A stretch of DNA of 64,000 nt from an uncultured Opitutaceae bacterium (lineage in GTDB: Bacteria > Verrucomicrobiota > Verrucomicrobiia > Opitutales > Opitutaceae): the NCBI GenBank assembly GCA_937902925.1, contig CALFNN010000084.1, forward strand, positions 1 through 64,000. The letters are read 5' to 3'. Both the position numbers and the translations under genes were made by a program. Below, in pieces: positions 1 through 64,000 of the stretch (the first letter of the stretch is position 1; each line of letters starts with the position of its first letter). The notes under the pieces were generated by a model. It saw only the letters and a program-made list of their open reading frames with translations, had not been told where the DNA came from and made no database searches.

Positions 1-3000
1 TGCTCTGCGCGTTCAGCACCCCCGCGCTCACCGTCGTATTCCCACTGTAGGTGCTGCTGCCGGAAAGGATGACGGTGCCGCTGGTGGTCTTGTTGAGGGC
101 GATGCCTGCACCGGCGAGCACGGCGTTCGCCGTGCCGCTCTGCATTTCGAAGGTGCCGGTCGAAGTGAGCGCCGAAGTGCCCGTGCCGGTGATATTGCCG
201 CCGCCCGCGAGGGTGACGGTGCCAACGGTGTCGGTATGACTGGCGCCGAGATCGAGAACGGCATTGGCCCCGTTGACCGTCACGGCCCCCGTGCTGATGA
301 CGTTGCTCGCACCAAGCACGAGCGTGCCGTCGGAGACGGTGGTGAGACCGGTATAGGTGTTGGCGCCGGAAAGGGTGACGGTGCCGCTGGTCGTTTTGTT
401 GAGGGCGATGCCCGCACCGGCGAGAACCGTGCTGACGTTGCCGCTTTGCATTTCAAAGGTGCCGGTGGTGGTGAGGGCGGAGGTGCCCGTGCCGGTGATA
501 TTGCCGCCGCCCGCGAGCGTCACCGTGCCCACGGTGTCGGTGTGGCTGGCGCCGAGGTCGAGGACGGCGGTGGCGCCGTCGACGGTGACCGCGCCGCCGC
601 CGATGACGTTGCTGGCGCCGAATGCGAGCGTGCCGGCGGAAACGGTGGTGAGACCGGTGTAGGTGTTCGCGCCGGAAAGGGTGACGGTGCCGCTGGTGGT
701 CTTGTTGAGGGCGATGCCTGCACCGGCGAGAATGAGCGTGACCGAGCCATCCTGCATTTCGAAGGTGCCGGTGCTCGTGAGGGCCGAGGTGCCTGTGCCG
801 GTGATGCTGCCGCCGCCCGCGAGCGTCACCGTGCCCACCGTGTCGGTGCGGTTCGTGCCAAGGTTCAGGATGGCCGTGGCGCCGTCGACGAGGACATCGC
901 CGCTGCCGATGGCGTTGCTGGCGCCATAACCGAGCATGCCTGCGTTGACCGTGGTGAGGCCGGTATAAGCGTTGGCACCCGAAAGCGTGAGGATACCGGC
1001 ACCAATCTTGGTGAGGCCGCCGTTCGTAGCGGCGGCGGCGCCGGAGATTGTGAGGTTGTTCGTGGTGACATCGATGACCGCGGTCTTGCCGGAGTTGATG
1101 GTGAAATTGCGGTTCGTGCTCGCGTTCGCCCCCGTGTATTGGAGGGTGCCGCCGTCGAAGACGATGTTGCCGGCTCCGGTGCCGGCCTGACCGAGGTTAC
1201 CGGCGACGCCGCCGTTGCCGATCGTCCCGACAGAGAGAACGCCGCCGGAAATCGTGGTCACGCCGGTGTAGGTATTGGCGCCGGTGAGTGTGACAGTGCC
1301 GCTCGTCGTCTTGTTGACCGCGATGCCGGTGCCGCCCGCGAGGATCGCGCCGACGCTGCCACTCTGCAGTTCGAAGGTGCCCGTCGAGGTGAGGGCGGAG
1401 GTGCCGGTGCCAGTGATACTGCCGCCGTTGGCGACGGTCACCGTGCCCACCGTATCGGTGTGGCTGGCGCCGAGGTCGAGGACGGCGGTGGCGCCATCGA
1501 CCGTGACCCCGCCGCTGGCGATGACGTTGCTGGCGCCGTAGGCGAGTGTGCCGGCGGAAACGGTGGTGAGGCCGGTGTAGGTGTTGGCGCCGGTGAGGGT
1601 GACGGTGCCGCTGGTGGTCTTGTTGAGGGCGATGCCGGAGCCGGCGAGAATGGCGGAGACATTGCCGCTCTGCATTTCGAAGGTGCCGGTGCTGGTGAGC
1701 GCAGAGGTGCCGGTGCCGGTGATGTTGCCGCCGTTGGAAAGAGTCACCGTGCCGACCGTGTCGGTGTGACTGGCCCCGAGCGCGAGGACCGAGGTGGCGC
1801 CATCGACCGTGACCCCGCCGCTGGCGATGACGTTGCTGGCGCCGTAGGCGAGTGTGCCGGCGGAAACGGTGGTGAGGCCGGTGTAGGTGTTGGCGCCGGT
1901 GAGGGTGACGGTGCCGCTGGTGGTCTTGTTGAGGGCGATGCCGGAGCCGGCGAGAATGGCGGAGACATTGCCGCTCTGCATTTCAAAGGTGCCGGTGCTG
2001 GTGAGGGCGGAGGTGCCGGTGCCGGTGATGTTGCCACCGCCCGCGAGGGTAACGGTGCCGACGGTGTCGGTGTGGCTGGCACCGAGGTCGAGGACGGCGG
2101 TGGCACCATTGACCGTGACGGCGCCGCTGCCGATGACGTCGTTGGCGCCATAGGCGAGTGTGCCGGCGGAAACGGTCGTAAGACCGGTGTAGGTGTTGGC
2201 GCCGGTGAGGGTGACGGTGCCGCTGGTGGTCTTGTTGAGGGCGATGCCGGAGCCCGCGAGAATGGCGGAGACATTGCCGCTCTGCATTTCAAAGGTGCCG
2301 GTGCTGGTAAGGGCGGAGGTGCCGGTGCCGGTGATGTTGCCGCCGTTGGCAAGCGTGACCGTGCCGACACTGTCGGTGTGGCTGGCGCCGAGGTCGAGGA
2401 CAGCGGTGGCGCCGTCGACCGTGACCGCGCCAGTGCTGATGACGTTGTTGGCGCCCAACGCGAGGGTGCCGGCGTTGACCGTGGTGAGGCCAGTGTAGGC
2501 GTTCGCTCCCGAAAGGGTGAGCGTGCCGGCACCGATCTTGGTGAGGCCGCCATTGGTGCTGGCGGCGGCACCGGAGATCGTGAGGTTGTTCGTCGTGACG
2601 TCGAAGATCGCCGTCTTGCCGGTGTTGATCGTGAAGCTGCGATTCGTGCTGGCGGTGGCGCCGGTGTATTGCAGCGCACCGCCATCGAAGACGAGGTCAC
2701 CGGCGCCGTTGTTCGCCGCGCCGAGCGCGCTGTTCACGCCGGCGTTGGCGATGTTGGAAATGGAGAGCGTGCCATCCTTGATGGTCGTCGTGCCGGTGTA
2801 GCTGCTGGTCGACGAAGTGAGGGCCCAAGTATTGGTGCCATCCTTGACGACGGACGTCTTGTTCGTGCCGGAATTGTTGATGATATTCCCGGACATCGTA
2901 TTGACGATGTTGCTCGCGCTGGTGCCCGTGAACGTGAGCGTCTTCGAGCCCGCGCCGCCGGCGGTCGCATTGCTCGTCAATACGAGGGCGCCGGTGCCGC

Positions 3001-4282
3001 TCGCGTCGATGACGCCGCCGCCCGTGGTGCCTGCGAGATTGATGACCCGGTCACTGGTGCTGCCGCTGCCCGTGTATTGCAGGGTGCCGGTGTTGGTCGT
3101 CGAACCGAGCGCGATGGTGCCGTTGGCCACCGTCGTCGGTGCCCCGAGGCTGCTGGCGCCACCGGAAACGCTCTTCAGCGTGTTCACGCTGACGGTGCCA
3201 TTGGCGATCGTCGTCACGCCCGTGTAGGTGTTGGCGCCCGAGAGGGTCAGCGTGCCGGTGCCGCTATAGGTAATCCCGCCGGCTCCCGTGCCACCGTTAC
3301 CGACGACGCCCGTCACGGTCATGTCGCCGGCACCGTTGACCGTGAGTATCCTCCCGGTGTTGGTGCTGGAAAGATTGATGGTCGAGAACGTCGTGTTGGC
3401 CGAATTGGCGACCGTGAGCGTCGTGGCCACAGTCTGGGTCATCAAGCCGTTGAATGTGAGGTCCTGGCTGCCCCCGACCGTGGAATTGGCCGTCAAAGAT
3501 ATGCTGTTGGCCAGCGTGCGGCCAGCGCCCGTCGCCGCGATCGTGCCGCCGCTCAGAGTGAGAGTGCCGGAGCCCAACGCCCCATCGTTGCCGACGGCCA
3601 GCGTGCCGGACGTCGCCGTCGTCGTGCCTGAGTAGGTGCTGGTGTTGTTGCCGGTGATGTTGACCGTGAGTGTCGAATTGCCGCTGACCGTGATGGCGGT
3701 GCCCGACGTGGCGACACCATCGTCGATCACCCCCGAGATAGTCGTGGTGTTGTTGCCGCCGAGGGTCAGCGTGCGGCCGGTTGCTGTGCTCGAGAGATTG
3801 ACCGCCCCAAAGGTCAGGGCGCCCGAGACAGCGTTCCAACTTTGGTTGGCGCTGATCGTCGTAGCGTTGTTGAAAGTCTGCGTGCCGGCCTCGTTGTTGG
3901 TGATGCCACTCGCAACGGTGAGGACGTTGGTGCTGCCGGGAGCGTCAAAGGTGTAGGAGACCGTGCCGCCGTTGGCGCTGAACGTGATGCTTCCCGCGTT
4001 GCGCGCGGCGCCAAGCAGGATCGAATTCTGAAGACCGGTGGTGTTGTTGAAGACGACCGCGGTGCCGGTCCCCGGGACGCCACCGCTCCAATTTCCTGTC
4101 GTGCCGTAAGCCGACGAAGACGTGCTGGTCCAATTGTCGTTCGCGGCTCTCAGCGGGTTTAGGGACACGCCGAACGTGCCGAGCGAGACTGCCGTCACCA
4201 TCATGAGCCCGCGAGCCCACGCGTGAACGCCGTGCCAAGTCAATCGGCGGGACTGGGACCGCGATGGAATGGGTGCGGGCAT
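1..4282 (-). CDS. Autotransporter-associated beta-strand repeat surface protein, N-terminal part (truncated by window edge)
   Basis: The minus frame is open from an ATG at 4282 to the left edge, about 1427 codons without a stop. Residues 1-48 look like a long signal peptide: an Arg-rich start, a hydrophobic core near residues 27-38 and RAA before the mature end. The rest is Gly/Thr/Ser/Asn-rich and repeats units such as LTLSGANTYTGLTTV and GTLALGANNVI, the signature of autotransporter-associated beta-strand (PATR) repeats, which form extended beta-solenoid passengers. The C-terminal anchor (autotransporter barrel or PEP-CTERM tail) lies outside the window. An internal start at 4204 (ATG ATG) is possible but would shorten the signal peptide. 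The expected role is a secreted or surface adhesin-like protein; the ligand is unknown. It is transcribed divergently from the secreted protein at 4741. Confidence 0.88.
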   Translation of the reverse strand, partial: MPAPIPSRSQSRRLTWHGVHAWARGLMMVTAVSLGTFGVSLNPLRAANDNWTSTSSSAYGTTGNWSGGVPGTGTAVVFNNTTGLQNSILLGAARNAGSITFSANGGTVSYTFDAPGSTNVLTVASGITNNEAGTQTFNNATTISANQSWNAVSGALTFGAVNLSSTATGRTLTLGGNNTTTISGVIDDGVATSGTAITVSGNSTLTVNITGNNTSTYSGTTTATSGTLAVGNDGALGSGTLTLSGGTIAATGAGRTLANSISLTANSTVGGSQDLTFNGLMTQTVATTLTVANSANTTFSTINLSSTNTGRILTVNGAGDMTVTGVVGNGGTGAGGITYSGTGTLTLSGANTYTGVTTIANGTVSVNTLKSVSGGASSLGAPTTVANGTIALGSTTNTGTLQYTGSGSTSDRVINLAGTTGGGVIDASGTGALVLTSNATAGGAGSKTLTFTGTSASNIVNTMSGNIINNSGTNKTSVVKDGTNTWALTSSTSSYTGTTTIKDGTLSISNIANAGVNSALGAANNGAGDLVFDGGALQYTGATASTNRSFTINTGKTAIFDVTTNNLTISGAAASTNGGLTKIGAGTLTLSGANAYTGLTTVNAGTLALGANNVISTGAVTVDGATAVLDLGASHTDSVGTVTLANGGNITGTGTSALTSTGTFEMQSGNVSAILAGSGIALNKTTSGTVTLTGANTYTGLTTVSAGTLAYGANDVIGSGAVTVNGATAVLDLGASHTDTVGTVTLAGGGNITGTGTSALTSTGTFEMQSGNVSAILAGSGIALNKTTSGTVTLTGANTYTGLTTVSAGTLAYGASNVIASGGVTVDGATSVLALGASHTDTVGTVTLSNGGNITGTGTSALTSTGTFEMQSGNVSAILAGSGIALNKTTSGTVTLTGANTYTGLTTVSAGTLAYGASNVIASGGVTVDGATAVLDLGASHTDTVGTVTVANGGSITGTGTSALTSTGTFELQSGSVGAILAGGTGIAVNKTTSGTVTLTGANTYTGVTTISGGVLSVGTIGNGGVAGNLGQAGTGAGNIVFDGGTLQYTGANASTNRNFTINSGKTAVIDVTTNNLTISGAAAATNGGLTKIGAGILTLSGANAYTGLTTVNAGMLGYGASNAIGSGDVLVDGATAILNLGTNRTDTVGTVTLAGGGSITGTGTSALTSTGTFEMQDGSVTLILAGAGIALNKTTSGTVTLSGANTYTGLTTVSAGTLAFGASNVIGGGAVTVDGATAVLDLGASHTDTVGTVTLAGGGNITGTGTSALTTTGTFEMQSGNVSTVLAGAGIALNKTTSGTVTLSGANTYTGLTTVSDGTLVLGASNVISTGAVTVNGANAVLDLGASHTDTVGTVTLAGGGNITGTGTSALTSTGTFEMQSGTANAVLAGAGIALNKTTSGTVILSGSSTYSGNTTVSAGVLNAQS
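51..968 (-). repeat. Tandem 306-bp coding repeats, block A (3 units)
   Basis: Three successive units begin near 51, 357 and 663, each exactly 306 bp (102 codons), inside the beta-strand-repeat gene. Each encodes a cassette around TYTGLTTVSAGTL, a VDGATAVLDLGASH segment and a FEMQSGN segment. The period is a multiple of three, so unit gain or loss keeps the frame. Confidence 0.85.
1275..2498 (-). repeat. Tandem 306-bp coding repeats, block B (4 units, three almost identical)
   Basis: Units start near 1275, 1581, 1887 and 2193 with the same 306-bp period. Long runs are identical between neighbours: for example about 180 nt around 1494-1678 match 1800-1984. That indicates recent duplication or gene conversion. 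A diverged spacer-type segment starting near 972 recurs near 2517, 1545 bp (515 codons) away, giving a higher-order period above the 306-bp unit. Confidence 0.85.
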
Positions 4283-4479
4283 TTGGGACAACTCAAGCAG
4301 TTCGAATCTGGCATCTCGTCACGGCAACGAAGGTGGCCGATTAGTCCCTCAACGGGCGCGACAAATCGCGCAGCACGTGGCATTGGGCCACGGCCTGCCG
4401 GCAGGTTGGGAGCGGTCGAGCGTGGAATTGCTTCGCACGGTAGGTTTCTATCGGCGTGACCGGCTGGTCGACGCAGCAA

Positions 4480-4510
4480 ATATTAAGCTTTAGCCCGATA
4501 TGGGTGTCAA
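4480..4510 (-). promoter_or_regulatory. Candidate sigma-70 promoter for the beta-strand-repeat gene
   Basis: Reading the minus strand, a perfect TTGACA (4505-4510) is followed after 19 nt by TAATAT (4480-4485), or after 17 nt by the weaker CTTAAT. It would leave a leader of roughly 190 nt before the start at 4282. The 19-nt spacing is longer than ideal, so this is a candidate only. Confidence 0.4.
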
Positions 4511-4665
4511 GGCAGCGTGTTGGGGGATTATACCTATTAAATGGCTGCGAACCCGGTCTCAAAATCGAGGCTGTCGGATTTACCGATGAACGGGTGTGAT
4601 ACGGTCAGCGATTTGGGAGTAGAAATACGGCCTTGGGGTAAAAACGCATACGAGAGGTTTTTTCG

Positions 4666-4694
4666 TTGGACACTTGGGTGCTAGACCCTATAAG
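4666..4694 (+). promoter_or_regulatory. Candidate sigma-70 promoter for the gene at 4741
   Basis: TTGGAC (4666-4671) and TATAAG (4689-4694) are separated by the canonical 17 nt, in AT-rich DNA, 46 bp before the ATG at 4741. Each box differs from consensus at only one position. Confidence 0.55.
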
Positions 4695-4740
4695 GAATTC
4701 ACTCTTTTATTACCCACTGAGAGTTGAGCCATAGCCAGCC

Positions 4741-7700
4741 ATGAATCCTCCCACGATGTCCCGCGTAAGCTCCATTTTTAGGCCGTTCCTCGTTCGTGCT
4801 TTATGCACGCTGGTTGTGCTGTTCGCGCCGACCGCGATGCTTGGCGCCGGTTCGGCCGCAGCCGTGACATACGATCCGTTGACGAATCCAGTGGGCAACC
4901 TGAATGGGATTCCGTTGGGCAATTCCGTTTCTTACCCGATAACCGTTACGGCGCCGGACATCGATTTTCCCACCGGAGTGACGAGCGGGTTTCATTTTAC
5001 GGTAACGCCGACCTCTTGGCCGAGCGGAATCTCCCAGTCGGCCGCGGCCGGGCTTGTTACGGTGGCGCTGGCACCGGCGGATGCCGGCCTGACCGTGTTC
5101 GATCACAAGGACCAGTTGGTCCATTTCATCGTCACGGTTAACTTTGCGACTCCTGCCGTTGCGGGGACCTATGCGTTTACGGTAACCGAGGACAATTGGC
5201 CTTTTCCGGCCGGCTCCTACGACAACGCCGGTCACCAAATCAACGCGACGAGTGTCCCGGTTCCACCGCCAAGCAATCCCCCGCCGACGGTCGGGATCTC
5301 AAGTCCGGTGCCGACGCCGGCCTACGGCGTCTTGAGCGGCATCCCGTTGAATTTCACGATCCAGTCGCCCGCTCTCGACCCCGTCCTCCCGGCCGTGGGT
5401 CTCACCGTGCAGCTGGGAGTGAATCAACTGTCCCTGACCGACGTGATTATCGACAGCAATACGATCGATTTGATTGGCGGAAAACAAACCATGACGGGCC
5501 ATGCAGCTTTGTCGGTGCCGGCGGCCGGAACATATCTGGTGAAGGTGACAGCCGGAAATCTCCTGGGGGGGACCGCGTCGACGTCGACGTCGTTCACGGT
5601 CGTAGTTCAGACACCGCCGACTATCACGAGCGGAAATACCACGACGTTCACGGTCGGGCAACCCGGCGCCTTTACGGTGACCGCGAGCGGTTCGCCAACT
5701 CCGACTTATAACATCAGTGGCCAGCCTTCCTGGCTTACGATCAACTCCGTCACCGGAATCCTCGGCGGCACTCCTCCGGCGTCGGCCGCCGGAGCCTCGT
5801 TTGTTTTCACCGTGAAGGCTACGAATGGCGTCACTCCGGACGCCACGCAGTCGTTCACGCTAAATGTCGTGTCGCCGCCGGCGTTTACGAGTGCCAATAG
5901 TGCGACGTTCGCCAGCGGGGTTCCCGGCAGCTTTACCGTGACGGCGAGCGGTAGTCCCCTGCCGACCCTCAGCGTGGGCACGCTTCCCGACTGGCTGACG
6001 TTCACCGCCGGCGCTCGGACAGGACAGGGAGTGCTCTCGGGAACGCCGCCCGCCGGTGCCGGCCCAACCGTCACGCTGACCTTTGCCGCCAACAATGACG
6101 TTGGGACCGCGGTGAATCAGACGTTCATTCTGACGATCACCAATACGGCGGCGACAATCGCTCTCACCAACCTGGCGGCAACTTACGACGGCACGCCGAA
6201 GCCGGTGGTGGCGACGACCAATCCGGCAGGGCTTTCGGTCACTTTGACCTACACCGGAACGAACGTTAGTTATCCGGCAAGCACGACGGCCCCGACGAAC
6301 GCGGGCAGTTATTCGGTGCTGGCGACGATCAGCAGCCCCGGTTATCAAGGCAGTGCGAGCGGCACGCTGGTGATCGCGAAAGCGCCGCTTACGATCACGG
6401 CCGACAACAAGACGCGGGCCTACGGGGCCGCGAACCCGACCTTGACTGCAAGCTACTCGGGCTTTGTCCATGGCGAGACCGCTGCGGTGGTTTCGGGCCT
6501 CGTTCTCAGCACCACAGCCGGCGCTACCAGTGTTCCGGGAGCCTACGATGTCCTCGCCTCCGGCGCAACGGCGGCGAACTATGCGATCACCTTTAAAAAG
6601 GGCACACTGACGGTTGCGAAGGCGGATCAAAGCATAGCATTTGGCGCCCCGGCGGCGAAGTCGGTTGGCGATGCGGCGTTCACGCTGGGCGCGACGGCCA
6701 GCTCCGGCTTGGCTGTGACCTACACAAGCTCGAACAATGCCGTGGCCACGGTGAGCGGCAGCACGGTTACGATCGTTGGTGCCGGGACGGCGACAATCAC
6801 CGCGAGCCAGGCAGGCAACGGCAATTACAACGCGGCGCCCAGCGTCGGTCAGATTCTGACAGTCACCGGGGCGAAGACCTATTCCCTCTGCGGCACGGTA
6901 TTCTTCGATATTAATTACAATGGCGTGTTTGACGTCGTGGGCGACGACGATGACGACCACTGGGATGGCGATCATCACAGTTCGTCCTATGGCGACAACG
7001 ACTGGAGCGACTGCCGCGGTTCCCGCTATGACCGGTATTGGGATCTGGGGCGCGGTTGCGACTACGGCGACCGATTCAACTGCCGCTACGACGACGACAG
7101 CGATGAGCAAAATGCCGAGGACTTCGGACTGGGAGGGGTGACGGTGAATCTACTCAATTCCAAGGGAAAGGTGATCGCCACGGTCGTGACCGCGGCCGAT
7201 GGAACCTATTGCTTCGCCAACCTGGCTCCTGGAACCTACACGGCTTCCGTGATCGAACCGAATGGCTTTGATGCGACGACGCAGACCACGCGCACGGTAA
7301 CTATCACGAACAAGAACGTGGTCGTCCGCGACGTTGGTATGGGTCTCGACCTGACGGAAATCTGCAACAAGCGTGCGAACGGGAACTCGGACGACTTCTG
7401 GGACACGCAGCTCGACAAGTGCATCCGGGGCGACACCCGAAACGTTCAAGTAAACGCCGCAACCTGCACGGCGCACACGACCAAGATCGGAAGTCTGGCG
7501 CTGTCGGTGTTCGACAATATCACGATGAAGACGGCCCGTTCGCTACTGGAGAACAATAGTCGCTCTTCGCGGGATCAATTGAGCCGCCAGCTGATCGCGG
7601 CCGAATACAACTACGCGAACGGCGCTTTCATCGACGGCGACAAGACCTACACCTACTGCTTCATTCAGTGGGGCGAGCGGGTGAGCAAGTATCCGTCGTC

Positions 7701-7788
7701 CTATTCGAGCTCCTACGCGCAGTGGGCGGCAAATTGGTTCGAAGCCTACAACACGAGTGGCGGCGGGAAAATTGGCAACCCGCAGTAA
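4741..7788 (+). CDS. Secreted multi-domain protein with Ig/cadherin-like, MBG-like and SdrD-B-like domains
   Basis: The 1015-residue product has an N-terminal signal peptide (hydrophobic near 17-38, AAA at 39-41). Beta-rich modules follow: two putative-Ig-like repeats near 291-375 and 378-465 (both with FTVTASGSP and a GxLxGTPP turn), then MBG-type modules near 471-545 and 547-628 (ATYDGTPKP; TRAYGAANPTL). A bacterial Ig-like segment lies at 629-712 (SIAFGAPAAKSVGDAAF). An SdrD-B-like domain starts near 714 (GTVFFDINYNGVFD) and resumes near 796 (GLGGVTVNLL, ending NLAPGTYTASV). An Asp/His/Tyr-rich insertion at about 734-790 interrupts it. The Cys-containing tail, 870-1015, matches nothing I recognise. 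No LPXTG, PEP-CTERM or barrel is seen, so the protein is probably released or loosely surface-associated. Exact function is unknown. Confidence 0.85.
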   Translation: MNPPTMSRVSSIFRPFLVRALCTLVVLFAPTAMLGAGSAAAVTYDPLTNPVGNLNGIPLGNSVSYPITVTAPDIDFPTGVTSGFHFTVTPTSWPSGISQSAAAGLVTVALAPADAGLTVFDHKDQLVHFIVTVNFATPAVAGTYAFTVTEDNWPFPAGSYDNAGHQINATSVPVPPPSNPPPTVGISSPVPTPAYGVLSGIPLNFTIQSPALDPVLPAVGLTVQLGVNQLSLTDVIIDSNTIDLIGGKQTMTGHAALSVPAAGTYLVKVTAGNLLGGTASTSTSFTVVVQTPPTITSGNTTTFTVGQPGAFTVTASGSPTPTYNISGQPSWLTINSVTGILGGTPPASAAGASFVFTVKATNGVTPDATQSFTLNVVSPPAFTSANSATFASGVPGSFTVTASGSPLPTLSVGTLPDWLTFTAGARTGQGVLSGTPPAGAGPTVTLTFAANNDVGTAVNQTFILTITNTAATIALTNLAATYDGTPKPVVATTNPAGLSVTLTYTGTNVSYPASTTAPTNAGSYSVLATISSPGYQGSASGTLVIAKAPLTITADNKTRAYGAANPTLTASYSGFVHGETAAVVSGLVLSTTAGATSVPGAYDVLASGATAANYAITFKKGTLTVAKADQSIAFGAPAAKSVGDAAFTLGATASSGLAVTYTSSNNAVATVSGSTVTIVGAGTATITASQAGNGNYNAAPSVGQILTVTGAKTYSLCGTVFFDINYNGVFDVVGDDDDDHWDGDHHSSSYGDNDWSDCRGSRYDRYWDLGRGCDYGDRFNCRYDDDSDEQNAEDFGLGGVTVNLLNSKGKVIATVVTAADGTYCFANLAPGTYTASVIEPNGFDATTQTTRTVTITNKNVVVRDVGMGLDLTEICNKRANGNSDDFWDTQLDKCIRGDTRNVQVNAATCTAHTTKIGSLALSVFDNITMKTARSLLENNSRSSRDQLSRQLIAAEYNYANGAFIDGDKTYTYCFIQWGERVSKYPSSYSSSYAQWAANWFEAYNTSGGGKIGNPQ

Positions 7789-7857
7789 CGGCTGCTTAGT
7801 TCCGCTTGGGTTTTTAGCGGGATGCAACGGACTTCCCTCGGCGTGGCGTGCATCCGT

Positions 7858-7943
7858 TGGTGCCCGGGGCGGGACTCGAACCCGCATGCCTTTTCAGGCA
7901 GGGGATTTTAAGTCCCCAGCGTCTGCCATTTCGCCACCCGGGC
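7858..7943 (-). tRNA. tRNA-Leu (anticodon UAA)
   Basis: The minus strand folds as a class II tRNA. The acceptor GCCCGGG pairs with CCCGGGC, with discriminator A and a genomically encoded CCA (7858-7860). The anticodon stem GGGGA/TCCCC holds the loop CTTAAAA, giving anticodon UAA. A long variable arm follows, then the T arm GCGGG-TTCGAGT-CCCGC. The long variable arm and UAA anticodon identify leucine. Confidence 0.97.
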
Positions 7944-8185
7944 GCTCCGACGCTCGGAAAGAAAGCATAAAATCGCCGCACCATACCAGCCTATCTGTTG
8001 GATTACGCGTCACTCAGTTTTACCGCGGGCTTGCCGAAGCAAACGGCGAAAGTCGCGGCCACCGGCGATGGGCACTAGTTCCGTTGCGCCGATTCGATAA
8101 CCCCCCGGCAGTTATGGGTCGTTCGAAGGATGCTTAGGAGTCGCAGTGATGGCCGTGGTGTCCCGGCTGAGCTGGCCGATGATTT
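7944..8185. other. Intergenic spacer upstream of nadD
   Basis: This 242-bp stretch lies between the 5' end of tRNA-Leu and nadD. It should contain the tRNA promoter (minus strand) and the nadD promoter. I see no strong consensus boxes, terminator hairpin or ORF. Confidence 0.4.
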
Positions 8186-8824
8186 GTGGAAATGAGCCTT
8201 GCCGGCACTCCCGGAGCTGACCACGTTGCGCGCCTGGTGAAAATTGGATTCCTCGGCGGGAGCTTTGACCCGGTGCATTTCGGCCACCTGATGGCAGCGC
8301 AAGACGCATTCGAGCAATACCGGCTCGACCGCTTGGTGCTGGTGCCGGCCGCCCAGGCACCCCTCAAGCCCAACGATGTGCAGTCGTCCGCGGAAGACCG
8401 GCTGGCCATGTTGCGGGCGTCGGTCGAGTGGGACCGACGGTTTGAGATTTCCGATGTCGAACTGCGCCGGGGTGGGGTGAGCTATACGATCGACTCGGCG
8501 CGATATTTCCGGGCGCTCTATCCCACGGACCAACTTTACTGGATCATCGGTGGCGACCAATTGCCAAAATTGAATCTTTGGAAGGAAATTGTCGAGCTGG
8601 CGAATCTGGTGGAGTTTATTTTCCTCGAGCGACCGGGATTCCCGCTGCGGGCCCAGCCCGATATTCCCGGGCTGAAATTGCACCGCTGCAACGGGCACTT
8701 GCTGGCGATAAACTCGACCGAGCTGCGTGAGCGCGTCCGCCAGGGTTTGTCTCTGGACTATTTCGTGCCGCACAAGGCGATTGTTTACATTCGCGACAAG
8801 GCGCTCTATCGCGACATCACATGA
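8186..8824 (+). CDS. nadD: Nicotinate-nucleotide adenylyltransferase
   Basis: NadD joins nicotinate mononucleotide to AMP from ATP, making deamido-NAD in cytoplasmic NAD synthesis. The 212-residue product has the nucleotidyltransferase signature GGSFDPVHFGH at 24-34, including the HxGH ATP-binding motif. The second motif, INSTELRER near 175-183, corresponds to the family's ISSTxIR. GTG at 8186 gives an 18-residue lead before KIGFLGGSF. ATG at 8192 or GTG at 8237 are alternatives, and no start has a clear Shine-Dalgarno sequence. The stop overlaps the rsfS start by 4 nt (ATGA), the frequently seen nadD-rsfS arrangement, so the two are probably translationally coupled. Confidence 0.95.
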   Translation: MEMSLAGTPGADHVARLVKIGFLGGSFDPVHFGHLMAAQDAFEQYRLDRLVLVPAAQAPLKPNDVQSSAEDRLAMLRASVEWDRRFEISDVELRRGGVSYTIDSARYFRALYPTDQLYWIIGGDQLPKLNLWKEIVELANLVEFIFLERPGFPLRAQPDIPGLKLHRCNGHLLAINSTELRERVRQGLSLDYFVPHKAIVYIRDKALYRDIT

Positions 8825-9252
8825 AATCAAAAAAATCGTCCTCGCTTGAGCTGGCGAAACTTTGCTGTTGCGCCCTGGATGAAAAAAAAGCGGGTGACTT
8901 GAGCGTGCTCGACGTGAGTGCGCAGTCCTCGATCACCGATTTCCTTGTCCTCGCCACGGCGACGTCCGAACCGCATCTACGCTCGATGCGGGTCGAATTG
9001 GAGAAGGTGCTCGATGCAGCGAAGACCAAGATTGTCGGGGTCGAGACCGCTCAGGACAGCGGGTGGACCGTAATGGACGCGTTCAATGTCATGGTGCATT
9101 TGTTTCTGCCAGATCAGCGGACGCACTACGGATTGGAGAACCTTTGGAAGGATGCGGTAAAGATTCCCGCGGCGAAATTGCTGGAACAACCAGCTGCGAA
9201 ACCTAGACGTGGCCGCAAAGCCACCCCGCTCAAACGTCGGCGCCGCATCTGA
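8821..9252 (+). CDS. rsfS: Ribosomal silencing factor RsfS
   Basis: RsfS binds ribosomal protein uL14 on the 50S subunit and blocks subunit joining in starvation. The 143-residue product carries the family core: VSAQSSITDFLVLATATS near 32-49, then SGWTVMDAFNVMVHLF and the LENLWKDA end (family consensus YxLExLW). A Lys/Arg-rich tail after residue 118 (RRGRKATPLKRRRR) extends beyond the typical core and could contact rRNA. It overlaps nadD by ATGA. Confidence 0.94.
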   Translation: MKSKKSSSLELAKLCCCALDEKKAGDLSVLDVSAQSSITDFLVLATATSEPHLRSMRVELEKVLDAAKTKIVGVETAQDSGWTVMDAFNVMVHLFLPDQRTHYGLENLWKDAVKIPAAKLLEQPAAKPRRGRKATPLKRRRRI

Positions 9253-9434
9253 TAACATGAGTTTGCCCTTATGGCGCGGTGAAGGGTGCGCGTTTCTACG
9301 ATAAGGGTTAATACCTAGTGATGAGTAGGGGTTTACAGGATTTTGACCTTGAATTATCGACCTCAATCAGGCTTGATCGCTGCACTGCTCGCGTTTGAGC
9401 GTTTATCATACTACATAGTTAAGAGATACCTCCC

Positions 9435-9788
9435 ATGAAAAACGTTAACCAGTCCTCCAAGGGCTTCACCCTTGTCGAAATCATGATCGTCGTCGTCATC
9501 ATTGGCCTCTTGGCCGCCATGGCGATTCCTGCCTTTCAGAAGGTGCGCGTTGCGTCACAAGACAAAGCCGTGCTGAACAATGCTCGTCAGGTGGCTGCCG
9601 CCGCCGATCAGTATTATCTGGAAAACGGCGCGACTTCCGCCCTCCCGGCCAGCCTGATCGGTGCGACCAATTACGTGAAAGCGCTGAACACGGTCGCTGG
9701 TGAGACTTACCCGGTTGGCTACACCCAGGGCATCACCATCACGATCACCGGTGTGGCGAACGCCCGCACCATCACCTACGCCCCGTAA
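9435..9788 (+). CDS. Type II secretion/type IV pilin-like pseudopilin (copy 1)
   Basis: The 117-residue product opens with a short leader ending in KG, then FTLVEIMIVVVIIGLLAAMAIPAF. This is the class III prepilin signal: a prepilin peptidase would cut after Gly10 and methylate Phe11, and Glu15 (mature position 5) is present. A conserved alpha-helix follows (QDKAVLNNARQVAAAADQYY), then a small beta domain ending in TITYAP. It most resembles the small pseudopilins abundant in Verrucomicrobiota. No secretion ATPase or secretin gene lies nearby. It has its own terminator at 9816-9846 and an almost identical neighbour at 9993. Confidence 0.9.
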   Translation: MKNVNQSSKGFTLVEIMIVVVIIGLLAAMAIPAFQKVRVASQDKAVLNNARQVAAAADQYYLENGATSALPASLIGATNYVKALNTVAGETYPVGYTQGITITITGVANARTITYAP

Positions 9789-9815
9789 GCCGAGAGCGGA
9801 TGACTCTTTGATCGA

Positions 9816-9846
9816 GCCGCCGGCATTCGTGCCGGCGGCTTTTTTT
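9816..9846 (+). terminator. Rho-independent terminator of pseudopilin copy 1
   Basis: A perfect 10-bp stem, GCCGCCGGCA with TGCCGGCGGC, closes a TTCG tetraloop and is followed by a run of T residues (9840-9846). It lies 28 nt after the stop codon. Confidence 0.93.
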
Positions 9847-9992
9847 GGCCTGCGCCTGAACGGGCCTAGGCCATCGGTGAAGATGGGTGGAGGGTCGGTT
9901 TTAATGAATCCTTTACCCAATTCGCCTCGCTATCTTTCGCCTCAAACCACAGAATACCGATGTTTTGCGTATCATATCAAAATTAGATCCCC

Positions 9993-10346
9993 ATGAAACA
10001 TACCGTTGAATCAACCAAGGGTTTCACCCTTGTCGAAATCATGATCGTCGTCGTCATTATCGGCCTCTTGGCCGCCATGGCGATTCCCGCGTTCCAAAAG
10101 GTTCGCGTTGCGTCTCAAGACAAGGCCGTTCTCAACAATGCGCGACAGGTCGCTGCCGCCGCCGACCAATATTATTTGGAAAACGGCGCCACGTCGGCGG
10201 ATCCGAGCAGCCTGATCGGTGCGACCAATTACGTCAAAGCGTTGAACACCGTGGCGGGTGAGACCTATCCGGTCGGATATACCCAAGGCATCACCATTAC
10301 GATCACCGGCGTGGCGAACGCGCGCACGATCACCTACGCGCCCTGA
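9993..10346 (+). CDS. Type II secretion/type IV pilin-like pseudopilin (copy 2)
   Basis: The product has the same length (117 residues) as copy 1 and differs at about seven positions, five of them in the cleaved leader (MKHTVESTKG versus MKNVNQSSKG). In the mature part I see only ADPSS versus ALPAS. The DNA carries many synonymous third-position changes, so the proteins have been held constant by selection since an old duplication. The prepilin cleavage site, Glu at mature position 5 and the hydrophobic helix are intact. The gene has its own terminator and an AT-rich upstream segment (9900-9990), so it is probably expressed independently of copy 1. Confidence 0.9.
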   Translation: MKHTVESTKGFTLVEIMIVVVIIGLLAAMAIPAFQKVRVASQDKAVLNNARQVAAAADQYYLENGATSADPSSLIGATNYVKALNTVAGETYPVGYTQGITITITGVANARTITYAP

Positions 10347-10378
10347 TTCGGCCAGCTGGTTTGACAGTTCGTTCCTTC

Positions 10379-10408
10379 GGCCGCCCGCCTACCGCGGGCG
10401 GCCTTTTT
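10379..10408 (+). terminator. Rho-independent terminator of pseudopilin copy 2
   Basis: A 10-bp perfect stem, GGCCGCCCGC with GCGGGCGGCC, has a 5-nt loop and is followed by TTTTT. Its sequence differs from the terminator of copy 1, so the two are not recent copies of one 3' region. Confidence 0.92.
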
Positions 10409-10484
10409 GTCGACGGGACTTTTTGAGCCCGGTTCCCGTTGTCCCCGTTCATCGGGCTTTCTTTTTCGCGCCCCGGCTCCCAAC

Positions 10485-12371
10485 ATGTCGTTTGTGCGTA
10501 TGATGGCTTCCCCACTCACCGCCATGGCGTTTGATCGCCGTTGCTGGTTGCTCGTGTTGTCGACCGTTCTCGCGGTAGTCCTCGGGTTCTTCGCCGTCCC
10601 CGACAGGCTGGCGTTTACTGTCGTGTCCCACGCGGGTTATTGGATCGTGCTTGCGACGTTTGTGCTTTGGTTGCGTTCCCTTTGGCAGTCGTTTGGAACG
10701 GAACTATGCGCCCTGCGATGGCGTGCTGTTGATTGGACCTCGGTTGGAATCATCGCCTTGGGCGGGATCGTGCTGCTGGTTCATGAAACCTTCGGGTTCA
10801 AGATCGTGATGGATGAACTCATGCTCCTCGGCACGTCGATGAGCATGCACCTCGACAAAACGGTGCTGACTCCGCTGCGGGGCAACGACATCCAGGGCTC
10901 GTTCGTGATTCTCGAGGGAATTGTCGACAAGCGTCCGCTGTTTTTTCCATTCCTCCTGTCGCTCTTGCACGACCTCACCGGCTACCGGCCGGCAAACGCG
11001 TTCATTCTCAACGGCACGCTCACGTTTGTTTTTCTCGGGTTGGTGCACACGACCGGCCGGCTGTTGGCGGGCCGCGCCGCGGGCTGGCTGGGGGTCCTGC
11101 TTTTCGCAGGGCTTCCGCTGCTGGGACAAAACGCGACGGGCGGCGGCTTCGAGTTGCTCAATCTCGTGATGATCCTCGCCACCCTGCTGCTCGGGGTCCG
11201 CTGGGTGGAAAAGCGTGACGGGGTGTCGCTGACCGCGTTTTGCTTTTCCGGCCTGCTGCTGGCGCAGGTTCGCTACGAATCGGTCATTTACCTGCTGCCT
11301 GTCGCCGCGCTTGTGCTCTGGGTTTGGTTTCGCGAAGGCCGCGCCATCCTGACCTGGCCGGTCCTCGGCGCTCCCTTGCTCATGGTCGACTATCCGCTGC
11401 AGCACCGGATCGTTTTCGACCTGCGGGAATCGGCGTGGGAGATGTTCAGCAAACCGGGCTACACGCAGCCGTTTTCGTTTTCCTACATTCCCGAAAACCT
11501 GGAGCACGCCGTGAAGTTCTTCTTCGGAAGCGTCACCGATCAGCCCAACTCCCTGGTGCTTTCGGCGCTGGGTTGCATCGCGGTGCCATTTTTCGCCCTC
11601 CTCGTCATCAAGCGTCTCCGCACCCTGTCCGTGGAGACTCCGGCGGTGGTCGCCACCACCATCTTCAGTCTCGGTTTTGCACTGCAGTTTGCGCTCATGA
11701 TGTGTTATTTCTGGGGCAAGTTCGACGACGTCGTCATTCGCCGCCTGAGCCTGCCGACCCACCTCGGCATGGTGGTTGCCATCCTCGCGATCCTGCCGCA
11801 ATTCGCCGCCGCGGCCGTCGTGCGGTCACTGCTGGGCTTGGCCGCTCTCGGGTTGCTGGCGCGCAGCGTGCCCTCGATGGCGGCCCACGCCTACAGTCAG
11901 GAATACCTGCCGGGCAAGGAGACCGCCTGGCGCCGGCAGTTCATCGCGGCGCAACCTCACCCTGACTACCTGATGATCGACAACGATGCGACGCTCTGGA
12001 TCACGCATCTTGTTTCTGCGACACCCACCGTGGTGGCGGTCAAGCGCAAGGCGGACATCGCCTTTCACATGCGCAACCGGACGTTTTCGGCGGTGTATGT
12101 TTTCCAACGCTTCAACATCGATCCGGACACGGGACGTATGACGCTGCGGGAGGGCGATGACCTCGGGCCGGCGTTTGTGCTCGAACCCGTCGTGGAGGAG
12201 CGGCTGCAACTGCTGACGCTGTCCCGCATCAGTCGCGTGAAGGAGATCAGGGCGGGAGACGTGCCCATTTCCACTCCGGACCCCGGCACCCACGTAGTGC
12301 CCAAGAGTCGCGCCGAGATCGAAGCCGCCCGGAAGCTCTATCTCGATAACTTCATGAAGCAGCTGCCGTGA
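10485..12371 (+). CDS. Multispanning GT-C-like membrane glycosyltransferase (paralogue 1)
   Basis: The roughly 628-residue protein has many hydrophobic helices and a soluble C-terminal region (about the last 150 residues). An acidic motif in the first large external loop (KIVMDELMLLGTSMSMHLDK) and the following DKRPLFFPFLLSLLHDLTGYR match the plan of GT-C enzymes that use lipid-phosphate sugars. It is clearly paralogous to the gene at 12487 (shared DKRPxFFxFLLSLxHD, LGQN and AQxRYES motifs). ATG 10485 was chosen because a longer in-frame start would begin inside the terminator at 10379-10408; ATG 10503 is an alternative. Donor and acceptor are unknown. Confidence 0.75.
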   Translation: MSFVRMMASPLTAMAFDRRCWLLVLSTVLAVVLGFFAVPDRLAFTVVSHAGYWIVLATFVLWLRSLWQSFGTELCALRWRAVDWTSVGIIALGGIVLLVHETFGFKIVMDELMLLGTSMSMHLDKTVLTPLRGNDIQGSFVILEGIVDKRPLFFPFLLSLLHDLTGYRPANAFILNGTLTFVFLGLVHTTGRLLAGRAAGWLGVLLFAGLPLLGQNATGGGFELLNLVMILATLLLGVRWVEKRDGVSLTAFCFSGLLLAQVRYESVIYLLPVAALVLWVWFREGRAILTWPVLGAPLLMVDYPLQHRIVFDLRESAWEMFSKPGYTQPFSFSYIPENLEHAVKFFFGSVTDQPNSLVLSALGCIAVPFFALLVIKRLRTLSVETPAVVATTIFSLGFALQFALMMCYFWGKFDDVVIRRLSLPTHLGMVVAILAILPQFAAAAVVRSLLGLAALGLLARSVPSMAAHAYSQEYLPGKETAWRRQFIAAQPHPDYLMIDNDATLWITHLVSATPTVVAVKRKADIAFHMRNRTFSAVYVFQRFNIDPDTGRMTLREGDDLGPAFVLEPVVEERLQLLTLSRISRVKEIRAGDVPISTPDPGTHVVPKSRAEIEAARKLYLDNFMKQLP

Positions 12372-12486
12372 ACGGGGCCATGCACGTCTGTCCGGTCGAT
12401 GGCGACGGGCCGGTCCCGGTCTCCCGGCGTCTTGCCCGCCCCGCCCGCCCGACGGCGCCGGGTGGAGCGCTGCGTTTTCGAGTCGC

Positions 12487-14349
12487 GTGATTCCTCGCCT
12501 TGTCAACTTGATCTTCGACCTCTCCCCCGCCGGGGCGGGCCGCCGGATCGTGCTCTTTGTCCTGGTCGGTGCACTGGCGTTTGTGACGGGATTTATCGCG
12601 GTGCCGCCCCCGAAAGCCGAGCGATTGATCGTGGTGGGCGGGTATTACTACATGCTCGGGCTGTTCTCGCTGTTTGTTTTCTTTGGCCGGCGGGTGGTCG
12701 CGCCCCGGCGCGACGTCTGGCTCGGCTGGCTGCGTCGGCGCCGCGTGGTGTGGCTCGCCGTGATCGCCGGAACGTTGTTCGCGGTCTGGGCGGATCCGTT
12801 CAAGCACAAGATCCTCTACGACGAATACGTCCTTCAGGGCACCGCGTGGCACATGCACGCGACGAAGGAGATCGGCACCCCGGTGCGGGCCTACGATTTT
12901 TTCGGCACGTGGCTCGCGATCGACACGTTCCTCGACAAACGCCCGTATTTTTTCGCGTTCCTGTTGTCGCTGGTGCACGATTTCACCGGGTTCCGCGTAG
13001 CCAACGCCTTTGCCTTGAACGTGGCCCTGACTCCGGTTTGCCTTGGCTTGGTTTACTGGCTGGCCCGTCAACTGGCCCGCGAGCGCGGCCCGGCGTTTCT
13101 GGCCATCGGCCTCCTCGCCACGTTGCCGCTCTTTGGGCAGAACGTCAGCGGTGCCGGCATGGAACTGCACAACCTGACCATGATCGCGGGAGTGATGGCG
13201 CTGGCCGTGCTCTATCTGCGCGCACCGGATGACGACCGCCTGTCGCTGCTGGTGTTTGGCGTGGTGCTGCTGGCGCAAAGCCGCTACGAATCCGTGCTCT
13301 TCGTCGTGCCGGCGGCGGTGGTGATTGTGCTCGGGTGGCTGCGCTCCGGTCGCGTGTTGCTCCCGTGGCCGGCGTTGCTGGCGCCGCTGTTTCTGGTGCC
13401 TTACGCCTGGCAAAGCCGCGTGGTCGACGCAAAACCGATCCTCTGGCAGCTTCGGGAAGGCGAGACGGCGCGTTTTGCCCTGCGCTACCTCGCGGGCAAT
13501 CTGGAGGGCGCGAGGCAATTCTTCCTCGGCACGTCGCCCGAATATTCGAATTCGTGGTGGCTGACCGTGGTCGGCGCGGCCGGCGTGATCTGGGGATTGG
13601 TCTGTGCGGTGCGGTGGCTCGGCCGGCCAGCGGGGCGTCCCGCGCTCACGCCGGTGGTGATCGTCGTGGTCGCGTTCGGTGCCGCCATCGCGGCCAACCT
13701 CGGGTTGCTCATGTTTTACTACTGGAGCCGGCTCGATGAGCCGATCGCGTCCCGGTTTGCCCTGCCGACCTGTCTGCTGCTGGCTTTGCTTGCCGCCTGG
13801 CTGACCGGCCATCTCGATCGGCGCGGCCTGCTGGCCACGCGGTGCATGACGCTGGGCCTGGCGGTCTGGCTGCTGGGCTGGGGGGGCCCCGCCTATGCCC
13901 GCCGGCTTTATACCTCGCAGAATCTTCTCATGCACGAACTCGACTGGGACTTCGAACAAATCGCCGCCCAGCCCGGTCCGGTTTTGCTGGTCACGAACAA
14001 GGCGACGATCCCCTTTCTGCTGAGACACGTCCCGGTGGTGAACATTCCGGTCGGCCGCACGCGGGGCGACGCGATCGCGTGGCACCTCCACGAGGGAACC
14101 TTTCGCGAGGTGCTCGTGGTTCAGGCCATCCGGCCGACCTCGGGCGCCGGTGACTTGGGCGTCGATCCGGACGACGTCCTGCCCGACAGTTTTCATCTGC
14201 AGACGATCGCAGAAAAGCGGTTCGGCCTGCGATGGGACCGGATCAGCCGTCTGGTCAAAATCGACCCGGCGCCGGCGGGCGACTCCCCGCCGGTTCCGGC
14301 GACGCCCGCCGGCCGCAGCCTGGCCCAGACCACTCCCGCGCCGCGATGA
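12487..14349 (+). CDS. Multispanning GT-C-like membrane glycosyltransferase (paralogue 2)
   Basis: The 620-residue integral membrane protein is homologous along its length to the product of the gene at 10485: ILYDEYVLQGTAWHMHATKE, DKRPYFFAFLLSLVHDFTGFR and LLAQSRYESVLF all align. The Asp-Glu pair in the first outer loop is the expected GT-C catalytic or metal region. The C-terminal 150 residues are soluble and end in a Pro/Ala-rich tail. The start is a GTG at 12487. The stop overlaps the next start by ATGA, so 12487-17599 is likely one operon of three genes, perhaps with 10485 in front. Confidence 0.74.
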   Translation: MIPRLVNLIFDLSPAGAGRRIVLFVLVGALAFVTGFIAVPPPKAERLIVVGGYYYMLGLFSLFVFFGRRVVAPRRDVWLGWLRRRRVVWLAVIAGTLFAVWADPFKHKILYDEYVLQGTAWHMHATKEIGTPVRAYDFFGTWLAIDTFLDKRPYFFAFLLSLVHDFTGFRVANAFALNVALTPVCLGLVYWLARQLARERGPAFLAIGLLATLPLFGQNVSGAGMELHNLTMIAGVMALAVLYLRAPDDDRLSLLVFGVVLLAQSRYESVLFVVPAAVVIVLGWLRSGRVLLPWPALLAPLFLVPYAWQSRVVDAKPILWQLREGETARFALRYLAGNLEGARQFFLGTSPEYSNSWWLTVVGAAGVIWGLVCAVRWLGRPAGRPALTPVVIVVVAFGAAIAANLGLLMFYYWSRLDEPIASRFALPTCLLLALLAAWLTGHLDRRGLLATRCMTLGLAVWLLGWGGPAYARRLYTSQNLLMHELDWDFEQIAAQPGPVLLVTNKATIPFLLRHVPVVNIPVGRTRGDAIAWHLHEGTFREVLVVQAIRPTSGAGDLGVDPDDVLPDSFHLQTIAEKRFGLRWDRISRLVKIDPAPAGDSPPVPATPAGRSLAQTTPAPR

Positions 14350-15677
14350 ATGAGCGGCCTGTGAAGACTGCGGTGGCGCGGACAGGTGGGCGGGAGGCGC
14401 CGGTTAGCCCGGAATCTCCGGGCGGACAGTCCCCGGTTTGGCGCATTGTCTTTCTGGCGTGCGCCGCCGCCTGGCTGCTTTTTTTTGCGCTGAACCCCCA
14501 ACGGTTTTTCCAGGTGGGCATCCAGCGCTTCCATGTGACCGTCGCTCCCGGCAACGTCCAGCCGGTGTGGTTTCTCGACTCCTTCGCCCTGCTGGCGTCG
14601 AACGATGCCGTCTCGGCGGGCCTCGATCCATATAAGGACAATCCGTTGGACTACCTCCGGCGGCCGCACATCTACGGTCCCGCGTGGCTGCATCTTCGCG
14701 ACTTCGGTTTGACGCGCGCGGCCACCGTTCCGTTTGGCCTGGCGCTTGGGAGTGCTTTCTTTCTGGTGGCGTTGCTCGGCCTGCGGCCGGATTCCGGGCG
14801 GTCGGTTCCCTGGTTTCTGGCGATGATCGGCAGCGTTCCGGTTCTGCTGGCGTTGGAGCGGGCGAACAACGACCTGGCAATTTTTGTGATCTTGGCGCCG
14901 GTCGTGCCGTGCCTGCTGTCCCGCCGGGCGGTGGTTCGCTGGCTGGCGCTGGTGCCGATCGCCGTCGCCGCCGATCTCAAGTTTTATCCGGCGATCGCCG
15001 CGTGGTTGTTGCTCGCGGCCGCGCCCCCGCGCGAACTGCGCTGGCGGATCGCGCTGGGTGGTGTCGCGTTGGCCCTGGTCGGCTGGCATGTGGCGGGTGA
15101 CCTGCGGCGAATCCTCCCGGTATTGCCGGCGGTGGAGGGGATCTTTACGTTTGGTGCGGTCGCCGGGTTTCACGAAGCCGGCTGGCATGGTCCGGTGCCG
15201 CAGGTGCTCGCCACGATGCTCGGCCTGCTGCTGTTTGGCTGGTGCTGGCGGATGGGTCCGCTCGCGGACTGGGCGCCGGCGCCGGCGCAACGGGGCGCCT
15301 GGCTGCAATTTGTCCTCGGGGCGGCGTTGCTCGCGGGTTGTTTTTTCACGAGCCAGAATTACGCGTATCGCTGGATCTTCGCCCTCTGGCTCGCCCCGCT
15401 ACTCTGGTCGCTGCCGCGCGACTGCGTCACGCCGGGTCCCGTGCGCCGGTTGGCGCGGGTCACCGCCTGGCTGCTGCTCGCCGCGCTCTGGTTTGATCCC
15501 CTCTGCACGCTCGCGCTTAACCAGTGGCCGGCGATCGATCTCGCTCGCGCGTTGCACTGGGCTTTTTTGGTTGAACAACCGCTCACGTGGGCCTTGTTCG
15601 CCTGCCTGCTGGTGTTTCTCGCCCATTTCGGACGCAGCGGCTTGGGCGCGTTGCGCGGGAACGAAACCGTCAAATGA
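14346..15677 (+). CDS. Polytopic membrane protein, GT87-like (GT-C fold) glycosyltransferase candidate
   Basis: The product has 443 residues and about ten hydrophobic segments. Two features resemble the DUF2029/GT87 polyprenyl-phosphate mannosyltransferase group: the SAGLDPYKDNPLDYLRRP segment after the first outer loop, and LLALERANNDLAIFVIL in a central helix. The family call is from pattern recognition only. The gene is coupled by ATGA overlaps to both neighbours (12487 and 15674). Confidence 0.6.
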   Translation: MNERPVKTAVARTGGREAPVSPESPGGQSPVWRIVFLACAAAWLLFFALNPQRFFQVGIQRFHVTVAPGNVQPVWFLDSFALLASNDAVSAGLDPYKDNPLDYLRRPHIYGPAWLHLRDFGLTRAATVPFGLALGSAFFLVALLGLRPDSGRSVPWFLAMIGSVPVLLALERANNDLAIFVILAPVVPCLLSRRAVVRWLALVPIAVAADLKFYPAIAAWLLLAAAPPRELRWRIALGGVALALVGWHVAGDLRRILPVLPAVEGIFTFGAVAGFHEAGWHGPVPQVLATMLGLLLFGWCWRMGPLADWAPAPAQRGAWLQFVLGAALLAGCFFTSQNYAYRWIFALWLAPLLWSLPRDCVTPGPVRRLARVTAWLLLAALWFDPLCTLALNQWPAIDLARALHWAFLVEQPLTWALFACLLVFLAHFGRSGLGALRGNETVK

Positions 15678-17599
15678 TTTACGGACTCCTGGTGTTTTCC
15701 GCCGTGCCGCTGGCGACGGTGGCATGGCGCGCGACGTGGCCGGACCGGGGCTGGCGGGAGGCCTTCGTGCTCGCCATGCTGGCGTGGGGTCTCGGCGTGC
15801 TGGTCGCGACCGAGGTGCTCGGCGCACTGCATGCACTCGGGTTCGGCCCGGTGCTGGTCGGGTGGCTCCTGGTGCACGGCGGGCTGCTGCGATTGGTGTG
15901 GCGAGGGCGCGCGCGAATCGCGCGGCCGGAGATTTCCGGCGCCGGGTGGTTGCTGGCGGCCCTGCCGGTCCTGGCGCTGGCGACGGCGCTGCTTGCGCCA
16001 CCGAACACGCCGGATGCATTGAGCTACCACCTGCCACGGCAGGCGATGTGGCTCCAGCAGCGAAGCCTGGACCATTTTTTCACCGTCAACGATCGCGCCC
16101 TGATGATGCCGCCGCTGGCGGAGATGATCCAGGCCCACGCGCTGCTGCTGTCGGGGGGCGATTTTTTCGCAAACCTGCCCCAATGGTTCGCCTATGTGCT
16201 CGGCCTGGTCGTCGTGAGTCTGCTCGCGCGGCAACTCGGCGGCGGTCCCCGGGCGCAGTGGCTCGCCGCATTGGTTTGCGCGACGCTGCCGATGGCGTGG
16301 CACGAGGCGAGCAGTGCGAAGAACGACCTGCTGGTGGCGGCCTGGCTCGCGGTTTTTGCGTTGTATGGGTTCCGGCTCGCGCGGTGCGAGCCACGACCCT
16401 GGAGCGATTGGCTGGCGGCCGGCGTGGGGCTCGGCCTGGCGCTCGCGACCAAGACGACGGCGTTGATTTTTTGCCTGCCGATTCTGGCGCTGCTCGGGCG
16501 CACCGCCTGGCGGGCGCCGCGAGGGGCGGCATTGTTATTGGTGGCGGCGCTGTTGCCGGTGGCGCCGCACGCCATGCGCAATGTCCGCTGGTATGGCACG
16601 CCGCTCGGTGTCCATCGCGCCGAGGATGGCGGGGAGCAGGAGATGATCGCTCCCGCGCTCCGCGACGTCGTCTCGAACGTCGCGCGCAACGCGACACTGC
16701 ATGCGGTCACGCCGTGGGCGTCCATAAACCGCCTGATGCTCGCTGCGGTCGTTCGTCTGCACCACTGGCTGGGCGCCGACGTGAACGATCCGCGGACGAC
16801 CCTGTGGGTGCTGCACTACGAGGTGGATTGGGGTCCGCGCGACGAGATGGTCGCGGGCGCGCCCGCCGCGTTCCTGCTGGGCCTCGCCGCGGCACTGGCG
16901 TTGTTGTGGCGGCGACCGCGCCGCGGCGCGAAGCTGGCGGCGTTGGTCGTGGTCGCCGGCGGCATGCTGTTGTATTGTGCCGTGCTCAAATGGCAGCCCG
17001 CGGGCGCGCGGCTGCAATTGCCGGCATTCCTGGTGCTGGCGGCATTGATCGCCGTCGTCGCGGAGGATTTCGGCCCGCGGACGATCGTGTTTGTCGCGGC
17101 AGCGTGCGTGCTCGGCTGGCTGCCCGCGGTCGAGACCGGCAACCGGCCGCTCTGGAGTGCTCCGCAGGTGTGGGCGGCCTCGCGCTGGGAGAACTATTTT
17201 CGTTTCGACCCGCCGGAGGCCGCGCGGCAGGAGGCCTGCGTGCAAACCTTGCTCGCGGCGCGGGTTTCTTCGCTGCAGATCGTCAGCCGGCATGGATTCC
17301 CCTGGCCGCTGATGCGCCGGTGGCGGGCCGAGGCGGGAGCCGGCGCGAAATTCTGGGGCCCGCTGCCGGAGTCCGCGGAAACCCCGCCCGATGGCGTGCT
17401 GGTGCTGGACTTCATTCCGCATCCGCCGTCCCTGCATCCGCCGAACGCCCGCGAGGATTTTCTGCGCGTCGGCGCGACGGGTCCCTACGCCGTTTACATC
17501 CCCGCATCGCGCGCGGCGATGGTGCGCTCGATCAGCGCGCTCCAGTCCGCCAGCGATCCGCCCGTCGCCGTCGCAATGTCTTCCGCGCCCAGGCGGTAA
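15674..17599 (+). CDS. Polytopic membrane glycosyltransferase-like protein
   Basis: The 641-residue protein has about twelve hydrophobic helices. The early external-loop motif TPDALSYHLPRQAMWLQQRS is typical of a GT39/GT83-like group of bacterial GT-C proteins, with Asp and the YHLPR stretch as probable active-site residues. Further on, SSAKNDLLVAAWLA and LGLALATKTTAL fit the same fold. The last 130 residues are soluble. Its start overlaps the upstream stop (ATGA). Its last 106 nt overlap the convergent gene ending at 17494; the paralogous tail of that gene suggests both frames are real. Confidence 0.68.
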   Translation: MIYGLLVFSAVPLATVAWRATWPDRGWREAFVLAMLAWGLGVLVATEVLGALHALGFGPVLVGWLLVHGGLLRLVWRGRARIARPEISGAGWLLAALPVLALATALLAPPNTPDALSYHLPRQAMWLQQRSLDHFFTVNDRALMMPPLAEMIQAHALLLSGGDFFANLPQWFAYVLGLVVVSLLARQLGGGPRAQWLAALVCATLPMAWHEASSAKNDLLVAAWLAVFALYGFRLARCEPRPWSDWLAAGVGLGLALATKTTALIFCLPILALLGRTAWRAPRGAALLLVAALLPVAPHAMRNVRWYGTPLGVHRAEDGGEQEMIAPALRDVVSNVARNATLHAVTPWASINRLMLAAVVRLHHWLGADVNDPRTTLWVLHYEVDWGPRDEMVAGAPAAFLLGLAAALALLWRRPRRGAKLAALVVVAGGMLLYCAVLKWQPAGARLQLPAFLVLAALIAVVAEDFGPRTIVFVAAACVLGWLPAVETGNRPLWSAPQVWAASRWENYFRFDPPEAARQEACVQTLLAARVSSLQIVSRHGFPWPLMRRWRAEAGAGAKFWGPLPESAETPPDGVLVLDFIPHPPSLHPPNAREDFLRVGATGPYAVYIPASRAAMVRSISALQSASDPPVAVAMSSAPRR

Positions 17600-19509
17600 A
17601 TCAGGATCGAGTATCCCGCTTCGCCGTCAGGCCGGCGCGGCCGGAGGCAATGACAGAGCCGCGCGAAGCGCAGCCATTCGTAGCGCTTCCAGGCGGCGGT
17701 CCATTTGCCCTCCGGGACGTCGCGAAGCAGCGCGGCCCTTCGCGCCGGCGCATTTTGAAACGCGAGCATCGTCGGCTCCAGCGCGCGCAACGTCTGGAAT
17801 TCCTTTTCCAGCGCCAGCGTCCAGTCGCCCCGCACCGGGCTGTAGACCTGCTGGAGCATCGTGGCGCTGATCGCGTAGACGCCCGCGGTGAGCGGCTGCC
17901 ATTTCTTCGGCGGACCGACGTCCGGCAGTGAGGGCAGCGCCGTCGCGACGATGCCTTCGTAAACCGGATCGCCGGCCCCGAAATACGACAGGAAGACCTT
18001 TTCCCCGCGGGCATTCGCGTCGAGCCAGGTCTTTAGCGCGGGCAAATCCTGCCCCCAGTCGAGCGAGCTGTCGACCAGGTGCCGCCAGCCGTTCGCCGGG
18101 CCGCCCACGATCTGGTTGAAATACGCCAGATAGTCCGGTCGCGCCCGCAGCGATTCGCCGGCATGCCAGAGGGCGAGACCGGCCACGACCGCGCTTGCGA
18201 CCGGGCGACGCCGGTCCAGCCATTGCCCGAACCAGCCGGCGGCGATGAACAGCACGGGGTAAGTGGGAAGAATATGGCGGTGACCGATGTTCAGGTGGCT
18301 CGCGAGCGACGTCCCCCAATAAACGACGAACAGTGCCGCGAGCGGGGTGAATGGTCGCAGCCGGATATTCAAGGCCGCGATCCGGCCCGTGTTGATTCCA
18401 GTCCACACCATGCGCGCGGCACTGGCGGCACCGGCCACCACGAGAATCAGGAGAGGGAGCGTGGTTTTGACGAGAAACGTGAACGGGAAGAAACTGACCC
18501 AGCCGGTCAGGCTGTAGTCGCCGTTGAAGAAAGCGCCCCGCTCCTTCGCGAACTGCACGACGAACGCGAAGCCATAGAGGAAGGCCTCGGGCAGCAGGTG
18601 CCAGTCGCGCGCGATCACAAGGATCGGGCGTGACCAGCCGAAATCCGTGAGGATCCAATCCCAATCGCCACGGTAAAAGCGGGCGCCGCCGGCGAGTTCG
18701 GATGAGAACGCGCCGTAACGAAAGCCGTAGAAAAGCCAGATCGTCGCCCACGCGACCACGAGGTGAATCGCCGTCGAGCGCGCCAGACGTGCGAGCGACG
18801 GACGCCAGCCGGCGACGCGCGCGCGCCCGACCAACCAGACGAGTGCCGAAAGGGCGAACATCGGCGCCAGCAGCACCGCGGAAAATTTCGCGACGCAGGC
18901 GAGCCCGAGGACGAAGGCGCTCAGGGCGGCCCCGCCCGCCCCGGGCCGTTCGAGGTGGCGCCACCACGCGCCGACCGCGGCGAGAAAAAAGAACGCCATC
19001 ACCACGTCCGACGTCGCGAGTGCGCCGTGGGCCAGAAACGCCGGGCAAAAGACGAACAAGGTCAGGGAAAAAAAAGCGCCCCGCCACCCGAAGAGCGCCC
19101 GCGACCAGCAGAAGACCAGCAGTCCCGTGGCGGCGCTCACCAGCGCGATCATGCCGCGGCCGAGGAAGAGCCATTCATCGGCCGCGAGTCCACGTTCGAA
19201 GAAAAACGCGTGGCCGTAGTTCCAGACGTCGGCGGCGGGCCAGCTCGGCAGCGTCGCGGGCGGCAGCGAGACACCGGCGAGAGTCATGGGCACCGCCGCC
19301 AGCCGCTGGGGCAGGTTGCCGTTCTCCGGCTGCAGGCGATAGTCGGCACGCGAATTGTAGGCCAGGCCCGCGGTCAGGTGGGCGATCTCGTCCGCCGTCA
19401 TGCTTTTCGTTGCCGCCGCGGTGAGCGCGAGCACCGCATGCAGGAGCGCCAGCAACACACCCAGCGTGACAAGAAAGGCGGCGGAAGGCGGGGAAAGGCG
19501 GCGGGCCAC
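17494..19509 (-). CDS. GT-C (GT39-like) membrane glycosyltransferase
   Basis: This roughly 671-residue polytopic protein has the PMT-like outer-loop motif MTADEIAHLTAGLAYN followed by LQPENGNLPQRL, then ALATSD, LNIGHRHILPTYPVLFI and a soluble C-terminal domain with LVDSSLDWGQDLPALKTWL. The gene products at 19562 and 25375 share every one of these. In GT39 enzymes the Asp-Glu pair is catalytic, using polyprenyl-phosphate mannose or a similar donor. GTG 19509 is preferred because AAGG lies 8-9 nt upstream; an in-frame TTG at 19545 would add 12 residues that match a conserved non-coding element instead. Confidence 0.78.
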   Translation of the reverse strand: MARRLSPPSAAFLVTLGVLLALLHAVLALTAAATKSMTADEIAHLTAGLAYNSRADYRLQPENGNLPQRLAAVPMTLAGVSLPPATLPSWPAADVWNYGHAFFFERGLAADEWLFLGRGMIALVSAATGLLVFCWSRALFGWRGAFFSLTLFVFCPAFLAHGALATSDVVMAFFFLAAVGAWWRHLERPGAGGAALSAFVLGLACVAKFSAVLLAPMFALSALVWLVGRARVAGWRPSLARLARSTAIHLVVAWATIWLFYGFRYGAFSSELAGGARFYRGDWDWILTDFGWSRPILVIARDWHLLPEAFLYGFAFVVQFAKERGAFFNGDYSLTGWVSFFPFTFLVKTTLPLLILVVAGAASAARMVWTGINTGRIAALNIRLRPFTPLAALFVVYWGTSLASHLNIGHRHILPTYPVLFIAAGWFGQWLDRRRPVASAVVAGLALWHAGESLRARPDYLAYFNQIVGGPANGWRHLVDSSLDWGQDLPALKTWLDANARGEKVFLSYFGAGDPVYEGIVATALPSLPDVGPPKKWQPLTAGVYAISATMLQQVYSPVRGDWTLALEKEFQTLRALEPTMLAFQNAPARRAALLRDVPEGKWTAAWKRYEWLRFARLCHCLRPRRPDGEAGYSILIYRLGAEDIATATGGSLADWSALIERTIAARDAGM

Positions 19510-19525
19510 GGGAAAAACCTTGGGG

Positions 19526-19554
19526 CAGTCGGCGGGGCGAAACAACGTCTTCCG
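19526..19554. repeat. Dispersed 29-bp element, copy 1
   Basis: The core TCGGCGGGGCGAAACAA, followed by cgtcttccg, closely matches 27322-27350. Both copies lie just upstream (minus sense) of a GT-C glycosyltransferase gene. It could be a promoter or leader element, or a remnant of the duplication that produced the paralogues. Confidence 0.45.
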
Positions 19555-19561
19555 CGTGGTG

Positions 19562-21541
19562 CTACCGGCGCACCGCCTCGTCGATCAGGCCGGCCCACGC
19601 CGAAAGCGGCCCGTTGGTCGCCCGGGCGATTTCATCGGCGTTCAACCGATAGATGAGAATGGAATACCCGATCGTCGCGTCCGGAGCGCGAGCCCGCAGA
19701 TAAAAACAGAGGCGGGCGAAGCGCAGGAGGTCGTAGCGGGCGATCAACTCCGGCCAGTGGCCGCCGCCGGGGCCGCGTTCCAGGTCGGCGCGGGCCTTCG
19801 GATCGCGCGTATAGCCGGCGAACGCCGGCTCCAGCGAACGCAGCTGCTGGAATTCCTTTTCCAGATCGACGGTCCATGGCCCGCGCACCGGACTGTAGAC
19901 CTGCTCGAGCATCGTCGCACTGATGCAATAAACGCCCGCGGTCAGCGGTGTGTAGTAGACGGGAATCTTGAAGTTGTTGAAGAAGGGCAGCCGGTGCACG
20001 TGCAGGCCGTAGTAGGCGGGTTCACCGGTGCCGAAATAGGAAAGGAAAACCGGCTCGCCGCCCGCATGGCTGTCGAGCCACGCTTTCAATCCGGGCAGGT
20101 CCTGTCCCCAGTCGAGCGAGCTGTCCACGAGGTGGCGGTAGCCCTCGTCCGGGCCGCCGGCGATTTCGTTGAAGTAGGCGAGATAGTGCGGCGCCACCCG
20201 TGCGTTGGCCGCCGCCTGCCCCAGCACCAGCGCCGCGGGCAACACCAGCCGCCATCGGCCGGTGAACACGCCCGGCGCCGCCAGGCCGCCGGCGAGGATG
20301 AACAGCACGGGATAAGTCGGTAGGATGTGCCGGTGGCCGATGTTCAGCTTGCTCGTCAGCGAGAACGCCCAATAGACCGCGAACAGCACCAGCAGCGGCG
20401 CAATCGCCAGGAGGTCGTGGCCGATTGCGCGGCGGTTTTTGACCCAGCGGCGCAGCACGACGCCCAAGCCGCACCCCGTCGCCACCAGTAACGCAAGGGG
20501 GGTTTTCCAAAGGAAGGCCAGCGGGAAAAAGCTCACCCAGCCGGTCGTGCTGTAGGCGCCCGCGAGAAAGGCGGCCCGGGCCTGCACGGATTCGATCACC
20601 CAGGCATAGCCGTAGAGAAACGCCTCGGGCAGCAGCTTCCACGAACGGCAGAATTCCACCGCGCGTCCCTGCAGCCCGATCGCCGGCAGCACGCGCTCCC
20701 ACGGGACGATGAAGTGGTCCGCCGGCGGCACGCTGGCGGCGAACGCGCTGAAACGAAAATCGTAGAATGCCCAGATGATCAACGTCGCTGCGGCGCCGTG
20801 TCCGAGGATCGTCAGTGGCGTGCGCAGGAGCCAGCGCCGTCGCTCCCCGGCGTCGTGCGCGGTGGCGACACGCCACACGAGCAATAGCGCGAACATCGGC
20901 AGCAGCAGGGCGGCGGAGTATTTGGCCACCCATGCGAGCCCGAACACGATCGCGCTCAGGGCGCCATTGGCCGGCGTCGGTGCCCGCAGGTGGCGCCAGA
21001 ACGAGCCGACGGCGGCGAGCAGAAAAAAAACGGCCACCGTGTCGGAAGTGGCCAGCGCCGCGTGCGCGAGGATATTCGGGCACAAGGCGAAGAAAATCAG
21101 GGCGAGAAATCCGGCCGCGGTGCCGAACAAGGCGCGCGCCCAGCAAAACACGAGCAACCCCGTGCCCGCGGAAAACATCACCATCATCGCCCGCGCCGCC
21201 ATCAACGCCGGCCAGTGATCGTGGCCGGTTTCATAGAAGAGCTGGTGGCCGATGACACTGGCGTCGGAGGTCCGCCAGTAGATGTTGTTGTCCAACGGCG
21301 GCGACGGGGCGCCGTCCAGCCAAAGCGGCAGCGCGGCCCAGCGCTGCGGCAGCACGCCGTTTTCCGGTTGCAGGCGAAAGTCGCCATCGCGGTCGTAGAA
21401 ATAGCCGCCGGTGATGTGCAGGATCTCGTCGGCGGTGACGCTTTCGCCGGCCGCGGCCCACAACGCGAGTCCCACGTGCAACGCGAGCACCGCGGCGACG
21501 GCCAGCGGCACCAGGAATTTCGATCTCTCGCGCGTGGCCAT
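19562..21541 (-). CDS. GT-C (GT39-like) membrane glycosyltransferase
   Basis: The 659-residue product is a paralogue of that at 17494: VTADEILHITGGYFYD, LQPENGVLPQRW, ALATSDTVAVFFLLAAVG, LNIGHRHILPTYPVLFI and LVDSSLDWGQDLPGLKAWL. About eleven hydrophobic helices precede a soluble C-terminal domain of about 180 residues that ends in IGYSILIYRLNADEIA. The start is ATG 21541. It lies 3 nt after the DegT-family gene stop (minus sense), so it is probably cotranscribed with that aminotransferase. The substrate is unknown; a lipid-linked sugar donor acting on the outer face of the inner membrane is expected for the family. Confidence 0.78.
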   Translation of the reverse strand: MATRERSKFLVPLAVAAVLALHVGLALWAAAGESVTADEILHITGGYFYDRDGDFRLQPENGVLPQRWAALPLWLDGAPSPPLDNNIYWRTSDASVIGHQLFYETGHDHWPALMAARAMMVMFSAGTGLLVFCWARALFGTAAGFLALIFFALCPNILAHAALATSDTVAVFFLLAAVGSFWRHLRAPTPANGALSAIVFGLAWVAKYSAALLLPMFALLLVWRVATAHDAGERRRWLLRTPLTILGHGAAATLIIWAFYDFRFSAFAASVPPADHFIVPWERVLPAIGLQGRAVEFCRSWKLLPEAFLYGYAWVIESVQARAAFLAGAYSTTGWVSFFPLAFLWKTPLALLVATGCGLGVVLRRWVKNRRAIGHDLLAIAPLLVLFAVYWAFSLTSKLNIGHRHILPTYPVLFILAGGLAAPGVFTGRWRLVLPAALVLGQAAANARVAPHYLAYFNEIAGGPDEGYRHLVDSSLDWGQDLPGLKAWLDSHAGGEPVFLSYFGTGEPAYYGLHVHRLPFFNNFKIPVYYTPLTAGVYCISATMLEQVYSPVRGPWTVDLEKEFQQLRSLEPAFAGYTRDPKARADLERGPGGGHWPELIARYDLLRFARLCFYLRARAPDATIGYSILIYRLNADEIARATNGPLSAWAGLIDEAVRR

Positions 21542-21544
21542 GCC

Positions 21545-22666
21545 TTAGGCGGCGAGGGCGGCGCGCAACGCATCGGCGACGAGCCCGACGTGATCCGGCG
21601 TCATCTCCGGGAACATCGGAAGCGAGAGCACGGTGCGCGCGGCCCGCTCGGCGTTGGGAAATGCGCCGGCGCCGTGGCCGAGGCCGGCGTAGGCTTTCTG
21701 GAGATGGATCGGCACGGGATAGTGCACAACCGTCTGCACGCCGGCGTCGGCGAGTCCTTTGGCGACGGTATCGCGGTCGCGTTCCAGCAGGCGCACGACA
21801 AACAGGTGATAGACGTGGCGTCCGGTCCACGGCGCCTCGGCCGGCAGCGCGAGTCCGGCGCAGTCGGCGAGCGCCTCGCGATACCAACCGGCGGCGACGC
21901 GGCGGCGTTCGTTCCACGTCGCGAGATGGCGGAGCTTCACGCCGAGAATCGCGGCCTGCATCGTGTCGAGGCGCGAGTTGTAGCCCTGCACCTCGTGGTG
22001 GTATTTCACGATCGAGCCCCAGTTGCGCAGCAGCCGGAGCTGGCGGACCAGCGCCTCGTCGTCGGTGGTGACCGCGCCGCCGTCGCCGAAGGCGCCGAGA
22101 TTTTTGCCCGGATAAAAGCTGAACGCCGCCGCCCGCCCGAGCGTGCCGCACGGCCGGCCGTCAGCGAGCGTCGCGCCGTGGGCCTGCGCGGCATCCTCGA
22201 TCAGGGCGAGGCCGTGTTTTTGGGCGAGGGTGGCGAGCGCGGCCATGTCCGCCGGCTGGCCGTAGAGATGCACCGGCATGATGGCGCGCGTGCGCGGCGT
22301 GATGGCGGCGGCCACGGCGGCGGGATCGATCAGGTAGTTCTCCAACGAGCAGTCGACCAGGACCGGGGTGGCGCCGGTGTAGGAAACGGCCTCGGCAGTG
22401 GCGATGAAGCTGTTGGCGACGGTGATGACCTCGTCCCCGGCTCCGATGCCAAGCGCGCGGAGGATCAGTTGCAGCGCGTCGGTGCCGGAGCCGACGCCGA
22501 CGGTGTGCTTTGCCCCGCAGAAAGCGGCCCACGCCTGTTCGAACGCGACGACCTCGGGTCCGAGGATGAACTGGCCGTGGCGCAGGACGCCGTCGAGGGC
22601 GGAGTCGAGTTCGCTGCGCAGCTGGCGGATCTGGAGCGGGAGGTCCTGGAACGGGACGCGGTGCAC
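21545..22666 (-). CDS. DegT/DnrJ/EryC1-family PLP-dependent sugar aminotransferase
   Basis: The family transfers an amino group from glutamate to a nucleotide-linked keto-sugar. The product shows GSGTDALQLILRALGIGAGDEV, then ALIEDAAQAHGA with the PLP-ring Asp. FSFYPGKNLGAFGDGGAV follows, whose Lys would form the PLP Schiff base, and RNWGS and YNSRLDTMQAAIL complete the family pattern. GTG 22666 gives a normal family N terminus (HRVPFQDL); in-frame ATGs at 22741 and 22768 would add 25-34 residues of unconserved type, the last overlapping the divergent gene. With the acyltransferase (22756) and Gfo/Idh enzyme (24267) it forms a WbpB/E/D-like set. The most likely product is a 3-acylamino sugar nucleotide, but the exact sugar cannot be read from sequence. 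Confidence 0.9.
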   Translation of the reverse strand: MHRVPFQDLPLQIRQLRSELDSALDGVLRHGQFILGPEVVAFEQAWAAFCGAKHTVGVGSGTDALQLILRALGIGAGDEVITVANSFIATAEAVSYTGATPVLVDCSLENYLIDPAAVAAAITPRTRAIMPVHLYGQPADMAALATLAQKHGLALIEDAAQAHGATLADGRPCGTLGRAAAFSFYPGKNLGAFGDGGAVTTDDEALVRQLRLLRNWGSIVKYHHEVQGYNSRLDTMQAAILGVKLRHLATWNERRRVAAGWYREALADCAGLALPAEAPWTGRHVYHLFVVRLLERDRDTVAKGLADAGVQTVVHYPVPIHLQKAYAGLGHGAGAFPNAERAARTVLSLPMFPEMTPDHVGLVADALRAALAA

Positions 22667-22731
22667 GGTAACGTAGTGGACGGAGCTGGGCGGGTTTGAA
22701 GTCCGAGCATTTGCGTTTGCCGCTGCGAGGC

Positions 22732-22749
22732 AACGCCTCATAACGCCTC
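22732..22749. promoter_or_regulatory. Direct repeat AACGCCTC x2 in divergent promoter region
   Basis: AACGCCTC occurs at 22732-22739 and 22742-22749, exactly 10 bp apart (one helical turn). The first copy is also half of a small inverted repeat, GAGGC-AAC-GCCTC (22727-22739). It lies between the divergent aminotransferase and acyltransferase genes, where an operator would be expected. It would be intergenic only if the aminotransferase starts at GTG 22666. Confidence 0.3.
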
Positions 22750-22755
22750 TCAACA

Positions 22756-23433
22756 ATGCAAATCTCACCCTTGGCGCATGTCGATCCGGCGGCTCGCATC
22801 GGAGAAGGGGTGACGATCGAGGCCGGTGCCTGGATCGGGCCGACGGTGGAGATTGCGCATGGGACCGTGGTGCAGAGCGGCGCGGCCCTCGGGCGCGGGG
22901 GCGGTGCCGGCGGCCATGGGCCGACCCGCATCGGAGTCGGTTGCATTGTAGGATCGGGAGCGGTGCTTTATCACGACGTCACGCTCGGCGCGGGCGCGAA
23001 GATCTGGCACAACACGGTCATCCGCAGTCACGTCACCATCGGCGAAGGTTCCTCGATCGGCTCGTTGAGCTGCATCGAACATCACACGCGCGTCGGCTGC
23101 CGCTGCTCGGTGCATAGTCTTTGCCAGGTCGGTGATTATTCCGAGGTGGGCGACGAGGTGTTTATCGGGCCGGGGTTTCTTTCGGTGAGCGATCTGAAGC
23201 TCGATTTTCACCGGCCGCAATTGCACCAGGCCTACAAGGGGGTGGTGATTGCCGCGCGAGCGCGAATCGGGGGGCGGGTGCTGGCCTACCCGGGTAGCGT
23301 TATCGGCGTGGAAACGGTCGTGGGTGCGGGCAGCGTGGTCCGGGGCACGTTGCTCGACGGAGTCGTCTACCTGGGTGACCCGATTCGCGCGGTGCGCAAG
23401 GTCCGGCCGAACGAATGTTTGCCCGAGGGTTGA
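22756..23433 (+). CDS. Left-handed beta-helix (hexapeptide repeat) acyltransferase, WbpD/WlbB-like
   Basis: The 225-residue product consists of hexapeptide-type turns from the start (ISPLAHVDPAARIGEGVTIE) to about residue 200, which would fold into a trimeric left-handed beta-helix. A loop containing SLSCIEHHTRVG has the His pair expected near the active site. The usual substrates of this group are amino sugars on UDP or dTDP, acylated with acetyl-CoA or a related thioester. Its divergent partner is a sugar aminotransferase, and a Gfo/Idh dehydrogenase lies 0.8 kb beyond. That supports N-acylation of the amino group installed by the DegT enzyme. Fully coding-compatible start ATG 22756. Confidence 0.85.
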   Translation: MQISPLAHVDPAARIGEGVTIEAGAWIGPTVEIAHGTVVQSGAALGRGGGAGGHGPTRIGVGCIVGSGAVLYHDVTLGAGAKIWHNTVIRSHVTIGEGSSIGSLSCIEHHTRVGCRCSVHSLCQVGDYSEVGDEVFIGPGFLSVSDLKLDFHRPQLHQAYKGVVIAARARIGGRVLAYPGSVIGVETVVGAGSVVRGTLLDGVVYLGDPIRAVRKVRPNECLPEG

Positions 23434-23526
23434 GCGGAACGTGCGGGCTCAAACGGGTTCGCCGCATGAATCCAAGTGCGCGCGGCGCCCGCGCGCGAAA
23501 GGCGGATTCAAGGAGAAGAGGGCGCT

Positions 23527-24270
23527 TCAGGCCAAGGGCGAGACCGCCGCGCGTCCGCCCGCCGCCCTCTCGCGAGTCCAGGTGCGGTGAAAGGCGAGCA
23601 ACCCGACGAGGGTGCGCCACATAATCCGCAGGCGGGCCGCCGAGGCGACGCCGCCCGCGCGCGGTTTCATCTCGACCTCGATCTCCAGGAACGTGGCGCC
23701 GCGGTCGCGCAATCGCACGAGAATCTCGACGAGCATGGGAATCCCGCGCTGGGTGAGCGGGATCGCCTGGAAATGATCGCGCCGGTAGAGGTGGATCCAG
23801 TTCACATCGCGCAGCCGCAGGCCGAACAGGGCGACGACGAGGCGCGGGTAGAGCCACGAGTTGAACCGCATGAGAACATTGTAGCCTGCCCGCCGCCGCC
23901 GGCAGCCCACGAGCACGTCGGCCTGCCCCAGATGGTCGATGAACGGACGCAAATCCTCCCGATTCACCGGCATGTCGGCGGGCCAGGGCAGCAGGTATTC
24001 GCCCCGTGCCTGCGCGGCGCCGCGGCGAATCGCACCGCCGAGGCCCTGGTTTTGTTGATGGCAGACCACCAGAGAGGAATCCGTCCGCGCGAGCGCGTCG
24101 GCGATCAGGCCGGTCCGGTCGCGGCTGCCGTCGTTGACGATGACGATTTCGGCGTCGAGGCCGAGTGTGGCGAGGGTGTTGCGCAGGCTACGGACGGTGC
24201 CATCGAGGAGTGCTTCCTCGTTGTAGGCGGGCACGATGACGGTGAGCGGAAATGCCGCGGCGGCGCTCAT
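23527..24270 (-). CDS. Family 2 glycosyltransferase
   Basis: The 247-residue product starts with LTVIVPAYNEEALLDGTV, followed by EIVIVNDGSRDRTG and QGLGGAIRRGAAQA. This is the GT-A fold nucleotide-sugar-binding half of a DPM1-like GT2 enzyme. WPADMPV occupies the position of the DxD motif, with a single Asp rather than a full DxD. There is no C-terminal membrane pair, so it is soluble or peripheral. The start ATG 24270 overlaps the upstream Gfo/Idh stop (ATGA), which shows coupling to amino-sugar synthesis. The donor sugar is not determinable. Confidence 0.85.
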   Translation of the reverse strand: MSAAAAFPLTVIVPAYNEEALLDGTVRSLRNTLATLGLDAEIVIVNDGSRDRTGLIADALARTDSSLVVCHQQNQGLGGAIRRGAAQARGEYLLPWPADMPVNREDLRPFIDHLGQADVLVGCRRRRAGYNVLMRFNSWLYPRLVVALFGLRLRDVNWIHLYRRDHFQAIPLTQRGIPMLVEILVRLRDRGATFLEIEVEMKPRAGGVASAARLRIMWRTLVGLLAFHRTWTRERAAGGRAAVSPLA

Positions 24271-25298
24271 GACGCGACCACCCGGGCGGCCCGGCCCTGG
24301 TTTTTCAGGGACTCGTGCGCGGCTTCGAGGACCTGGACAATCGCGAGGCCAAACTCGCCGCTGGCGGCGGGGGTGCGGCGGCTGCGCACGCATCCGGCAA
24401 ATTCCTGATCCTGGTGCATGAGCGGCTCGAAGAGTTTCACCTTGGGACTCGTGATCGCGCCGTCGCGCAGGATCATCTGGAATTCCCCGAAGGACGAGTA
24501 GTGGTCGGCGATGACGCCCTTGTCGTAGTAACGGATCGGCTCGAGATTATCCATGTCGTCCCACACGGCCATCTTGTGGTCGCCCACGATCGTGAGATGG
24601 CGGACCTTGCGGGGATTGAGCCACGAGGTGTGGACGTGGCAGACGACGCCCTTCGGGTAGGTGAGGGTGAGGAACCCGATGTCCTCGATCTGCTCCTGCA
24701 GGAAAAATCCGCCGGTGGCGGACACCTCCGCCGGCTGCGCGCCGAGGAGAAAGTTGAAAATCGAGATGTCGTGACTGGCGAGATCGTAGATCGCGCCGAC
24801 ATCGCGCCGGACCGGACCGAGATTGGTGCGGGTGGCGTCCATGTAGTAAACGCGGCCGAGTTCACCGCGATCGAGATCGATCTTCAGGTGCTGCACGCCC
24901 GGATTGTAGAGGAAAACGTGACCGACCATCAGCACGCGGCGCTTTGCGGCGGCGAGCTCGCACAGCGTGCGGCACTCGGCGACCGTGCTGGCGAGCGGTT
25001 TTTCGCAGAGGACATCCTTACCCGCCTCGAGCGCCTGCCGGACGAGCGCGAAGTGGCTTTGCACCGGGGTGGCGACGACGACGGCGTCGATGTCCGGGGC
25101 CAGCGTGATCGCGGTGGGATCGGAGGTCGTATCGAGGTCGCGGAATTGCTTGCGGGCGAGGCCAAGCCGGGCGGGCGAGGTGTCGCACACGCGCACGACG
25201 TCGCAATCGTCGACCATGCGGAAGTTGCGGACGTGGTTGGGGCCCCACTGTCCAAATCCGACCACGCCCACGCGCACCGTTGAGGAGGCTGTGTTCAC
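24267..25298 (-). CDS. Gfo/Idh/MocA-family sugar (nucleotide) oxidoreductase
   Basis: The 343-residue NAD(P)-dependent enzyme has a Rossmann start, VGVVGFGQWGPNHVRNF (residues 9-25), and the family hallmark CEKPLA near residue 98. DLASHDISIFNFLLG fits the catalytic helix that usually carries the Asp and His. WlbA/WbpB members oxidise C3 of UDP-GlcNAcA so that a DegT enzyme can aminate it. With that aminotransferase and the acyltransferase close by, the same logic is likely here. The start is a GTG at 25298, and the stop overlaps the GT2 start (ATGA). No UDP-sugar 6-dehydrogenase (WbpA) is in the window, so the uronic-acid form is unproven. Confidence 0.9.
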   Translation of the reverse strand: MNTASSTVRVGVVGFGQWGPNHVRNFRMVDDCDVVRVCDTSPARLGLARKQFRDLDTTSDPTAITLAPDIDAVVVATPVQSHFALVRQALEAGKDVLCEKPLASTVAECRTLCELAAAKRRVLMVGHVFLYNPGVQHLKIDLDRGELGRVYYMDATRTNLGPVRRDVGAIYDLASHDISIFNFLLGAQPAEVSATGGFFLQEQIEDIGFLTLTYPKGVVCHVHTSWLNPRKVRHLTIVGDHKMAVWDDMDNLEPIRYYDKGVIADHYSSFGEFQMILRDGAITSPKVKLFEPLMHQDQEFAGCVRSRRTPAASGEFGLAIVQVLEAAHESLKNQGRAARVVAS

Positions 25299-25332
25299 GG
25301 ACGGCTAAAATCACCGGCGGGCCAGTGGAGTG

Positions 25333-25351
25333 TCGAGTGCGAACTCCCGCG
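25333..25351. repeat. Dispersed short upstream element, copy 1
   Basis: TCGAGTGCGAACTCCCGCG matches 34569-34587 at 17 of 19 positions. On the minus strand both copies lie 35-53 bp before a glycan-locus start codon (25298 and 34516). The downstream stretch also looks alike (a CCGCCG then ATTT block). It may be a shared promoter or leader element. Confidence 0.4.
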
Positions 25352-25374
25352 GGCGATGGCGTATCACAGGAATT

Positions 25375-27306
25375 TTATCGCTCGCGCACCGGATACCCGC
25401 CCGTGACCGGCGCCTCGAGTGCGGTGTGCAGCTCGGCGGCGGTGAGACGGAAAATGAGGATGGAGTGACCCGCGTCGCCGTCGGGCGGGCGGGATTGCAG
25501 ATACTTGCAAAGCCGGGAGAAGCGCAGGCGGTTATAGACGATGAAAGCGTTCGGTTCGCGGCCCTGGGCAAATTCCGAGCGGAATGCCTGCAACTCGCGG
25601 TAGCGTCGCTCGTATGGCGCGGTCCACGGTCCGCGATAGCGCGAATAAACTTCATCGAGCAGAGTGGCGCTGATGCAGTAAAGGCCCGGTTCGTAGTCAT
25701 ACCAGGTGGCGGGCGTCTGGACGATGTAGTTGTCGGCGGGCAGGAATTGATCGGGCCGCACGCCGTAGTGGGGCGGCCAGGCGCTGCTGAAGTAGCCGAG
25801 GTAGAAATGCTCGCCGGGCCGGCGTTCCGCGGCGAGCCACGAGCGCAATGCCGGCAAATCCTGCCCCCAGTCGAGCGCGCTGTCGGCGAAGAGGCGATAG
25901 GCGCGGGCCGGGCCGCCGCCGAGAGCGTTAAAGGCCGCGAGATAATGGGGACGGACCGCAAGCGTCGCCTGCACCTCGACAAGCACAAGTGCACCGGCAG
26001 CCACAGCCAGCCAGCGGCGGGTGGCGAGGCCGCCGATGGCGATGAAGAGGATGGGGTAGACGGCAAGAATGTGCCGGTCCCCGATGTTGAGATTGCTCGT
26101 GAGCGCCACGATCCACACCACGCCGGCTCCGACAACCAGCGGGCAGGCCCGCTGCCAGCGCGCGCGCCGGTCAGCCGGCGACAGGCGGCGGAAACCGGCC
26201 AGGCCGGCGATGAGCGCAAGCAACAGCGCGCCGAGCATCCCCAGCGGCGTCTTGAGCAGGAAGATCGCGGGGAAATACTGCCACCAGCCATGCAGGCTGA
26301 GTTCGCCCGCAAAAAATTCGGGCCGCATCGCCGCGCCCGCGAGCACGTTGGTGAAGCCGTAGAGCCAGGCCTCGGGGAGGAATTTCCAGTCGAGTGCCGC
26401 CTGGATGAGGTGACGCTTCCAGCCGATGAGGGCGAACATCTCCGGCCAGCTCCAGGCGAAGCTCGCCAGCGGCGGCGTGCCGGGCCCGCGGGCGCTGAAA
26501 CGAAAATCGTAGAACGCCCAGACGACCGCGATCGCAATGGCGGCCTGTCCGACCGCGAGGCCGAAGCTGCCGGCGAGCCGGCGCCACCGGGTGCCCCCGG
26601 GGGCCGTCGACCGTGACCAGGCGTCGCCGACGACGAGCAGCGCATAGATCGGGGCGAGCAGGATGCCGTTGAATTTCGCCACGAGGGTCAGGCCGCTCAC
26701 GAGTCCGGCCAGCAGGCCGGAGCGAAGGTCGCGCCGCCCGAGATGCCGCCAGAAGAGCCAGGGCGCGAGCGTCAGAAAAAAAGTCGCGGTCATGTCGGAC
26801 GTCGCGAGGGCGGAGTGCTCCAGGAAATTCGGCGCGAAGGCATAGAAGGCCAGCGCCAGCAATCCGCCGGTCCGGCCGTGCCACGCCCGGGCGACGGCGA
26901 AGATGAAGAGCCCGAGCGCGACGCCGAAGAGGGCGTTGAGGGCGCGGGCGCAGAGCACGAGCCAGTCGGTCGGGTTGTTGAGCGAATAGAAAAAATCCCA
27001 GCCGATCAGCCAGTAGGTCGAGTGTTCCCAGAGCGAGGGATCCAGCGGGAAGCGAACGTGCGACACGAGCGCGGGCAGCCCGAAAAGCCGCTGGGGCAGG
27101 TTGCCGTTTTCGGGCTGCATCCGGAAATCCCCGAAGCGGTCGTAGGCGTATCCCGAGGTGATATGCGGCAGTTCGTCGGATGTGTGGCTGTGCTCGAGGG
27201 AGGCCGAAACGGCGAGCCACCAGAACAGGGCGAGCAGTGCCGTGACGGCCGCGGTGGTGGCGGGGTCACACCAGCGGCGGCTGCGGGACGGTGGCTCGGG
27301 AGGCAT
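25375..27306 (-). CDS. GT-C (GT39-like) membrane glycosyltransferase
   Basis: This is the third member of the paralogous set with 17494 and 19562. The 643-residue product shows HTSDELPHITSGYAYD, MQPENGNLPQRLFG, ALATSDMTATFFL, LNIGDRHILAVYPILFI and FADSALDWGQDLPALRSWL. The Asp-Glu in the first outer loop is the expected catalytic pair. ATG 27306 was chosen. The frame is open further upstream, but that region includes the divergent methyltransferase gene and a conserved short element, so the longer 937-codon frame is not credible. It precedes the Gfo/Idh gene on the same strand by 76 bp. Confidence 0.78.
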   Translation of the reverse strand: MPPEPPSRSRRWCDPATTAAVTALLALFWWLAVSASLEHSHTSDELPHITSGYAYDRFGDFRMQPENGNLPQRLFGLPALVSHVRFPLDPSLWEHSTYWLIGWDFFYSLNNPTDWLVLCARALNALFGVALGLFIFAVARAWHGRTGGLLALAFYAFAPNFLEHSALATSDMTATFFLTLAPWLFWRHLGRRDLRSGLLAGLVSGLTLVAKFNGILLAPIYALLVVGDAWSRSTAPGGTRWRRLAGSFGLAVGQAAIAIAVVWAFYDFRFSARGPGTPPLASFAWSWPEMFALIGWKRHLIQAALDWKFLPEAWLYGFTNVLAGAAMRPEFFAGELSLHGWWQYFPAIFLLKTPLGMLGALLLALIAGLAGFRRLSPADRRARWQRACPLVVGAGVVWIVALTSNLNIGDRHILAVYPILFIAIGGLATRRWLAVAAGALVLVEVQATLAVRPHYLAAFNALGGGPARAYRLFADSALDWGQDLPALRSWLAAERRPGEHFYLGYFSSAWPPHYGVRPDQFLPADNYIVQTPATWYDYEPGLYCISATLLDEVYSRYRGPWTAPYERRYRELQAFRSEFAQGREPNAFIVYNRLRFSRLCKYLQSRPPDGDAGHSILIFRLTAAELHTALEAPVTGGYPVRER

Positions 27307-27321
27307 GCCGTTGAAGTTGGA

Positions 27322-27350
27322 CAACTCGGCCGGACGAAACAATCTCTCCG
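27322..27350. repeat. Dispersed 29-bp element, copy 2
   Basis: CAACTCGGCCGGACGAAACAA with the following tctctccg is the partner of 19526-19554; I count about 24-25 matching positions allowing one gap on each side. It lies in the 54-bp gap between the divergent GT-C (27306) and methyltransferase (27361) genes. Confidence 0.45.
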
Positions 27351-27360
27351 TTTTTCCCGC

Positions 27361-28107
27361 ATGGACGCCGCCGAATACGCCAACATCGCCGCGCTGGAAC
27401 GCGACCATTGGTATTACGCGGGCAAGCGGCAGTTCGTGCGCGAATGGATCCGGCGCACGCGCGCCCCGCGGCCGGACGACACCCTGCTCGATTGCGGAGC
27501 GGGCACGGGGCTGTTTGCGGAGGAGATGGCGGCGCACTGCCGCGTGCTCGTGCTCGACGACCACGAGGAGGCCTTGCGGATCCTGCGCACGCGGTTCCAG
27601 CCGGAGCAGATTCTCGGCCTCGCCGGCGACCAGGTGCCGCTGCCGGATCGCTCCCTCGAATATGTCACCGCGCTCGATGTGCTGGAGCACGTGCCCGACG
27701 ACGCGGCCGTCGTCCGTGGTTTTCAGCGGCTGCTCAAGCCGGGCGGACTGGCCGTGGTCACCGTTCCCGCCGGCATGGCGTTGTGGAGCGACTGGGATGT
27801 GGCGCTCCATCATTACCGTCGCTACGACCGGGCGCAGCTCCGCGCCCTGTTTCCCGCCGCGGCGTGGGAGCTGGTTTACGTCAACTACACGAATTTCCTC
27901 GTCTATCCCGTGGTGTGGGCCGTGCGGAAATGGCGGGCGCTGCGGAGCCGGCCCGGCGGATCCCCGCCGGCCGGCCGCACCGAGGACCGGCTGCGGGCGC
28001 GGTGGATCAACGCGCTGCTCCGCGCGCAATTCGTCGGGCTCGCGCACTGGCCGGTGCCGTTTCCGTGTGGCGTGAGCCTGGTGCTGGTCGCCCGGCGGCG
28101 CGGTTGA
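27361..28107 (+). CDS. Class I SAM-dependent methyltransferase
   Basis: The product has 248 residues. The SAM-binding motif I is LLDCGAGTGLFAEEM (near 43-57), motif II is VLVLDDHEEAL, and the post-motif ALDVLEHVPDDAAVVRGF is followed by LLKPGGLAVVTVP. This is the Methyltransf_11/25-type fold used for many small-molecule and glycan methylations. The N terminus (ALERDHWYYAGKRQFVREWI) recalls methyltransferases of polysaccharide loci. Start ATG 27361 lies 54 bp from the divergent GT-C gene. The substrate is unknown; a sugar hydroxyl or lipid-linked glycan is the contextual guess. Confidence 0.82.
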   Translation: MDAAEYANIAALERDHWYYAGKRQFVREWIRRTRAPRPDDTLLDCGAGTGLFAEEMAAHCRVLVLDDHEEALRILRTRFQPEQILGLAGDQVPLPDRSLEYVTALDVLEHVPDDAAVVRGFQRLLKPGGLAVVTVPAGMALWSDWDVALHHYRRYDRAQLRALFPAAAWELVYVNYTNFLVYPVVWAVRKWRALRSRPGGSPPAGRTEDRLRARWINALLRAQFVGLAHWPVPFPCGVSLVLVARRRG

Positions 28108-28120
28108 TGCGGGGGCGCGG

Positions 28121-30373
28121 TTACTGCTGCAACCGGGCGAGCCCGAGCACGGCGCCGGCGCTGTCGCGCACCGTGATGACCGCGCCATGGACGGGCCGCG
28201 GTTGGCCGTCGCGGTTGAAATAAATCGTCACGACCGCCGGACCAGCGAGCTTAAAGGGCCAAGCGCGCGGCTCGGTCGGGCTCCGGGGTTCGCCCTCCGC
28301 GCTGGCCGGGGTGATTTCGACGCGGGAGTCCGCGGCATCGAGCACCAGCGGCGCGTCGGACGCACCGCCGACGGCGGCGATTTCGACGCGCGCGGCCGGC
28401 CGGCCGGCCGGCAGCACAAGCGTGACGCGGACCGCGGCATTTTCAATGCGGGTGGAATCCGGCGCGCGCGAAGGCGCGAGGGCCACCGCCTCAGCCAGCA
28501 TCAGCGGCGCGATGTGGCGGCCGCGGCGCACACAAAACTCGAAATCGTCGAGCGTGAAGGCCGGAGTGAAGTTCTTCGTCACGTAGTCGTCGAGCGGGCC
28601 GCTGGGCGCGAAGCCGCGGTCCCTGAGGAAATTGAGATGCCCGCGCTGGACGATCACGCACACGCGCGGGTGCGCCTCAAGCGCGCGGATGATCGCCTGT
28701 TGCTCGGCATCATCGAGCAGCGAGAACCAGTGGGTGACGTTGGCGAGCGTCGGCGTGGGGAGGCCGGTCCAAAGGTTGAGGCTGAACATGCCGGGCAGGG
28801 AGAAAAGCATGTCGCTGTGCGCGACGGCGTTGAGCGTGAGAACCTGATAGAGTGCCGTGGTGCGATCCGGCAGCCGCAGATGCTCCGCGCCGGGCAGGCC
28901 GAAGTCGGAGCTTTCCTCGTAGCGGCGCCCGATCTGCGCGAGCTGCCAGCCGGTCGCGACCGCGAAACCGGCGATGGCCAGTTGGAGCGCGAGACCGAGC
29001 GCGCGAAGGCGCGGACCGGGCACGGCAAAGCGCGCCACCAGCCAGGAAGCCGCCGACCAGCCACCGAGGGCCGCGACCGGGATCGCCAAAAATGTTCCCC
29101 AGGCGACCTGGCTGCCCGGAACGGGAAACGCGTGCAGGCACTGGCCGAGAAACAACAGGCCGACCCAGCGTCGCCCGGCGATCGCGGCCGCCGGCTCGCC
29201 CGCGAGCGGCCACATGAACAGCCAGAGCCAGGGCATGGCGAACGCGAACACCAGGCTGTCGGGGCTGATCGCGGGAAACCGTGCAACGGCGACGACGACC
29301 GCCAGGGTGGCCGCGACTCGAAGAAGCGCGATGGCCGGATCGACGGCCGCGACTCCGCGGCGGCGCAGTTCCGAGGCCGCGACGAACAGGCCCGCCGCGA
29401 CGATCGCGGCGGTGCACGTCCCGGGAGGCCAGACGAACGTCAGGTTGAAGTGCACCGGATGGCGGAACGGCCGGAGCAGCACGCCGTCCAGCAGATCGAG
29501 CGGGGTGGTGCCCCGCGCAAACACGACCCCGATGACGACAAGGGCGACGGCCAGCGCCGCCAGCACGCCCGCCCACGCCGTGCGCCAGCCGGCGCGGGTC
29601 GTGGCGTCCAGCATCGCCGCCCCGACCGTGGTGAGCCCGGCGCCCGCAAACATCACGGCGAAGGTGAGCGCCCACGGCGTGCCGAGCAACGGACGCATCA
29701 GGGCGAACGGAAACAGGATCACGCCGACGGCGAGGATCGCCGGCGCCCGGCGGCGCACGACCGGACTGTCGTGGTGCAGGAGCAGCCACGCGATCGCCGA
29801 GAGGGCGGCGAATGCACCGACATTGATCTTGGTGAGCGCGAGCGCGACCGCGCCGCCGCCGGCGAGCAGCGCCCACTTGCGGGTTTGGCCCGTGTCGATC
29901 CACCGATGGCCGAGCCACGCCAGGACTGCGGTCAGCACCGCGATCAGCCCGCCCGGATGACTCGGCTCGCTGACCATGACCCAGAGGTAGACAAAGACGC
30001 TGGCCAGCACGGCCAGGCGGACGGCGAGGCTCCGGGTGGCGTGGCCGGCCAGCGCGGCGGACGCGATGGCCGCCCCGCTCCATGCGCCGATCGTCAGAAG
30101 ACGCCCGGCCGTGTGGGTGAGCGGCAGGCCGAGCAGGTGCAGCGCATAGTAGAGGACGTAGGGGAACGGCCCGTATTGGGAGAAGACCTCGCCGTAGAGG
30201 TGGCCATGCTCGGCAAAGTTGCGCAACGAGATCAGCACATAGCCCTCGTCGTCGTAGAACATGAACGTGCTGAACATCATCATCGCCGCCGCGACGGCGA
30301 GGGCGGCGGCGGCGACACTGAAGACCAGCGTGGCGGGCCAGGCGGGTTGGACCGGGGGGCGGGACTCAGTCAC
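28121..30373 (-). CDS. Large polytopic membrane protein, GT-C-like
   Basis: The roughly 750-residue protein has about twelve to fourteen hydrophobic helices and a soluble C-terminal 200 residues with a beta-rich end. An outer-loop motif MFYDDEGYVLISLRNFAEHG holds Asp-Asp-Glu at the position GT-C enzymes use for catalysis, and QYGPFPYVLYYALHLLGLP is reminiscent of the DUF2029/GT39 group. GTG 30373 overlaps the upstream GT2 stop by 8 nt; an earlier TTG at 30397 is less likely. Coupling to the GtrB-like GT2 gene is suggestive, since GtrB-type enzymes make the polyprenyl-phosphate sugar that GT-C enzymes consume. Confidence 0.68.
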   Translation of the reverse strand: MTESRPPVQPAWPATLVFSVAAAALAVAAAMMMFSTFMFYDDEGYVLISLRNFAEHGHLYGEVFSQYGPFPYVLYYALHLLGLPLTHTAGRLLTIGAWSGAAIASAALAGHATRSLAVRLAVLASVFVYLWVMVSEPSHPGGLIAVLTAVLAWLGHRWIDTGQTRKWALLAGGGAVALALTKINVGAFAALSAIAWLLLHHDSPVVRRRAPAILAVGVILFPFALMRPLLGTPWALTFAVMFAGAGLTTVGAAMLDATTRAGWRTAWAGVLAALAVALVVIGVVFARGTTPLDLLDGVLLRPFRHPVHFNLTFVWPPGTCTAAIVAAGLFVAASELRRRGVAAVDPAIALLRVAATLAVVVAVARFPAISPDSLVFAFAMPWLWLFMWPLAGEPAAAIAGRRWVGLLFLGQCLHAFPVPGSQVAWGTFLAIPVAALGGWSAASWLVARFAVPGPRLRALGLALQLAIAGFAVATGWQLAQIGRRYEESSDFGLPGAEHLRLPDRTTALYQVLTLNAVAHSDMLFSLPGMFSLNLWTGLPTPTLANVTHWFSLLDDAEQQAIIRALEAHPRVCVIVQRGHLNFLRDRGFAPSGPLDDYVTKNFTPAFTLDDFEFCVRRGRHIAPLMLAEAVALAPSRAPDSTRIENAAVRVTLVLPAGRPAARVEIAAVGGASDAPLVLDAADSRVEITPASAEGEPRSPTEPRAWPFKLAGPAVVTIYFNRDGQPRPVHGAVITVRDSAGAVLGLARLQQ

Positions 30374-31370
30374 GCGCAGGATTTTTTTCGGCCCCAACCC
30401 CGCGGGTGCCGGGCGATTTCACGATGTAGTTCGGGCGGCGTTTCACCTCGTCGTAGACGCGGCCGAGATACTCGCCGAGCACGCCGATCCCGATGAGCTG
30501 CACGCCGCCGAGAAACAGCACGACCGTGACGAGGGTCGTGTAACCGGTGGGCGCGGTTTCGATGTCCAGGAGACGGCGCACGGCGTAAAACGCCGCGGCG
30601 GCGAAGCCCATGAACGCGATGAAGATTCCCGCGTAGGTGAGCGCGCGCAGCGGCAGGTGCGAGAAACTGAACAGCCCGTCGAGGGCGTAGCGGACCAGCC
30701 GGCGGAACGTCTGCTGCGTTTCGCCAGCGGCGCGCTCCTGGCGGTCGTAGAGGACGTCCGCGGTCGGAAACCCGATCCAGGCGCGCAGGCCGGGAAAAAA
30801 GCGATGGCGCTCGGGGAGCTGGCTGAACGCCGCGATGGCGGCGCCGCCGAGCAGGCCAAAGGTGCCGCTGTCGGGCTCGACCGGGTAGTCGGTCAGCCGG
30901 CCATAGAGCAGGTGAAACAGATCGAAACCCGCCCGCCGCAATCCACGCTCGGCGCGCGAGCGGCGTTTCGCCCGGACGACCTCGGCGCCGCCGCGCCACG
31001 CGGCCACGAGTTGCGGGATGACTTCCGGCGGATCCTGCAGGTCGGCGTCCATCGTCACGATGGCGTCGCTGCCGCGGGCCTGGGCGAGGCCGGCGGCGAG
31101 GGCGGCTTGGAAACCGAAATTGCGCGACAGCTCGACGAGCTGGAACCGGGGATCCTTTGCCGCCCCGGCCCGGATGAACGCCGCGGAGCCATCGCGGCTG
31201 CCGTCGTCGACCAGCACGGCGCTCCACCGGCAGTCCGGCTGCGTGTCGAACAGGGCGGTGAGCCGCCGGCAAAGCTCGGGCAAGACGGCTTCCTCGTTGA
31301 ACACGGGGATGACGACGGTGACGGCGGGCAGGGACACGAGACGGGAGAAAAGCCGCGTTCCGAAAGGCAC
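30366..31370 (-). CDS. GtrB/DPM1-type family 2 glycosyltransferase (polyprenyl-phosphate sugar synthase)
   Basis: The 334-residue product has a GT2 domain (VTVVIPVFNEEAVLPELCRR; SAVLVDDGSRDGS; DAIVTMDADLQDPPEVI with the DAD/QDPPE motif). Two C-terminal membrane helices (about 235-255 and 270-295) and a VLGEYLGRVYDEVKRRPNYIV tail follow. This is the GtrB/YfdH/ArnC architecture: transfer of a sugar from a nucleotide to undecaprenyl phosphate on the cytoplasmic face. The start is a GTG at 31370. The downstream GT-C-like protein (28121-30373) is its natural partner. Confidence 0.9.
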   Translation of the reverse strand: MPFGTRLFSRLVSLPAVTVVIPVFNEEAVLPELCRRLTALFDTQPDCRWSAVLVDDGSRDGSAAFIRAGAAKDPRFQLVELSRNFGFQAALAAGLAQARGSDAIVTMDADLQDPPEVIPQLVAAWRGGAEVVRAKRRSRAERGLRRAGFDLFHLLYGRLTDYPVEPDSGTFGLLGGAAIAAFSQLPERHRFFPGLRAWIGFPTADVLYDRQERAAGETQQTFRRLVRYALDGLFSFSHLPLRALTYAGIFIAFMGFAAAAFYAVRRLLDIETAPTGYTTLVTVVLFLGGVQLIGIGVLGEYLGRVYDEVKRRPNYIVKSPGTRGVGAEKNPARD

Positions 31371-31382
31371 GCAACGCCGATT

Positions 31383-32822
31383 CTAGGGCGAAGCGGGCCG
31401 GGCTGGCGGCGACGTGAGCAGCGTCCAGTGCGGGAGGACGGCGCGCTGATTAAATTCGGGTAAAAGTGCAGTGGCGAGCGAGACGTCTTCGTTTTCCGGG
31501 TAGGCGATCGCCCGCAGGTTCGGGGGGAGATAACGGCGGAACGCCGCCTGGCGTGGGGCGTAACCGGCGAGGTTGCGGGTGCGGACGCCGTCCTCGCTGT
31601 GCCAAAGCCGCCCGTCGGCGTAGAACGTGACAACGGGGTTTTGCGGAAACCAGATCGCGTGCGGATAGGCGGCGGTCAATTGCGCCGCGACATCCAAGTG
31701 CTCGGTCAGCGGCCCGGCGGGCAGCGCGGCGAAATCGGAGGCGTGCAGGGCGAGCGCGCCGGTCGCGGCCGCCAGCAACCGGAGCGATGCGACGGGTGTC
31801 GCTCGATCGCTCGCGAGCCAGAGCAGCAGCGCGCCGGGCAGCAGGTAGCTCCAGGAGTGGATCGTGTTGGTGTCGCCACCGATCTTGAAAAATGCCGCGA
31901 GGCCGAGGGGCAGCATCGCAAAGTAAGCCAGCACCGTGAACTGGAAAAAGCGACCGCTCTCACGAGACCGGTCCGGCCACTTTCCGATTCGCCACAGCGC
32001 CGCGAGCGCGATGCTGGGCAACACCACCTGGGCCGCCAGCGCCGCCGGGCGCACGGCGAGACGGTCGGCAAAGTTCGCCCACGGCAGCCGGCCGGGGATC
32101 GCAACGAGATTGAGCCAGAGATTATCGAAGCCGAAAGCCGCGACACAGATGCCCGCGGCCAGCAGGCCGAACGCCGCGAACCATCCAACATAGCGGAATG
32201 CGCCGGCACGATGGCGGCTGATCAGGAGGAACGCGACCTCCGCCGGCATCAGCAAAACGGCGAGTTGCTTCGACCAGATCGCGAGCACGCAAAGGCCGGC
32301 GGCGACCGCGATGGCCGCCCGGGTGGGATCGGGCCGACGGGCCAGGCACCAGCCGGAAAGCAGACCGAGGGCGATCGCGGTCTGGTCGGGCACCTGGAAC
32401 ATGAAATTCGCGGTCGTGCGCAGCAGGATGCCGAGCGTCAGGGCGAACCACGGCGTCCACGCGCCGCGTGCACGCATTTCCCCCGAGCCGAAAAAAACCA
32501 CCGCCAGCGGGACGGCGATCATGACGATGGTGGTCAGGCCCGCGATCTGCAGCGCCCCGGCGGCAGAGGTGGCAAAGGTGGCGGGCAGGTCGACGAGGAT
32601 TCCCACGGGACCGTAAATCCACGTGGAGACAGGCCCGCCATCGAGCGGCGGGTAGGGATTGATGCCATGCCGCAGTGCGAACGCGGGTGCGAGCCGGAGT
32701 TCGTTCCATGCAAAACAGGGAAACATGCACCAGGCCATCCACAGGCAGGCGAGGGCGCCAGCGGCACCGGCCAGGAGCGCCGTGCGCCGGGCGATTTTCG
32801 AAACGGGATCGGCGGCGGGCAT
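31383..32822 (-). CDS. Polytopic membrane protein, GT87-like candidate
   Basis: The 479-residue protein has about ten hydrophobic helices. The motif ALRHGINPYPPLDGGPVSTWIYGP in the first outer loop and ANFMFQVPDQTAIALGLLSGW in a middle helix resemble bacterial GT87/GT39-like membrane transferases. The last 110 residues are soluble. ATG 32822 lies 2 nt from the stop of the upstream gene. An in-frame ATG at 32882 would extend into that gene and is rejected. No substrate can be inferred. Confidence 0.6.
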   Translation of the reverse strand: MPAADPVSKIARRTALLAGAAGALACLWMAWCMFPCFAWNELRLAPAFALRHGINPYPPLDGGPVSTWIYGPVGILVDLPATFATSAAGALQIAGLTTIVMIAVPLAVVFFGSGEMRARGAWTPWFALTLGILLRTTANFMFQVPDQTAIALGLLSGWCLARRPDPTRAAIAVAAGLCVLAIWSKQLAVLLMPAEVAFLLISRHRAGAFRYVGWFAAFGLLAAGICVAAFGFDNLWLNLVAIPGRLPWANFADRLAVRPAALAAQVVLPSIALAALWRIGKWPDRSRESGRFFQFTVLAYFAMLPLGLAAFFKIGGDTNTIHSWSYLLPGALLLWLASDRATPVASLRLLAAATGALALHASDFAALPAGPLTEHLDVAAQLTAAYPHAIWFPQNPVVTFYADGRLWHSEDGVRTRNLAGYAPRQAAFRRYLPPNLRAIAYPENEDVSLATALLPEFNQRAVLPHWTLLTSPPARPASP

Positions 32823-32824
32823 GA

Positions 32825-34516
32825 TCAAGTGGGAGCCGGGCGGGCGCGACGAAGCGCGACGACGAACACCGTGACCAACCAAACGGCGGGCACCAGGAAC
32901 GGAAGCGCCAGGCTATCGCCGAAGAAACTGACGCCGTGCTGGAGCTTGGCGGCGAGATTCATCAGGGCGGTCGCATTGTAGCTCGCGATCGTGTCGTCGA
33001 GGCTCCGGCCGGCGGCAAGCCAACGGTCGGGGGCGAAGTTCTGCACGGCGAACTGCAGGGCGATGCCGAGCGTGAAGTCCACCGTGGCGCCCGCAATCAG
33101 TGCGAGCCGGCAGCCGCGTCCGAGGTCGCTCCAGTGCGCGGCGAGAAACGCCAGCCCAAGCAGCACGAAGGCCTGCAGGCAAATATGGGTCAGCCCCCAG
33201 TGGTCGCGCTCCCCGTGCGTCGCGATACCGAGAAAGACGACTCCGATCGCGAACAACACCCAGAACCGTGCGACGCCCGGCGCGGCGGCGCGCGACGCAC
33301 GAACCAGCTCACGCAGGATCGCGAGCCATGCGACGCTGCCGAACGCGAGCGGGAGGTTGAGCTGGTAGCACTGAAAAAAAACGTCGCGCCACCAGCCCCA
33401 CGTGCTGCGTTGCGCGATCAGGGCGGGATCGAAGCGGCGAAAAATATGCGGCACGAACGTGTCGAACAGATTGAGCCCGATTTTCACGGCCTGGTTGCCG
33501 TGGTGCATGTCGCCGGAGGTGACACTGCTGTTGGACAACAATGTTCCGCGTGCACCGTAGGCGAGCCACGACCAGCCGAACCACATGACCAGCACCAGGG
33601 CGCCGGCAAGCACCGCCAGTCCGGTCGCGCGCCACCAGGCGCCGCCCCGAAGCGCTGGCGGACGCAGCGTCAGCCAGGCGATCGCCAGCATCACCGCATA
33701 CGGTCCCGCCGAGTAGTGGGCGACCAGGCCGGCGGCGAGCAGCGTCCCGCCGAGCACGAGGGTGGTGGGGGAGGTCCCGCCGTCCCACGCCCGGAGAAAA
33801 AAATACAGCGCGGCGAGCACAAAGAACGCCGCGGGGAGCTTCGTCCAGGCGAAGGTCGCGTTCTGGACGAACAGCGGGCTGACCATGAAGAGCACGGCGA
33901 GCACGGCGATCGCGTGGAGCCCGCCGCCGAATCGTCGCGCGAGCAGGCCGGCGGGCAGGAAGACGAGGCTGGCCAGCAGGGTGCTGACGAGTTGGTAGTG
34001 CGGGAAGTCCACCCGCGTCACCTGCAGGAACACGCCGGTGACGACGTTGACGAGCGGCGGGCGGGCGGCGAGCGGGTAGGCGCCGAGAAACTTGTAGTCG
34101 CGCGGCCAGTGTTGGAGGAAGAACTGCGTGCGCTCCCAGTGTTCGAACCAGTCGCCCGCCCAGCCGCCGCCCGAGTAGCTGACGACGAGTGCGAGCCAGC
34201 CAACGCACCAGCCAGTCACCAGCAGCTGGGCCGTCACCAGCCCGCGCGCGCCGCGATCGCTCAGGGCGGCGGCGAGGGAACGCCGGGCGGCCGCCGCGCC
34301 CGCGAGCGCCAGCGCCGGCAGGACCCAGAGTCCAGCCGGCGGCAGCGCCAAGACGTAGACTCCCCAGGCGAACAGGAAAATTCCGAGGAGCGAGAGCGCC
34401 GCGCTGGTGACCAGTTGTTCCGCGGGATCGGCGACGAGACGGGCGGCCAGCGGCCACGCCAGCCCGAACGTGATCCCGAAGAAGAGCAGCAGGCAGACGG
34501 GGAGCTGGAGCAGCAT
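32825..34516 (-). CDS. Polytopic membrane protein, GT39-like candidate
   Basis: The 563-residue product has about twelve hydrophobic segments. The outer-loop region GGWAGDWFEHWERTQFFLQH and YPLAARPPLVNVVTGVFLQV give the acidic and Arg-Pro motifs frequent in PMT-like GT39 proteins, and QNATFAWTKLPAAFFVLAALY fits the following helix. ATG 34516 begins directly with a hydrophobic helix. The frame is open further upstream to 35026, but that segment lies under the divergent gene at 34638. It heads a minus-strand operon of four genes (34516 down to 28121). Confidence 0.62.
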   Translation of the reverse strand: MLLQLPVCLLLFFGITFGLAWPLAARLVADPAEQLVTSAALSLLGIFLFAWGVYVLALPPAGLWVLPALALAGAAAARRSLAAALSDRGARGLVTAQLLVTGWCVGWLALVVSYSGGGWAGDWFEHWERTQFFLQHWPRDYKFLGAYPLAARPPLVNVVTGVFLQVTRVDFPHYQLVSTLLASLVFLPAGLLARRFGGGLHAIAVLAVLFMVSPLFVQNATFAWTKLPAAFFVLAALYFFLRAWDGGTSPTTLVLGGTLLAAGLVAHYSAGPYAVMLAIAWLTLRPPALRGGAWWRATGLAVLAGALVLVMWFGWSWLAYGARGTLLSNSSVTSGDMHHGNQAVKIGLNLFDTFVPHIFRRFDPALIAQRSTWGWWRDVFFQCYQLNLPLAFGSVAWLAILRELVRASRAAAPGVARFWVLFAIGVVFLGIATHGERDHWGLTHICLQAFVLLGLAFLAAHWSDLGRGCRLALIAGATVDFTLGIALQFAVQNFAPDRWLAAGRSLDDTIASYNATALMNLAAKLQHGVSFFGDSLALPFLVPAVWLVTVFVVALRRARPAPT

Positions 34517-34568
34517 GAGCGCGCGGTTTTGCCGGCACGGGTGAGCGTTGAAATCGGCGGGGGGCGAG

Positions 34569-34587
34569 TCGAGCGCGAAGTCCCGCG
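34569..34587. repeat. Dispersed short upstream element, copy 2
   Basis: TCGAGCGCGAAGTCCCGCG is the partner of 25333-25351. It lies in the 121-bp gap between divergent membrane-protein genes. Confidence 0.4.
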
Positions 34588-34637
34588 CGCCGGGATGATT
34601 TGCTCGCATTGGCGCGGGCCGGCGATAGCAGTGCGGC

Positions 34638-36356
34638 GTGGAAAATGCGCCCCAGCCAGCGGCGATGCGGAGCCACCGCCGGCTTTGGACGCTGGCGCTG
34701 GTGGCCGTGATCGGCGCGGTATTCTGGCCGGTGCTGACGTTCGATTTCCTGCGGTGGGACGACGACATCAACGTCACCCAGAATCCGATGATGACGGCGC
34801 CCTGGTCGTGGTCGCTCGCCGGCCGGTTTTTCGACAGCAGCACGGCGTTGCGCTTCGAACCGCTGCATTGGCTTGTCCTCCGGCTGGTCGCCAGCGGCTT
34901 CGGATTGAATCCGATGGCATGGCACGGGCTGAATCTCGTGCTCCATGTCACGGCCGGGGTGCTGTTTTTTTGGGTGCTGCGGAAGGTCTTCGTGCTGGCC
35001 GGCGCCGCGCCGGACGGTTTCGCCACGGACGCCTGGGCGTGGGCGGGGGCGGCGATCTGGGCGCTGCATCCGCTGCGGGCGGAACCGGTCGCGTGGGTGA
35101 CGGCGTCGACCTACCCGCTGGCGGCGGTGTTTTTACTGGGTTCGTTTTGCGCTTATCTCGGCGCGCATCGGAACGCGGGCTTGACGCCGACTTTCGGCTG
35201 GCTGGCGGCGGCCTGGATATGCGCGATCGCCGCCTACGCGAGCTATCCGGTGGCCGCGACCTACGGGTTCTGGTTGATGGCGGCGGACCGGTGGTTGCTC
35301 AAGGCCGCGCCGGATCGCTGGTGGATTTTGGGCAGCGCGACCGTGCGCCGCTGGTGGGGAAAGCATGCCCTGTTTCTCGCACCGGCCGCGGTGGCGGTGG
35401 GGTTCACCGTCTGGACGCGGCTGAAAACCCCGGGTATTTTTGGCGAGGCGCCGACGCTGCTTTCGGTCGATGCCGGCAGCAGGTTCCTGACGGCGCTGGC
35501 GACGATCGCCTATTTTCCGCTGCGGCTGTTCTGGCCGGCGGGCTTGACGCCCAACATGCCGCCGCTGCACGGCGGCGCGCTGGGAAACGCCCTGGTGCCA
35601 GTGCTGGCGTCGATGGCAGCGCTGGCCTTGGGGCTCGTCGGGGGACAGCGTCGGACCCGGCCGGGACTGGCGCTGGTGGTCTTCGGATTCGTGGCACTGA
35701 GCGTGCCGTGTCTCGGGCTCACGGAGCGGCCGAACTGGCCGGTCGACCGTTACAGCTATCTGGTGGATCTGGTGCTGGCCGGTGGACTGGCGGGGGGCGG
35801 GCTGGCATGGACCCGGGCAAATCCCCGTTGGGGCGCGTGGGTCGGCGGCACGGCGGCGATCGCGGGCCTGCTCGTGTGCGGGACGCTCGCCCGGCGGCAG
35901 ATTGCGATCTGGCACGACACGGATGCATTGTTCGCCGCCATGGAACGGGCGCCGGGATTCGCCGACAACCCGGTCCAGGCGGGATATATTTATTTTTTGT
36001 GGGGAAGGCATGCGACAATCTCGGCGCAACCGGTCCGGGCGGCGGAGATGTTTGGGCGAGCGCAGGCGGTCTACCGGGCCGCGATGGTGGCGGCGGTCCG
36101 GCGCGGCGACTACGACGAGGCGTTGAAGACGATCAGCCACCTGGAGGGGCATTTTGGCCTCACGCCGGAACTGCGACGGGAAAAGGCCGCGTGGTTGCTG
36201 AGGGTGTCCCGTCCGGAGGAGGCGCTGCGTGAATTGCGCGTGGCCGGCCAGGCGTTGCCGGGCGATGCGCGCGTCCGGGCGCTGACCGAGGAGGCGGAGC
36301 GGGCCGCCGGCGCCGGCCGATCACGTGCGCGCCCGGGCGGAAAAGAGGGAAGCTGA
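34638..36356 (+). CDS. TMTC-like polytopic O-glycosyltransferase candidate with C-terminal TPR-like region
   Basis: The 572-residue protein opens with a helix and then FLRWDDDINVTQNPMM, the Asp-Asp/Asn-rich first loop seen in TMTC-type proteins. AAIWALHPLRAEPVAWVTAS near residue 135-155 matches the very characteristic LHPxxxExVAWV motif of that family. NWPVDRYSYLV is also typical. About ten hydrophobic helices end near residue 430. The rest is helical, soluble and TPR-like (AEMFGRAQAVYRAAMVAAV; PEEALRELRVAGQALPGDAR). In animals TMTC1-4 are O-mannosyltransferases; the bacterial substrates are unknown. The start is GTG 34638; ATG 34665 is an alternative. Confidence 0.75.
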   Translation: MENAPQPAAMRSHRRLWTLALVAVIGAVFWPVLTFDFLRWDDDINVTQNPMMTAPWSWSLAGRFFDSSTALRFEPLHWLVLRLVASGFGLNPMAWHGLNLVLHVTAGVLFFWVLRKVFVLAGAAPDGFATDAWAWAGAAIWALHPLRAEPVAWVTASTYPLAAVFLLGSFCAYLGAHRNAGLTPTFGWLAAAWICAIAAYASYPVAATYGFWLMAADRWLLKAAPDRWWILGSATVRRWWGKHALFLAPAAVAVGFTVWTRLKTPGIFGEAPTLLSVDAGSRFLTALATIAYFPLRLFWPAGLTPNMPPLHGGALGNALVPVLASMAALALGLVGGQRRTRPGLALVVFGFVALSVPCLGLTERPNWPVDRYSYLVDLVLAGGLAGGGLAWTRANPRWGAWVGGTAAIAGLLVCGTLARRQIAIWHDTDALFAAMERAPGFADNPVQAGYIYFLWGRHATISAQPVRAAEMFGRAQAVYRAAMVAAVRRGDYDEALKTISHLEGHFGLTPELRREKAAWLLRVSRPEEALRELRVAGQALPGDARVRALTEEAERAAGAGRSRARPGGKEGS

Positions 36357-36418
36357 TTCCGCGCCCCCGCCATGGCGTGAACGACCGCGCCGGATCTGAC
36401 GGAACCCGCGCGCCAAAA

Positions 36419-37108
36419 TCACCGCAGCAGGTTGTATTTCACGATCGCGTAGAGCGCACGAAAGCCGTCGCGCCAGCCGATCTTTTTGCCCTCGTCGTAG
36501 GTGCGGCCGGAGTAGGTGATGCCGACCTCGTAGATCGGGACGCGGAGTTTCGCGACCTTGGCCGTGATCTCGGGCTCGAAGCCGAAACGATTTTCCTCCA
36601 GGGTGATTTTCTGGAGCACCTCGCGCCGGCACATCTTGTAGCATGTTTCCATGTCGGTGAGGTTGAGGTTCGTGGCCATGTTGGAAAAAAGCGTGAGGAA
36701 CTTGTTGCCGACCATGTGCCAGAAATACACCACGCGATGCGCGCCGCCGCCGGAAAAGCGCGAACCGAAAACGCAATCGGCGCGGCCGTCGAGGATCGGC
36801 TGCAGCAGCTTCGGATATTCGTTGGGATCGTATTCGAGATCGGCGTCCTGCACGACGACCACGTCGCCCGTGGCGGCGGCGAAGCCGGTGCGCAGGGCGG
36901 CGCCCTTGCCCTGGTTGACCTCGTGATAAATGATCCGGTCGACCAGCGGCGCGATCTGGGTGCGCAGCAGGTCGCGCGTGCCGTCGCGGGAGCAATCGTC
37001 GACGATGATGATCTCCTTGTCCCTGACGGGTGCGGCCCGCACGCGGTCGACGATGGTGCGGATGGTCTTGGCCTCGTTGTAGCAGGGGATGACGATGGAG
37101 AGCTTCAT
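36419..37108 (-). CDS. DPM1-like family 2 glycosyltransferase (soluble)
   Basis: The 229-residue product shows the complete GT2 pattern: [68 protein letters not shown] (DAD metal motif), and GSRFSGGG. No membrane helices follow, as in bacterial DPM1-type enzymes that make polyprenyl-phosphate mannose or glucose. Numerous GT-C proteins in the locus would need such donors. It ends the minus-strand operon that starts near 45215. Confidence 0.9.
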
Positions 37109-37217
37109 GCGGACGAGGAAAGAAAGCTAGGGCGGGCCACCGGCGGGGAAAGCCTATTCCTCGCGGCACCGCGGCGGTTCCGGCGCGAATCCGGCCGCAT
37201 CGCTGCCGCGGATGTTT

Positions 37218-38243
37218 TCAAAGGCGCGGCACCGCCGCGCTGGCGGGAGCGGGATCCGCCGCCTGGCGGCGGATCGCCCCGGATTCGCCGCCGCCCTGAT
37301 AGATTCCCTCGACCACGTAGATCGGGCGCGACTTCACGGATTCATACATCCGGCCGACATATTCCCCGATCACCCCCAGCGCGAGCAGTTGGACGCCGCC
37401 GAAAAATATGATCGTCAGCATGGTCGCCGGAAACCCCGGGATGAAGTAGTCCGGATGGCTCAGCTTGACGACAAAGACGGTGAGGGCGGCGAGCAGCGCG
37501 ACGGAAATAATCAGGAGCGCGAGATAGGTCACCAGGCGCAGCGGCACGACGGAAAACGAGGTGATCGCGTCGAGGGCGAAGGAGACCATTTTTTTCAACG
37601 GATATTTGGTCTCACCCGAGAAGCGCGGATTGCGGTCGTAGAGCACCGCCACCTGGTTGCCCCCGGCCCAGCTCACCATGCCGCGAATGAAACGATGGCG
37701 TTCGCGCATCTGCCGCAGGACTTCGACGATGCGCCGGTCCATCAAGCGGAAATCGCCGGTGTCGGCGGGGATGTCGTTGTGCGTCATGCGCCGGAGCAGG
37801 CGGTAAAAAATTCCGGCGGAGATGAGCTTCAACGGCGATTCCCCCCGGCGGGTGCGGCGCCGGCCGTAGGCGACGTCGGCACCGGCCTCCCAGCGCGCGG
37901 CCATGTCGGCGATCACCTCGGGCGGATCCTGCAGGTCCGCGTCGATCAGGACGACGACGTCCCCCGTCGCGGCGTCGAGGCCGGCGGTCGCGGCCGCCTG
38001 GTGGCCGAAGTTGCGCAGGAGATTGATGACGCGGATCGCCGGATCGGCGGACGCGAGCCCGAGCGCGACCGGCAGCGTGGCGTCGCGGCTGCCGTCGTTC
38101 ACGAGCACGATCTCGTAGGCGCAACGGAGGCTTTCGCACACCGCCTTCACCCGGCGCACGAAATCGGTCACGCTCCCCTCCTCGTTGTAGCAGGGGGCGA
38201 CCACGGACAGTCGGGCGGTGGCGAGCGAGCGGGGGTCAGGCAT
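37218..38243 (-). CDS. GtrB-type family 2 glycosyltransferase (polyprenyl-phosphate sugar synthase)
   Basis: In 341 residues it has LSVVAPCYNEEGSVTDFVRR, EIVLVNDGSRDAT, DVVVLIDADLQDPPEVI and DTGDFRLMDRRIVEVL, then two C-terminal membrane helices with GVIGEYVGRMYESVKSRPIYVV. This is the GtrB/YkcC layout, expected to load a sugar onto undecaprenyl phosphate. It is homologous to the gene at 30366. Its start overlaps the upstream methyltransferase stop by 8 nt. A Pro/Ala-rich tail is unconserved. Confidence 0.9.
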   Translation of the reverse strand: MPDPRSLATARLSVVAPCYNEEGSVTDFVRRVKAVCESLRCAYEIVLVNDGSRDATLPVALGLASADPAIRVINLLRNFGHQAAATAGLDAATGDVVVLIDADLQDPPEVIADMAARWEAGADVAYGRRRTRRGESPLKLISAGIFYRLLRRMTHNDIPADTGDFRLMDRRIVEVLRQMRERHRFIRGMVSWAGGNQVAVLYDRNPRFSGETKYPLKKMVSFALDAITSFSVVPLRLVTYLALLIISVALLAALTVFVVKLSHPDYFIPGFPATMLTIIFFGGVQLLALGVIGEYVGRMYESVKSRPIYVVEGIYQGGGESGAIRRQAADPAPASAAVPRL

Positions 38244-39483
38244 GGGGTGGCGGGGCGGGGCGCCGCGGGGAGCGGCCGACGATGACGACGTTCCAGCAGA
38301 GCGGTCGCAGGAAGGGAAGCACCTTCAGGAGGACGCGGTCGAGGCGCTCCAGCGGGCGGTAGAGCCACGCCCAGTCGGCCGCCTCGTCCACGACCGTTTT
38401 CCAGAACCGCTCGCGATTGGGATTGCGCCGTTGCACCGCGACCATGCAGACGAACACGAGCAGGGTGGTAAGCCAGAACCAGCGGACCTCGACCTGTGCG
38501 AAACGCGAGGTGACCGCCCGCACGTCGCCCAGCCGGAGCGGATGTTCGTCGGGGGTGCGGACCTTCGTGGCGATTTTTCGATAGATGTTGATCAGCGCGT
38601 TATAGGCCACGGGATCCCAGCTGACAAACGTGCCGTCGGCACGCAGGTGCGGCAGGAGCCGGTCCATCATCGCCACGAGGTCGGCGTGGTGCAGGGTGTT
38701 GCCGGTGTAGATCACGTCGAACTGCCGCGAGCCCAGTCGCAGATCCTCGGCGGCGGAGACGTGCGTCTCGAGCCTCGCCCCGTTCGCCTCCGCGAGGCGG
38801 CGGGTGGCGTCGCACATGCCGGGCGAGACGTCCGTCGCCGTGACGCGGGCCCCTTCGAGCGCGAAGTAGACGCTCGCTTCGCCGAGGCCGCAGCCGATGT
38901 CGAGCAGCTCCTTGCCGCGCAAATCGCCGAGCGCCGCGCGGAGGTGGCGCATCTCGGGGGCGGTGCAGGCCTCGTTGCGCCGGCGCACGTCGATCTTCGC
39001 CACGTCCTCGCCGGCGGCCCACTCGTCGTGGAAACTTTCCTCCGTCGACAGGCGCTTTTTCGCGGCGGCGGCCGGACCGCCCGGTTCCGGCGCGAACGCG
39101 CCGGCGAGCGTGGCGTCGTCGAAAAGTCGCGCGGCGGCGAGCGTGGCGCGCAGCGCCGCGTCGAAGAACAACCGGTTGGCGGTCATCACGCCGTCCCCGT
39201 CGAACTCGCCGGCGCGGTCGCGGGGAAGGGCGGCGGGAGTCTTGAGGTCGCCGCGGGTGTAAAACCTCGCGGGCCGGTATTCGAGCACGTGCGTGCCGGG
39301 GGCGGGCAGGGACCAGGTCAGCTGCAGTTTTCCGGGACCGGCGTTCTCGAGGTGGAGGGCCCCGAGCCACCCCGCCAGCTGCGTGGCGGACTGCGGGGTC
39401 GTCGTGCGCCAGCGGGCCTGCAGCCGGCTGCCGGCCGACAGGAACTGGTGCACCGCGCTCTCGAAGAGGATTTTCTTGGGCAT
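38236..39483 (-). CDS. SAM-dependent methyltransferase with long N-terminal extension and C-terminal hydrophobic segment
   Basis: The 415-residue protein has a methyltransferase domain beginning around residue 145, with motif I ELLDIGCGLGEASVYF (DIGCG at 195-199), ARVTATDVSPGM, and VIYTGNTLHHADLVAMMDRL. The first 145 residues are of unknown type: partly beta-rich, ending in an Ala/Pro linker. Near residue 340 a hydrophobic segment (FWLTTLLVFVCMVAV) could anchor it in the membrane. It starts 2 nt after the radical SAM gene stop and overlaps the next GT2 gene by 8 nt, so these are tightly coupled. The substrate is unknown. Confidence 0.78.
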   Translation of the reverse strand: MPKKILFESAVHQFLSAGSRLQARWRTTTPQSATQLAGWLGALHLENAGPGKLQLTWSLPAPGTHVLEYRPARFYTRGDLKTPAALPRDRAGEFDGDGVMTANRLFFDAALRATLAAARLFDDATLAGAFAPEPGGPAAAAKKRLSTEESFHDEWAAGEDVAKIDVRRRNEACTAPEMRHLRAALGDLRGKELLDIGCGLGEASVYFALEGARVTATDVSPGMCDATRRLAEANGARLETHVSAAEDLRLGSRQFDVIYTGNTLHHADLVAMMDRLLPHLRADGTFVSWDPVAYNALINIYRKIATKVRTPDEHPLRLGDVRAVTSRFAQVEVRWFWLTTLLVFVCMVAVQRRNPNRERFWKTVVDEAADWAWLYRPLERLDRVLLKVLPFLRPLCWNVVIVGRSPRRPAPPPHA

Positions 39484-39485
39484 GG

Positions 39486-40712
39486 CTACGCGAGTTCCCG
39501 CGTCGCGCCGCCGGAACTCTCCGCGAGCGCCAGCCGCCGCTGGTGGCCGGGCAGCTGCACGCGGTCGCGCGGCTCCGTGCGGATGCGCGCGGCGGCCGCG
39601 AGCAGCGCCTCGTAGCTGAGGGGCCAGGGTTTGGCCGGGGGCGAGGTCAGGAAAAGCTTGATCCGCTCCATTTTCGCCCGGAGATACCGCATCGAAATCG
39701 TCATCTCCGGGTAGCTGCCATACATGCAGCCGGAGCACGCGCTCGCGATCGCCCGCACCTCGCGGCGAAACGCCTTCGCCCAATAAATTTCCGGAAACTT
39801 CGGGTCGAGGCAGGAGATCGACCGGACGGTGCGGTGGTCGCAGCAGGGCGCGAAGTCGCCGTTGGGCAGCACGGCGAAATAAAGATTGGGGCTGTCGCAG
39901 ACGCCGTGATTGCGGTCCCGCCAGGTTGTCGGCTTTTCCGCGGCGAAACGGGCGATGTCGTCGAGGTATTGGTCGGAATCGTAGAGGAGAAAGCCGGCGC
40001 GCCGCAGGGCGCGCACGCGTTCGAGCAGGGCGTTGACCTGCGGCAGCTCGTCGGGCTTCCAGCGCTTGGTCTGGTCAAAGGTCCGGAAGTTCATCGGCTT
40101 GTCGAACGTCGTGACATGGATCGGGACGAGCGAGGTCACCCAGCCCGCCTCGGTGCCGAAACGAATCACGTCCTCGACGTCGCCCAGGTTGTCGCGCTGC
40201 AGGACGCAGCCGAGGGCGGCGAAGCTGCCGGCCGGCGGCAGGTGGTGCATGAACGACGCCATGGCGCGCAGGGCGTCGTGCCACGAACGCGCAAAGCCGC
40301 CGTTGATGTCGTCCTGGTTTCCCGGCCACAGCGAGTCGAGCGAGATGGAGATGTCCCGGCCGCCGGCCTCCACGGCGGCGTGGATGCGCTCGTCGCTGGC
40401 CAGGCCGTTCGTCTGCATGCGCACGTGGATGCCGCGCGCCGTGAAGGCGCGGATGATTTCCGGCAGGTCCTGGCGGACGAACGGCTCGCCGCCCGTCAGC
40501 AGGATCATCGCGACCCCGAGGCGCTGGAAATTGTCCGCCATCCGCTGGATCTCGTCGAGCGTGCACTCGCGGACATCGGAGTTCGCGTAGATGATGTTGC
40601 ATTGCTTGCACGTCAGGTTGCAGCGCGCCGTGATGTAATACTGCACGTAAACCGGCGCGTTCTGGAACAGCGCGGCCCGCGCCAGCGTTAGTTTCGACGA
40701 GCGGGGAAACAT
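39486..40712 (-). CDS. Radical SAM/SPASM-type enzyme of unknown substrate
   Basis: The radical SAM cluster motif is CNLTCKQC (Cys31, Cys35, Cys38), followed by LLTGGEPF at 71-78 and MQTNGLAS. The C-terminal part has further cysteines: CDSP near 272, PCCDH near 290 and CSGC near 326. They are spaced like a SPASM or twitch domain binding an auxiliary Fe-S cluster. No precursor-peptide ORF is seen nearby, and the neighbours are methyltransferases, an SDR and GT2 genes. A sugar or lipid-linked-glycan radical modification (epimerisation, dehydrogenation or methylation) is the contextual inference. The 408-residue length is normal. Start ATG 40712. Confidence 0.85.
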   Translation of the reverse strand: MFPRSSKLTLARAALFQNAPVYVQYYITARCNLTCKQCNIIYANSDVRECTLDEIQRMADNFQRLGVAMILLTGGEPFVRQDLPEIIRAFTARGIHVRMQTNGLASDERIHAAVEAGGRDISISLDSLWPGNQDDINGGFARSWHDALRAMASFMHHLPPAGSFAALGCVLQRDNLGDVEDVIRFGTEAGWVTSLVPIHVTTFDKPMNFRTFDQTKRWKPDELPQVNALLERVRALRRAGFLLYDSDQYLDDIARFAAEKPTTWRDRNHGVCDSPNLYFAVLPNGDFAPCCDHRTVRSISCLDPKFPEIYWAKAFRREVRAIASACSGCMYGSYPEMTISMRYLRAKMERIKLFLTSPPAKPWPLSYEALLAAAARIRTEPRDRVQLPGHQRRLALAESSGGATRELA

Positions 40713-40800
40713 GGCTACGCCGCCCGGGTCGACCCCGGCGCACCGCCATCCATCGTGCCGGGCAACGGCTGGAAATTCGCCGCGGGAAAAGACATGCGGG

Positions 40801-41691
40801 CTAGCCTCGCTTTTCGAAACCGCAAGTCAACACGCCCTGCCGCTCCGGAAAGAACGCGTCGGCCAGCCCGAGGACGAGCGCGGCGGGCACGGCGGCCAGC
40901 AGCAGGAGGCCGGCGGCGAGATCGAGCATCCGGGAACGGGACGGCGCGCCGCGCTTGAGCCGGTAATACGCGTAGTTGTGCCCGGGCATCGCGATGTTGA
41001 GCAGGCCCTGGGCATAGCCAAAAAAATTGTAGGGCCACGAGACGACGGTGCGGGTGCGGGTGAAACCATGTGCAGCCAGCAGCCGGCCGAGCGAGTCGGG
41101 CGTGAACTGATGCGGATGATTGGCCACGTCGAAAAAAGCGTAGTGTTCGCGGAAGAGCCGGTATTGGAACGAGGCGCCGTTCGGCACGGAGACCACCAGG
41201 CGGGCGCCGGCGGGCATTTTGGCGCCGAGCGCGGCGAGGAAGGCGGTGAGGGCGGGTGCGGGAAAATGTTCGAGGCTGTGCCACGCGGTGGCGGCGTCGA
41301 TTTCGCCATCGATGGCCGCGAGGTCGGTCACGATCTCGACGCCGAGCGTCTCGCGGGCAAACGCGATCGCGGCGGGCGTGATCTCCAGGCCGCAGGATCG
41401 CTCGAATCTGCGGCGCTGGTGAAACAGGAAGGCGCCGGAGCCCGAACCGATGTCCACGAGCACGCGGCGCGAACGCCCGGCGAGGAGGCGGTCGAGCGCG
41501 GCGCCCTGGAAGCGCTGGAGGGACGAACCCCGTTTTACGGCGGCGGCATCCAGCGGCTCGTTGATCATGAGCGTTTGCGCGGCCGGGGCGGCGAGCGTTT
41601 CGTGGCCGCAGGCGACGCACCGCCGGTAGGGCGCAGTCACGTGGTCGAAGGTCGTGCCGTGGCAGAGGAAGCAGGCGGGCGGGGTCGCCAT
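40801..41691 (-). CDS. Zinc-ribbon class I methyltransferase
   Basis: The 296-residue product starts with two CxxC knuckles (Cys7, Cys10, Cys25, Cys28) that would bind zinc. A SAM domain follows: VDIGSGSGAFLFHQ (80-93), GLEITPAAIAFA, and AWHSLEHFPAPALTAFLAAL. The Zn-ribbon plus methyltransferase order resembles sugar C-methyltransferases and the Methyltransf_13/11/14 arrangement. A hydrophobic helix near the C terminus (LDLAAGLLLLAAVPAALVLGL) suggests membrane attachment. It is 88 bp upstream (minus sense) of the radical SAM gene and 4 bp downstream of the double-SDR gene. Confidence 0.82.
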   Translation of the reverse strand: MATPPACFLCHGTTFDHVTAPYRRCVACGHETLAAPAAQTLMINEPLDAAAVKRGSSLQRFQGAALDRLLAGRSRRVLVDIGSGSGAFLFHQRRRFERSCGLEITPAAIAFARETLGVEIVTDLAAIDGEIDAATAWHSLEHFPAPALTAFLAALGAKMPAGARLVVSVPNGASFQYRLFREHYAFFDVANHPHQFTPDSLGRLLAAHGFTRTRTVVSWPYNFFGYAQGLLNIAMPGHNYAYYRLKRGAPSRSRMLDLAAGLLLLAAVPAALVLGLADAFFPERQGVLTCGFEKRG

Positions 41692-41695
41692 GGGT

Positions 41696-43402
41696 TCAGC
41701 GCAGTCTTTCCATCAATTTTTTCCAGAGGGCCACCGAGGTCGCACGCGGCAGGAGGCGGGCGACGAGCGCCATGCCGGCCGCGCGGGTGGAAATGATCAC
41801 GGTCGTGCGGGGGCGCGCCAGCGCGCGAACGATCCGCTCCGCGACCCGGGCCGGCGCCATCAAGCGTTCGGATGCCAGTGTCTTCACCCCGGCGGCGCGC
41901 TGAAAATTTGTCTGCATGCCGCCCGGGCAGGCCACGAGAAAGCGCACGCCGGTGCCCGCCAACTCCGCGGCCCACGCCTCGCCGAGGGAGAGCAACGCGG
42001 CATTCGAGGCGGCATAGGTGGCAAGATAGGGGAGCGGCTGGAAGGCCGAGGACGAACTGATGAACACAATCCGGCCGAATCCGGCGCGGGTCATGGCCGG
42101 GATCGCGGCGTGCGCGAGAGTGAGGCGGGCGAGGACGTTGACGTTGAACAGCCGGGCATGCGCCGCGGCGCCGGCGGTCAGCACCGGTCCGCGGATACCG
42201 AAGCCGGCACACGCGAAGAGTTCGGTGACGGGATGCGCGCGCCATTCGACGCCGGCGACAAGCCGGGCCACGCCGGAATCGTCCGCGAGGTCCGTGACCG
42301 CAACGCGGCAGTGCGGGTGGCGGGACTTGACGCGGTCCAGGCCGGCGGCGTCACGATCGACGAGCAGGAGGTTCCGCCGGCAAGGCGCGAGTCGCCCGAC
42401 CAGGGCCTCGCCGAGACCCGACGCGGCGCCGGTGATCACGGTTTGCCCGCCGGGATCGAAATCCGCGTCGAGGCGTGCGCGTTCGCGAACAATGACCGCT
42501 TGCAGCGCCTCCGGCGCGGACCGCCGCGGTTGCCAGCCGAGTTGGCGCAGGGCGGCGTCGGAGGCCGTGAGCGCCGGCAGGAGCAGGGCCTTCAGCCGGA
42601 ATGGAACCATCCGGGGAAAAGCGCGCGCGGCCCGGGCGGCCCATGCCACCGGCAGCCGCCGCCCGCCGGGGCGTGCGAGTTCAAAACAATCGCGAAGGGC
42701 GAGCGGCGAGCCTGCGCAAAAAAAGGTTCGGCCGGCGGCGTCGGGATGGGTGGCACAGAGCTCGAGGGCCGCCGCGAGATCGTCGACATCCACCACACTG
42801 AAGCTGCCCGGCCAGGCGAAGCGCGCGAGCGGCGCGCTTTTCAGCGCCGTCCGCACAAACACCGCGAAATGGCTGTCAAGGCGCATGTCGCGTCCGACGA
42901 CCATGGCGGGGCGGACGACACTGTAGGGCAGCCCGGACGCCCGCACGAGCTGTTCAGCCCGCCGCTTGGAGCGCCCGTAATCGGAGGTGGGGTGAAGCGG
43001 CGACTCCTCGTTCAAGGAAGCGGCGCAAGGGTCGTCGGGAGCGCGATCGACCGCGCCGATCGTGGACACAAAGACAAAGCGGCGAAGTCCGGCGCCGCCC
43101 TGCTGCACGGCCTCGATCAGGCGGCGCGTGCCGTCGACGTTGACGGCCTCGTGCCCGGGCCCATTGCCGAACGAGGCGTTGGCTGCACAATGGACGACGA
43201 AGTCCACGCCCGCCAGGCCGGCCTGCCACGCCGTGGGATCGGCCAGGTCCCCGCGAATAATTTCCACGCCGAGTTCCGCGAGGTCAGGACAGTCGCGACG
43301 GACCAGGCCGCGAACCCGGTGCCCGGCGCCACGCAACCGCCGGCACAAGTGCCGGCCGACGAAACCCGCGGCACCCGTCACGAAATAGCACGACGCGTTC
43401 AT
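41696..43402 (-). CDS. Double SDR fusion: extended-SDR epimerase/dehydratase + classical SDR with altered catalytic Lys
   Basis: This is a 568-residue fusion. The N-terminal half is an extended SDR: GAAGFVGRH (10-18), VHCAAN, FVSTIGAVD, and the Y142-x3-K146 catalytic pair in DYGRSK, as in sugar-nucleotide epimerases or dehydratases. The C-terminal half, from about residue 322, is a classical SDR: TGAASGLGEA, LFACAGFGI, FISSSSAFQ with the catalytic Ser. In its Tyr-x3-Lys site the sequence is Y463-AAS-N467, so Asn replaces the catalytic Lys (codon AAT at 42002-42004). The second domain may therefore be weak, inactive or differently specialised. It lies between a membrane protein (43419) and the Zn-ribbon methyltransferase, with 4-16 nt gaps. 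Confidence 0.85.
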   Translation of the reverse strand: MNASCYFVTGAAGFVGRHLCRRLRGAGHRVRGLVRRDCPDLAELGVEIIRGDLADPTAWQAGLAGVDFVVHCAANASFGNGPGHEAVNVDGTRRLIEAVQQGGAGLRRFVFVSTIGAVDRAPDDPCAASLNEESPLHPTSDYGRSKRRAEQLVRASGLPYSVVRPAMVVGRDMRLDSHFAVFVRTALKSAPLARFAWPGSFSVVDVDDLAAALELCATHPDAAGRTFFCAGSPLALRDCFELARPGGRRLPVAWAARAARAFPRMVPFRLKALLLPALTASDAALRQLGWQPRRSAPEALQAVIVRERARLDADFDPGGQTVITGAASGLGEALVGRLAPCRRNLLLVDRDAAGLDRVKSRHPHCRVAVTDLADDSGVARLVAGVEWRAHPVTELFACAGFGIRGPVLTAGAAAHARLFNVNVLARLTLAHAAIPAMTRAGFGRIVFISSSSAFQPLPYLATYAASNAALLSLGEAWAAELAGTGVRFLVACPGGMQTNFQRAAGVKTLASERLMAPARVAERIVRALARPRTTVIISTRAAGMALVARLLPRATSVALWKKLMERLR

Positions 43403-43418
43403 GATCGAGGCGGCGGGA

Positions 43419-45215
43419 TCAAGGCGCCCGGCATTGCCACAGCGACCAGCCGCCGACCTGGTCGATTCGCGTGGCGCCGGGCAAGTCCGGGTGCCACGCG
43501 TCGCACGACAGGATGTAGCCGGCGTGATATTTTGCCGCGAGCGCGACCAGGCGGGCGGGCGGCAGCTCGCGCCACAGTTTTTCCAGGTCGATTCCCGGCA
43601 CGAGGCGGGTGCCCACCACGTCCTCCAGCCGGGCGCGCCACTCGAGCATGCCGCGGTCGGTGAACGGCATGTCCTTCGTCTGGATCACGACGGCCCGCTT
43701 GGCGAAGAGGCGGAAGCTCCAGCAGTCGCCTTCCGGCGGCACGAGCACCAGCGCGTCCTTGGGCGAGGCGGCGCCGAAGCGGGCGCCGAGCACGCCCGGC
43801 GCATCGACCGGACCGGCCTCGACGGCGAAACGCGGCGCGAGCTGCGCCCGTGCACTGGCGGGCAGGACGAACCACGCGACGACAGTGAGCGCCGCTGTGG
43901 CGCTGGCGAAGAGGAGCCCGCGCAGCGTCGGCGGCCGGCCCTGGCGGTCGACGAGAAACGCGGCGCCAAAAATCAGCAACCATGCGAAATAATGCAGGGC
44001 CAGCCGCGTCGTGAACATGCCGATGTAGCCATAGACGAGGATCAACAGCACGGCGAACAAACCCCAGCGCCAGAGGTGGCGCGGGGCGTCGGCCGGCGGC
44101 AGGGCGACGCCGAAGGCGATCAGGAAAAGTCCGGGGAACGGGGTCAGCGGCGCGAGCGCGAGGAGGATGGCGGCGCCGTAATCGCGGCGCGCGATCCGCT
44201 GCTGCGCGATCAGCGCGAGCGCGAGGAGGGCGGCGAACTCGGCGAACGGCGTCAGGCGCGCGGGCTGCAGCTTGGCGGCGATGATCCACGGCCACACCTC
44301 GACGAAAACGTAGTTGGCCGCCAGGCCCGCGGCGGCGGCGGCCAGAACGAGGAGAAAAATGCGGCGTTCGCCGGCGGAACGGACGGCCCGCAGTTCCCGG
44401 ACGCACAACAACGCGCCCATATAGAAAAGAAAGAACTGCACCCAGGCCGGCCAGCCCCACGTCGACGGCATGAGATGATTGGGGCACCGGAGCTTGGCGT
44501 AGATCTCGACGAAGGTGTCGTTATCCAGCAATGGCGTGCCCATCGAGCCGAGGACGACGAGCGGGGCATAGTTGATCAGCAGGCTGAAAACCCACACGCC
44601 CAGCGCAAGGCCGACGAGCCGGAGCCGGCGCCACGGCAGGGCGGGAAGCAGGAGCGCGCCGGCATAGAAGCCCACGAGGAACTGCAGCACGCTCGCGGCG
44701 CCGAAGCACGCGTAGGCGGCGACCCAATGGCCCCGCCGCGCCAGGGCGAAGCCCCAGAGCACCGCACCCATCACCCAGACGGCGGGCAGCGGGGCGTGCG
44801 TGTAGAGAAACACGCCACCGACGGTGCCGGCGGAGACGTTCAGGAACCACAGCAGCAGCAGCGCGATCGCCGCGCTGCCGAGCGCGAAGCTCCGGCCGAG
44901 CGCAAACATTCCCGTGACGAGCACGGCCAGCGCGCCGGCATGGAGCAGCACCGCGGCGGCGGGCAGCGACAGCCCGAGTTTCGTGACGCCGACGATGCTG
45001 TAGAAATAATACGACCGCGGGGTGAAACGCAGCCACTCGTGCACCGCGTAGTCGCGGGTGAAGAGCCGGGGGTCGACCATGGCCTGCAGGACCGCCTCCT
45101 CGACCGAGCAAAGCACCGGCCAGAGGTAACCGCGCAACACCAGCACGACGGCCACCAGCCAGCCGACCAGCATGAGATTCGCCGCCACCCTGACCGGCTT
45201 TGTGGGGAAACTCAT
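43419..45215 (-). CDS. Polytopic membrane protein of unknown family (glycan operon)
   Basis: The 598-residue product has about twelve hydrophobic helices. The first outer loop includes VDPRLFTRDYAVHEWLRFTP, with an Asp-Arg/Glu-Trp motif, and the C-terminal 150 residues are soluble and end in GGWSLWQC. The overall plan (loop with acidic residues, many helices, periplasmic tail) resembles GT-C enzymes, but I do not recognise a specific family. ATG 45215 is chosen because GGGGA lies 5 nt upstream; the ATG at 45227 and the start at 45254 are also in frame. It is the first gene of the minus-strand operon running to 36419. Confidence 0.65.
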   Translation of the reverse strand: MSFPTKPVRVAANLMLVGWLVAVVLVLRGYLWPVLCSVEEAVLQAMVDPRLFTRDYAVHEWLRFTPRSYYFYSIVGVTKLGLSLPAAAVLLHAGALAVLVTGMFALGRSFALGSAAIALLLLWFLNVSAGTVGGVFLYTHAPLPAVWVMGAVLWGFALARRGHWVAAYACFGAASVLQFLVGFYAGALLLPALPWRRLRLVGLALGVWVFSLLINYAPLVVLGSMGTPLLDNDTFVEIYAKLRCPNHLMPSTWGWPAWVQFFLFYMGALLCVRELRAVRSAGERRIFLLVLAAAAAGLAANYVFVEVWPWIIAAKLQPARLTPFAEFAALLALALIAQQRIARRDYGAAILLALAPLTPFPGLFLIAFGVALPPADAPRHLWRWGLFAVLLILVYGYIGMFTTRLALHYFAWLLIFGAAFLVDRQGRPPTLRGLLFASATAALTVVAWFVLPASARAQLAPRFAVEAGPVDAPGVLGARFGAASPKDALVLVPPEGDCWSFRLFAKRAVVIQTKDMPFTDRGMLEWRARLEDVVGTRLVPGIDLEKLWRELPPARLVALAAKYHAGYILSCDAWHPDLPGATRIDQVGGWSLWQCRAP

Positions 45216-45376
45216 CGTTTTCCCCATGGAACCGGCGGCTGGCGTGGGGGCCAAGCTTCATTTTGACGGGACGGGGCGGGCGGACCGGGCGACGGGCGCG
45301 GCGGCGGGGAGATTTACGGAATTTCGCCACGGGGCGGCGTTGACCGCTGCCGGCCCCGGCAACATCGTGCGCGGGC

Positions 45377-46705
45377 GTGCCCTCCGCCCTGCAAACCCAG
45401 CTCTCGCGTCCTGCCGTGCGGGTTGCCGCGCATAATTTCGGCTGGCTGGCTGCGGAGAAGGCCGTGCGACTGGTGCTGAGCGTCGGGGTGGGGTTCTGGG
45501 TGGCGCGGCATCTCGGCCCGGCCCGGCTCGGCACCCTCGGTTACTGCCTCGCGCTGGTCACGCTCGTCAGTTGCGCGGTTTCGCTGGGGTTCGACGCGGT
45601 CGTAAAACGCGACCTGCTGCAGCGGCCCGGAAGCACGCGGGAACTGCTGGCGAGCGGCGCCGTGCTGCGCCTGGCGGCGGCCGTCATGTGCTACGGCGGG
45701 CTGTTGCTGCTCGTGCTCGTCGGCGCGCTGGGTGCGGGTGAGGAGCGGCGGTTGCTGGCGATCCTCGGGCTCACGTTGTTCCAGCCGGCGTGGCTGATGC
45801 CGGACTTGTGGCTGCAGGCGCACCTGCACGCGAAATTCTCCGTGTGGGCGCAGACCGCGGCGCTCGCCGTCGGTGCCGCGGTGCGGATCGCGCTGATCGC
45901 GGCCGACGCGCCGCTGGCGGGTTTCGCGTGGGCCATCGCGCTCGAGGGCGGGCTGACGGCGGCGGGCATCCACTGGTTCGCGCGGCGGGCGGGACTCCAT
46001 TTTGCATGGACGGCGGCGCGACTGGCGACGATGCGGCGGTTGTTCGCGGAGGCGTGGCCGCTGATGTTCGCGGGCCTCGCGATCGTCATCTACATGAAGA
46101 TCGACGAGGTGATGCTCCGGTGGCTGGCCGGGCCGGCGGCGGTGGGAATCTACACGGCGGCGACGCGGCTCACCGAAATCTGGTATTTCATCCCGATCGG
46201 CCTCGCCTCGAGCCTGCTGCCGGCGTTGCTGCGCGCCCGCGAGCGCGGCGAAGCCGACTACCGGACGCGGCTGCAGCACTACTACGATCTCAATGCGGCG
46301 GTTGGCTACGCCTTGTCCGTGCCGGTGGCGCTGGCCGCGCCGTGGATCGTGCGCCTCGCCTACGGCCCGGCCTTCGCGGCGACCGCGCCGATCGTGGCCG
46401 TGCATATCTGGTCGAGCGTCTTTGTTTTCGTCGGCGTCGCCCGCGGCCAGTGGCTGGTGAACGAGCGCCTGCAGATTTTTTACCTGCTGGCGACGGTGGG
46501 CGGCGCGGCGGTCAACGTCGCGTTGAACTTCGCCGTCATCCCGCGGTGGGGCGGACTCGGCGCGGCGGCGGCGACCGTGGTGTCGCAGGCGCTGGCCGCG
46601 TGGCTCTCGTCGTTTTGCCTCGCGGCGACGCGGGAGACGGGCTGGATGCAGGCGCGCGCCCTGCTCGTGCCGCTGCTCGGCTGGCGCCATTTTCGCCGCG
46701 CATGA
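45377..46705 (+). CDS. Polysaccharide flippase (Wzx/MOP superfamily)
   Basis: The 442-residue protein has about twelve hydrophobic helices. N-terminal AAHNFGWLAAEKAVRLVLSVGVGFWVARHLGPARLGTLGY is typical of Wzx flippases, and IYMKIDEVMLRWLAGPAAVGIYTAATRLTE is the central family motif. It should flip undecaprenyl-diphosphate-linked oligosaccharide across the inner membrane. The start is a GTG at 45377. Its stop overlaps the next start by ATGA, opening an operon of coupled genes to 52468. Confidence 0.9.
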   Translation: MPSALQTQLSRPAVRVAAHNFGWLAAEKAVRLVLSVGVGFWVARHLGPARLGTLGYCLALVTLVSCAVSLGFDAVVKRDLLQRPGSTRELLASGAVLRLAAAVMCYGGLLLLVLVGALGAGEERRLLAILGLTLFQPAWLMPDLWLQAHLHAKFSVWAQTAALAVGAAVRIALIAADAPLAGFAWAIALEGGLTAAGIHWFARRAGLHFAWTAARLATMRRLFAEAWPLMFAGLAIVIYMKIDEVMLRWLAGPAAVGIYTAATRLTEIWYFIPIGLASSLLPALLRARERGEADYRTRLQHYYDLNAAVGYALSVPVALAAPWIVRLAYGPAFAATAPIVAVHIWSSVFVFVGVARGQWLVNERLQIFYLLATVGGAAVNVALNFAVIPRWGGLGAAAATVVSQALAAWLSSFCLAATRETGWMQARALLVPLLGWRHFRRA

Positions 46706-47589
46706 ATCCGATCCCCGTCGTGCTCTTCGCCTACGCGCGTCCGGTGCATCTCGCCCGCGTGCTCGCGTGCCTGCGCGAGAACCGCGTGCCGTCGCTTTAC
46801 GTTTTTGCCGACGGGGCGAAGGATGAAGCCGATGCCGCGGCGGTTGCGGAGACGCGGGCGTTGGTGCGCAGCATCGACTGGTGCGAGGCGCGGATCGTGG
46901 AGCGCGAAAAAAATCTCGGCCTCGGGCGCAACGTGCTGGCCGGTGTGACGGAGGTCGCGGCGAAACACGAGTCGTTCATCGTGTGGGAGGATGACCTGGT
47001 GGGCGTGGCCGGCACTTACGCGTGGCTGGTCGCGGCGCTGCGTTCCTACGCCGGGGACGACCGCGTGATGAGCGTGACGGCGTGGACCCATCCGCGAATC
47101 ACGCCGGCCGGGGTCGGGAACGGACCGTATGCCGACGCGCGGGCGGAGTCCTGGGTGTGGGGCGCATGGGCGCGTTCGTGGCGCGGCCTGAACGCGGGCG
47201 ATGCGCTCGAAAAAATGCGCGCGACGGAGGCGCGCGGGCTTCCGGCTGCGGCCTATGGCGCGGATCTTCCCGCGATGGCACGCAACGAGGCCCGCCGGAA
47301 CCTCTGGGCCGTGCGCTGGATTTATCATCACCTCGCGAACGGCGGGCTGTGCCTGCGCCCGCCCTGGAGCATGGTCGAGCACATCGGTTTCGATGCGCAG
47401 GCGACCAACGCCGGGGCGGCGCTGGGGTGGGACAACCCGCCGCTCCGCCCGGCGCCGCCCGTGCCGGCCGTCTGGCCCGAGCCGCGGGAGCATCCGGGCT
47501 GCCGGGAGTTGTGGCGCAGGGCGAATCCGGGCGGCTGGCGCCGGCAATGGCTGCGCCTGCGCGCCCGGCTGCACCCGTTTTTCACATGA
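46702..47589 (+). CDS. Glycosyltransferase with GNT-I-like EDD motif
   Basis: The 295-residue product starts PVVLFAYARPVHLARVLACL, then YVFADGAKDEAD, REKNLGLGRNVLAGVTEVA and the metal-binding FIVWEDDLVGV near residue 93-103. The combination of NLGLGRN and EDD is characteristic of a GT-A group related to GNT-I (GT13) and widespread in bacterial polysaccharide loci. The C-terminal half is less typical, and it ends in an Arg-rich tail. It is coupled by ATGA on both sides, between the flippase and a methyltransferase. The sugar donor is unknown. Confidence 0.8.
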   Translation: MNPIPVVLFAYARPVHLARVLACLRENRVPSLYVFADGAKDEADAAAVAETRALVRSIDWCEARIVEREKNLGLGRNVLAGVTEVAAKHESFIVWEDDLVGVAGTYAWLVAALRSYAGDDRVMSVTAWTHPRITPAGVGNGPYADARAESWVWGAWARSWRGLNAGDALEKMRATEARGLPAAAYGADLPAMARNEARRNLWAVRWIYHHLANGGLCLRPPWSMVEHIGFDAQATNAGAALGWDNPPLRPAPPVPAVWPEPREHPGCRELWRRANPGGWRRQWLRLRARLHPFFT

Positions 47590-48353
47590 ACGCCCTCCAT
47601 CGCCGGTGGCAAAAAGAGCTGTTCGAGCCCGGCTGGCTCGGCCTGTTCGTCAACCCGTTCTTTTTCGCGCGCCGCGGGCTGTTGCGCGAGCTGCGGCCGT
47701 TTTTTGCGGAGCTGACCGGCGAAGTGCTCGACGTCGGCTGCGGCCGCAAGCCCTATCGGGCCCACGTGCCGGCGGCGCGGTATGTCGGGCTCGATCTCGA
47801 CACGCCCGAGCTGCGCGCGCTCGGCGGCGCCGATATCTTTTATGCCGGCGGGGATTTTCCGGTGGCGGATTCCAGTTTCGACGCGGTGGTCTGCTCCCAG
47901 GTGCTGGAACACATTTTCACGCCGGCGGAATTCCTGGCGGAGATCCGGCGCGTGCTCCGGCCGGGCGGCGTGCTGGTGCTGACGACGCCGTTCACGTGGG
48001 ACGAGCATGCGCAGCCGCACGATTTCGGGCGTTATTCGTCGTTTGGCTTGCGCGCCGTGCTGGAACGCGCGGGATTCGAGGTCGTCGCGCAGCGCAAGAC
48101 CTGCGCGGATGGCCGCGCGCTGGTGCAACTGACCTCCGCCTACATCTACAAAATCGTGCGCAGCCGGCACCGGTGGTGGAATTTATTCAGCCAGCTGCTG
48201 CTGATTGCGCCCGCCAACGCGCTTGGCGGGCTGGCCGCTTGGCTGCTGCCGGCCAATCCGGATTTTTATCTCGATAATGTCGTGCTGGCGCGGCGGCCGG
48301 CGGCGGATGCCGGCGGCGGAACGGGCGCCGGTCAGGCGGAGGAGGGCGCTTGA
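47586..48353 (+). CDS. Class I SAM-dependent methyltransferase
   Basis: The 255-residue product shows motif I EVLDVGCGRKPYRAHVPAA (near 46-64), YVGLDLDTPE, VVCSQVLEHIFTPAEFLAEI and VLRPGGVLVLTTPFTWDEH. This is a Methyltransf_11-type domain often seen in LPS and capsule clusters. Near the C terminus a hydrophobic stretch (LFSQLLLIAPANALGGLAAWLL) suggests peripheral membrane binding. It starts in ATGA overlap with the upstream glycosyltransferase and ends in a TTGA overlap with the FkbM gene. Confidence 0.85.
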   Translation: MNALHRRWQKELFEPGWLGLFVNPFFFARRGLLRELRPFFAELTGEVLDVGCGRKPYRAHVPAARYVGLDLDTPELRALGGADIFYAGGDFPVADSSFDAVVCSQVLEHIFTPAEFLAEIRRVLRPGGVLVLTTPFTWDEHAQPHDFGRYSSFGLRAVLERAGFEVVAQRKTCADGRALVQLTSAYIYKIVRSRHRWWNLFSQLLLIAPANALGGLAAWLLPANPDFYLDNVVLARRPAADAGGGTGAGQAEEGA

Positions 48354-49303
48354 ATCTCATCGACCGGATTTTGGCTGAACCCGAACTGCGGGCATCGCCG
48401 CCCGTGCTGGTGGATGTGGGGGCGGCGGGCGGGGTGCACCGGGCCTGGCGGCGGATCGCGCGCCAGGCCATCGGTGTGGGTTTCGAGCCCGACGCGCGCG
48501 AGGCGGCGCCGCTGGGTGCGGCGCAGCGGATGTTTGCGCGCTGGATTTTTTGCCGCGGACTCGCGGTGCCGGTGGCCACGCCGGCCGGAGCCCGGTTGCT
48601 GCACCTGACGCGGTCGCCGCAGTGCTCGAGCACGCTGCGGCCGGGAGCGGCGGCGCTGACCGAATGGGCGTTCGCGGAACTTTTCGAGGTGACGGAGACC
48701 CGGGCGCTGCCGGCGATGACCCTCGAGGCGGCGCTCGTGGCCGGGAAGATCGACCGCGTGGACTGGTTGAAATGCGACACACAGGGTCTCGACCTCAAGC
48801 TCTACCTGAGCGTGCCGGAGACCTGGCGCGCCCGGATGCTCGCGGTGGAATTCGAACCCGGGCTCATCGATGCCTACGAGGGTGAGGACAAGCTGGCCGA
48901 CGTGCTCGCGGCCATGGGCCGGGAGCCGTTCTGGCTGGCGGACCTCGACGTGGGGCGGACGCCGCGCGGCCGGCCGGTGCTGCTGGCGGAGCGGTTGGGC
49001 GCCGGCGCGGCGCGCTGGGTGCGACGACTCGGTCCGGGTGCGCCGGGCTGGGCGAACGCGCGGTTCCTGCGCGACGTAGCGAAGCGCCCGGAAGCGCTCG
49101 ACCGCCGCGGATACCTGCTCGCGTGGGTGTTTGCGACGATCACGGGCCAGCACGGCTACGCGCTGACGGTGGCGACGGAAGGTGGGCGGCGTTGCGGGGA
49201 CGGGCTGTTCGCCGAGATGGCCGCCGCGAGCGTGCGGAGCCTGCGTTGGGCGATGGCCCGGGGGTTTCCCGCGATGGTCTGGCGACGGCTCAAGCGGTGG
49301 TGA
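48350..49303 (+). CDS. FkbM-family SAM-dependent methyltransferase
   Basis: The 317-residue product begins near VLVDVGAAGGVHRAWR (SAM motif) with GVGFEPDAREA following. WLKCDTQGLDLKLYLSVP is the strongly diagnostic FkbM segment (family KIDxxGxE-like), and LAVEFEPGLIDAYEGEDKL closes the domain. FkbM enzymes O-methylate sugars or other hydroxyls. The start is a TTG (48350) inside the previous stop, TTGA. It shares its operon with a GT pair and a third methyltransferase-like gene. Confidence 0.82.
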   Translation: MNLIDRILAEPELRASPPVLVDVGAAGGVHRAWRRIARQAIGVGFEPDAREAAPLGAAQRMFARWIFCRGLAVPVATPAGARLLHLTRSPQCSSTLRPGAAALTEWAFAELFEVTETRALPAMTLEAALVAGKIDRVDWLKCDTQGLDLKLYLSVPETWRARMLAVEFEPGLIDAYEGEDKLADVLAAMGREPFWLADLDVGRTPRGRPVLLAERLGAGAARWVRRLGPGAPGWANARFLRDVAKRPEALDRRGYLLAWVFATITGQHGYALTVATEGGRRCGDGLFAEMAAASVRSLRWAMARGFPAMVWRRLKRW

Positions 49304-49310
49304 GCGGGCG

Positions 49311-50411
49311 ATGAATCACTACTGCACCTATTTCGACCGCGGCTTCCTCCTCCAGGGCCTCGCGCTCTGGCGGTCGATGGCGCGGCACGATCCGGATGCC
49401 GTGCTCTGGGTGCTGGCGCTCGACGAATTCACGGCGGACGTGCTGCGCGAGACGGGCGGGACCTGGATGCACGTCGTGACGCTGGCGGAAGTGGAGGCGG
49501 GCGATGCGGAACTCGCCGCGGCGAAGCGGAACCGGACGCGCGTCGAATACTACTTCACGCTTTCGCCCTGCTGGCCGCGCTGGCTCCTTGCCCGGCATCC
49601 GGAGATCGCGCGCGTGACGTATGTCGACGCGGACATGTTTTTCTTCGCGGACCCCGAGCCGATCTTTGCCGCGATGGACGCGGCGAGCGCGAGCGTGCTG
49701 GCGACGGAGCACCGCTTTCCCCCGTGGCTGAGGCACTACGAGCGCCACGGAAAACTCAATGTCGGGATTCTCTCTTTCCGCAACGATGCCCCCGCGCGCC
49801 GCTGCCTCGATGACTGGCGCGAGCGTTGCCTGTCCTGGTGTCACGACCGCCTCGAGGACGGCAAATATGCGGATCAGAAATACCTCGACGGCTGGCCGGC
49901 GCTGCTCGGCGCGGCGCTGTTCGTGCTCGATCATCCGGGGGTGAATTTTGCCCCGTGGAACTGGGCGGCGCACCGGTGCGAGTGGCTCCGGCCGCAGCCG
50001 GCGCCGAGCACGCGATCCGGGGCGGGCCGGGCCCTCCGCATCGACGGCGAGCGGCTCGTGGTGTTTCACTTCGCGCGCTTTCGCCCGATTTGCGGCGACT
50101 GGTGGTGGCAGTCGGGCCAGCTCGACTATGGCGTGATGCCGGCGGACCTGCGGCGGGAACTTTACGGCGCCTATTGGCGTGCGCTGGTGGCGGCGCGCAC
50201 AGAAGTGGCGGCACGACGGCCCGGTTTCGATTTTGCATCGCGGGCCATGCGCTTCGATCGCGGTTTTTGGCGGGCACTGCCGCTGCGGGTCGTGTTCGGC
50301 AGCGATTGGCTGCGGATCGGCGGCACATTTGTTTCCGGCCGCCCCGGGCTCGGGCGCTGGTCGGGTCGCGTCCTCGCGGCGCTCCGCCGGATGGGAAAAG
50401 GCGCCACGTGA
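49311..50411 (+). CDS. GT8-like glycosyltransferase (paralogue A)
   Basis: The 366-residue product opens MNHYCTYFDRGFLLQGLALW and has RVTYVDADMFFFADPEPIF (the DAD metal motif is residues 106-108) with LNVGILSFRNDA and YADQKYLDGWP. These are GT-A-type features of the GT8-like group in which an N-terminal nucleotide-binding half precedes DxD. PGVNFAPWN and VVFHFARF follow. The gene at 51311 is a clear paralogue with the same motifs. The start codon lies 8 nt after the FkbM stop. Donor unknown. Confidence 0.75.
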   Translation: MNHYCTYFDRGFLLQGLALWRSMARHDPDAVLWVLALDEFTADVLRETGGTWMHVVTLAEVEAGDAELAAAKRNRTRVEYYFTLSPCWPRWLLARHPEIARVTYVDADMFFFADPEPIFAAMDAASASVLATEHRFPPWLRHYERHGKLNVGILSFRNDAPARRCLDDWRERCLSWCHDRLEDGKYADQKYLDGWPALLGAALFVLDHPGVNFAPWNWAAHRCEWLRPQPAPSTRSGAGRALRIDGERLVVFHFARFRPICGDWWWQSGQLDYGVMPADLRRELYGAYWRALVAARTEVAARRPGFDFASRAMRFDRGFWRALPLRVVFGSDWLRIGGTFVSGRPGLGRWSGRVLAALRRMGKGAT

Positions 50412-50507
50412 TCCGTGACACTGTGCCGGCGGGGCTGGAACGCGGGAAACCAGGGGCGAAATCGGGCGTGCAACCGGGGCGACGGTCGCGGGTCTATCGG
50501 CGGCCCG

Positions 50508-51314
50508 ATGAAAGCCATGGTGAAATCGTTGGTCCCGGCGGTCGCGCGCCGCTGGGTGCGCCGGGCGTTTGAGTGGCGCTGGTTGCGGGGCGACTATGCG
50601 TCCTGGGCCGAGGCCCGGGCGGCCTCGGGTGGTTATGACGACGCGAACGTGCTGGCCCGGGTGCTCGCCGCCACGCGCGCGGTGCGGGCGGGGCGCGCCG
50701 AATGGGAGCGCGACGGAGTGACGTTTGCCGCGCCGCCCGGGGCGACGCCGCTGGCGGCGGTGCTCGAGCGGATCGCTGCGGCCGAGGGCGGCCGGCTCGA
50801 CCTGGTCGATTTTGGGGGCGGGCTCGGGACGACCTGGTGGCAGCACCGCCGCCAGTTCCCAAACCGCGCGGCCGTGTGCTGGCGGGTGGTGGAGCAGCCG
50901 GCATGGGTCGAGGCGGGCCGGCGCGAATTCACGGGCGACGGATTGGAGTTTTTCCCCACGCTTGACGAGGCGTGCGCCGGGCTGACACCGGCGGTCATCC
51001 TGTTTTCCTCCGTGCTGCCTTACGTGGAGCAGCCGCGGTCGGTGCTCGACGCGGCGGTGCGCCGGCGCTTTCGACACCTCGTCATCGATCGCACGGGATT
51101 CACCGGGCGCGGCCGGGACCGGCTTGCCGTGCAGCACGTGCCGGCGGTCGTGGGCGCGGCGACTTATCCCTGCTGGCTGTTCGACCGCGGCTCGTTGCTG
51201 GCGCCGCTGTCCGGGGACTACGCGCTCGTCGACGAGTGGAGCCGGCATGAACTCGACGGCCGGCATGACTACCGGGGGTTTTATTTTCAACGTCGGTCTG
51301 GGGCGGGCCGATGA
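50508..51314 (+). CDS. Putative methyltransferase, TIGR04325 (LIC12133)-like
   Basis: The roughly 268-residue product has ASWAEARAASGGYDDANVL near the start, then LDLVDFGGGLGTTWWQHRRQ, a SAM-like glycine motif with unusual spacing, and VILFSSVLPYVEQPRSVLDA. HLVIDRTGFTGRGRDRLAVQHVP and a C-terminal DYRGFYFQRR follow. This pattern recalls the TIGR04325 family, a methyltransferase-like group in O-antigen loci. ATG 50508 is preferred; the frame is open to 50415, but those residues look non-coding. ATGA overlap couples it to the glycosyltransferase at 51311. Confidence 0.68.
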   Translation: MKAMVKSLVPAVARRWVRRAFEWRWLRGDYASWAEARAASGGYDDANVLARVLAATRAVRAGRAEWERDGVTFAAPPGATPLAAVLERIAAAEGGRLDLVDFGGGLGTTWWQHRRQFPNRAAVCWRVVEQPAWVEAGRREFTGDGLEFFPTLDEACAGLTPAVILFSSVLPYVEQPRSVLDAAVRRRFRHLVIDRTGFTGRGRDRLAVQHVPAVVGAATYPCWLFDRGSLLAPLSGDYALVDEWSRHELDGRHDYRGFYFQRRSGAGR

Positions 51315-52468
51315 ACCACTACTGCACTTACTTTGACCGCCGCTACGCGCAGCCGGGACTGGCGATGTGGCTGTCGCTCAAGCGGTGCGATGCGGCCGCC
51401 GTGCTGTGGGTGCTGTGCCTGGACGATGCAACCGCCGAATTGGTCCGCGGGCAGGCCGAACCCGACCTGCGGGCCGTGCCGCTGGCCGAACTCGAGGCGG
51501 CTGATCCGGCGCTCGCCGCGGTGCGTTCGCGCCGCACCTGGGTTGAATATGTCTTCACGCTGTCACCCTGCCTGCCGCGTCACCTGCTCGGCCGCGAACC
51601 CGGGCTGGCCGTGATCACCTATGTCGATGCGGACATGGCTTTTTTTTCGGCGCCCACGGCGCTGTCCGAGGTGATGCGGGGCGCGAACGTGCTGGTCGTG
51701 GGGCACCGGTTCCCCGCGTTTCTTCGCCAGTGCGAGGTGCGCGGGCGGTTCAACGTCGGCATCCTGGGCTTCCGCAACAATGCCGTCGGTCGCGCGTGCC
51801 TCGACGACTGGCGCGTCCGCTGTCTCGAATGGTGCCACGACCGGGTCGAGCCGGGCCGCTATGCCGACCAGAAATATCTCGATGCCTGGCCGGGGCGTTT
51901 TCCCGGCACCATCGAATGCCGCCACCCGGGCGTGAATCTCGCCCCGTGGAACTGGCTGAGCCACGACTGCCGGCTCGCGGGCGGGAGGATGTGGGTCGAC
52001 GGAAAACCGCTGGTCGCGTTCCACTTTGCGCGGTTCCGGCCGCTCGGCCGGGTGCGGGCGGACTCCGGCCAGCTCGAATACGGCGTGATGCCGCTGCGGC
52101 TGCGATCGTGGCTCTACGGCCGCTATTGGAAGCTGCTGGGCGAGGCGCGCGATCGGATCCGGCCGCTTGCGCCGGACCTGCCGGAGACGCGTCGGGCCGC
52201 GCGCGGCGATCGGGCCGCGTGGAAAACCAAGGCGCTGCAATCCGCCTTCGGCTCCGTGTGGTGGCGGGTCGGCCCGTGGTGGATATCCGGACGCGGCGGG
52301 TTGGGCCGCTTCTCCGGGCGGGTCCTCGCCTGGTTCGACCAGCGCGTCAAGCGCTCGGCGGCCGTGGCCCGGCTGCCGCGGATTCGGGCCGCGCTCCGGC
52401 CGGAGGGCCGGCGGCCGGTGGCCGCGCTGGCCGCGGAGGAGCCGGTGGAGTCCGAGCACCGACGGTGA
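51311..52468 (+). CDS. GT8-like glycosyltransferase (paralogue B)
   Basis: The 385-residue product is a paralogue of the gene at 49311: MNHYCTYFDRRYAQPGLAMW, VITYVDADMAFFSAP (DAD metal motif), FNVGILGFRNNAVGRACLDDWR, YADQKYLDAWP and HPGVNLAPWNWLSHDCR all align. The C-terminal 60 residues (after QRVKRSAAVARLPR) are extra and Arg-rich. It terminates the plus-strand operon 45377-52468, 21 nt before the stop of the convergent GT2 gene. Two paralogues may add similar sugars at successive positions. Confidence 0.75.
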   Translation: MNHYCTYFDRRYAQPGLAMWLSLKRCDAAAVLWVLCLDDATAELVRGQAEPDLRAVPLAELEAADPALAAVRSRRTWVEYVFTLSPCLPRHLLGREPGLAVITYVDADMAFFSAPTALSEVMRGANVLVVGHRFPAFLRQCEVRGRFNVGILGFRNNAVGRACLDDWRVRCLEWCHDRVEPGRYADQKYLDAWPGRFPGTIECRHPGVNLAPWNWLSHDCRLAGGRMWVDGKPLVAFHFARFRPLGRVRADSGQLEYGVMPLRLRSWLYGRYWKLLGEARDRIRPLAPDLPETRRAARGDRAAWKTKALQSAFGSVWWRVGPWWISGRGGLGRFSGRVLAWFDQRVKRSAAVARLPRIRAALRPEGRRPVAALAAEEPVESEHRR

Positions 52469-52489
52469 GGGCCGGCGGCCGGGCGGGGA

Positions 52490-53227
52490 TCACCGGGTGA
52501 AAATGCGGACGACTCGTTTCCGCAGGAACCGCCCGAGACTGAGCCCATCCCAGAGGCAGCAGCGCCACGCGGCGAAGTAGCGGTGGCGCACCGCGATTTC
52601 CTCGCGGTAGCCGCGCCAGGCGCCGGCGTCGCTCGCGCCGCCGGTGCCGCAGGCGGCGATGCGCAGCGGGAGCGGCTTGAAGCGCACGCGGTTTTTCCAG
52701 AGACGCAGATTGAAATCGTAGTCGGCCATGACGGCGAGCGTGGCGTCGAACGCCCCGTTCTCCTCGAACAGGCTGCGGCGATAGAAGGCCGCCTGGTGAT
52801 GGACGAAGTTGCGGGCGAGCGGATTCACGTGCGAACGCAGCTTGTAGAGGCGGCCGTCATCGTAGGCGGCTTCTCCCGCGGCGACGCCGGCCTCCGTTTT
52901 CTTCAGCCAGTTGAGGGCCTCGCTGAGCACCATGTCGCCAACCAGCCGGTCATCGGCGCCGAGAAAAATCACCCACTCGCCATGCGCGGCGGCGAGACCC
53001 TTGTTCATCGCGGCATAGATGCCGGCGTCGGGTTCCGACACGAGCGTGGCGAGGCGCGCGCGCTGCGCCTCGAGCCATTCGCGGGATCCATCGCGGGAGG
53101 CGCCGTCGATGACGATGATTTCGGGTGCCACGTGGCGCTGTTCCCACACGCTGGCGAGCGTGGCGGCGAGCCGGGGGCCGGGATTCTTGCAGACGACGAT
53201 GACGCTGAGGGGCGGCGCGGCGGACAT
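52490..53227 (-). CDS. Family 2 glycosyltransferase (WcaA/PgaC-like group)
   Basis: The 245-residue product shows LSVIVVCKNPGPRLAATLAS, EIIVIDGASRDGSREWLEA and SEPDAGIYAAMNKGLAAAHG, followed by FLGADDRL (metal region). This is the common polysaccharide GT2 type with VSEPDxGxYDAMNKG motif. The C-terminal half (YDDGRLY; FVHHQAAFYRRSLFEENG; DYDFNLRLW) fits. ATG 53227 is used, with alternatives at 53245 and 53269 upstream. It is divergent from 53268, leaving 40 bp for both promoters. Confidence 0.87.
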   Translation of the reverse strand: MSAAPPLSVIVVCKNPGPRLAATLASVWEQRHVAPEIIVIDGASRDGSREWLEAQRARLATLVSEPDAGIYAAMNKGLAAAHGEWVIFLGADDRLVGDMVLSEALNWLKKTEAGVAAGEAAYDDGRLYKLRSHVNPLARNFVHHQAAFYRRSLFEENGAFDATLAVMADYDFNLRLWKNRVRFKPLPLRIAACGTGGASDAGAWRGYREEIAVRHRYFAAWRCCLWDGLSLGRFLRKRVVRIFTR

Positions 53228-53267
53228 TGCGTTCGTGCCGAGCATCGCGCAGCGTCGGCGGGTGTCC

Positions 53268-54182
53268 ATGCCGGAGTTGCCGCTGCTGTCGGTCGTCATC
53301 GTCGCCTACAAATCGCGCGACGAAATCGGGCCGTGCCTCGCGTCGCTGCCGCGTGAAATCGCGCTGCCGGGCGGCACGCGCGGTGCGGTCGAGACGATCG
53401 TGGTCGACAACTCGCCGGGCGACGGCGCCGGCGAGGTCGTGCGCGGGCGGTTTCCGCACGTCGCCTATCTGGCGCCGGGGACGAACCTCGGGTTTGGCCG
53501 CGCGAACAACCTCGGTTACGCGCGGACGCGCGGCGCGTTCGTGCTGTTCCTCAATCCCGACACCGTGGGCAACGAGGCGGCGCTGGCGCACTGCGTGGCG
53601 CGGCTGGACGCGGACGAACGGATCGGCTTGATCTCGCCGCGGCTCGAACTCGCCGACGGCGCGATGGACCTCGCATGCCGGCGCTCGATCCCGACGCTGT
53701 GGGACGGGTTCTGCCGGGCGAGCGGACTGGCGGCGGCGTTTCCGCGGACGGCGTGGCTGGCGGGCTACAATCTCACGCACCTTGCCGCCGGGGGAACCTA
53801 CGAAGTCGGCGCGATCAACGGGGCGTTCATGCTCGCGCCGCGGCGGGCGCTGGCGCGGGTGGCGCCCGGCGGCGCGGTGTTCGACGAGACGTTTTTCATG
53901 TATGGCGACGATCTCGACCTGTGCATCCGCGTCGCGCAGGCCGGCTGGAAAATCGTCTACGACGGCCGGGTGCGGATCACGCACCTGAAGGGCGTGAGCG
54001 TGGCGAAGGACTACGACGCGATGGCGCGGGCGATCTTCGATGCGAACCGGGCGGTTTTCCTCAAGCACTTCGGCCGCTCGCGGTTCGCGCGATGGAAATA
54101 CGGGTGCGCTTTCGCGGCGTGGAAGGCCGTGGCGTTGCTGCGGGCGAAGCGCCGCGGACACCGCCGCGTCCAACCGGTATGA
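53268..54182 (+). CDS. Rhamnosyltransferase-like family 2 glycosyltransferase
   Basis: The 304-residue product has LLSVVIVAYKSRDEIGPCLA, TIVVDNSPGDG, GTNLGFGRANNLGYARTRG and VLFLNPDTVGNEAAL, the pattern of the WbbL/RfbN-type GT2 group (typically dTDP-rhamnose donors). GAFMLAPRRAL, FDETFFMYGDDLDLCIRVAQAGW and FLKHFGRSRFARWKY complete it. Start ATG 53268. ATGA overlap with the next gene (54179) indicates cotranscription. The rhamnose assignment is a family tendency, not proven here. Confidence 0.85.
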   Translation: MPELPLLSVVIVAYKSRDEIGPCLASLPREIALPGGTRGAVETIVVDNSPGDGAGEVVRGRFPHVAYLAPGTNLGFGRANNLGYARTRGAFVLFLNPDTVGNEAALAHCVARLDADERIGLISPRLELADGAMDLACRRSIPTLWDGFCRASGLAAAFPRTAWLAGYNLTHLAAGGTYEVGAINGAFMLAPRRALARVAPGGAVFDETFFMYGDDLDLCIRVAQAGWKIVYDGRVRITHLKGVSVAKDYDAMARAIFDANRAVFLKHFGRSRFARWKYGCAFAAWKAVALLRAKRRGHRRVQPV

Positions 54183-55597
54183 TGGCGGCGGCCACCACGG
54201 GGACGGTTGGCTCCCGCCGCGCGCCGTGGGCCGGGCCGGCGGCAGTGTTTCTGGCGGTGGTCGTGACGCAGCTCGTGCTGGTGGCGGTCGCGGGCACGGA
54301 CATCCCGTTTCAGGACCAGTGGGACATCGAGGGTCGCTGGCTTTTCCCGACCTGGATCGGCGGCGGCCTGCGAGCGACGGATTTGTTCCGGGCGTTCAAC
54401 GAGCACCGGATTGTCTGGACGCACCTGTTGAATCTCGGGCTCTTCGCGGCGAACGGCCAGTGGGACCCGCTGGTGGAACTGGCGGCGATCGCGGTGCTGC
54501 GCGCCGGCCTGGCGGCGGGGCTCGCGTGGCTCCTCGGCCGCGGACTCACGGGGCGCGGACGGATCGCGGTGGCGGCGGGAGTGGCGGTGGCGTTCCTGCC
54601 GCACCTGGCGTGGCAAAATGTGCTCTGGGGAATCGAGTCCCATACTTATTTCGTGCTCGGGTTCTCGGTGATCGCGCTGGCGGCCCTCGGCGCCGAGGAC
54701 CGGCCCGGGCGGAGAACCCTCGGCGGGCTGGTGGCGGGCGGGGCGGCGTTGCTGGCGATGGGCGCGGGGGCGTTCGTGCCGGTGGCGCTGCTGGGGCTGG
54801 CGACGGTGCGGGCAATCGAACGCCGGCGCGTGGCCGGGGCGGGCGGGCGCGACGTCTGGCCGGCGCTGGTGCTGCTGGCCGCCGCGCTGGCGCTGCGGGT
54901 GGAGGTGCCGGAGCACGCGGTGTTGCGCGCGGCGACACCGGGCGAATTCTTGAACGCCTTCGGGCGCGCCCTCGCGTGGCCGCATGGGGGGCAACCGCTG
55001 GCCACGGTGGCGATGAATCTGCCGCTGGCGCTCGCCGTGGCCGGACGCGTGGCCGGACGGCGGCGGGCCGCGCGCGGCGAGGATTTTGTTTTATTGCTCG
55101 GCGGCTGGGCGGTGGCGGCGGCGGGGGCGATGGCGTGGACGCGGGGCGGAGGGCACGAATTCGACGGCGGCGTGCCGTCGCGCTATGTCGATTTTCTCGT
55201 GCTGTTGCCGCTGGCAAACGCGTGGTGCGCGGTTGCGCTGGCGGGGGAGGCCACGGCGGGCGGGCGCCGGGTCGCACGCGTGGCGGCGGGGGCGTGGGGA
55301 ATCTTTTTGTTCGTCGGCTGGCTCGGCTTGTCGGCGGAAGTGATGCAGCGGTTGATTCTGCCGCGGATGCGGGATCGCGACGCGCCGGTGCGGCTGGCGG
55401 TGGCGTTCCAGCACGGGGGCGACCCGGCGGTGTTTGCGGGGCAGCCGCTGCTGCTGGTGCCGCACCCGGATCCCGGGTCGGTGCGCGCGGTGCTCACGGA
55501 TCCGCGAATGCAGGGTGTCCTGCCGCCGTCGTTCCAGCCGGGCCGGCCGGTGGGGCCGCTTTCGCGGGCCGTGCGGACGCTGCTCGGGCGTCAATAG
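54179..55597 (+). CDS. Polytopic membrane protein, GT-C-like candidate
   Basis: The 472-residue protein has about eleven hydrophobic helices. Early loop DIPFQDQWDIEGRWLFPTW carries Gln-Asp-Gln-Trp-Asp, and RAFNEHRIVWTHLLNLGLF and LWGIESHTYFVLGF follow; this group is found in polysaccharide loci with unknown enzymatic role. The last 80 residues are soluble and periplasmic. The double ATG at 54179/54182 overlaps the upstream stop. It ends 7 nt inside the convergent phosphotransferase gene. Confidence 0.62.
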   Translation: MMAAATTGTVGSRRAPWAGPAAVFLAVVVTQLVLVAVAGTDIPFQDQWDIEGRWLFPTWIGGGLRATDLFRAFNEHRIVWTHLLNLGLFAANGQWDPLVELAAIAVLRAGLAAGLAWLLGRGLTGRGRIAVAAGVAVAFLPHLAWQNVLWGIESHTYFVLGFSVIALAALGAEDRPGRRTLGGLVAGGAALLAMGAGAFVPVALLGLATVRAIERRRVAGAGGRDVWPALVLLAAALALRVEVPEHAVLRAATPGEFLNAFGRALAWPHGGQPLATVAMNLPLALAVAGRVAGRRRAARGEDFVLLLGGWAVAAAGAMAWTRGGGHEFDGGVPSRYVDFLVLLPLANAWCAVALAGEATAGGRRVARVAAGAWGIFLFVGWLGLSAEVMQRLILPRMRDRDAPVRLAVAFQHGGDPAVFAGQPLLLVPHPDPGSVRAVLTDPRMQGVLPPSFQPGRPVGPLSRAVRTLLGRQ

Positions 55598-57033
55598 GCG
55601 TTGGCGTTGCGCCAGCGCACAAACGTCAGCAGCACGATCTGGACATCGAGCCAGATGCTCCAGTTCTCGATGTAATAGATGTCGTGCTGCACGCGGGCGG
55701 CGATGTCGCTGTCGCCGCGCAGGCCGTTGATCTGCGCCCAGCCGGTCATGCCGGGCTTCACGAGATGGCGCGGCAGATAGTGCGGAATCGTGCCGGCCAG
55801 GTGATCGACGTGATGCGGTCGCTCGGGGCGCGGGCCGACGAGGCTCATGTCGCCGCGGAGGACGTTCCAGAACTGCGGGAGTTCGTCGAGGTTCCAGCGC
55901 CGGATGAACGCGCCGACGCGCAGCAGCCGCGGGTCGTTGCGGGCGGTGCTCTGCCGCGCGGCGTCGGTCGCGGCCGCGTCGGGGGTCATGCTGCGGAGTT
56001 TCCAGAGGGTGAACGCGCCGTGGCCGGCGCCGACGCGGGTCTGCCGGAAGAACACCGGGCCGCCGGGCGATTCGCGCTTGATGAGGGCGGCGAGTGCAAG
56101 GACGACCGGAGTGGCCAGGACGAGGCCGACGAGCGCACCCGCGAGGTCGAAGCCGCGCTTGAGTCCGCGGTTGAAGAGCCGGTTGATCGCGAGTTCCTCG
56201 ACGCCGAGCACGGGCACGCGGCCGATGGTCTGCAGGCGCAGGCCGCTGAGGAAAATGTCGAAGGCGCCCGGCACGGCCTTCCACTCGACGTAGGCGCGTT
56301 CGCACGCCTCCATGATGCGGCGCAACTGCTCGGGTGGCAGGTCGAGCCGCGTGAGGATGACCAGGTCGACCGACTCGCGGGCGAGGATGGTGTCGAGGTC
56401 GGCCAGGTGGCCGAGTTCGCGCGGGCGGGCGGGCGCGGCGTGGGCGAAGGCGGACGTATCGCCGCCGAGCGTCACGACGCCGGCGAGCGCGAACGGATGC
56501 GAGGGGTCGCGCTGGATTTCGCCGGCGAGCGTGCGGGCGTCGTCGTTCCAGCCCAGCAGCACGGCCCGGCGGCGCAGCCGGGCGAGCAGCGGGCCGCGCG
56601 CGACGATCGCGAGGGCGAGGGTCCGCCAGGCGGAGAGCAGCAGGACCACGCAGGCGAAGGCGATCAGGGCGAACAGGCGCGAGATGGGCGGATCGAGCTT
56701 CGACAGCAGCCAGACGCCGAGATAGGCGAAGAGCCAGAACGCGGCGCCCTTGAGGATCGCGTTCAGGCTTTGATAGCGGCGCAGGAGCAGGCGCGAATCG
56801 TAGAGGCCGAACTGGGCGAACGCGCCGACCAGCAGCGCCACGCCGACCAGCAGCAGCGGCAGGTAGCGGGCGAACGTGGCCTCGGGGACGGCGAGGCCGA
56901 GGCGCGCGAGCGGCGAGGCGTAGCGCAGCCAGTAACTGAGCGCGAGGCCGGCGAAGGTCGCGACCGTATCGCCGGCGAGCAGCGCGAGCGGGACAACGGT
57001 TTCGCGGAGCGAGTTGGAGGCGGCGCGGGGCAC
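55591..57033 (-). CDS. Polyprenyl-phosphate sugar phosphotransferase (WbaP/WcaJ-like initiating transferase)
   Basis: This enzyme starts glycan synthesis by transferring a sugar-1-phosphate from UDP-sugar to undecaprenyl phosphate. The 480-residue product has four N-terminal membrane helices (about 12-140), a nucleotide-binding-like middle region, then the bacterial sugar transferase domain: KRESPGGPVFFRQTRVG, DELPQFWNVLRGDMSLVGPR and KPGMTGWAQINGLRG. The DE and GPRPE motifs are catalytic hallmarks of polyPHPTs. Start GTG 57033. The first sugar (Glc or Gal) cannot be read. Its presence beside flippase, ligase-like and GT genes makes a Wzx-type pathway likely. Confidence 0.93.
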   Translation of the reverse strand: MPRAASNSLRETVVPLALLAGDTVATFAGLALSYWLRYASPLARLGLAVPEATFARYLPLLLVGVALLVGAFAQFGLYDSRLLLRRYQSLNAILKGAAFWLFAYLGVWLLSKLDPPISRLFALIAFACVVLLLSAWRTLALAIVARGPLLARLRRRAVLLGWNDDARTLAGEIQRDPSHPFALAGVVTLGGDTSAFAHAAPARPRELGHLADLDTILARESVDLVILTRLDLPPEQLRRIMEACERAYVEWKAVPGAFDIFLSGLRLQTIGRVPVLGVEELAINRLFNRGLKRGFDLAGALVGLVLATPVVLALAALIKRESPGGPVFFRQTRVGAGHGAFTLWKLRSMTPDAAATDAARQSTARNDPRLLRVGAFIRRWNLDELPQFWNVLRGDMSLVGPRPERPHHVDHLAGTIPHYLPRHLVKPGMTGWAQINGLRGDSDIAARVQHDIYYIENWSIWLDVQIVLLTFVRWRNANAY

Positions 57034-57063
57034 GGGCGGAATTTACGGGGGATGATTCACGAA

Positions 57064-59088
57064 TTACGATTTCGGAATCGGCCCGGCCGGGGCGGGCGCG
57101 GCGAGGAACTGGAGCAGGAGCGGCGACGGCAGCCATCCCTTGGGCGGAAGACGGCCGGCGGGCGGAGTGGCGGATTCGCGCACCTCGAACAGGTCGACCG
57201 GCGTGGGCAGGTCGAGATTGCGCATGAGGACCGGGTAGCCGGTGCGTTCGCGGTGATAGGCGCGAACGGGGCCCGCGGGAGCGCGGCCGAGGGCGGGTGC
57301 GAGGGCGGCGACGCGCGGGAGTTGCCGCGCGGCCCAACTGCCGGCCGGCGCGAGCGCGCCGGCGCGGACGGCGAGACGGGCGAAGTCAGCGGCGGCCGGA
57401 TCCCGCAGCGCGGCGATCGCGGGCTCGCGCCACCAGGGGGAGAAGGCAAACGCCGGGTCGTCGAGGCATTCGAGCGCGAATGCGTGCGCGGCGGAATCAC
57501 GGCGGCCCTGGTTGAGGCGCGCGAGGCCGAGGCCGAAGTAGACCCCGCCCTTGTCGGGCACGAGACGGGCGGCGGCGGCGAAATGTTTTTCCGCGGCGGG
57601 TGGATCGGACACGACGAGCAGCCAGCCGAGATTGAAGTGAGCGAGTTCCTGGTCGGGGTTGAGGGCGAGCGAAGCGCGGAAGAGCGCGACGGCCTCGCGG
57701 GCGTGGGTCGGATCGCGGGCGAGCGCGAGGGCGCGGGCGTTGAGCTCCGGCGTGGGATCGCGACGGCCGAGTGCGGCGATCAAGCCGAGGGCCACCAGCG
57801 TGGCGGCACCGATGCCGCGGCGCGCCACGGCGGTGGCGGACGCGGCGGGCGCGGCGAGGAGGGCGAGGCAGCCCGCCACCGCGAAGGCAAAAACCGGCAC
57901 GTCGAGCTGCCAGTCGGTGAGGGCAAACACGCCGTAGCCCGCCAGCGCCACGGCCGCGCCGGCGGAGGATTTGTCGTTCCGGCGACGGCAACCGGCGCCG
58001 GCGGCGAGGGCGGCGAGCGCGAGGGCGCACGCGAGGCCGGCGGCGCCGAGTTCGGCCCAGAGTTGGGCCGGCGCGGAATGCAACTGGAGCACGTTCTCCG
58101 CCCCGCCGTCGAGACCGGCGCGGTAGCGGGGATAGGCGAGCGGCGTCGTGCCCGGACCCCAGCCGAGAAGCGGCCGGTCGAGGCCCATCCGCCAGCCGGC
58201 GGTGAGCATCGCGGCGCGCTGGACGTTGCTGACGTTCGGCTCGGCGGCGGGATCGGCGGGCGTGAACATCGCGCGGGTGCGCGGATGCAGGAAGGCGAGG
58301 GCGAGGCCGGCGGCGGCGAAGGCGAGGCCGGCGCGAATCTTTTTCTTCGCGGCGAACGGCGCGAACGCGAGCGCGGCCACCAGCAGGGCGCCGAGGCCCA
58401 GCAGCCCGCCGCGGCTGCCGCTGGAGACGAGCATCACGAGCGCGAGGCCGGCGGCGCCGGCCCAGGCGAGGCGCGGCGTTCCGCGCGCGCGCCACGCGAG
58501 AAGCGCGAGACAGGGCAGTGCCAGCAGTGCAAGACCGGCGGTATAGTTCGAATGGCCGAGCGGGTAGGGATTGCGCGCGGCGACGATCTCGGAAAACGGA
58601 TGGCTGGCGAGGCCGCCAAGCCAGAGGAGGAGACTCGCGAGCACGACCACGCCGCAGAAAACACCGGTGAGGTTCGCGAGGAAGCGACGGGGCGGCGCGT
58701 CCGTCTGGAGCGCATCGACGGCGACGAAGAAAAATGCGACGCCGGACAGCAAGGGCGCACTCCATTGCAGGCTCGGGCCGCGGTAAGGACTCATCAGCGC
58801 GGAAGCGAGGACGACGGCCGCGAAGGCCAGCGCCGTGGCGGTCCAGGCCGGCGCGGGCAGGACAAGGGGGCGGCGCGGATCGAACGCGCGCAGCGTCAGC
58901 CGCAGGGCGGGCGCGAGCAGCGCGCCGGCGCAGGCGAGCGACCAGGGCCACGCAAACATCCGCGTGGCGCCGGGACTGGCGAGCGTGACGACCACAAGGC
59001 ACGCGACGCCGGCGACGCCGAGCCCGGGCGACATGCCCGGCGCGGGCCCGCGATCGGGCGGGGAGGCGGAGTCGGCGGGGCGCGTCAT
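57064..59088 (-). CDS. O-antigen ligase/polymerase-like membrane protein with C-terminal TPR region
   Basis: The 674-residue product has about twelve hydrophobic helices, with the Wzy_C/ligase-like segment near 180-330: RNPYPLGHSNYTAGLALLAL, MLVSSGSRGGLLGLGALLVA, GWGPGTTPLAYPRYR. After residue 430 the soluble C terminus has TPR-like helices (LFRASLALNPDQELAHFNLG; AAARLVPDKGGVYFGLGLA). Ligase proteins with TPR tails occur in many bacteria. It would join completed glycan to lipid A-core, a protein or another repeat unit. ATG 59088; a 30-nt gap precedes the phosphotransferase gene on the same strand. Confidence 0.88.
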   Translation of the reverse strand: MTRPADSASPPDRGPAPGMSPGLGVAGVACLVVVTLASPGATRMFAWPWSLACAGALLAPALRLTLRAFDPRRPLVLPAPAWTATALAFAAVVLASALMSPYRGPSLQWSAPLLSGVAFFFVAVDALQTDAPPRRFLANLTGVFCGVVVLASLLLWLGGLASHPFSEIVAARNPYPLGHSNYTAGLALLALPCLALLAWRARGTPRLAWAGAAGLALVMLVSSGSRGGLLGLGALLVAALAFAPFAAKKKIRAGLAFAAAGLALAFLHPRTRAMFTPADPAAEPNVSNVQRAAMLTAGWRMGLDRPLLGWGPGTTPLAYPRYRAGLDGGAENVLQLHSAPAQLWAELGAAGLACALALAALAAGAGCRRRNDKSSAGAAVALAGYGVFALTDWQLDVPVFAFAVAGCLALLAAPAASATAVARRGIGAATLVALGLIAALGRRDPTPELNARALALARDPTHAREAVALFRASLALNPDQELAHFNLGWLLVVSDPPAAEKHFAAAARLVPDKGGVYFGLGLARLNQGRRDSAAHAFALECLDDPAFAFSPWWREPAIAALRDPAAADFARLAVRAGALAPAGSWAARQLPRVAALAPALGRAPAGPVRAYHRERTGYPVLMRNLDLPTPVDLFEVRESATPPAGRLPPKGWLPSPLLLQFLAAPAPAGPIPKS

Positions 59089-59208
59089 CGGTCAGCGATA
59101 AGAGCGGGCGCGGGGAAGGCCGGCAAGCCCGGGACGGTCCGGCGCGGCGGGTGGAGCGGTTTTGGCGAGTTCTTGACGGTGGCGCGCGGGGTTGCGCAGG
59201 CTCGGCGG

Positions 59209-59892
59209 ATGTCGTCATCGCCCGCCGGGAGCCCGGTCGAGAAAAAGAAGCTGCCGGTCGTGAAGCTCGCGATCGGGGGCGTCGTGCTCGTGGTGGGCGC
59301 CGTGCTGGTCTTGCGCGGGGCGGATGGCTCGGCGCTGGTGGATCGCGGCATGGCGCTGATTCGCGGGGTGGGACCGGTGACTTTTTTTGTCGCGATGGCG
59401 GTGCTGCCGGCGGTGGCGGTGCCGATGTCGTTCTTCACGATCCCGGCCGGCGAGGCGTTCGGGCCGCAGTTCGGCCTCACCAGCGTGATCGTGCTCGCGG
59501 AGGTCGTGCTCGCGGTGAATCTCGCGCTCACCTACTGGGTCGCGCGCTATGCGCTGCGGCCGCTGTTGCTCGGGTTGTTGAAACGTTACGGCTACAGCGT
59601 GCCGCAGGTGACCGCGGCAACCGCGCTGCCCGTGACGCTGGTGCTGCGGCTGACGCCGGGAGTGCCCTACGCGGTGCAGGGCTACGTGCTGGGAGTCGCC
59701 GAGGTGAAGTTCGGACTCTACATGGCGGTTTCGTGGCTTTGCCAGGCGCCGTGGGTCGTCGGCTTTATCGTGCTGGGGCGGGGACTGCTGAACGGCAACT
59801 TCATGCTGGCGATGAAGGGGCTCGGCGTGATGGTCGTCGCGGTGGTCGCGGTGCAACTGCTTCGGAAAAAATATGCGCGGCGGAACAATTGA
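59209..59892 (+). CDS. TVP38/TMEM64 (DedA-like) family membrane protein
   Basis: The 227-residue product has six or so hydrophobic segments. The central motif FTIPAGEAFGPQFGLTSVIVLAEVVLAVNLALTYWVARYA and VTLVLRLTPGVPYAVQGYVLGVAEVKFGLYMA fit the SNARE-associated (VTT/DedA) fold, with the Pro-Gly region and re-entrant loops. The family is linked to phospholipid or undecaprenyl-phosphate scrambling and membrane homeostasis; which applies here is unknown. Start ATG 59209. The stop overlaps xseA by 20 nt. Confidence 0.85.
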   Translation: MSSSPAGSPVEKKKLPVVKLAIGGVVLVVGAVLVLRGADGSALVDRGMALIRGVGPVTFFVAMAVLPAVAVPMSFFTIPAGEAFGPQFGLTSVIVLAEVVLAVNLALTYWVARYALRPLLLGLLKRYGYSVPQVTAATALPVTLVLRLTPGVPYAVQGYVLGVAEVKFGLYMAVSWLCQAPWVVGFIVLGRGLLNGNFMLAMKGLGVMVVAVVAVQLLRKKYARRNN

Positions 59893-61174
59893 GCCGGGTC
59901 GCGAACCCGGCGGCGGGGAAGGAGGCGCGCGCGCGGAAAGCGTGAGCGAATTCACGCGGCGGGTGAAGGCGGTGCTCGAGGGCGGCATCCGGCCGGGCTG
60001 GGTGCGGGGCGAGGTGTCGAACCTGCGGGCGCAGGCGAGCGGGCATGTTTATTTTTCGCTGAAGGACGCGGGCGCGCAGTTGAGCGCCGTGTTGTTTCGG
60101 GGCGATGCCGCGCGGCAGACGGTGAAGCTGCGCGACGGGCAGCAGGTGGTGGTTTACGGCGAGGTGAGCGTCTACGAGGCGCGGGGGCAGTATCAACTGA
60201 TCGTGCGCGCGGTGATCGAGGATGGCGTGGGCCGGCTGCAGCGGGAATTCGAGGCGCTGAAGGCGCGGCTGGCGGCGGAGGGGCTGTTCGCGGCGGAGCG
60301 GAAACGCGCGATCCCCGCGCTGCCGTGGACGGTGGGATTCGTCACGTCGCCAACGGGCGCGGCGGTGCAGGATTTTTTGCGCATCCTGGCGCGGCGCGGC
60401 TGGAAGGGGCGCGTCGTGGTGCTGCCGGCGAAGGTGCAGGGCGAGGGCGCGGCGGCGGAGATGGTGGCGATGCTCGCGCTCGCGCAGGAGCTGGGGATTT
60501 TCGATTTGCTGGTGATCGGTCGCGGCGGCGGGAGCCTGGAGGACCTGTGGGCGTTCAACGAGGAACCGTTGGTGCGCGCGGTCGCGGCGTGCCCGGTGCC
60601 GGTGATCTCGGCGGTGGGGCACGAGATCGATTTCACGCTGTGCGATTTCGCGGCCGACGTGCGGGCGGAGACACCGAGCGCGGCGGCGGAGCTGATCTCG
60701 AGTCATTTCGTCGCGTGCATGGACCGGATGGAACGCGCCGGGGAAGCGATGGCCTTTACGCTCGAGGCCGTCGTGGCGCGGGCGGCGGAGCGGCTCGACC
60801 ACGCACGTTCGCGGTTGCGGCTGCTGTCGCCGGCGGCGCAGGTGGAACAAGGGCATTTGCGGCTCGACGACCTGGCGAACCGGCTGGGTGCAGCGCTGCG
60901 CGCGGCGGTGCCGGGGCGGCGGCAACAACTCGCGGAAATGCGGGGCCGGCTGGATCGCGCATCGCCCGAGATGCGGGTCCAGGTCGAATCGCAGCGGTTG
61001 CTGTCGCTCTGGAAACGTCTGCAGGCGGCGAGTCCGGCGTCGGTGCTGAACCGCGGCTTTGCGATCGTGCGCGACGACGCCGGAAGGCCGGTGACGCGGC
61101 GCGCGAAGGTGAAGCCGGGGCAGCGATTGGCGGCGGAATTCGCCGACGGTTCCGCGCCGGTGCGCGCGGAGTAG
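59873..61174 (+). CDS. xseA: Exodeoxyribonuclease VII large subunit
   Basis: XseA is the catalytic subunit of a bidirectional single-strand exonuclease active in recombination and mismatch repair. The 433-residue product has an OB-fold start ([41 protein letters not shown]), then [36 protein letters not shown] and [32 protein letters not shown], all strongly conserved. The C-terminal coiled region, about 270-400, ends in [12 protein letters not shown]. No small subunit (xseB) gene is visible beside it. ATG 59873 is 20 nt inside the previous gene; a later start at SEFTRR is possible. Confidence 0.96.
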
Positions 61175-61223
61175 TTCAGGCGCCACTGGAATATTCGGTA
61201 AAGACGGATACTCTCAAGCGGGG

Positions 61224-61847
61224 ATGAATCTTCGCTTCCTCGCTCCTTTTCTGGCGCTGACCATCGTGGCCGGCGCCGCCCTCGACATGAAAACCGCCCA
61301 ATCCACTCCGAGTTCCTCAACCGGCCCCGCCACCGCGTGCGCGGTCGACGGCGGCAAATCCGCCTGCGGACTGCCGTCGAACGTCGTCATCGACATGGCG
61401 AAAACGACGGTCAGGCACACCGACGCGGAGTGGAGAAAGCTGCTGACGCCGGTCCAGTTCCGGGTCGCGCGGCAGCAGGGGACGGAGCCGCCGTTTCAGA
61501 ACGAGTATTGGAACAACCACGAGGACGGCGTTTATTTTTCCGCGTGCAGCGACACGCCGCTGTTCGACAGCCGGGACAAGTTCGAGAGCGGCACGGGCTG
61601 GCCGAGCTTCACGAGGCCGATCGAGCCGGCGTTCGTGGGCGAGACGCGGGACGTGAGCTTCGGGATGGTGCGGACGGAGGTGCATTCGAACGTCGACGGC
61701 GCGCACCTCGGCCACGTGTTTCCGGACGGCCCGCGCGCGCAGGGCGGGTTGCGCTACTGCATCAACAGCGCGTCGCTGCGGTTCATGCCGCGGAAGGAGT
61801 ATGAGGCTTGGGTGGCGAGGAGCCGGGCGCCGGCCGCGGGCGAATAG
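61224..61847 (+). CDS. msrB: Peptide-methionine (R)-S-oxide reductase, exported form
   Basis: The enzyme reduces methionine-R-sulfoxide in damaged proteins. The 207-residue product has an N-terminal hydrophobic signal (residues 5-20), so it is likely periplasmic or lipoprotein-like. The MsrB domain follows: [46 protein letters not shown] and the catalytic Cys in [13 protein letters not shown]. The first CxxC zinc knuckle is absent; only one Cys lies in FSACSD, as in zinc-free MsrBs. It sits 49 bp after xseA. A fused MsrA domain is absent. Confidence 0.93.
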
Positions 61848-61942
61848 GCCGGGCGGGCGCCGCCGACCGCGTCCGGTGGCCGGTGCCGGACAAAATGATG
61901 GCAAATCCGCGCGGAGGTATGGCAAACTGACAGCGACCGGAG

Positions 61943-64000
61943 ATGCCAAAAGAATTCAACCGTCCGAGACTATTTGCGGAGATCGTCGCGACGGTGGCCC
62001 TGACCGGAAGCGTGGTCGTGGTCCTGCGTTCGTTCATCGAGTCGCGCATAGGCGGGGTGGTGGGTGAAATCGTGAAGGTGGCGCTGTTCGCCTCGACGGC
62101 GGGAGGGGCGATTTACTGGCGGTGCATGGCCGCGCTCGCGCGAGCGCCCGACGGGCCGGCGGCGCCGCCGGTCGTGCGTTCGCCGGCGACGATCGGGCTG
62201 ATGACGATCGCGCTGGCGGGCGGACTGGGTTTCACCGCGCTCGGCATCTATCAGGCGCGGCAGTATTACCGGAACGATGCGCGTTATCGGTTTGAGCGGC
62301 TGGTCGAGCGGCTGACCGGCGAGGTGCAGCGGCGCATCAACCAGCCGGTGTTTGGGTTGAAGGGTGCCCGCGGGGTGTATGCGGCGAGCAAATCCGTCGA
62401 ACGCCTGGAGTTTCGCGCCTACACGGAGTCGCGGGACCTGCTGGCGGAGTTTCCCGGCGTGCTGGGTTTCGGTTTCATCCAGCGTGTGGCGCGAAAGGAT
62501 CTGGACGCGTTCATCGCGGCCGAGCGGGCGGACGATGCGCCGGATTTCAAGGTCACGACCAGGGGCGATGCCCCGGACCTGTATGTCGCGAAATTTCTCG
62601 ACCCGCTGGCGGCGAACCGGCCGGCGTGGGGGTTCGACACCGGCTCGGATGCGGTGCGCCGGGCTTCGATCGAGCAGGCGGTGCGGACTGGCGAGCCGAC
62701 GCTGACGAGCCGCGTGACCTTGCGGCAAGATCCCGCCCAGCGGGCCGGTTTCCTTTATCTGCTCCCCATTTATCGCAATGGCAGTCGTCCGACGACGGCG
62801 GCGGAGCGCGAGACGAACCTCGTCGGCCTCGTGTTTGCGCCGATCGTGATCGACGGGGTGCTGGCGAAGTTCATGGCCGAGGCGGACGGGCTGCTCGACC
62901 TCGAGGTGTTCGAGGGGACCGGGCGGGACGGGGCCAGCCTGCTGTTCGACAGCGACCCGGGAACGAGCTCGGTGGCAGGGGCCGACCGCCAGCGCGAGTT
63001 CGACGGGAGAATGTTCGACAAGACCGTGGTGGTCGAGATCGGGGGGCGCCAGTGGACGCTCGTGGCGGCCACGACGAAGCGGTTCGAGTCGGGGGTCGAG
63101 GCGCAGGTGCCGGTGCTGATCGGCATGATCGGGGTGCTCGTCAGCGCGCTGCTCGGAGGGATGGTTTATTCGCTGGGCCGGAGCCGGAGCCGGGCGCTGG
63201 CGCTGGCGGGCGAAATGACGGCGAGTCTGCGGGCGCGAGAAGCGGAAGCGCGGCGGCTGGCGATGGTGGCGAGCCGCACGAGCAACGCAGTCGCCATCAC
63301 CGACGCGGCGGGGTGCATCGAGTGGATCAACGAGGGGTTCACGCGCATCACGGGCTACGGACTCGCCGAGGTGAAGGGGCGCCGGCCGGGCCCCGTCCTG
63401 CAGGGTCCGCAATCCAACCCGGCGACGGTGGCGGAAATGCGCGCCGGGCTGGCGGCGCAAAAGGGCTTCAAGGTCGAGGTCATCAACTACCACAAGTCGG
63501 GTCGCCCGTATTGGGTGGAGATCGAGGTGCAGCCGCTGCGCGACGCCGCGGGCGCGGTCACGGGGTTCATGGCCGTCGAAAGCGACGTCACCGAGCGCAA
63601 GGCCGCGGAGCAGAAACTGAAGGCGAGCGAGCACCAGCTCAGCGCGCTGACCGCGCAGGCGCCGGGGGTGATTTTCCAATTTGAGGTTTCGCCGGGCGGG
63701 CGGCGGTCGTTCGCGTTCCTGAGCGCGGGCTACCGGGAGCTGTTCGGGCGCGACCCGGCCGAGGCGTTGCAGCGGCCGGCGATCCTGTTCGGGGCGGTCG
63801 CGCCGGACGACCGCCGGGCGGTGCGGGCGAGCCTCGAACAGGCGATCGCGCTGGGATTGCCGTGGGCCGACACGTTCCGGATTCGCACGCCGGACGGCAC
63901 CGAGCGGTGGATTCATGCGCGTTCGTCCATCACCGGGCAACCGGATGGAACGAAGGTGTGGATCGGCATGCTGGCCGATATTTCCGCGCAGCAGCAGGCG
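61943..64000 (+). CDS. CHASE-domain, PAS-containing sensor protein, N-terminal part (truncated by window edge)
   Basis: The 686 visible codons start at ATG 61943 and run off the right edge with no stop. Two or three hydrophobic helices come first (about 10-30, 45-65 and 78-100). A CHASE-type extracytoplasmic domain follows (about 110-380; LLAEFPGVLGFGFIQRVARK is the family core). A further helix (390-412) leads to a PAS domain near 441-553 (NAVAITDAAGCIEWINEGFTRITGY, GRRPGPVLQGPQ), then a second PAS-like domain (ALTAQAPGVIFQFEVSPGG; RIRTPDGTERWIHARSS). Most likely a hybrid sensor histidine kinase or a diguanylate cyclase. The output domain lies outside the window, so it cannot be decided. Confidence 0.88.
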   Translation, partial: MPKEFNRPRLFAEIVATVALTGSVVVVLRSFIESRIGGVVGEIVKVALFASTAGGAIYWRCMAALARAPDGPAAPPVVRSPATIGLMTIALAGGLGFTALGIYQARQYYRNDARYRFERLVERLTGEVQRRINQPVFGLKGARGVYAASKSVERLEFRAYTESRDLLAEFPGVLGFGFIQRVARKDLDAFIAAERADDAPDFKVTTRGDAPDLYVAKFLDPLAANRPAWGFDTGSDAVRRASIEQAVRTGEPTLTSRVTLRQDPAQRAGFLYLLPIYRNGSRPTTAAERETNLVGLVFAPIVIDGVLAKFMAEADGLLDLEVFEGTGRDGASLLFDSDPGTSSVAGADRQREFDGRMFDKTVVVEIGGRQWTLVAATTKRFESGVEAQVPVLIGMIGVLVSALLGGMVYSLGRSRSRALALAGEMTASLRAREAEARRLAMVASRTSNAVAITDAAGCIEWINEGFTRITGYGLAEVKGRRPGPVLQGPQSNPATVAEMRAGLAAQKGFKVEVINYHKSGRPYWVEIEVQPLRDAAGAVTGFMAVESDVTERKAAEQKLKASEHQLSALTAQAPGVIFQFEVSPGGRRSFAFLSAGYRELFGRDPAEALQRPAILFGAVAPDDRRAVRASLEQAIALGLPWADTFRIRTPDGTERWIHARSSITGQPDGTKVWIGMLADISAQQQA

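Follow-up and report, generated by a model that had tools for sequence, protein, structure and literature searches.

An operon of glycan-type genes in an uncultured Opitutaceae bacterium carries, among its methyltransferase and SDR genes, a gene for a radical SAM protein (rSAM). What does this enzyme modify: a sugar on a lipid carrier, a soluble sugar, a lipid or a peptide? The operon lies in a 64,000-nucleotide stretch of contig CALFNN010000084.1 (the window). Seven open reading frames are predicted between positions 36419 and 45215, all on the minus strand. Successive genes are separated by 16, 4, 88 and 2 nt, then overlap by 8 nt, then are separated by 109 nt. The genes, with one protein domain discussed below, are as follows.

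43419-45215, minus strand: polytopic membrane protein, 598 aa (PF20604, hydrophobic stretches)
41696-43402, minus strand: double SDR, dSDR (Pfam and NCBIfam, motifs by eye)
40801-41691, minus strand: zinc-ribbon class I methyltransferase, ZnMT (PF13489, E=2e-16; CxxC...CxxC)
39486-40712, minus strand: Twitch-like radical SAM protein by predicted cluster ligands, rSAM, 408 aa (PF04055, E=2e-20)
38236-39483, minus strand: N-extended methyltransferase, MText, 415 aa (PF13649, E=3e-16)
39121-39483, minus strand: N-terminal domain of MText, about 120 aa (tracks near-type rSAM)
37218-38243, minus strand: GtrB-like polyprenyl-phosphate glycosyltransferase (PF00535)
36419-37108, minus strand: DPM1-like GT2, 229 aa (PF00535, E=1e-37)

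These coordinates bear out the gene order, gaps and overlap given in an earlier, sequence-only reading of the same DNA. Its gene families were likewise recovered with Pfam and NCBIfam, apart from the label SPASM given to rSAM. That reading had also counted GT2 in the operon. This protein shows no membrane-like stretch on a hydrophobicity scale and, among the loci compared, has a close relative (86%) at L018 only. GT2 is therefore peripheral and lies outside the conserved set. At the other end, the membrane protein has 13 hydrophobic stretches on a simple scale, and its only Pfam match is DUF6798, near the C-terminus. It gave no significant BLASTP match with the membrane protein of the L026 cassette, and the two proteins are not alignable. 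Large membrane proteins lie beside several cassettes, and those tested gave no glycosyltransferase Pfam match. We consider the membrane protein as a candidate glycosyltransferase. Further glycan genes are found elsewhere in the window.

In an alignment of 24 rSAM sequences (A4, which leaves out close loci L012 and L015), all 24 match PF04055. The CxxxCxxC motif (C31-C35-C38) is invariant in all of them, as are C272, C290, C326 and C329 (C272-x17-C290 ... C326-x2-C329). The same seven cysteines are also invariant in the 20 sequences from close loci, and C291 is nearly invariant among the 24. The Pfam SPASM model matched the window protein below its cut-off (E=0.035), and 16 of the 24 sequences gave weak matches (E<=1). 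The CX5CX3C part of the seven-cysteine SPASM motif for two auxiliary clusters is absent from the aligned sequences. Judged from its conserved cysteines, which fit the shorter Twitch domain, rSAM is a Twitch-like protein with predicted ligands for one auxiliary cluster, not a SPASM protein. The four extra cysteines would fit a fully ligated Twitch cluster of the BtrN type. According to PMC9012708 and PMC6231123, BtrN is a Twitch rSAM dehydrogenase that oxidises a sugar-like alcohol and, as predicted for the window protein, has four auxiliary cysteines. However, the BtrN substrate is a soluble cyclitol, and BtrN ranked only 45th in a structural search with the rSAM model (Z 14.9, 223 residues), behind BlsE, SkfB, SuiB, viperin, PqqE and MoaA.

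The best match to the predicted rSAM structure (pLDDT 87.7) was BlsE (7vob; Z 26.0, rmsd 3.2, 306 residues, 17% identity), followed by two peptide maturases, SkfB and SuiB, at ranks 2 and 3. Similarity is a poor predictor of function in this rSAM group, as stated in PMC6231123, and absence of a family from the structural match lists does not count against it. By sequence, rSAM matched 48 NCBIfam models, and the 25 listed are all far below their cut-offs; its PDB matches cover mainly the radical SAM core. At the limits used, no relative was found in viral contigs, plasmids or phages, and carriage by phages or plasmids was rejected. Assignment of the homologues to a known non-sugar substrate, which the earlier reading had named as evidence against it, was not encountered in these searches. 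The best pVip match is confined to residues 23-138 of 408 (model positions 2-112 of 257, 54 bits). As the whole model is not matched, a prokaryotic viperin was ruled out. A defence function was also set aside, the pVip and mad2 matches being limited to the rSAM core and the methyltransferase cores. The second match in the own genome (36%) is MoaA-like, with MoaC- and MoeA-like ORFs next to it (judged by eye), and not a paralogue of the rSAM family.

The conservation of the locus was then considered. Counting the window, rSAM-MText adjacency with a nearby GtrB was found in 19 of 20 close loci; in the remaining one, the contig ends at rSAM. The other close loci, with 64-78% rSAM identity to the window, belong to Verrucomicrobiota, Proteobacteria, Bacteroidota and Elusimicrobia, and the GC content of the set ranges from 0.41 to 0.71. 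These 20 loci share descent and are not independent observations. The 19 found outside the window are all MAG records, and binning may have given individual ones a wrong taxon label. Because only places matching two exact peptide patterns are visible to the scan, which gave 67 stretches and 20 relatives, the locus count is a lower bound. At 36-40% rSAM identity, two of three loci (L038 and L040) keep GtrB, a methyltransferase, dSDR and ZnMT within about 6 kb. The other refuting outcome named in the sequence-only reading, an operon order conserved nowhere, was not borne out: the core of rSAM, MText and GtrB is linked across phyla. L030 (29% identity) was counted nowhere, and six distant loci were counted apart. 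In five of these (L041, L042, L051, L053, L054), three or more B12-type rSAM genes surround the locus and GtrB has no match; L052 shows no B12-rSAM match and weak GtrB matches (39 bits). Therefore, the wider rSAM family is not tied to GtrB.

The distribution is sparse. At the set limits, matches occurred in 4 of 189 relatives (own genome included) and in 7 of 387 genomes of the phylum, namely the own genome, G426 (close) and five distant ones. Further genome sets, centre genomes included, gave matches in 2/301, 5/198 (four distant), 1/300 and 1/296 genomes, the sole match in the last two sets being the centre genome itself. Within the aligned core of the close loci, minimum pairwise identity is 65% for rSAM, 44% for MText and 43% for GtrB. 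That rSAM is the most conserved member suggests that one specific reaction is kept across otherwise variable glycan loci.

The window GtrB would be, by family, a polyprenyl-phosphate glycosyltransferase. It has three hydrophobic stretches and scores 256 bits with the PgfS model, below the cut-off of 500. GtrB lies downstream in 11 and upstream in 8 of 19 close loci. The cassette copy was the best match to it in all 17 genomes searched. In a tree, one branch (support 86/85) separates 22 cassette copies from 13 paralogues found in these genomes, a grouping recovered in 88% of bootstrap trees. The paralogues had been selected for their resemblance to the window GtrB; 3 of 16, for which no locus was obtained, were left out, and the cassette copies include five taken from other loci. 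GtrA is present in 6 of the 20 close loci (PF04138 confirmed for L025) and was not seen within the flanks examined in the other 14. A profile built from these six proteins found no GtrA in 83 kb of the window contig. Because no GtrA is seen near the window, we say that the cassette works like a Gtr-type periplasmic glycosylation set, not that it is one. A GalE gene, a candidate for supplying the sugar donor, is the immediate upstream neighbour of GtrB in L024; in L025, GalE is found about 2.4 kb away on the upstream side. Overall, the steady GtrB partner, GtrA, GalE and BlsE as top structural match point to a sugar substrate, though only indirectly.

The genes might also simply lie side by side within a glycan island and share no pathway. 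The other glycan genes of the window and the lack of conservation of GT2 and of the window membrane protein would agree with this. Nevertheless, adjacency preserved across several phyla and such a range of GC content (19 of 20 loci), the cassette-specific GtrB group and the confinement of dSDR to the rSAM locus (17 genomes) make us disfavour this explanation, which we regard as very improbable.

MText has a class I SAM-binding core and hydrophobic C-terminal segments. Its start lies -17 to +125 nt from the rSAM stop in the 19 assessable close loci, and in 17 of them the junction (-17 to +6 nt) is too tight for a precursor peptide gene. Distances of rSAM and MText correlate across close loci (r=0.94, with no species-tree control). 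The N-terminal domain gave no credible Pfam or PDB match, the structural search with the MText model covering residues 141-408. All 15 genomes with near-type rSAM that were searched contain it, against none of 9 with distant types (alignment A6, used in the N-domain analyses, omits L012 and L016). In L043, it forms its own ORF directly after rSAM, with an ATGA overlap. This tracking and the separate ORF, together with the ranks of SkfB and SuiB, would be explained if rSAM were a peptide or protein maturase with the domain as its substrate or carrier. However, the first 70 residues are predicted to be well folded (pLDDT 76-94 in blocks of ten), though residues 77-96, a stretch that includes the invariant R77-G78-D79, are below 50. 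Moreover, L038 and L040 are without the domain, yet keep GtrB, the methyltransferase, dSDR and ZnMT. A maturase is therefore an improbable explanation.

The remaining two genes accompany the cassette in part of the loci only. dSDR consists of an extended SDR with YxxxK followed by a classical SDR in which YxxxN replaces YxxxK (by eye; also in relatives). All nine dSDR matches in 17 genomes sit at the rSAM locus. Eleven of the 20 close loci showed no dSDR, and seven of these (L013, L017, L021-L025) belong to genomes without any match at E<=1e-40. Since dSDR is missing from many loci, redox pairing of rSAM with an SDR cannot hold in general. Distances of rSAM and dSDR correlate with r=0.08 in close loci and 0.39 in all (no species-tree control). 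ZnMT carries an N-terminal CxxC...CxxC (by eye) and a hydrophobic C-terminal stretch, and is accompanied by dSDR in all six close loci that carry it. With no control for the species tree, its distances correlate at 0.88 with those of dSDR in close loci, and also at 0.88 with those of MText and of GtrB (10 pairs). A single dSDR-ZnMT module was dropped, as ZnMT tracks MText and GtrB equally; for this reason we only call the two genes optional.

The best PDB sequence match of ZnMT is CalS10, an O-methyltransferase of a nucleotide pentose. This speaks for the possibility that the substrate of rSAM, dSDR and the methyltransferases is soluble, either a nucleotide sugar or a sugar phosphate, and that GtrB loads the finished sugar on the lipid. 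DesII acts on a soluble substrate, as does BlsE, both being sugar-pathway enzymes among the structural matches, and rSAM has no hydrophobic stretch. On the other hand, both methyltransferases have hydrophobic C-terminal stretches, which we count for a lipid-side substrate. In addition, gene clustering gave no sugar-nucleotide gene common to most loci, with gene calls being poor at high GC (in the window, L016, L018 and L019 at least). We consider modification before loading as somewhat unlikely, while giving it real weight.

If the methyltransferases are membrane-associated, as they appear, the substrate might be a lipid in itself. The modification would then fall on the polyprenyl carrier or another membrane lipid, in the manner of tetraether synthase or of B12-rSAM enzymes that act in hopanoid pathways. 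Tetraether synthase is among both sequence and structure matches of rSAM, but the match to its Tes model (NF045702) reached 56 bits for a cut-off of 450. HpnJ-like B12-rSAM genes (below the HpnJ cut-off) adjoin the cassette in L027 and L038, and such genes fill five distant loci. Nevertheless, B12-rSAM matches occur in only one of the 20 close loci (L027) and none was found in 83 kb of the window contig. The steady GtrB also fits a sugar carrier system better. A lipid substrate is thus quite unlikely in our view.

We favour, with a probability of about 0.48, the explanation that a core trio of rSAM, MText and GtrB, with GtrA in some loci and, optionally, dSDR alone or together with ZnMT, builds an unusual polyprenyl-phosphate-linked sugar for transfer to a surface glycan at the outer side of the membrane. 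The sequence-only reading had proposed an unusual modification of a lipid-linked or nucleotide sugar. With 'SPASM' corrected to 'Twitch-like', this idea is partly supported in view of the core conserved across phyla and of searches that returned no homologue with a known non-sugar substrate. We infer each chemical step, the action of GtrB ahead of rSAM, the flipping and what the membrane protein does as follows. The cassette-specific GtrB would load polyprenyl phosphate with a hexose taken from a nucleotide sugar. rSAM would then take a hydrogen from the lipid-linked sugar, and the carbon radical would give an electron to the auxiliary cluster, leading to a keto, epimerised or decarboxylated sugar; a net oxidation is favoured. 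Membrane-associated MText could methylate this product, with its N-terminal domain docking the substrate or rSAM. Where present, dSDR may reduce or epimerise the keto sugar and ZnMT may add a second methyl. Finally, the sugar lipid would be flipped, and a locus-specific membrane glycosyltransferase would join the sugar to the glycan.

To our knowledge, radical SAM sugar chemistry is found mainly in antibiotic pathways with soluble substrates. A search of the open-access literature by title and abstract opening found no paper on such a cassette. Its occurrence in unrelated phyla points to an undescribed chemical alteration of sugars bound for the cell surface. If the lipid-linked reading is true, radical chemistry produces a sugar in the surface glycans of diverse environmental bacteria, and the producers can be recognised by their cassette. 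The tight rSAM-MText-GtrB set is a small, testable expression system. Tentatively, rSAM could be the first radical SAM enzyme to act on a sugar linked to polyprenyl phosphate. It would be the radical equivalent of DprE1, with an undescribed partner domain in the MText N-terminus. The cassette would then be a transferable add-on through which ordinary Gtr-type glycosylation comes to attach a sugar that has been methylated and altered by radical chemistry.

Among the closest known systems is a three-component periplasmic glycosylation system (Kelly et al. 2024, PMC11127046), for which undecaprenyl-P-ribofuranose has been proposed as the substrate of an SDR epimerase. It comprises a polyprenyl-P sugar synthase, a flippase and a membrane transferase, with a further oxidoreductase in the cytoplasm that, as proposed there, would change the sugar on its lipid, similarly to our proposal. 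The authors state that no other epimerases are known to them in O-polysaccharide side-chain systems. Charging relies there on a PRPP-using enzyme and modification on an SDR, whereas in the cassette the charging enzyme would be GtrB, a GT2, and modification would fall to rSAM and methyltransferases; flippase and membrane transferase are described there, whereas no GtrA or recognisable GT-C was seen in the window. The same source describes DprE1/DprE2 of mycobacteria as oxidising and reducing a sugar already on polyprenyl phosphate, as proposed here. DprE1/DprE2 involves neither a radical SAM enzyme nor a methyltransferase, whereas the cassette has both, and dSDR is optional. DprE2 is an SDR.

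BlsE, the top structural match, is a cytosylglucuronate decarboxylase, an rSAM enzyme acting on a sugar acid (PMC3715490). The cysteines proposed there for its second cluster, C317xC319xxC322, are spaced otherwise than those of the window protein. The BlsE substrate is a soluble nucleoside, as compared to the lipid-linked sugar proposed here. AprD4 and AprD3 form an rSAM enzyme and reductase pair in sugar deoxygenation. The reductase is paired in that system, whereas dSDR is optional in the cassette. The AprD4 model is absent among the 25 of 48 models listed for rSAM and matches the B12-type rSAM neighbours.

The sequence-only reading had described seven ORFs with short gaps, in the order membrane protein, double SDR protein (dSDR), zinc-ribbon methyltransferase (ZnMT), radical SAM protein (rSAM), N-extended methyltransferase (MText), GtrB and GT2. 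The ORFs of the window have this order and spacing, and all seven are on the minus strand. The features concerned are as follows.

36419-45215, minus strand: the seven-gene set
41696-43402, minus strand: dSDR, within this set
30369-31382, minus strand: a further GtrB-like gene, sharing 39% identity with the GtrB of the set
12352-15308 and 17627-19174, minus strand: three long ORFs that match no Pfam family at 1e-5

Domain searches showed two SDR domains within the single dSDR protein. ZnMT is a class I methyltransferase starting with a zinc-ribbon-like CxxC...CxxC, and MText is a second methyltransferase with an N-terminus lacking family assignment. The two GT2 proteins of the set are GtrB-like and DPM1-like, respectively, and its first gene encodes a polytopic protein that matches DUF6798. 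The window contains other glycan genes (Wzx-like flippase, DegT aminotransferase, PMT_2 protein, further GT2s and methyltransferases).

A pattern-based scan of the species-genome collection for rSAM relatives returned 20 loci; identity was 64-78% in 19 of them and 29% in the other. After exclusion of the latter, the window and the 19 others made up 20 close loci. These belong to Verrucomicrobiota, Alpha-, Gamma- and Betaproteobacteria (one Aquabacterium), a Cryomorphaceae bin and an Elusimicrobia bin. In 19 of the 20, MText starts -17 to +125 nt from the rSAM stop (-17 to +6 in 17 of these 19); in the remaining one, L012, the contig stops at rSAM. GtrB lies near rSAM in the same 19 loci; it is downstream in 11 of them and upstream in the other 8. 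We refer to rSAM, MText and GtrB as the cassette core. dSDR is found in nine close loci (window, L011, L012, L015, L018, L020, L026, L027, L028) and ZnMT in six (window, L012, L018, L020, L026, L028), all six having dSDR. L018 keeps the window order from dSDR to GT2 (86%), the membrane protein ahead being of a different kind. In the betaproteobacterial L026 and L028, the order is membrane protein, dSDR, ZnMT, (GtrA in L026), GtrB, rSAM, MText. A further close locus, L043 (70% rSAM identity), has GtrB, rSAM and the methyltransferase. Three loci have 36-40% rSAM identity. In L038 and L040, dSDR, the methyltransferase, ZnMT and GtrB all lie within about 6 kb; L039, on a 13-kb contig, keeps dSDR only.

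Partner specificity was then considered. In 17/17 cassette-bearing genomes, it is the cassette copy of GtrB that matches the window GtrB best. A 35-row GtrB tree places 22 cassette GtrBs on one side of a branch and 13 paralogues on the other (support 86/85); this split was recovered in 88% of bootstrap trees and matched by 0/500 label shuffles. The second GtrB-like gene of the window groups with a paralogue from the genome of L018. Nine of the 17 genomes have a dSDR match at E<=1e-40, in 9/9 cases at the rSAM locus, and eight have none. A ZnMT search of 10 genomes at E<=1e-15 gave five matches, four at the cassette and a weak one elsewhere (72 bits, genome G527).

Pairwise distance correlations of cassette proteins, computed without species-tree control (close loci; with L038, L040, L043)
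rSAM-MText: 0.94; 0.84
rSAM-GtrB: 0.84; 0.62
dSDR-ZnMT: 0.88 (15 pairs); 0.82
MText-ZnMT: 0.88 (10 pairs); 0.41
GtrB-ZnMT: 0.88 (10 pairs); 0.74
rSAM-ZnMT: 0.69; 0.75
rSAM-dSDR: 0.08, uncorrelated; 0.39

The partner data thus show rSAM and MText travelling together, with dSDR and ZnMT as optional members. Since dSDR is optional, the cassette does not as a rule pair an oxidase with a reductase.

At the Pfam threshold, rSAM matches the radical SAM core only. Its CxxxCxxC motif and C272, C290, C326 and C329 are invariant in a 24-sequence alignment including the window (29-78% identity to it), as well as across the 20 close sequences. According to passages of PMC6231123 and PMC9012708, a SPASM motif comprises seven cysteines, and its truncation to a single cluster gives the Twitch domain; in BtrN this cluster is held by four cysteines, and in MoaA it has an open site. 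Judged by its four invariant cysteines and those of BtrN, rSAM looks to be a Twitch enzyme whose cluster is fully ligated. Its AlphaFold model is of good quality, with a mean pLDDT of 87.7. BlsE tops the structural matches (Z 26.0, rmsd 3.2, 306 aligned, 17% identity), followed by SkfB (Z 23.0) and SuiB (22.5); lower in the list are PqqE (20.8), MoaA (20.5), DesII (19.0), tetraether synthase (18.2) and BtrN (14.9). Because every match is a radical SAM fold, this list leaves the reaction unsettled; NCBIfam models and PDB sequence matches gave no characterised homologue deciding the role of rSAM.

The methyltransferase core of MText is preceded by about 120 residues, with 12 positions invariant in 19 rows (M1, K3, E8, S9, W57, A72, R77, G78, D79, D97, N103, F107). 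Nothing credible matched this domain in the PDB (top match E=1.8) or in Pfam (six families, one row each, E 0.013 to 0.37). Its model is confident for residues 1-70 but not for 77-96. The domain occurs in 15 of 24 searched genomes, as a single copy and always with a near-type rSAM; it is absent from the 9/9 searched genomes with distant rSAM types. In L043 it is an ORF of its own, and its ATGA overlap with the methyltransferase start speaks against, without excluding, an assembly error as the cause of the split.

In the second SDR of dSDR, the motif is YxxxN in the six ZnMT-linked close proteins (window by eye). It is YxxxK in L011, L015 and L027, and also in L038, L039 and L040 (by eye), though L038 and L040 carry ZnMT. 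With the catalytic lysine replaced by Asn, the C-terminal SDR half of the window protein may be inactive or altered.

Gene linkage and the protein features above are observations; the substrate, the order of steps and the reaction are inferred. The constant GtrB partner, together with GtrA in six close loci (L021-L026; the L025 copy confirmed by Pfam PF04138), points to a polyprenyl-phosphate sugar. Against this reading, no GtrA was seen within the flanks examined of the 14 other close loci, nor in the 83 kb searched of the window contig. L024 has a GalE gene immediately upstream of GtrB (431 bits to TIGR01179), and L025 has one at a distance of about 2.4 kb upstream (448 bits); both fit a UDP-hexose donor at those loci. 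In a simple hydropathy scan, both MText and ZnMT have hydrophobic C-terminal stretches, which speaks for a membrane-bound substrate, and the four-cysteine Twitch cluster, by analogy with BtrN, favours a net oxidation by rSAM.

Further evidence against this reading leaves room for a lipid as the rSAM substrate. Distant relatives at L041 (6666-13809), L042 (1388-8528), L051, L053 and L054 stand amid at least three B12-type radical SAM genes, distinct from rSAM, and have no GtrB match; in L027 and L038, B12-type genes are found beside the cassette itself. Further ORFs in L053 and L054 are, by eye, U32-peptidase-like, PP-loop-like, DegT-like and membrane-protein.

The nearest concept is the three-component glycosylation system described in passages of Kelly et al. 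(PMC11127046), with an SDR epimerase that they propose to act on undecaprenyl-P-ribofuranose and alter it. Our best reading of the cassette follows that logic: a lipid-linked sugar would be altered, here by radical chemistry and methylation. In operation the cassette would resemble a Gtr-type system with tailoring at the lipid stage. The window is not classed as a member, since no GtrA turned up in the 83 kb searched of its contig and its membrane protein is a candidate transferase. Full-text searches of the open-access literature aimed at such a gene set found no publication on it.

Two other arrangements were observed. Upstream of rSAM in L011, L014, L015, L017 and L019, a membrane protein of about 950 residues (c2) is matched three or four times in tandem; its first 639 residues in L014 are without a Pfam match at E 0.01. 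In L039, positions 1251-3686 form one 811-residue ORF in which a metallo-beta-lactamase-like N-terminus (by eye) is joined to dSDR, the dSDR alignment beginning at about residue 50; this is either a fusion or a chimeric contig.
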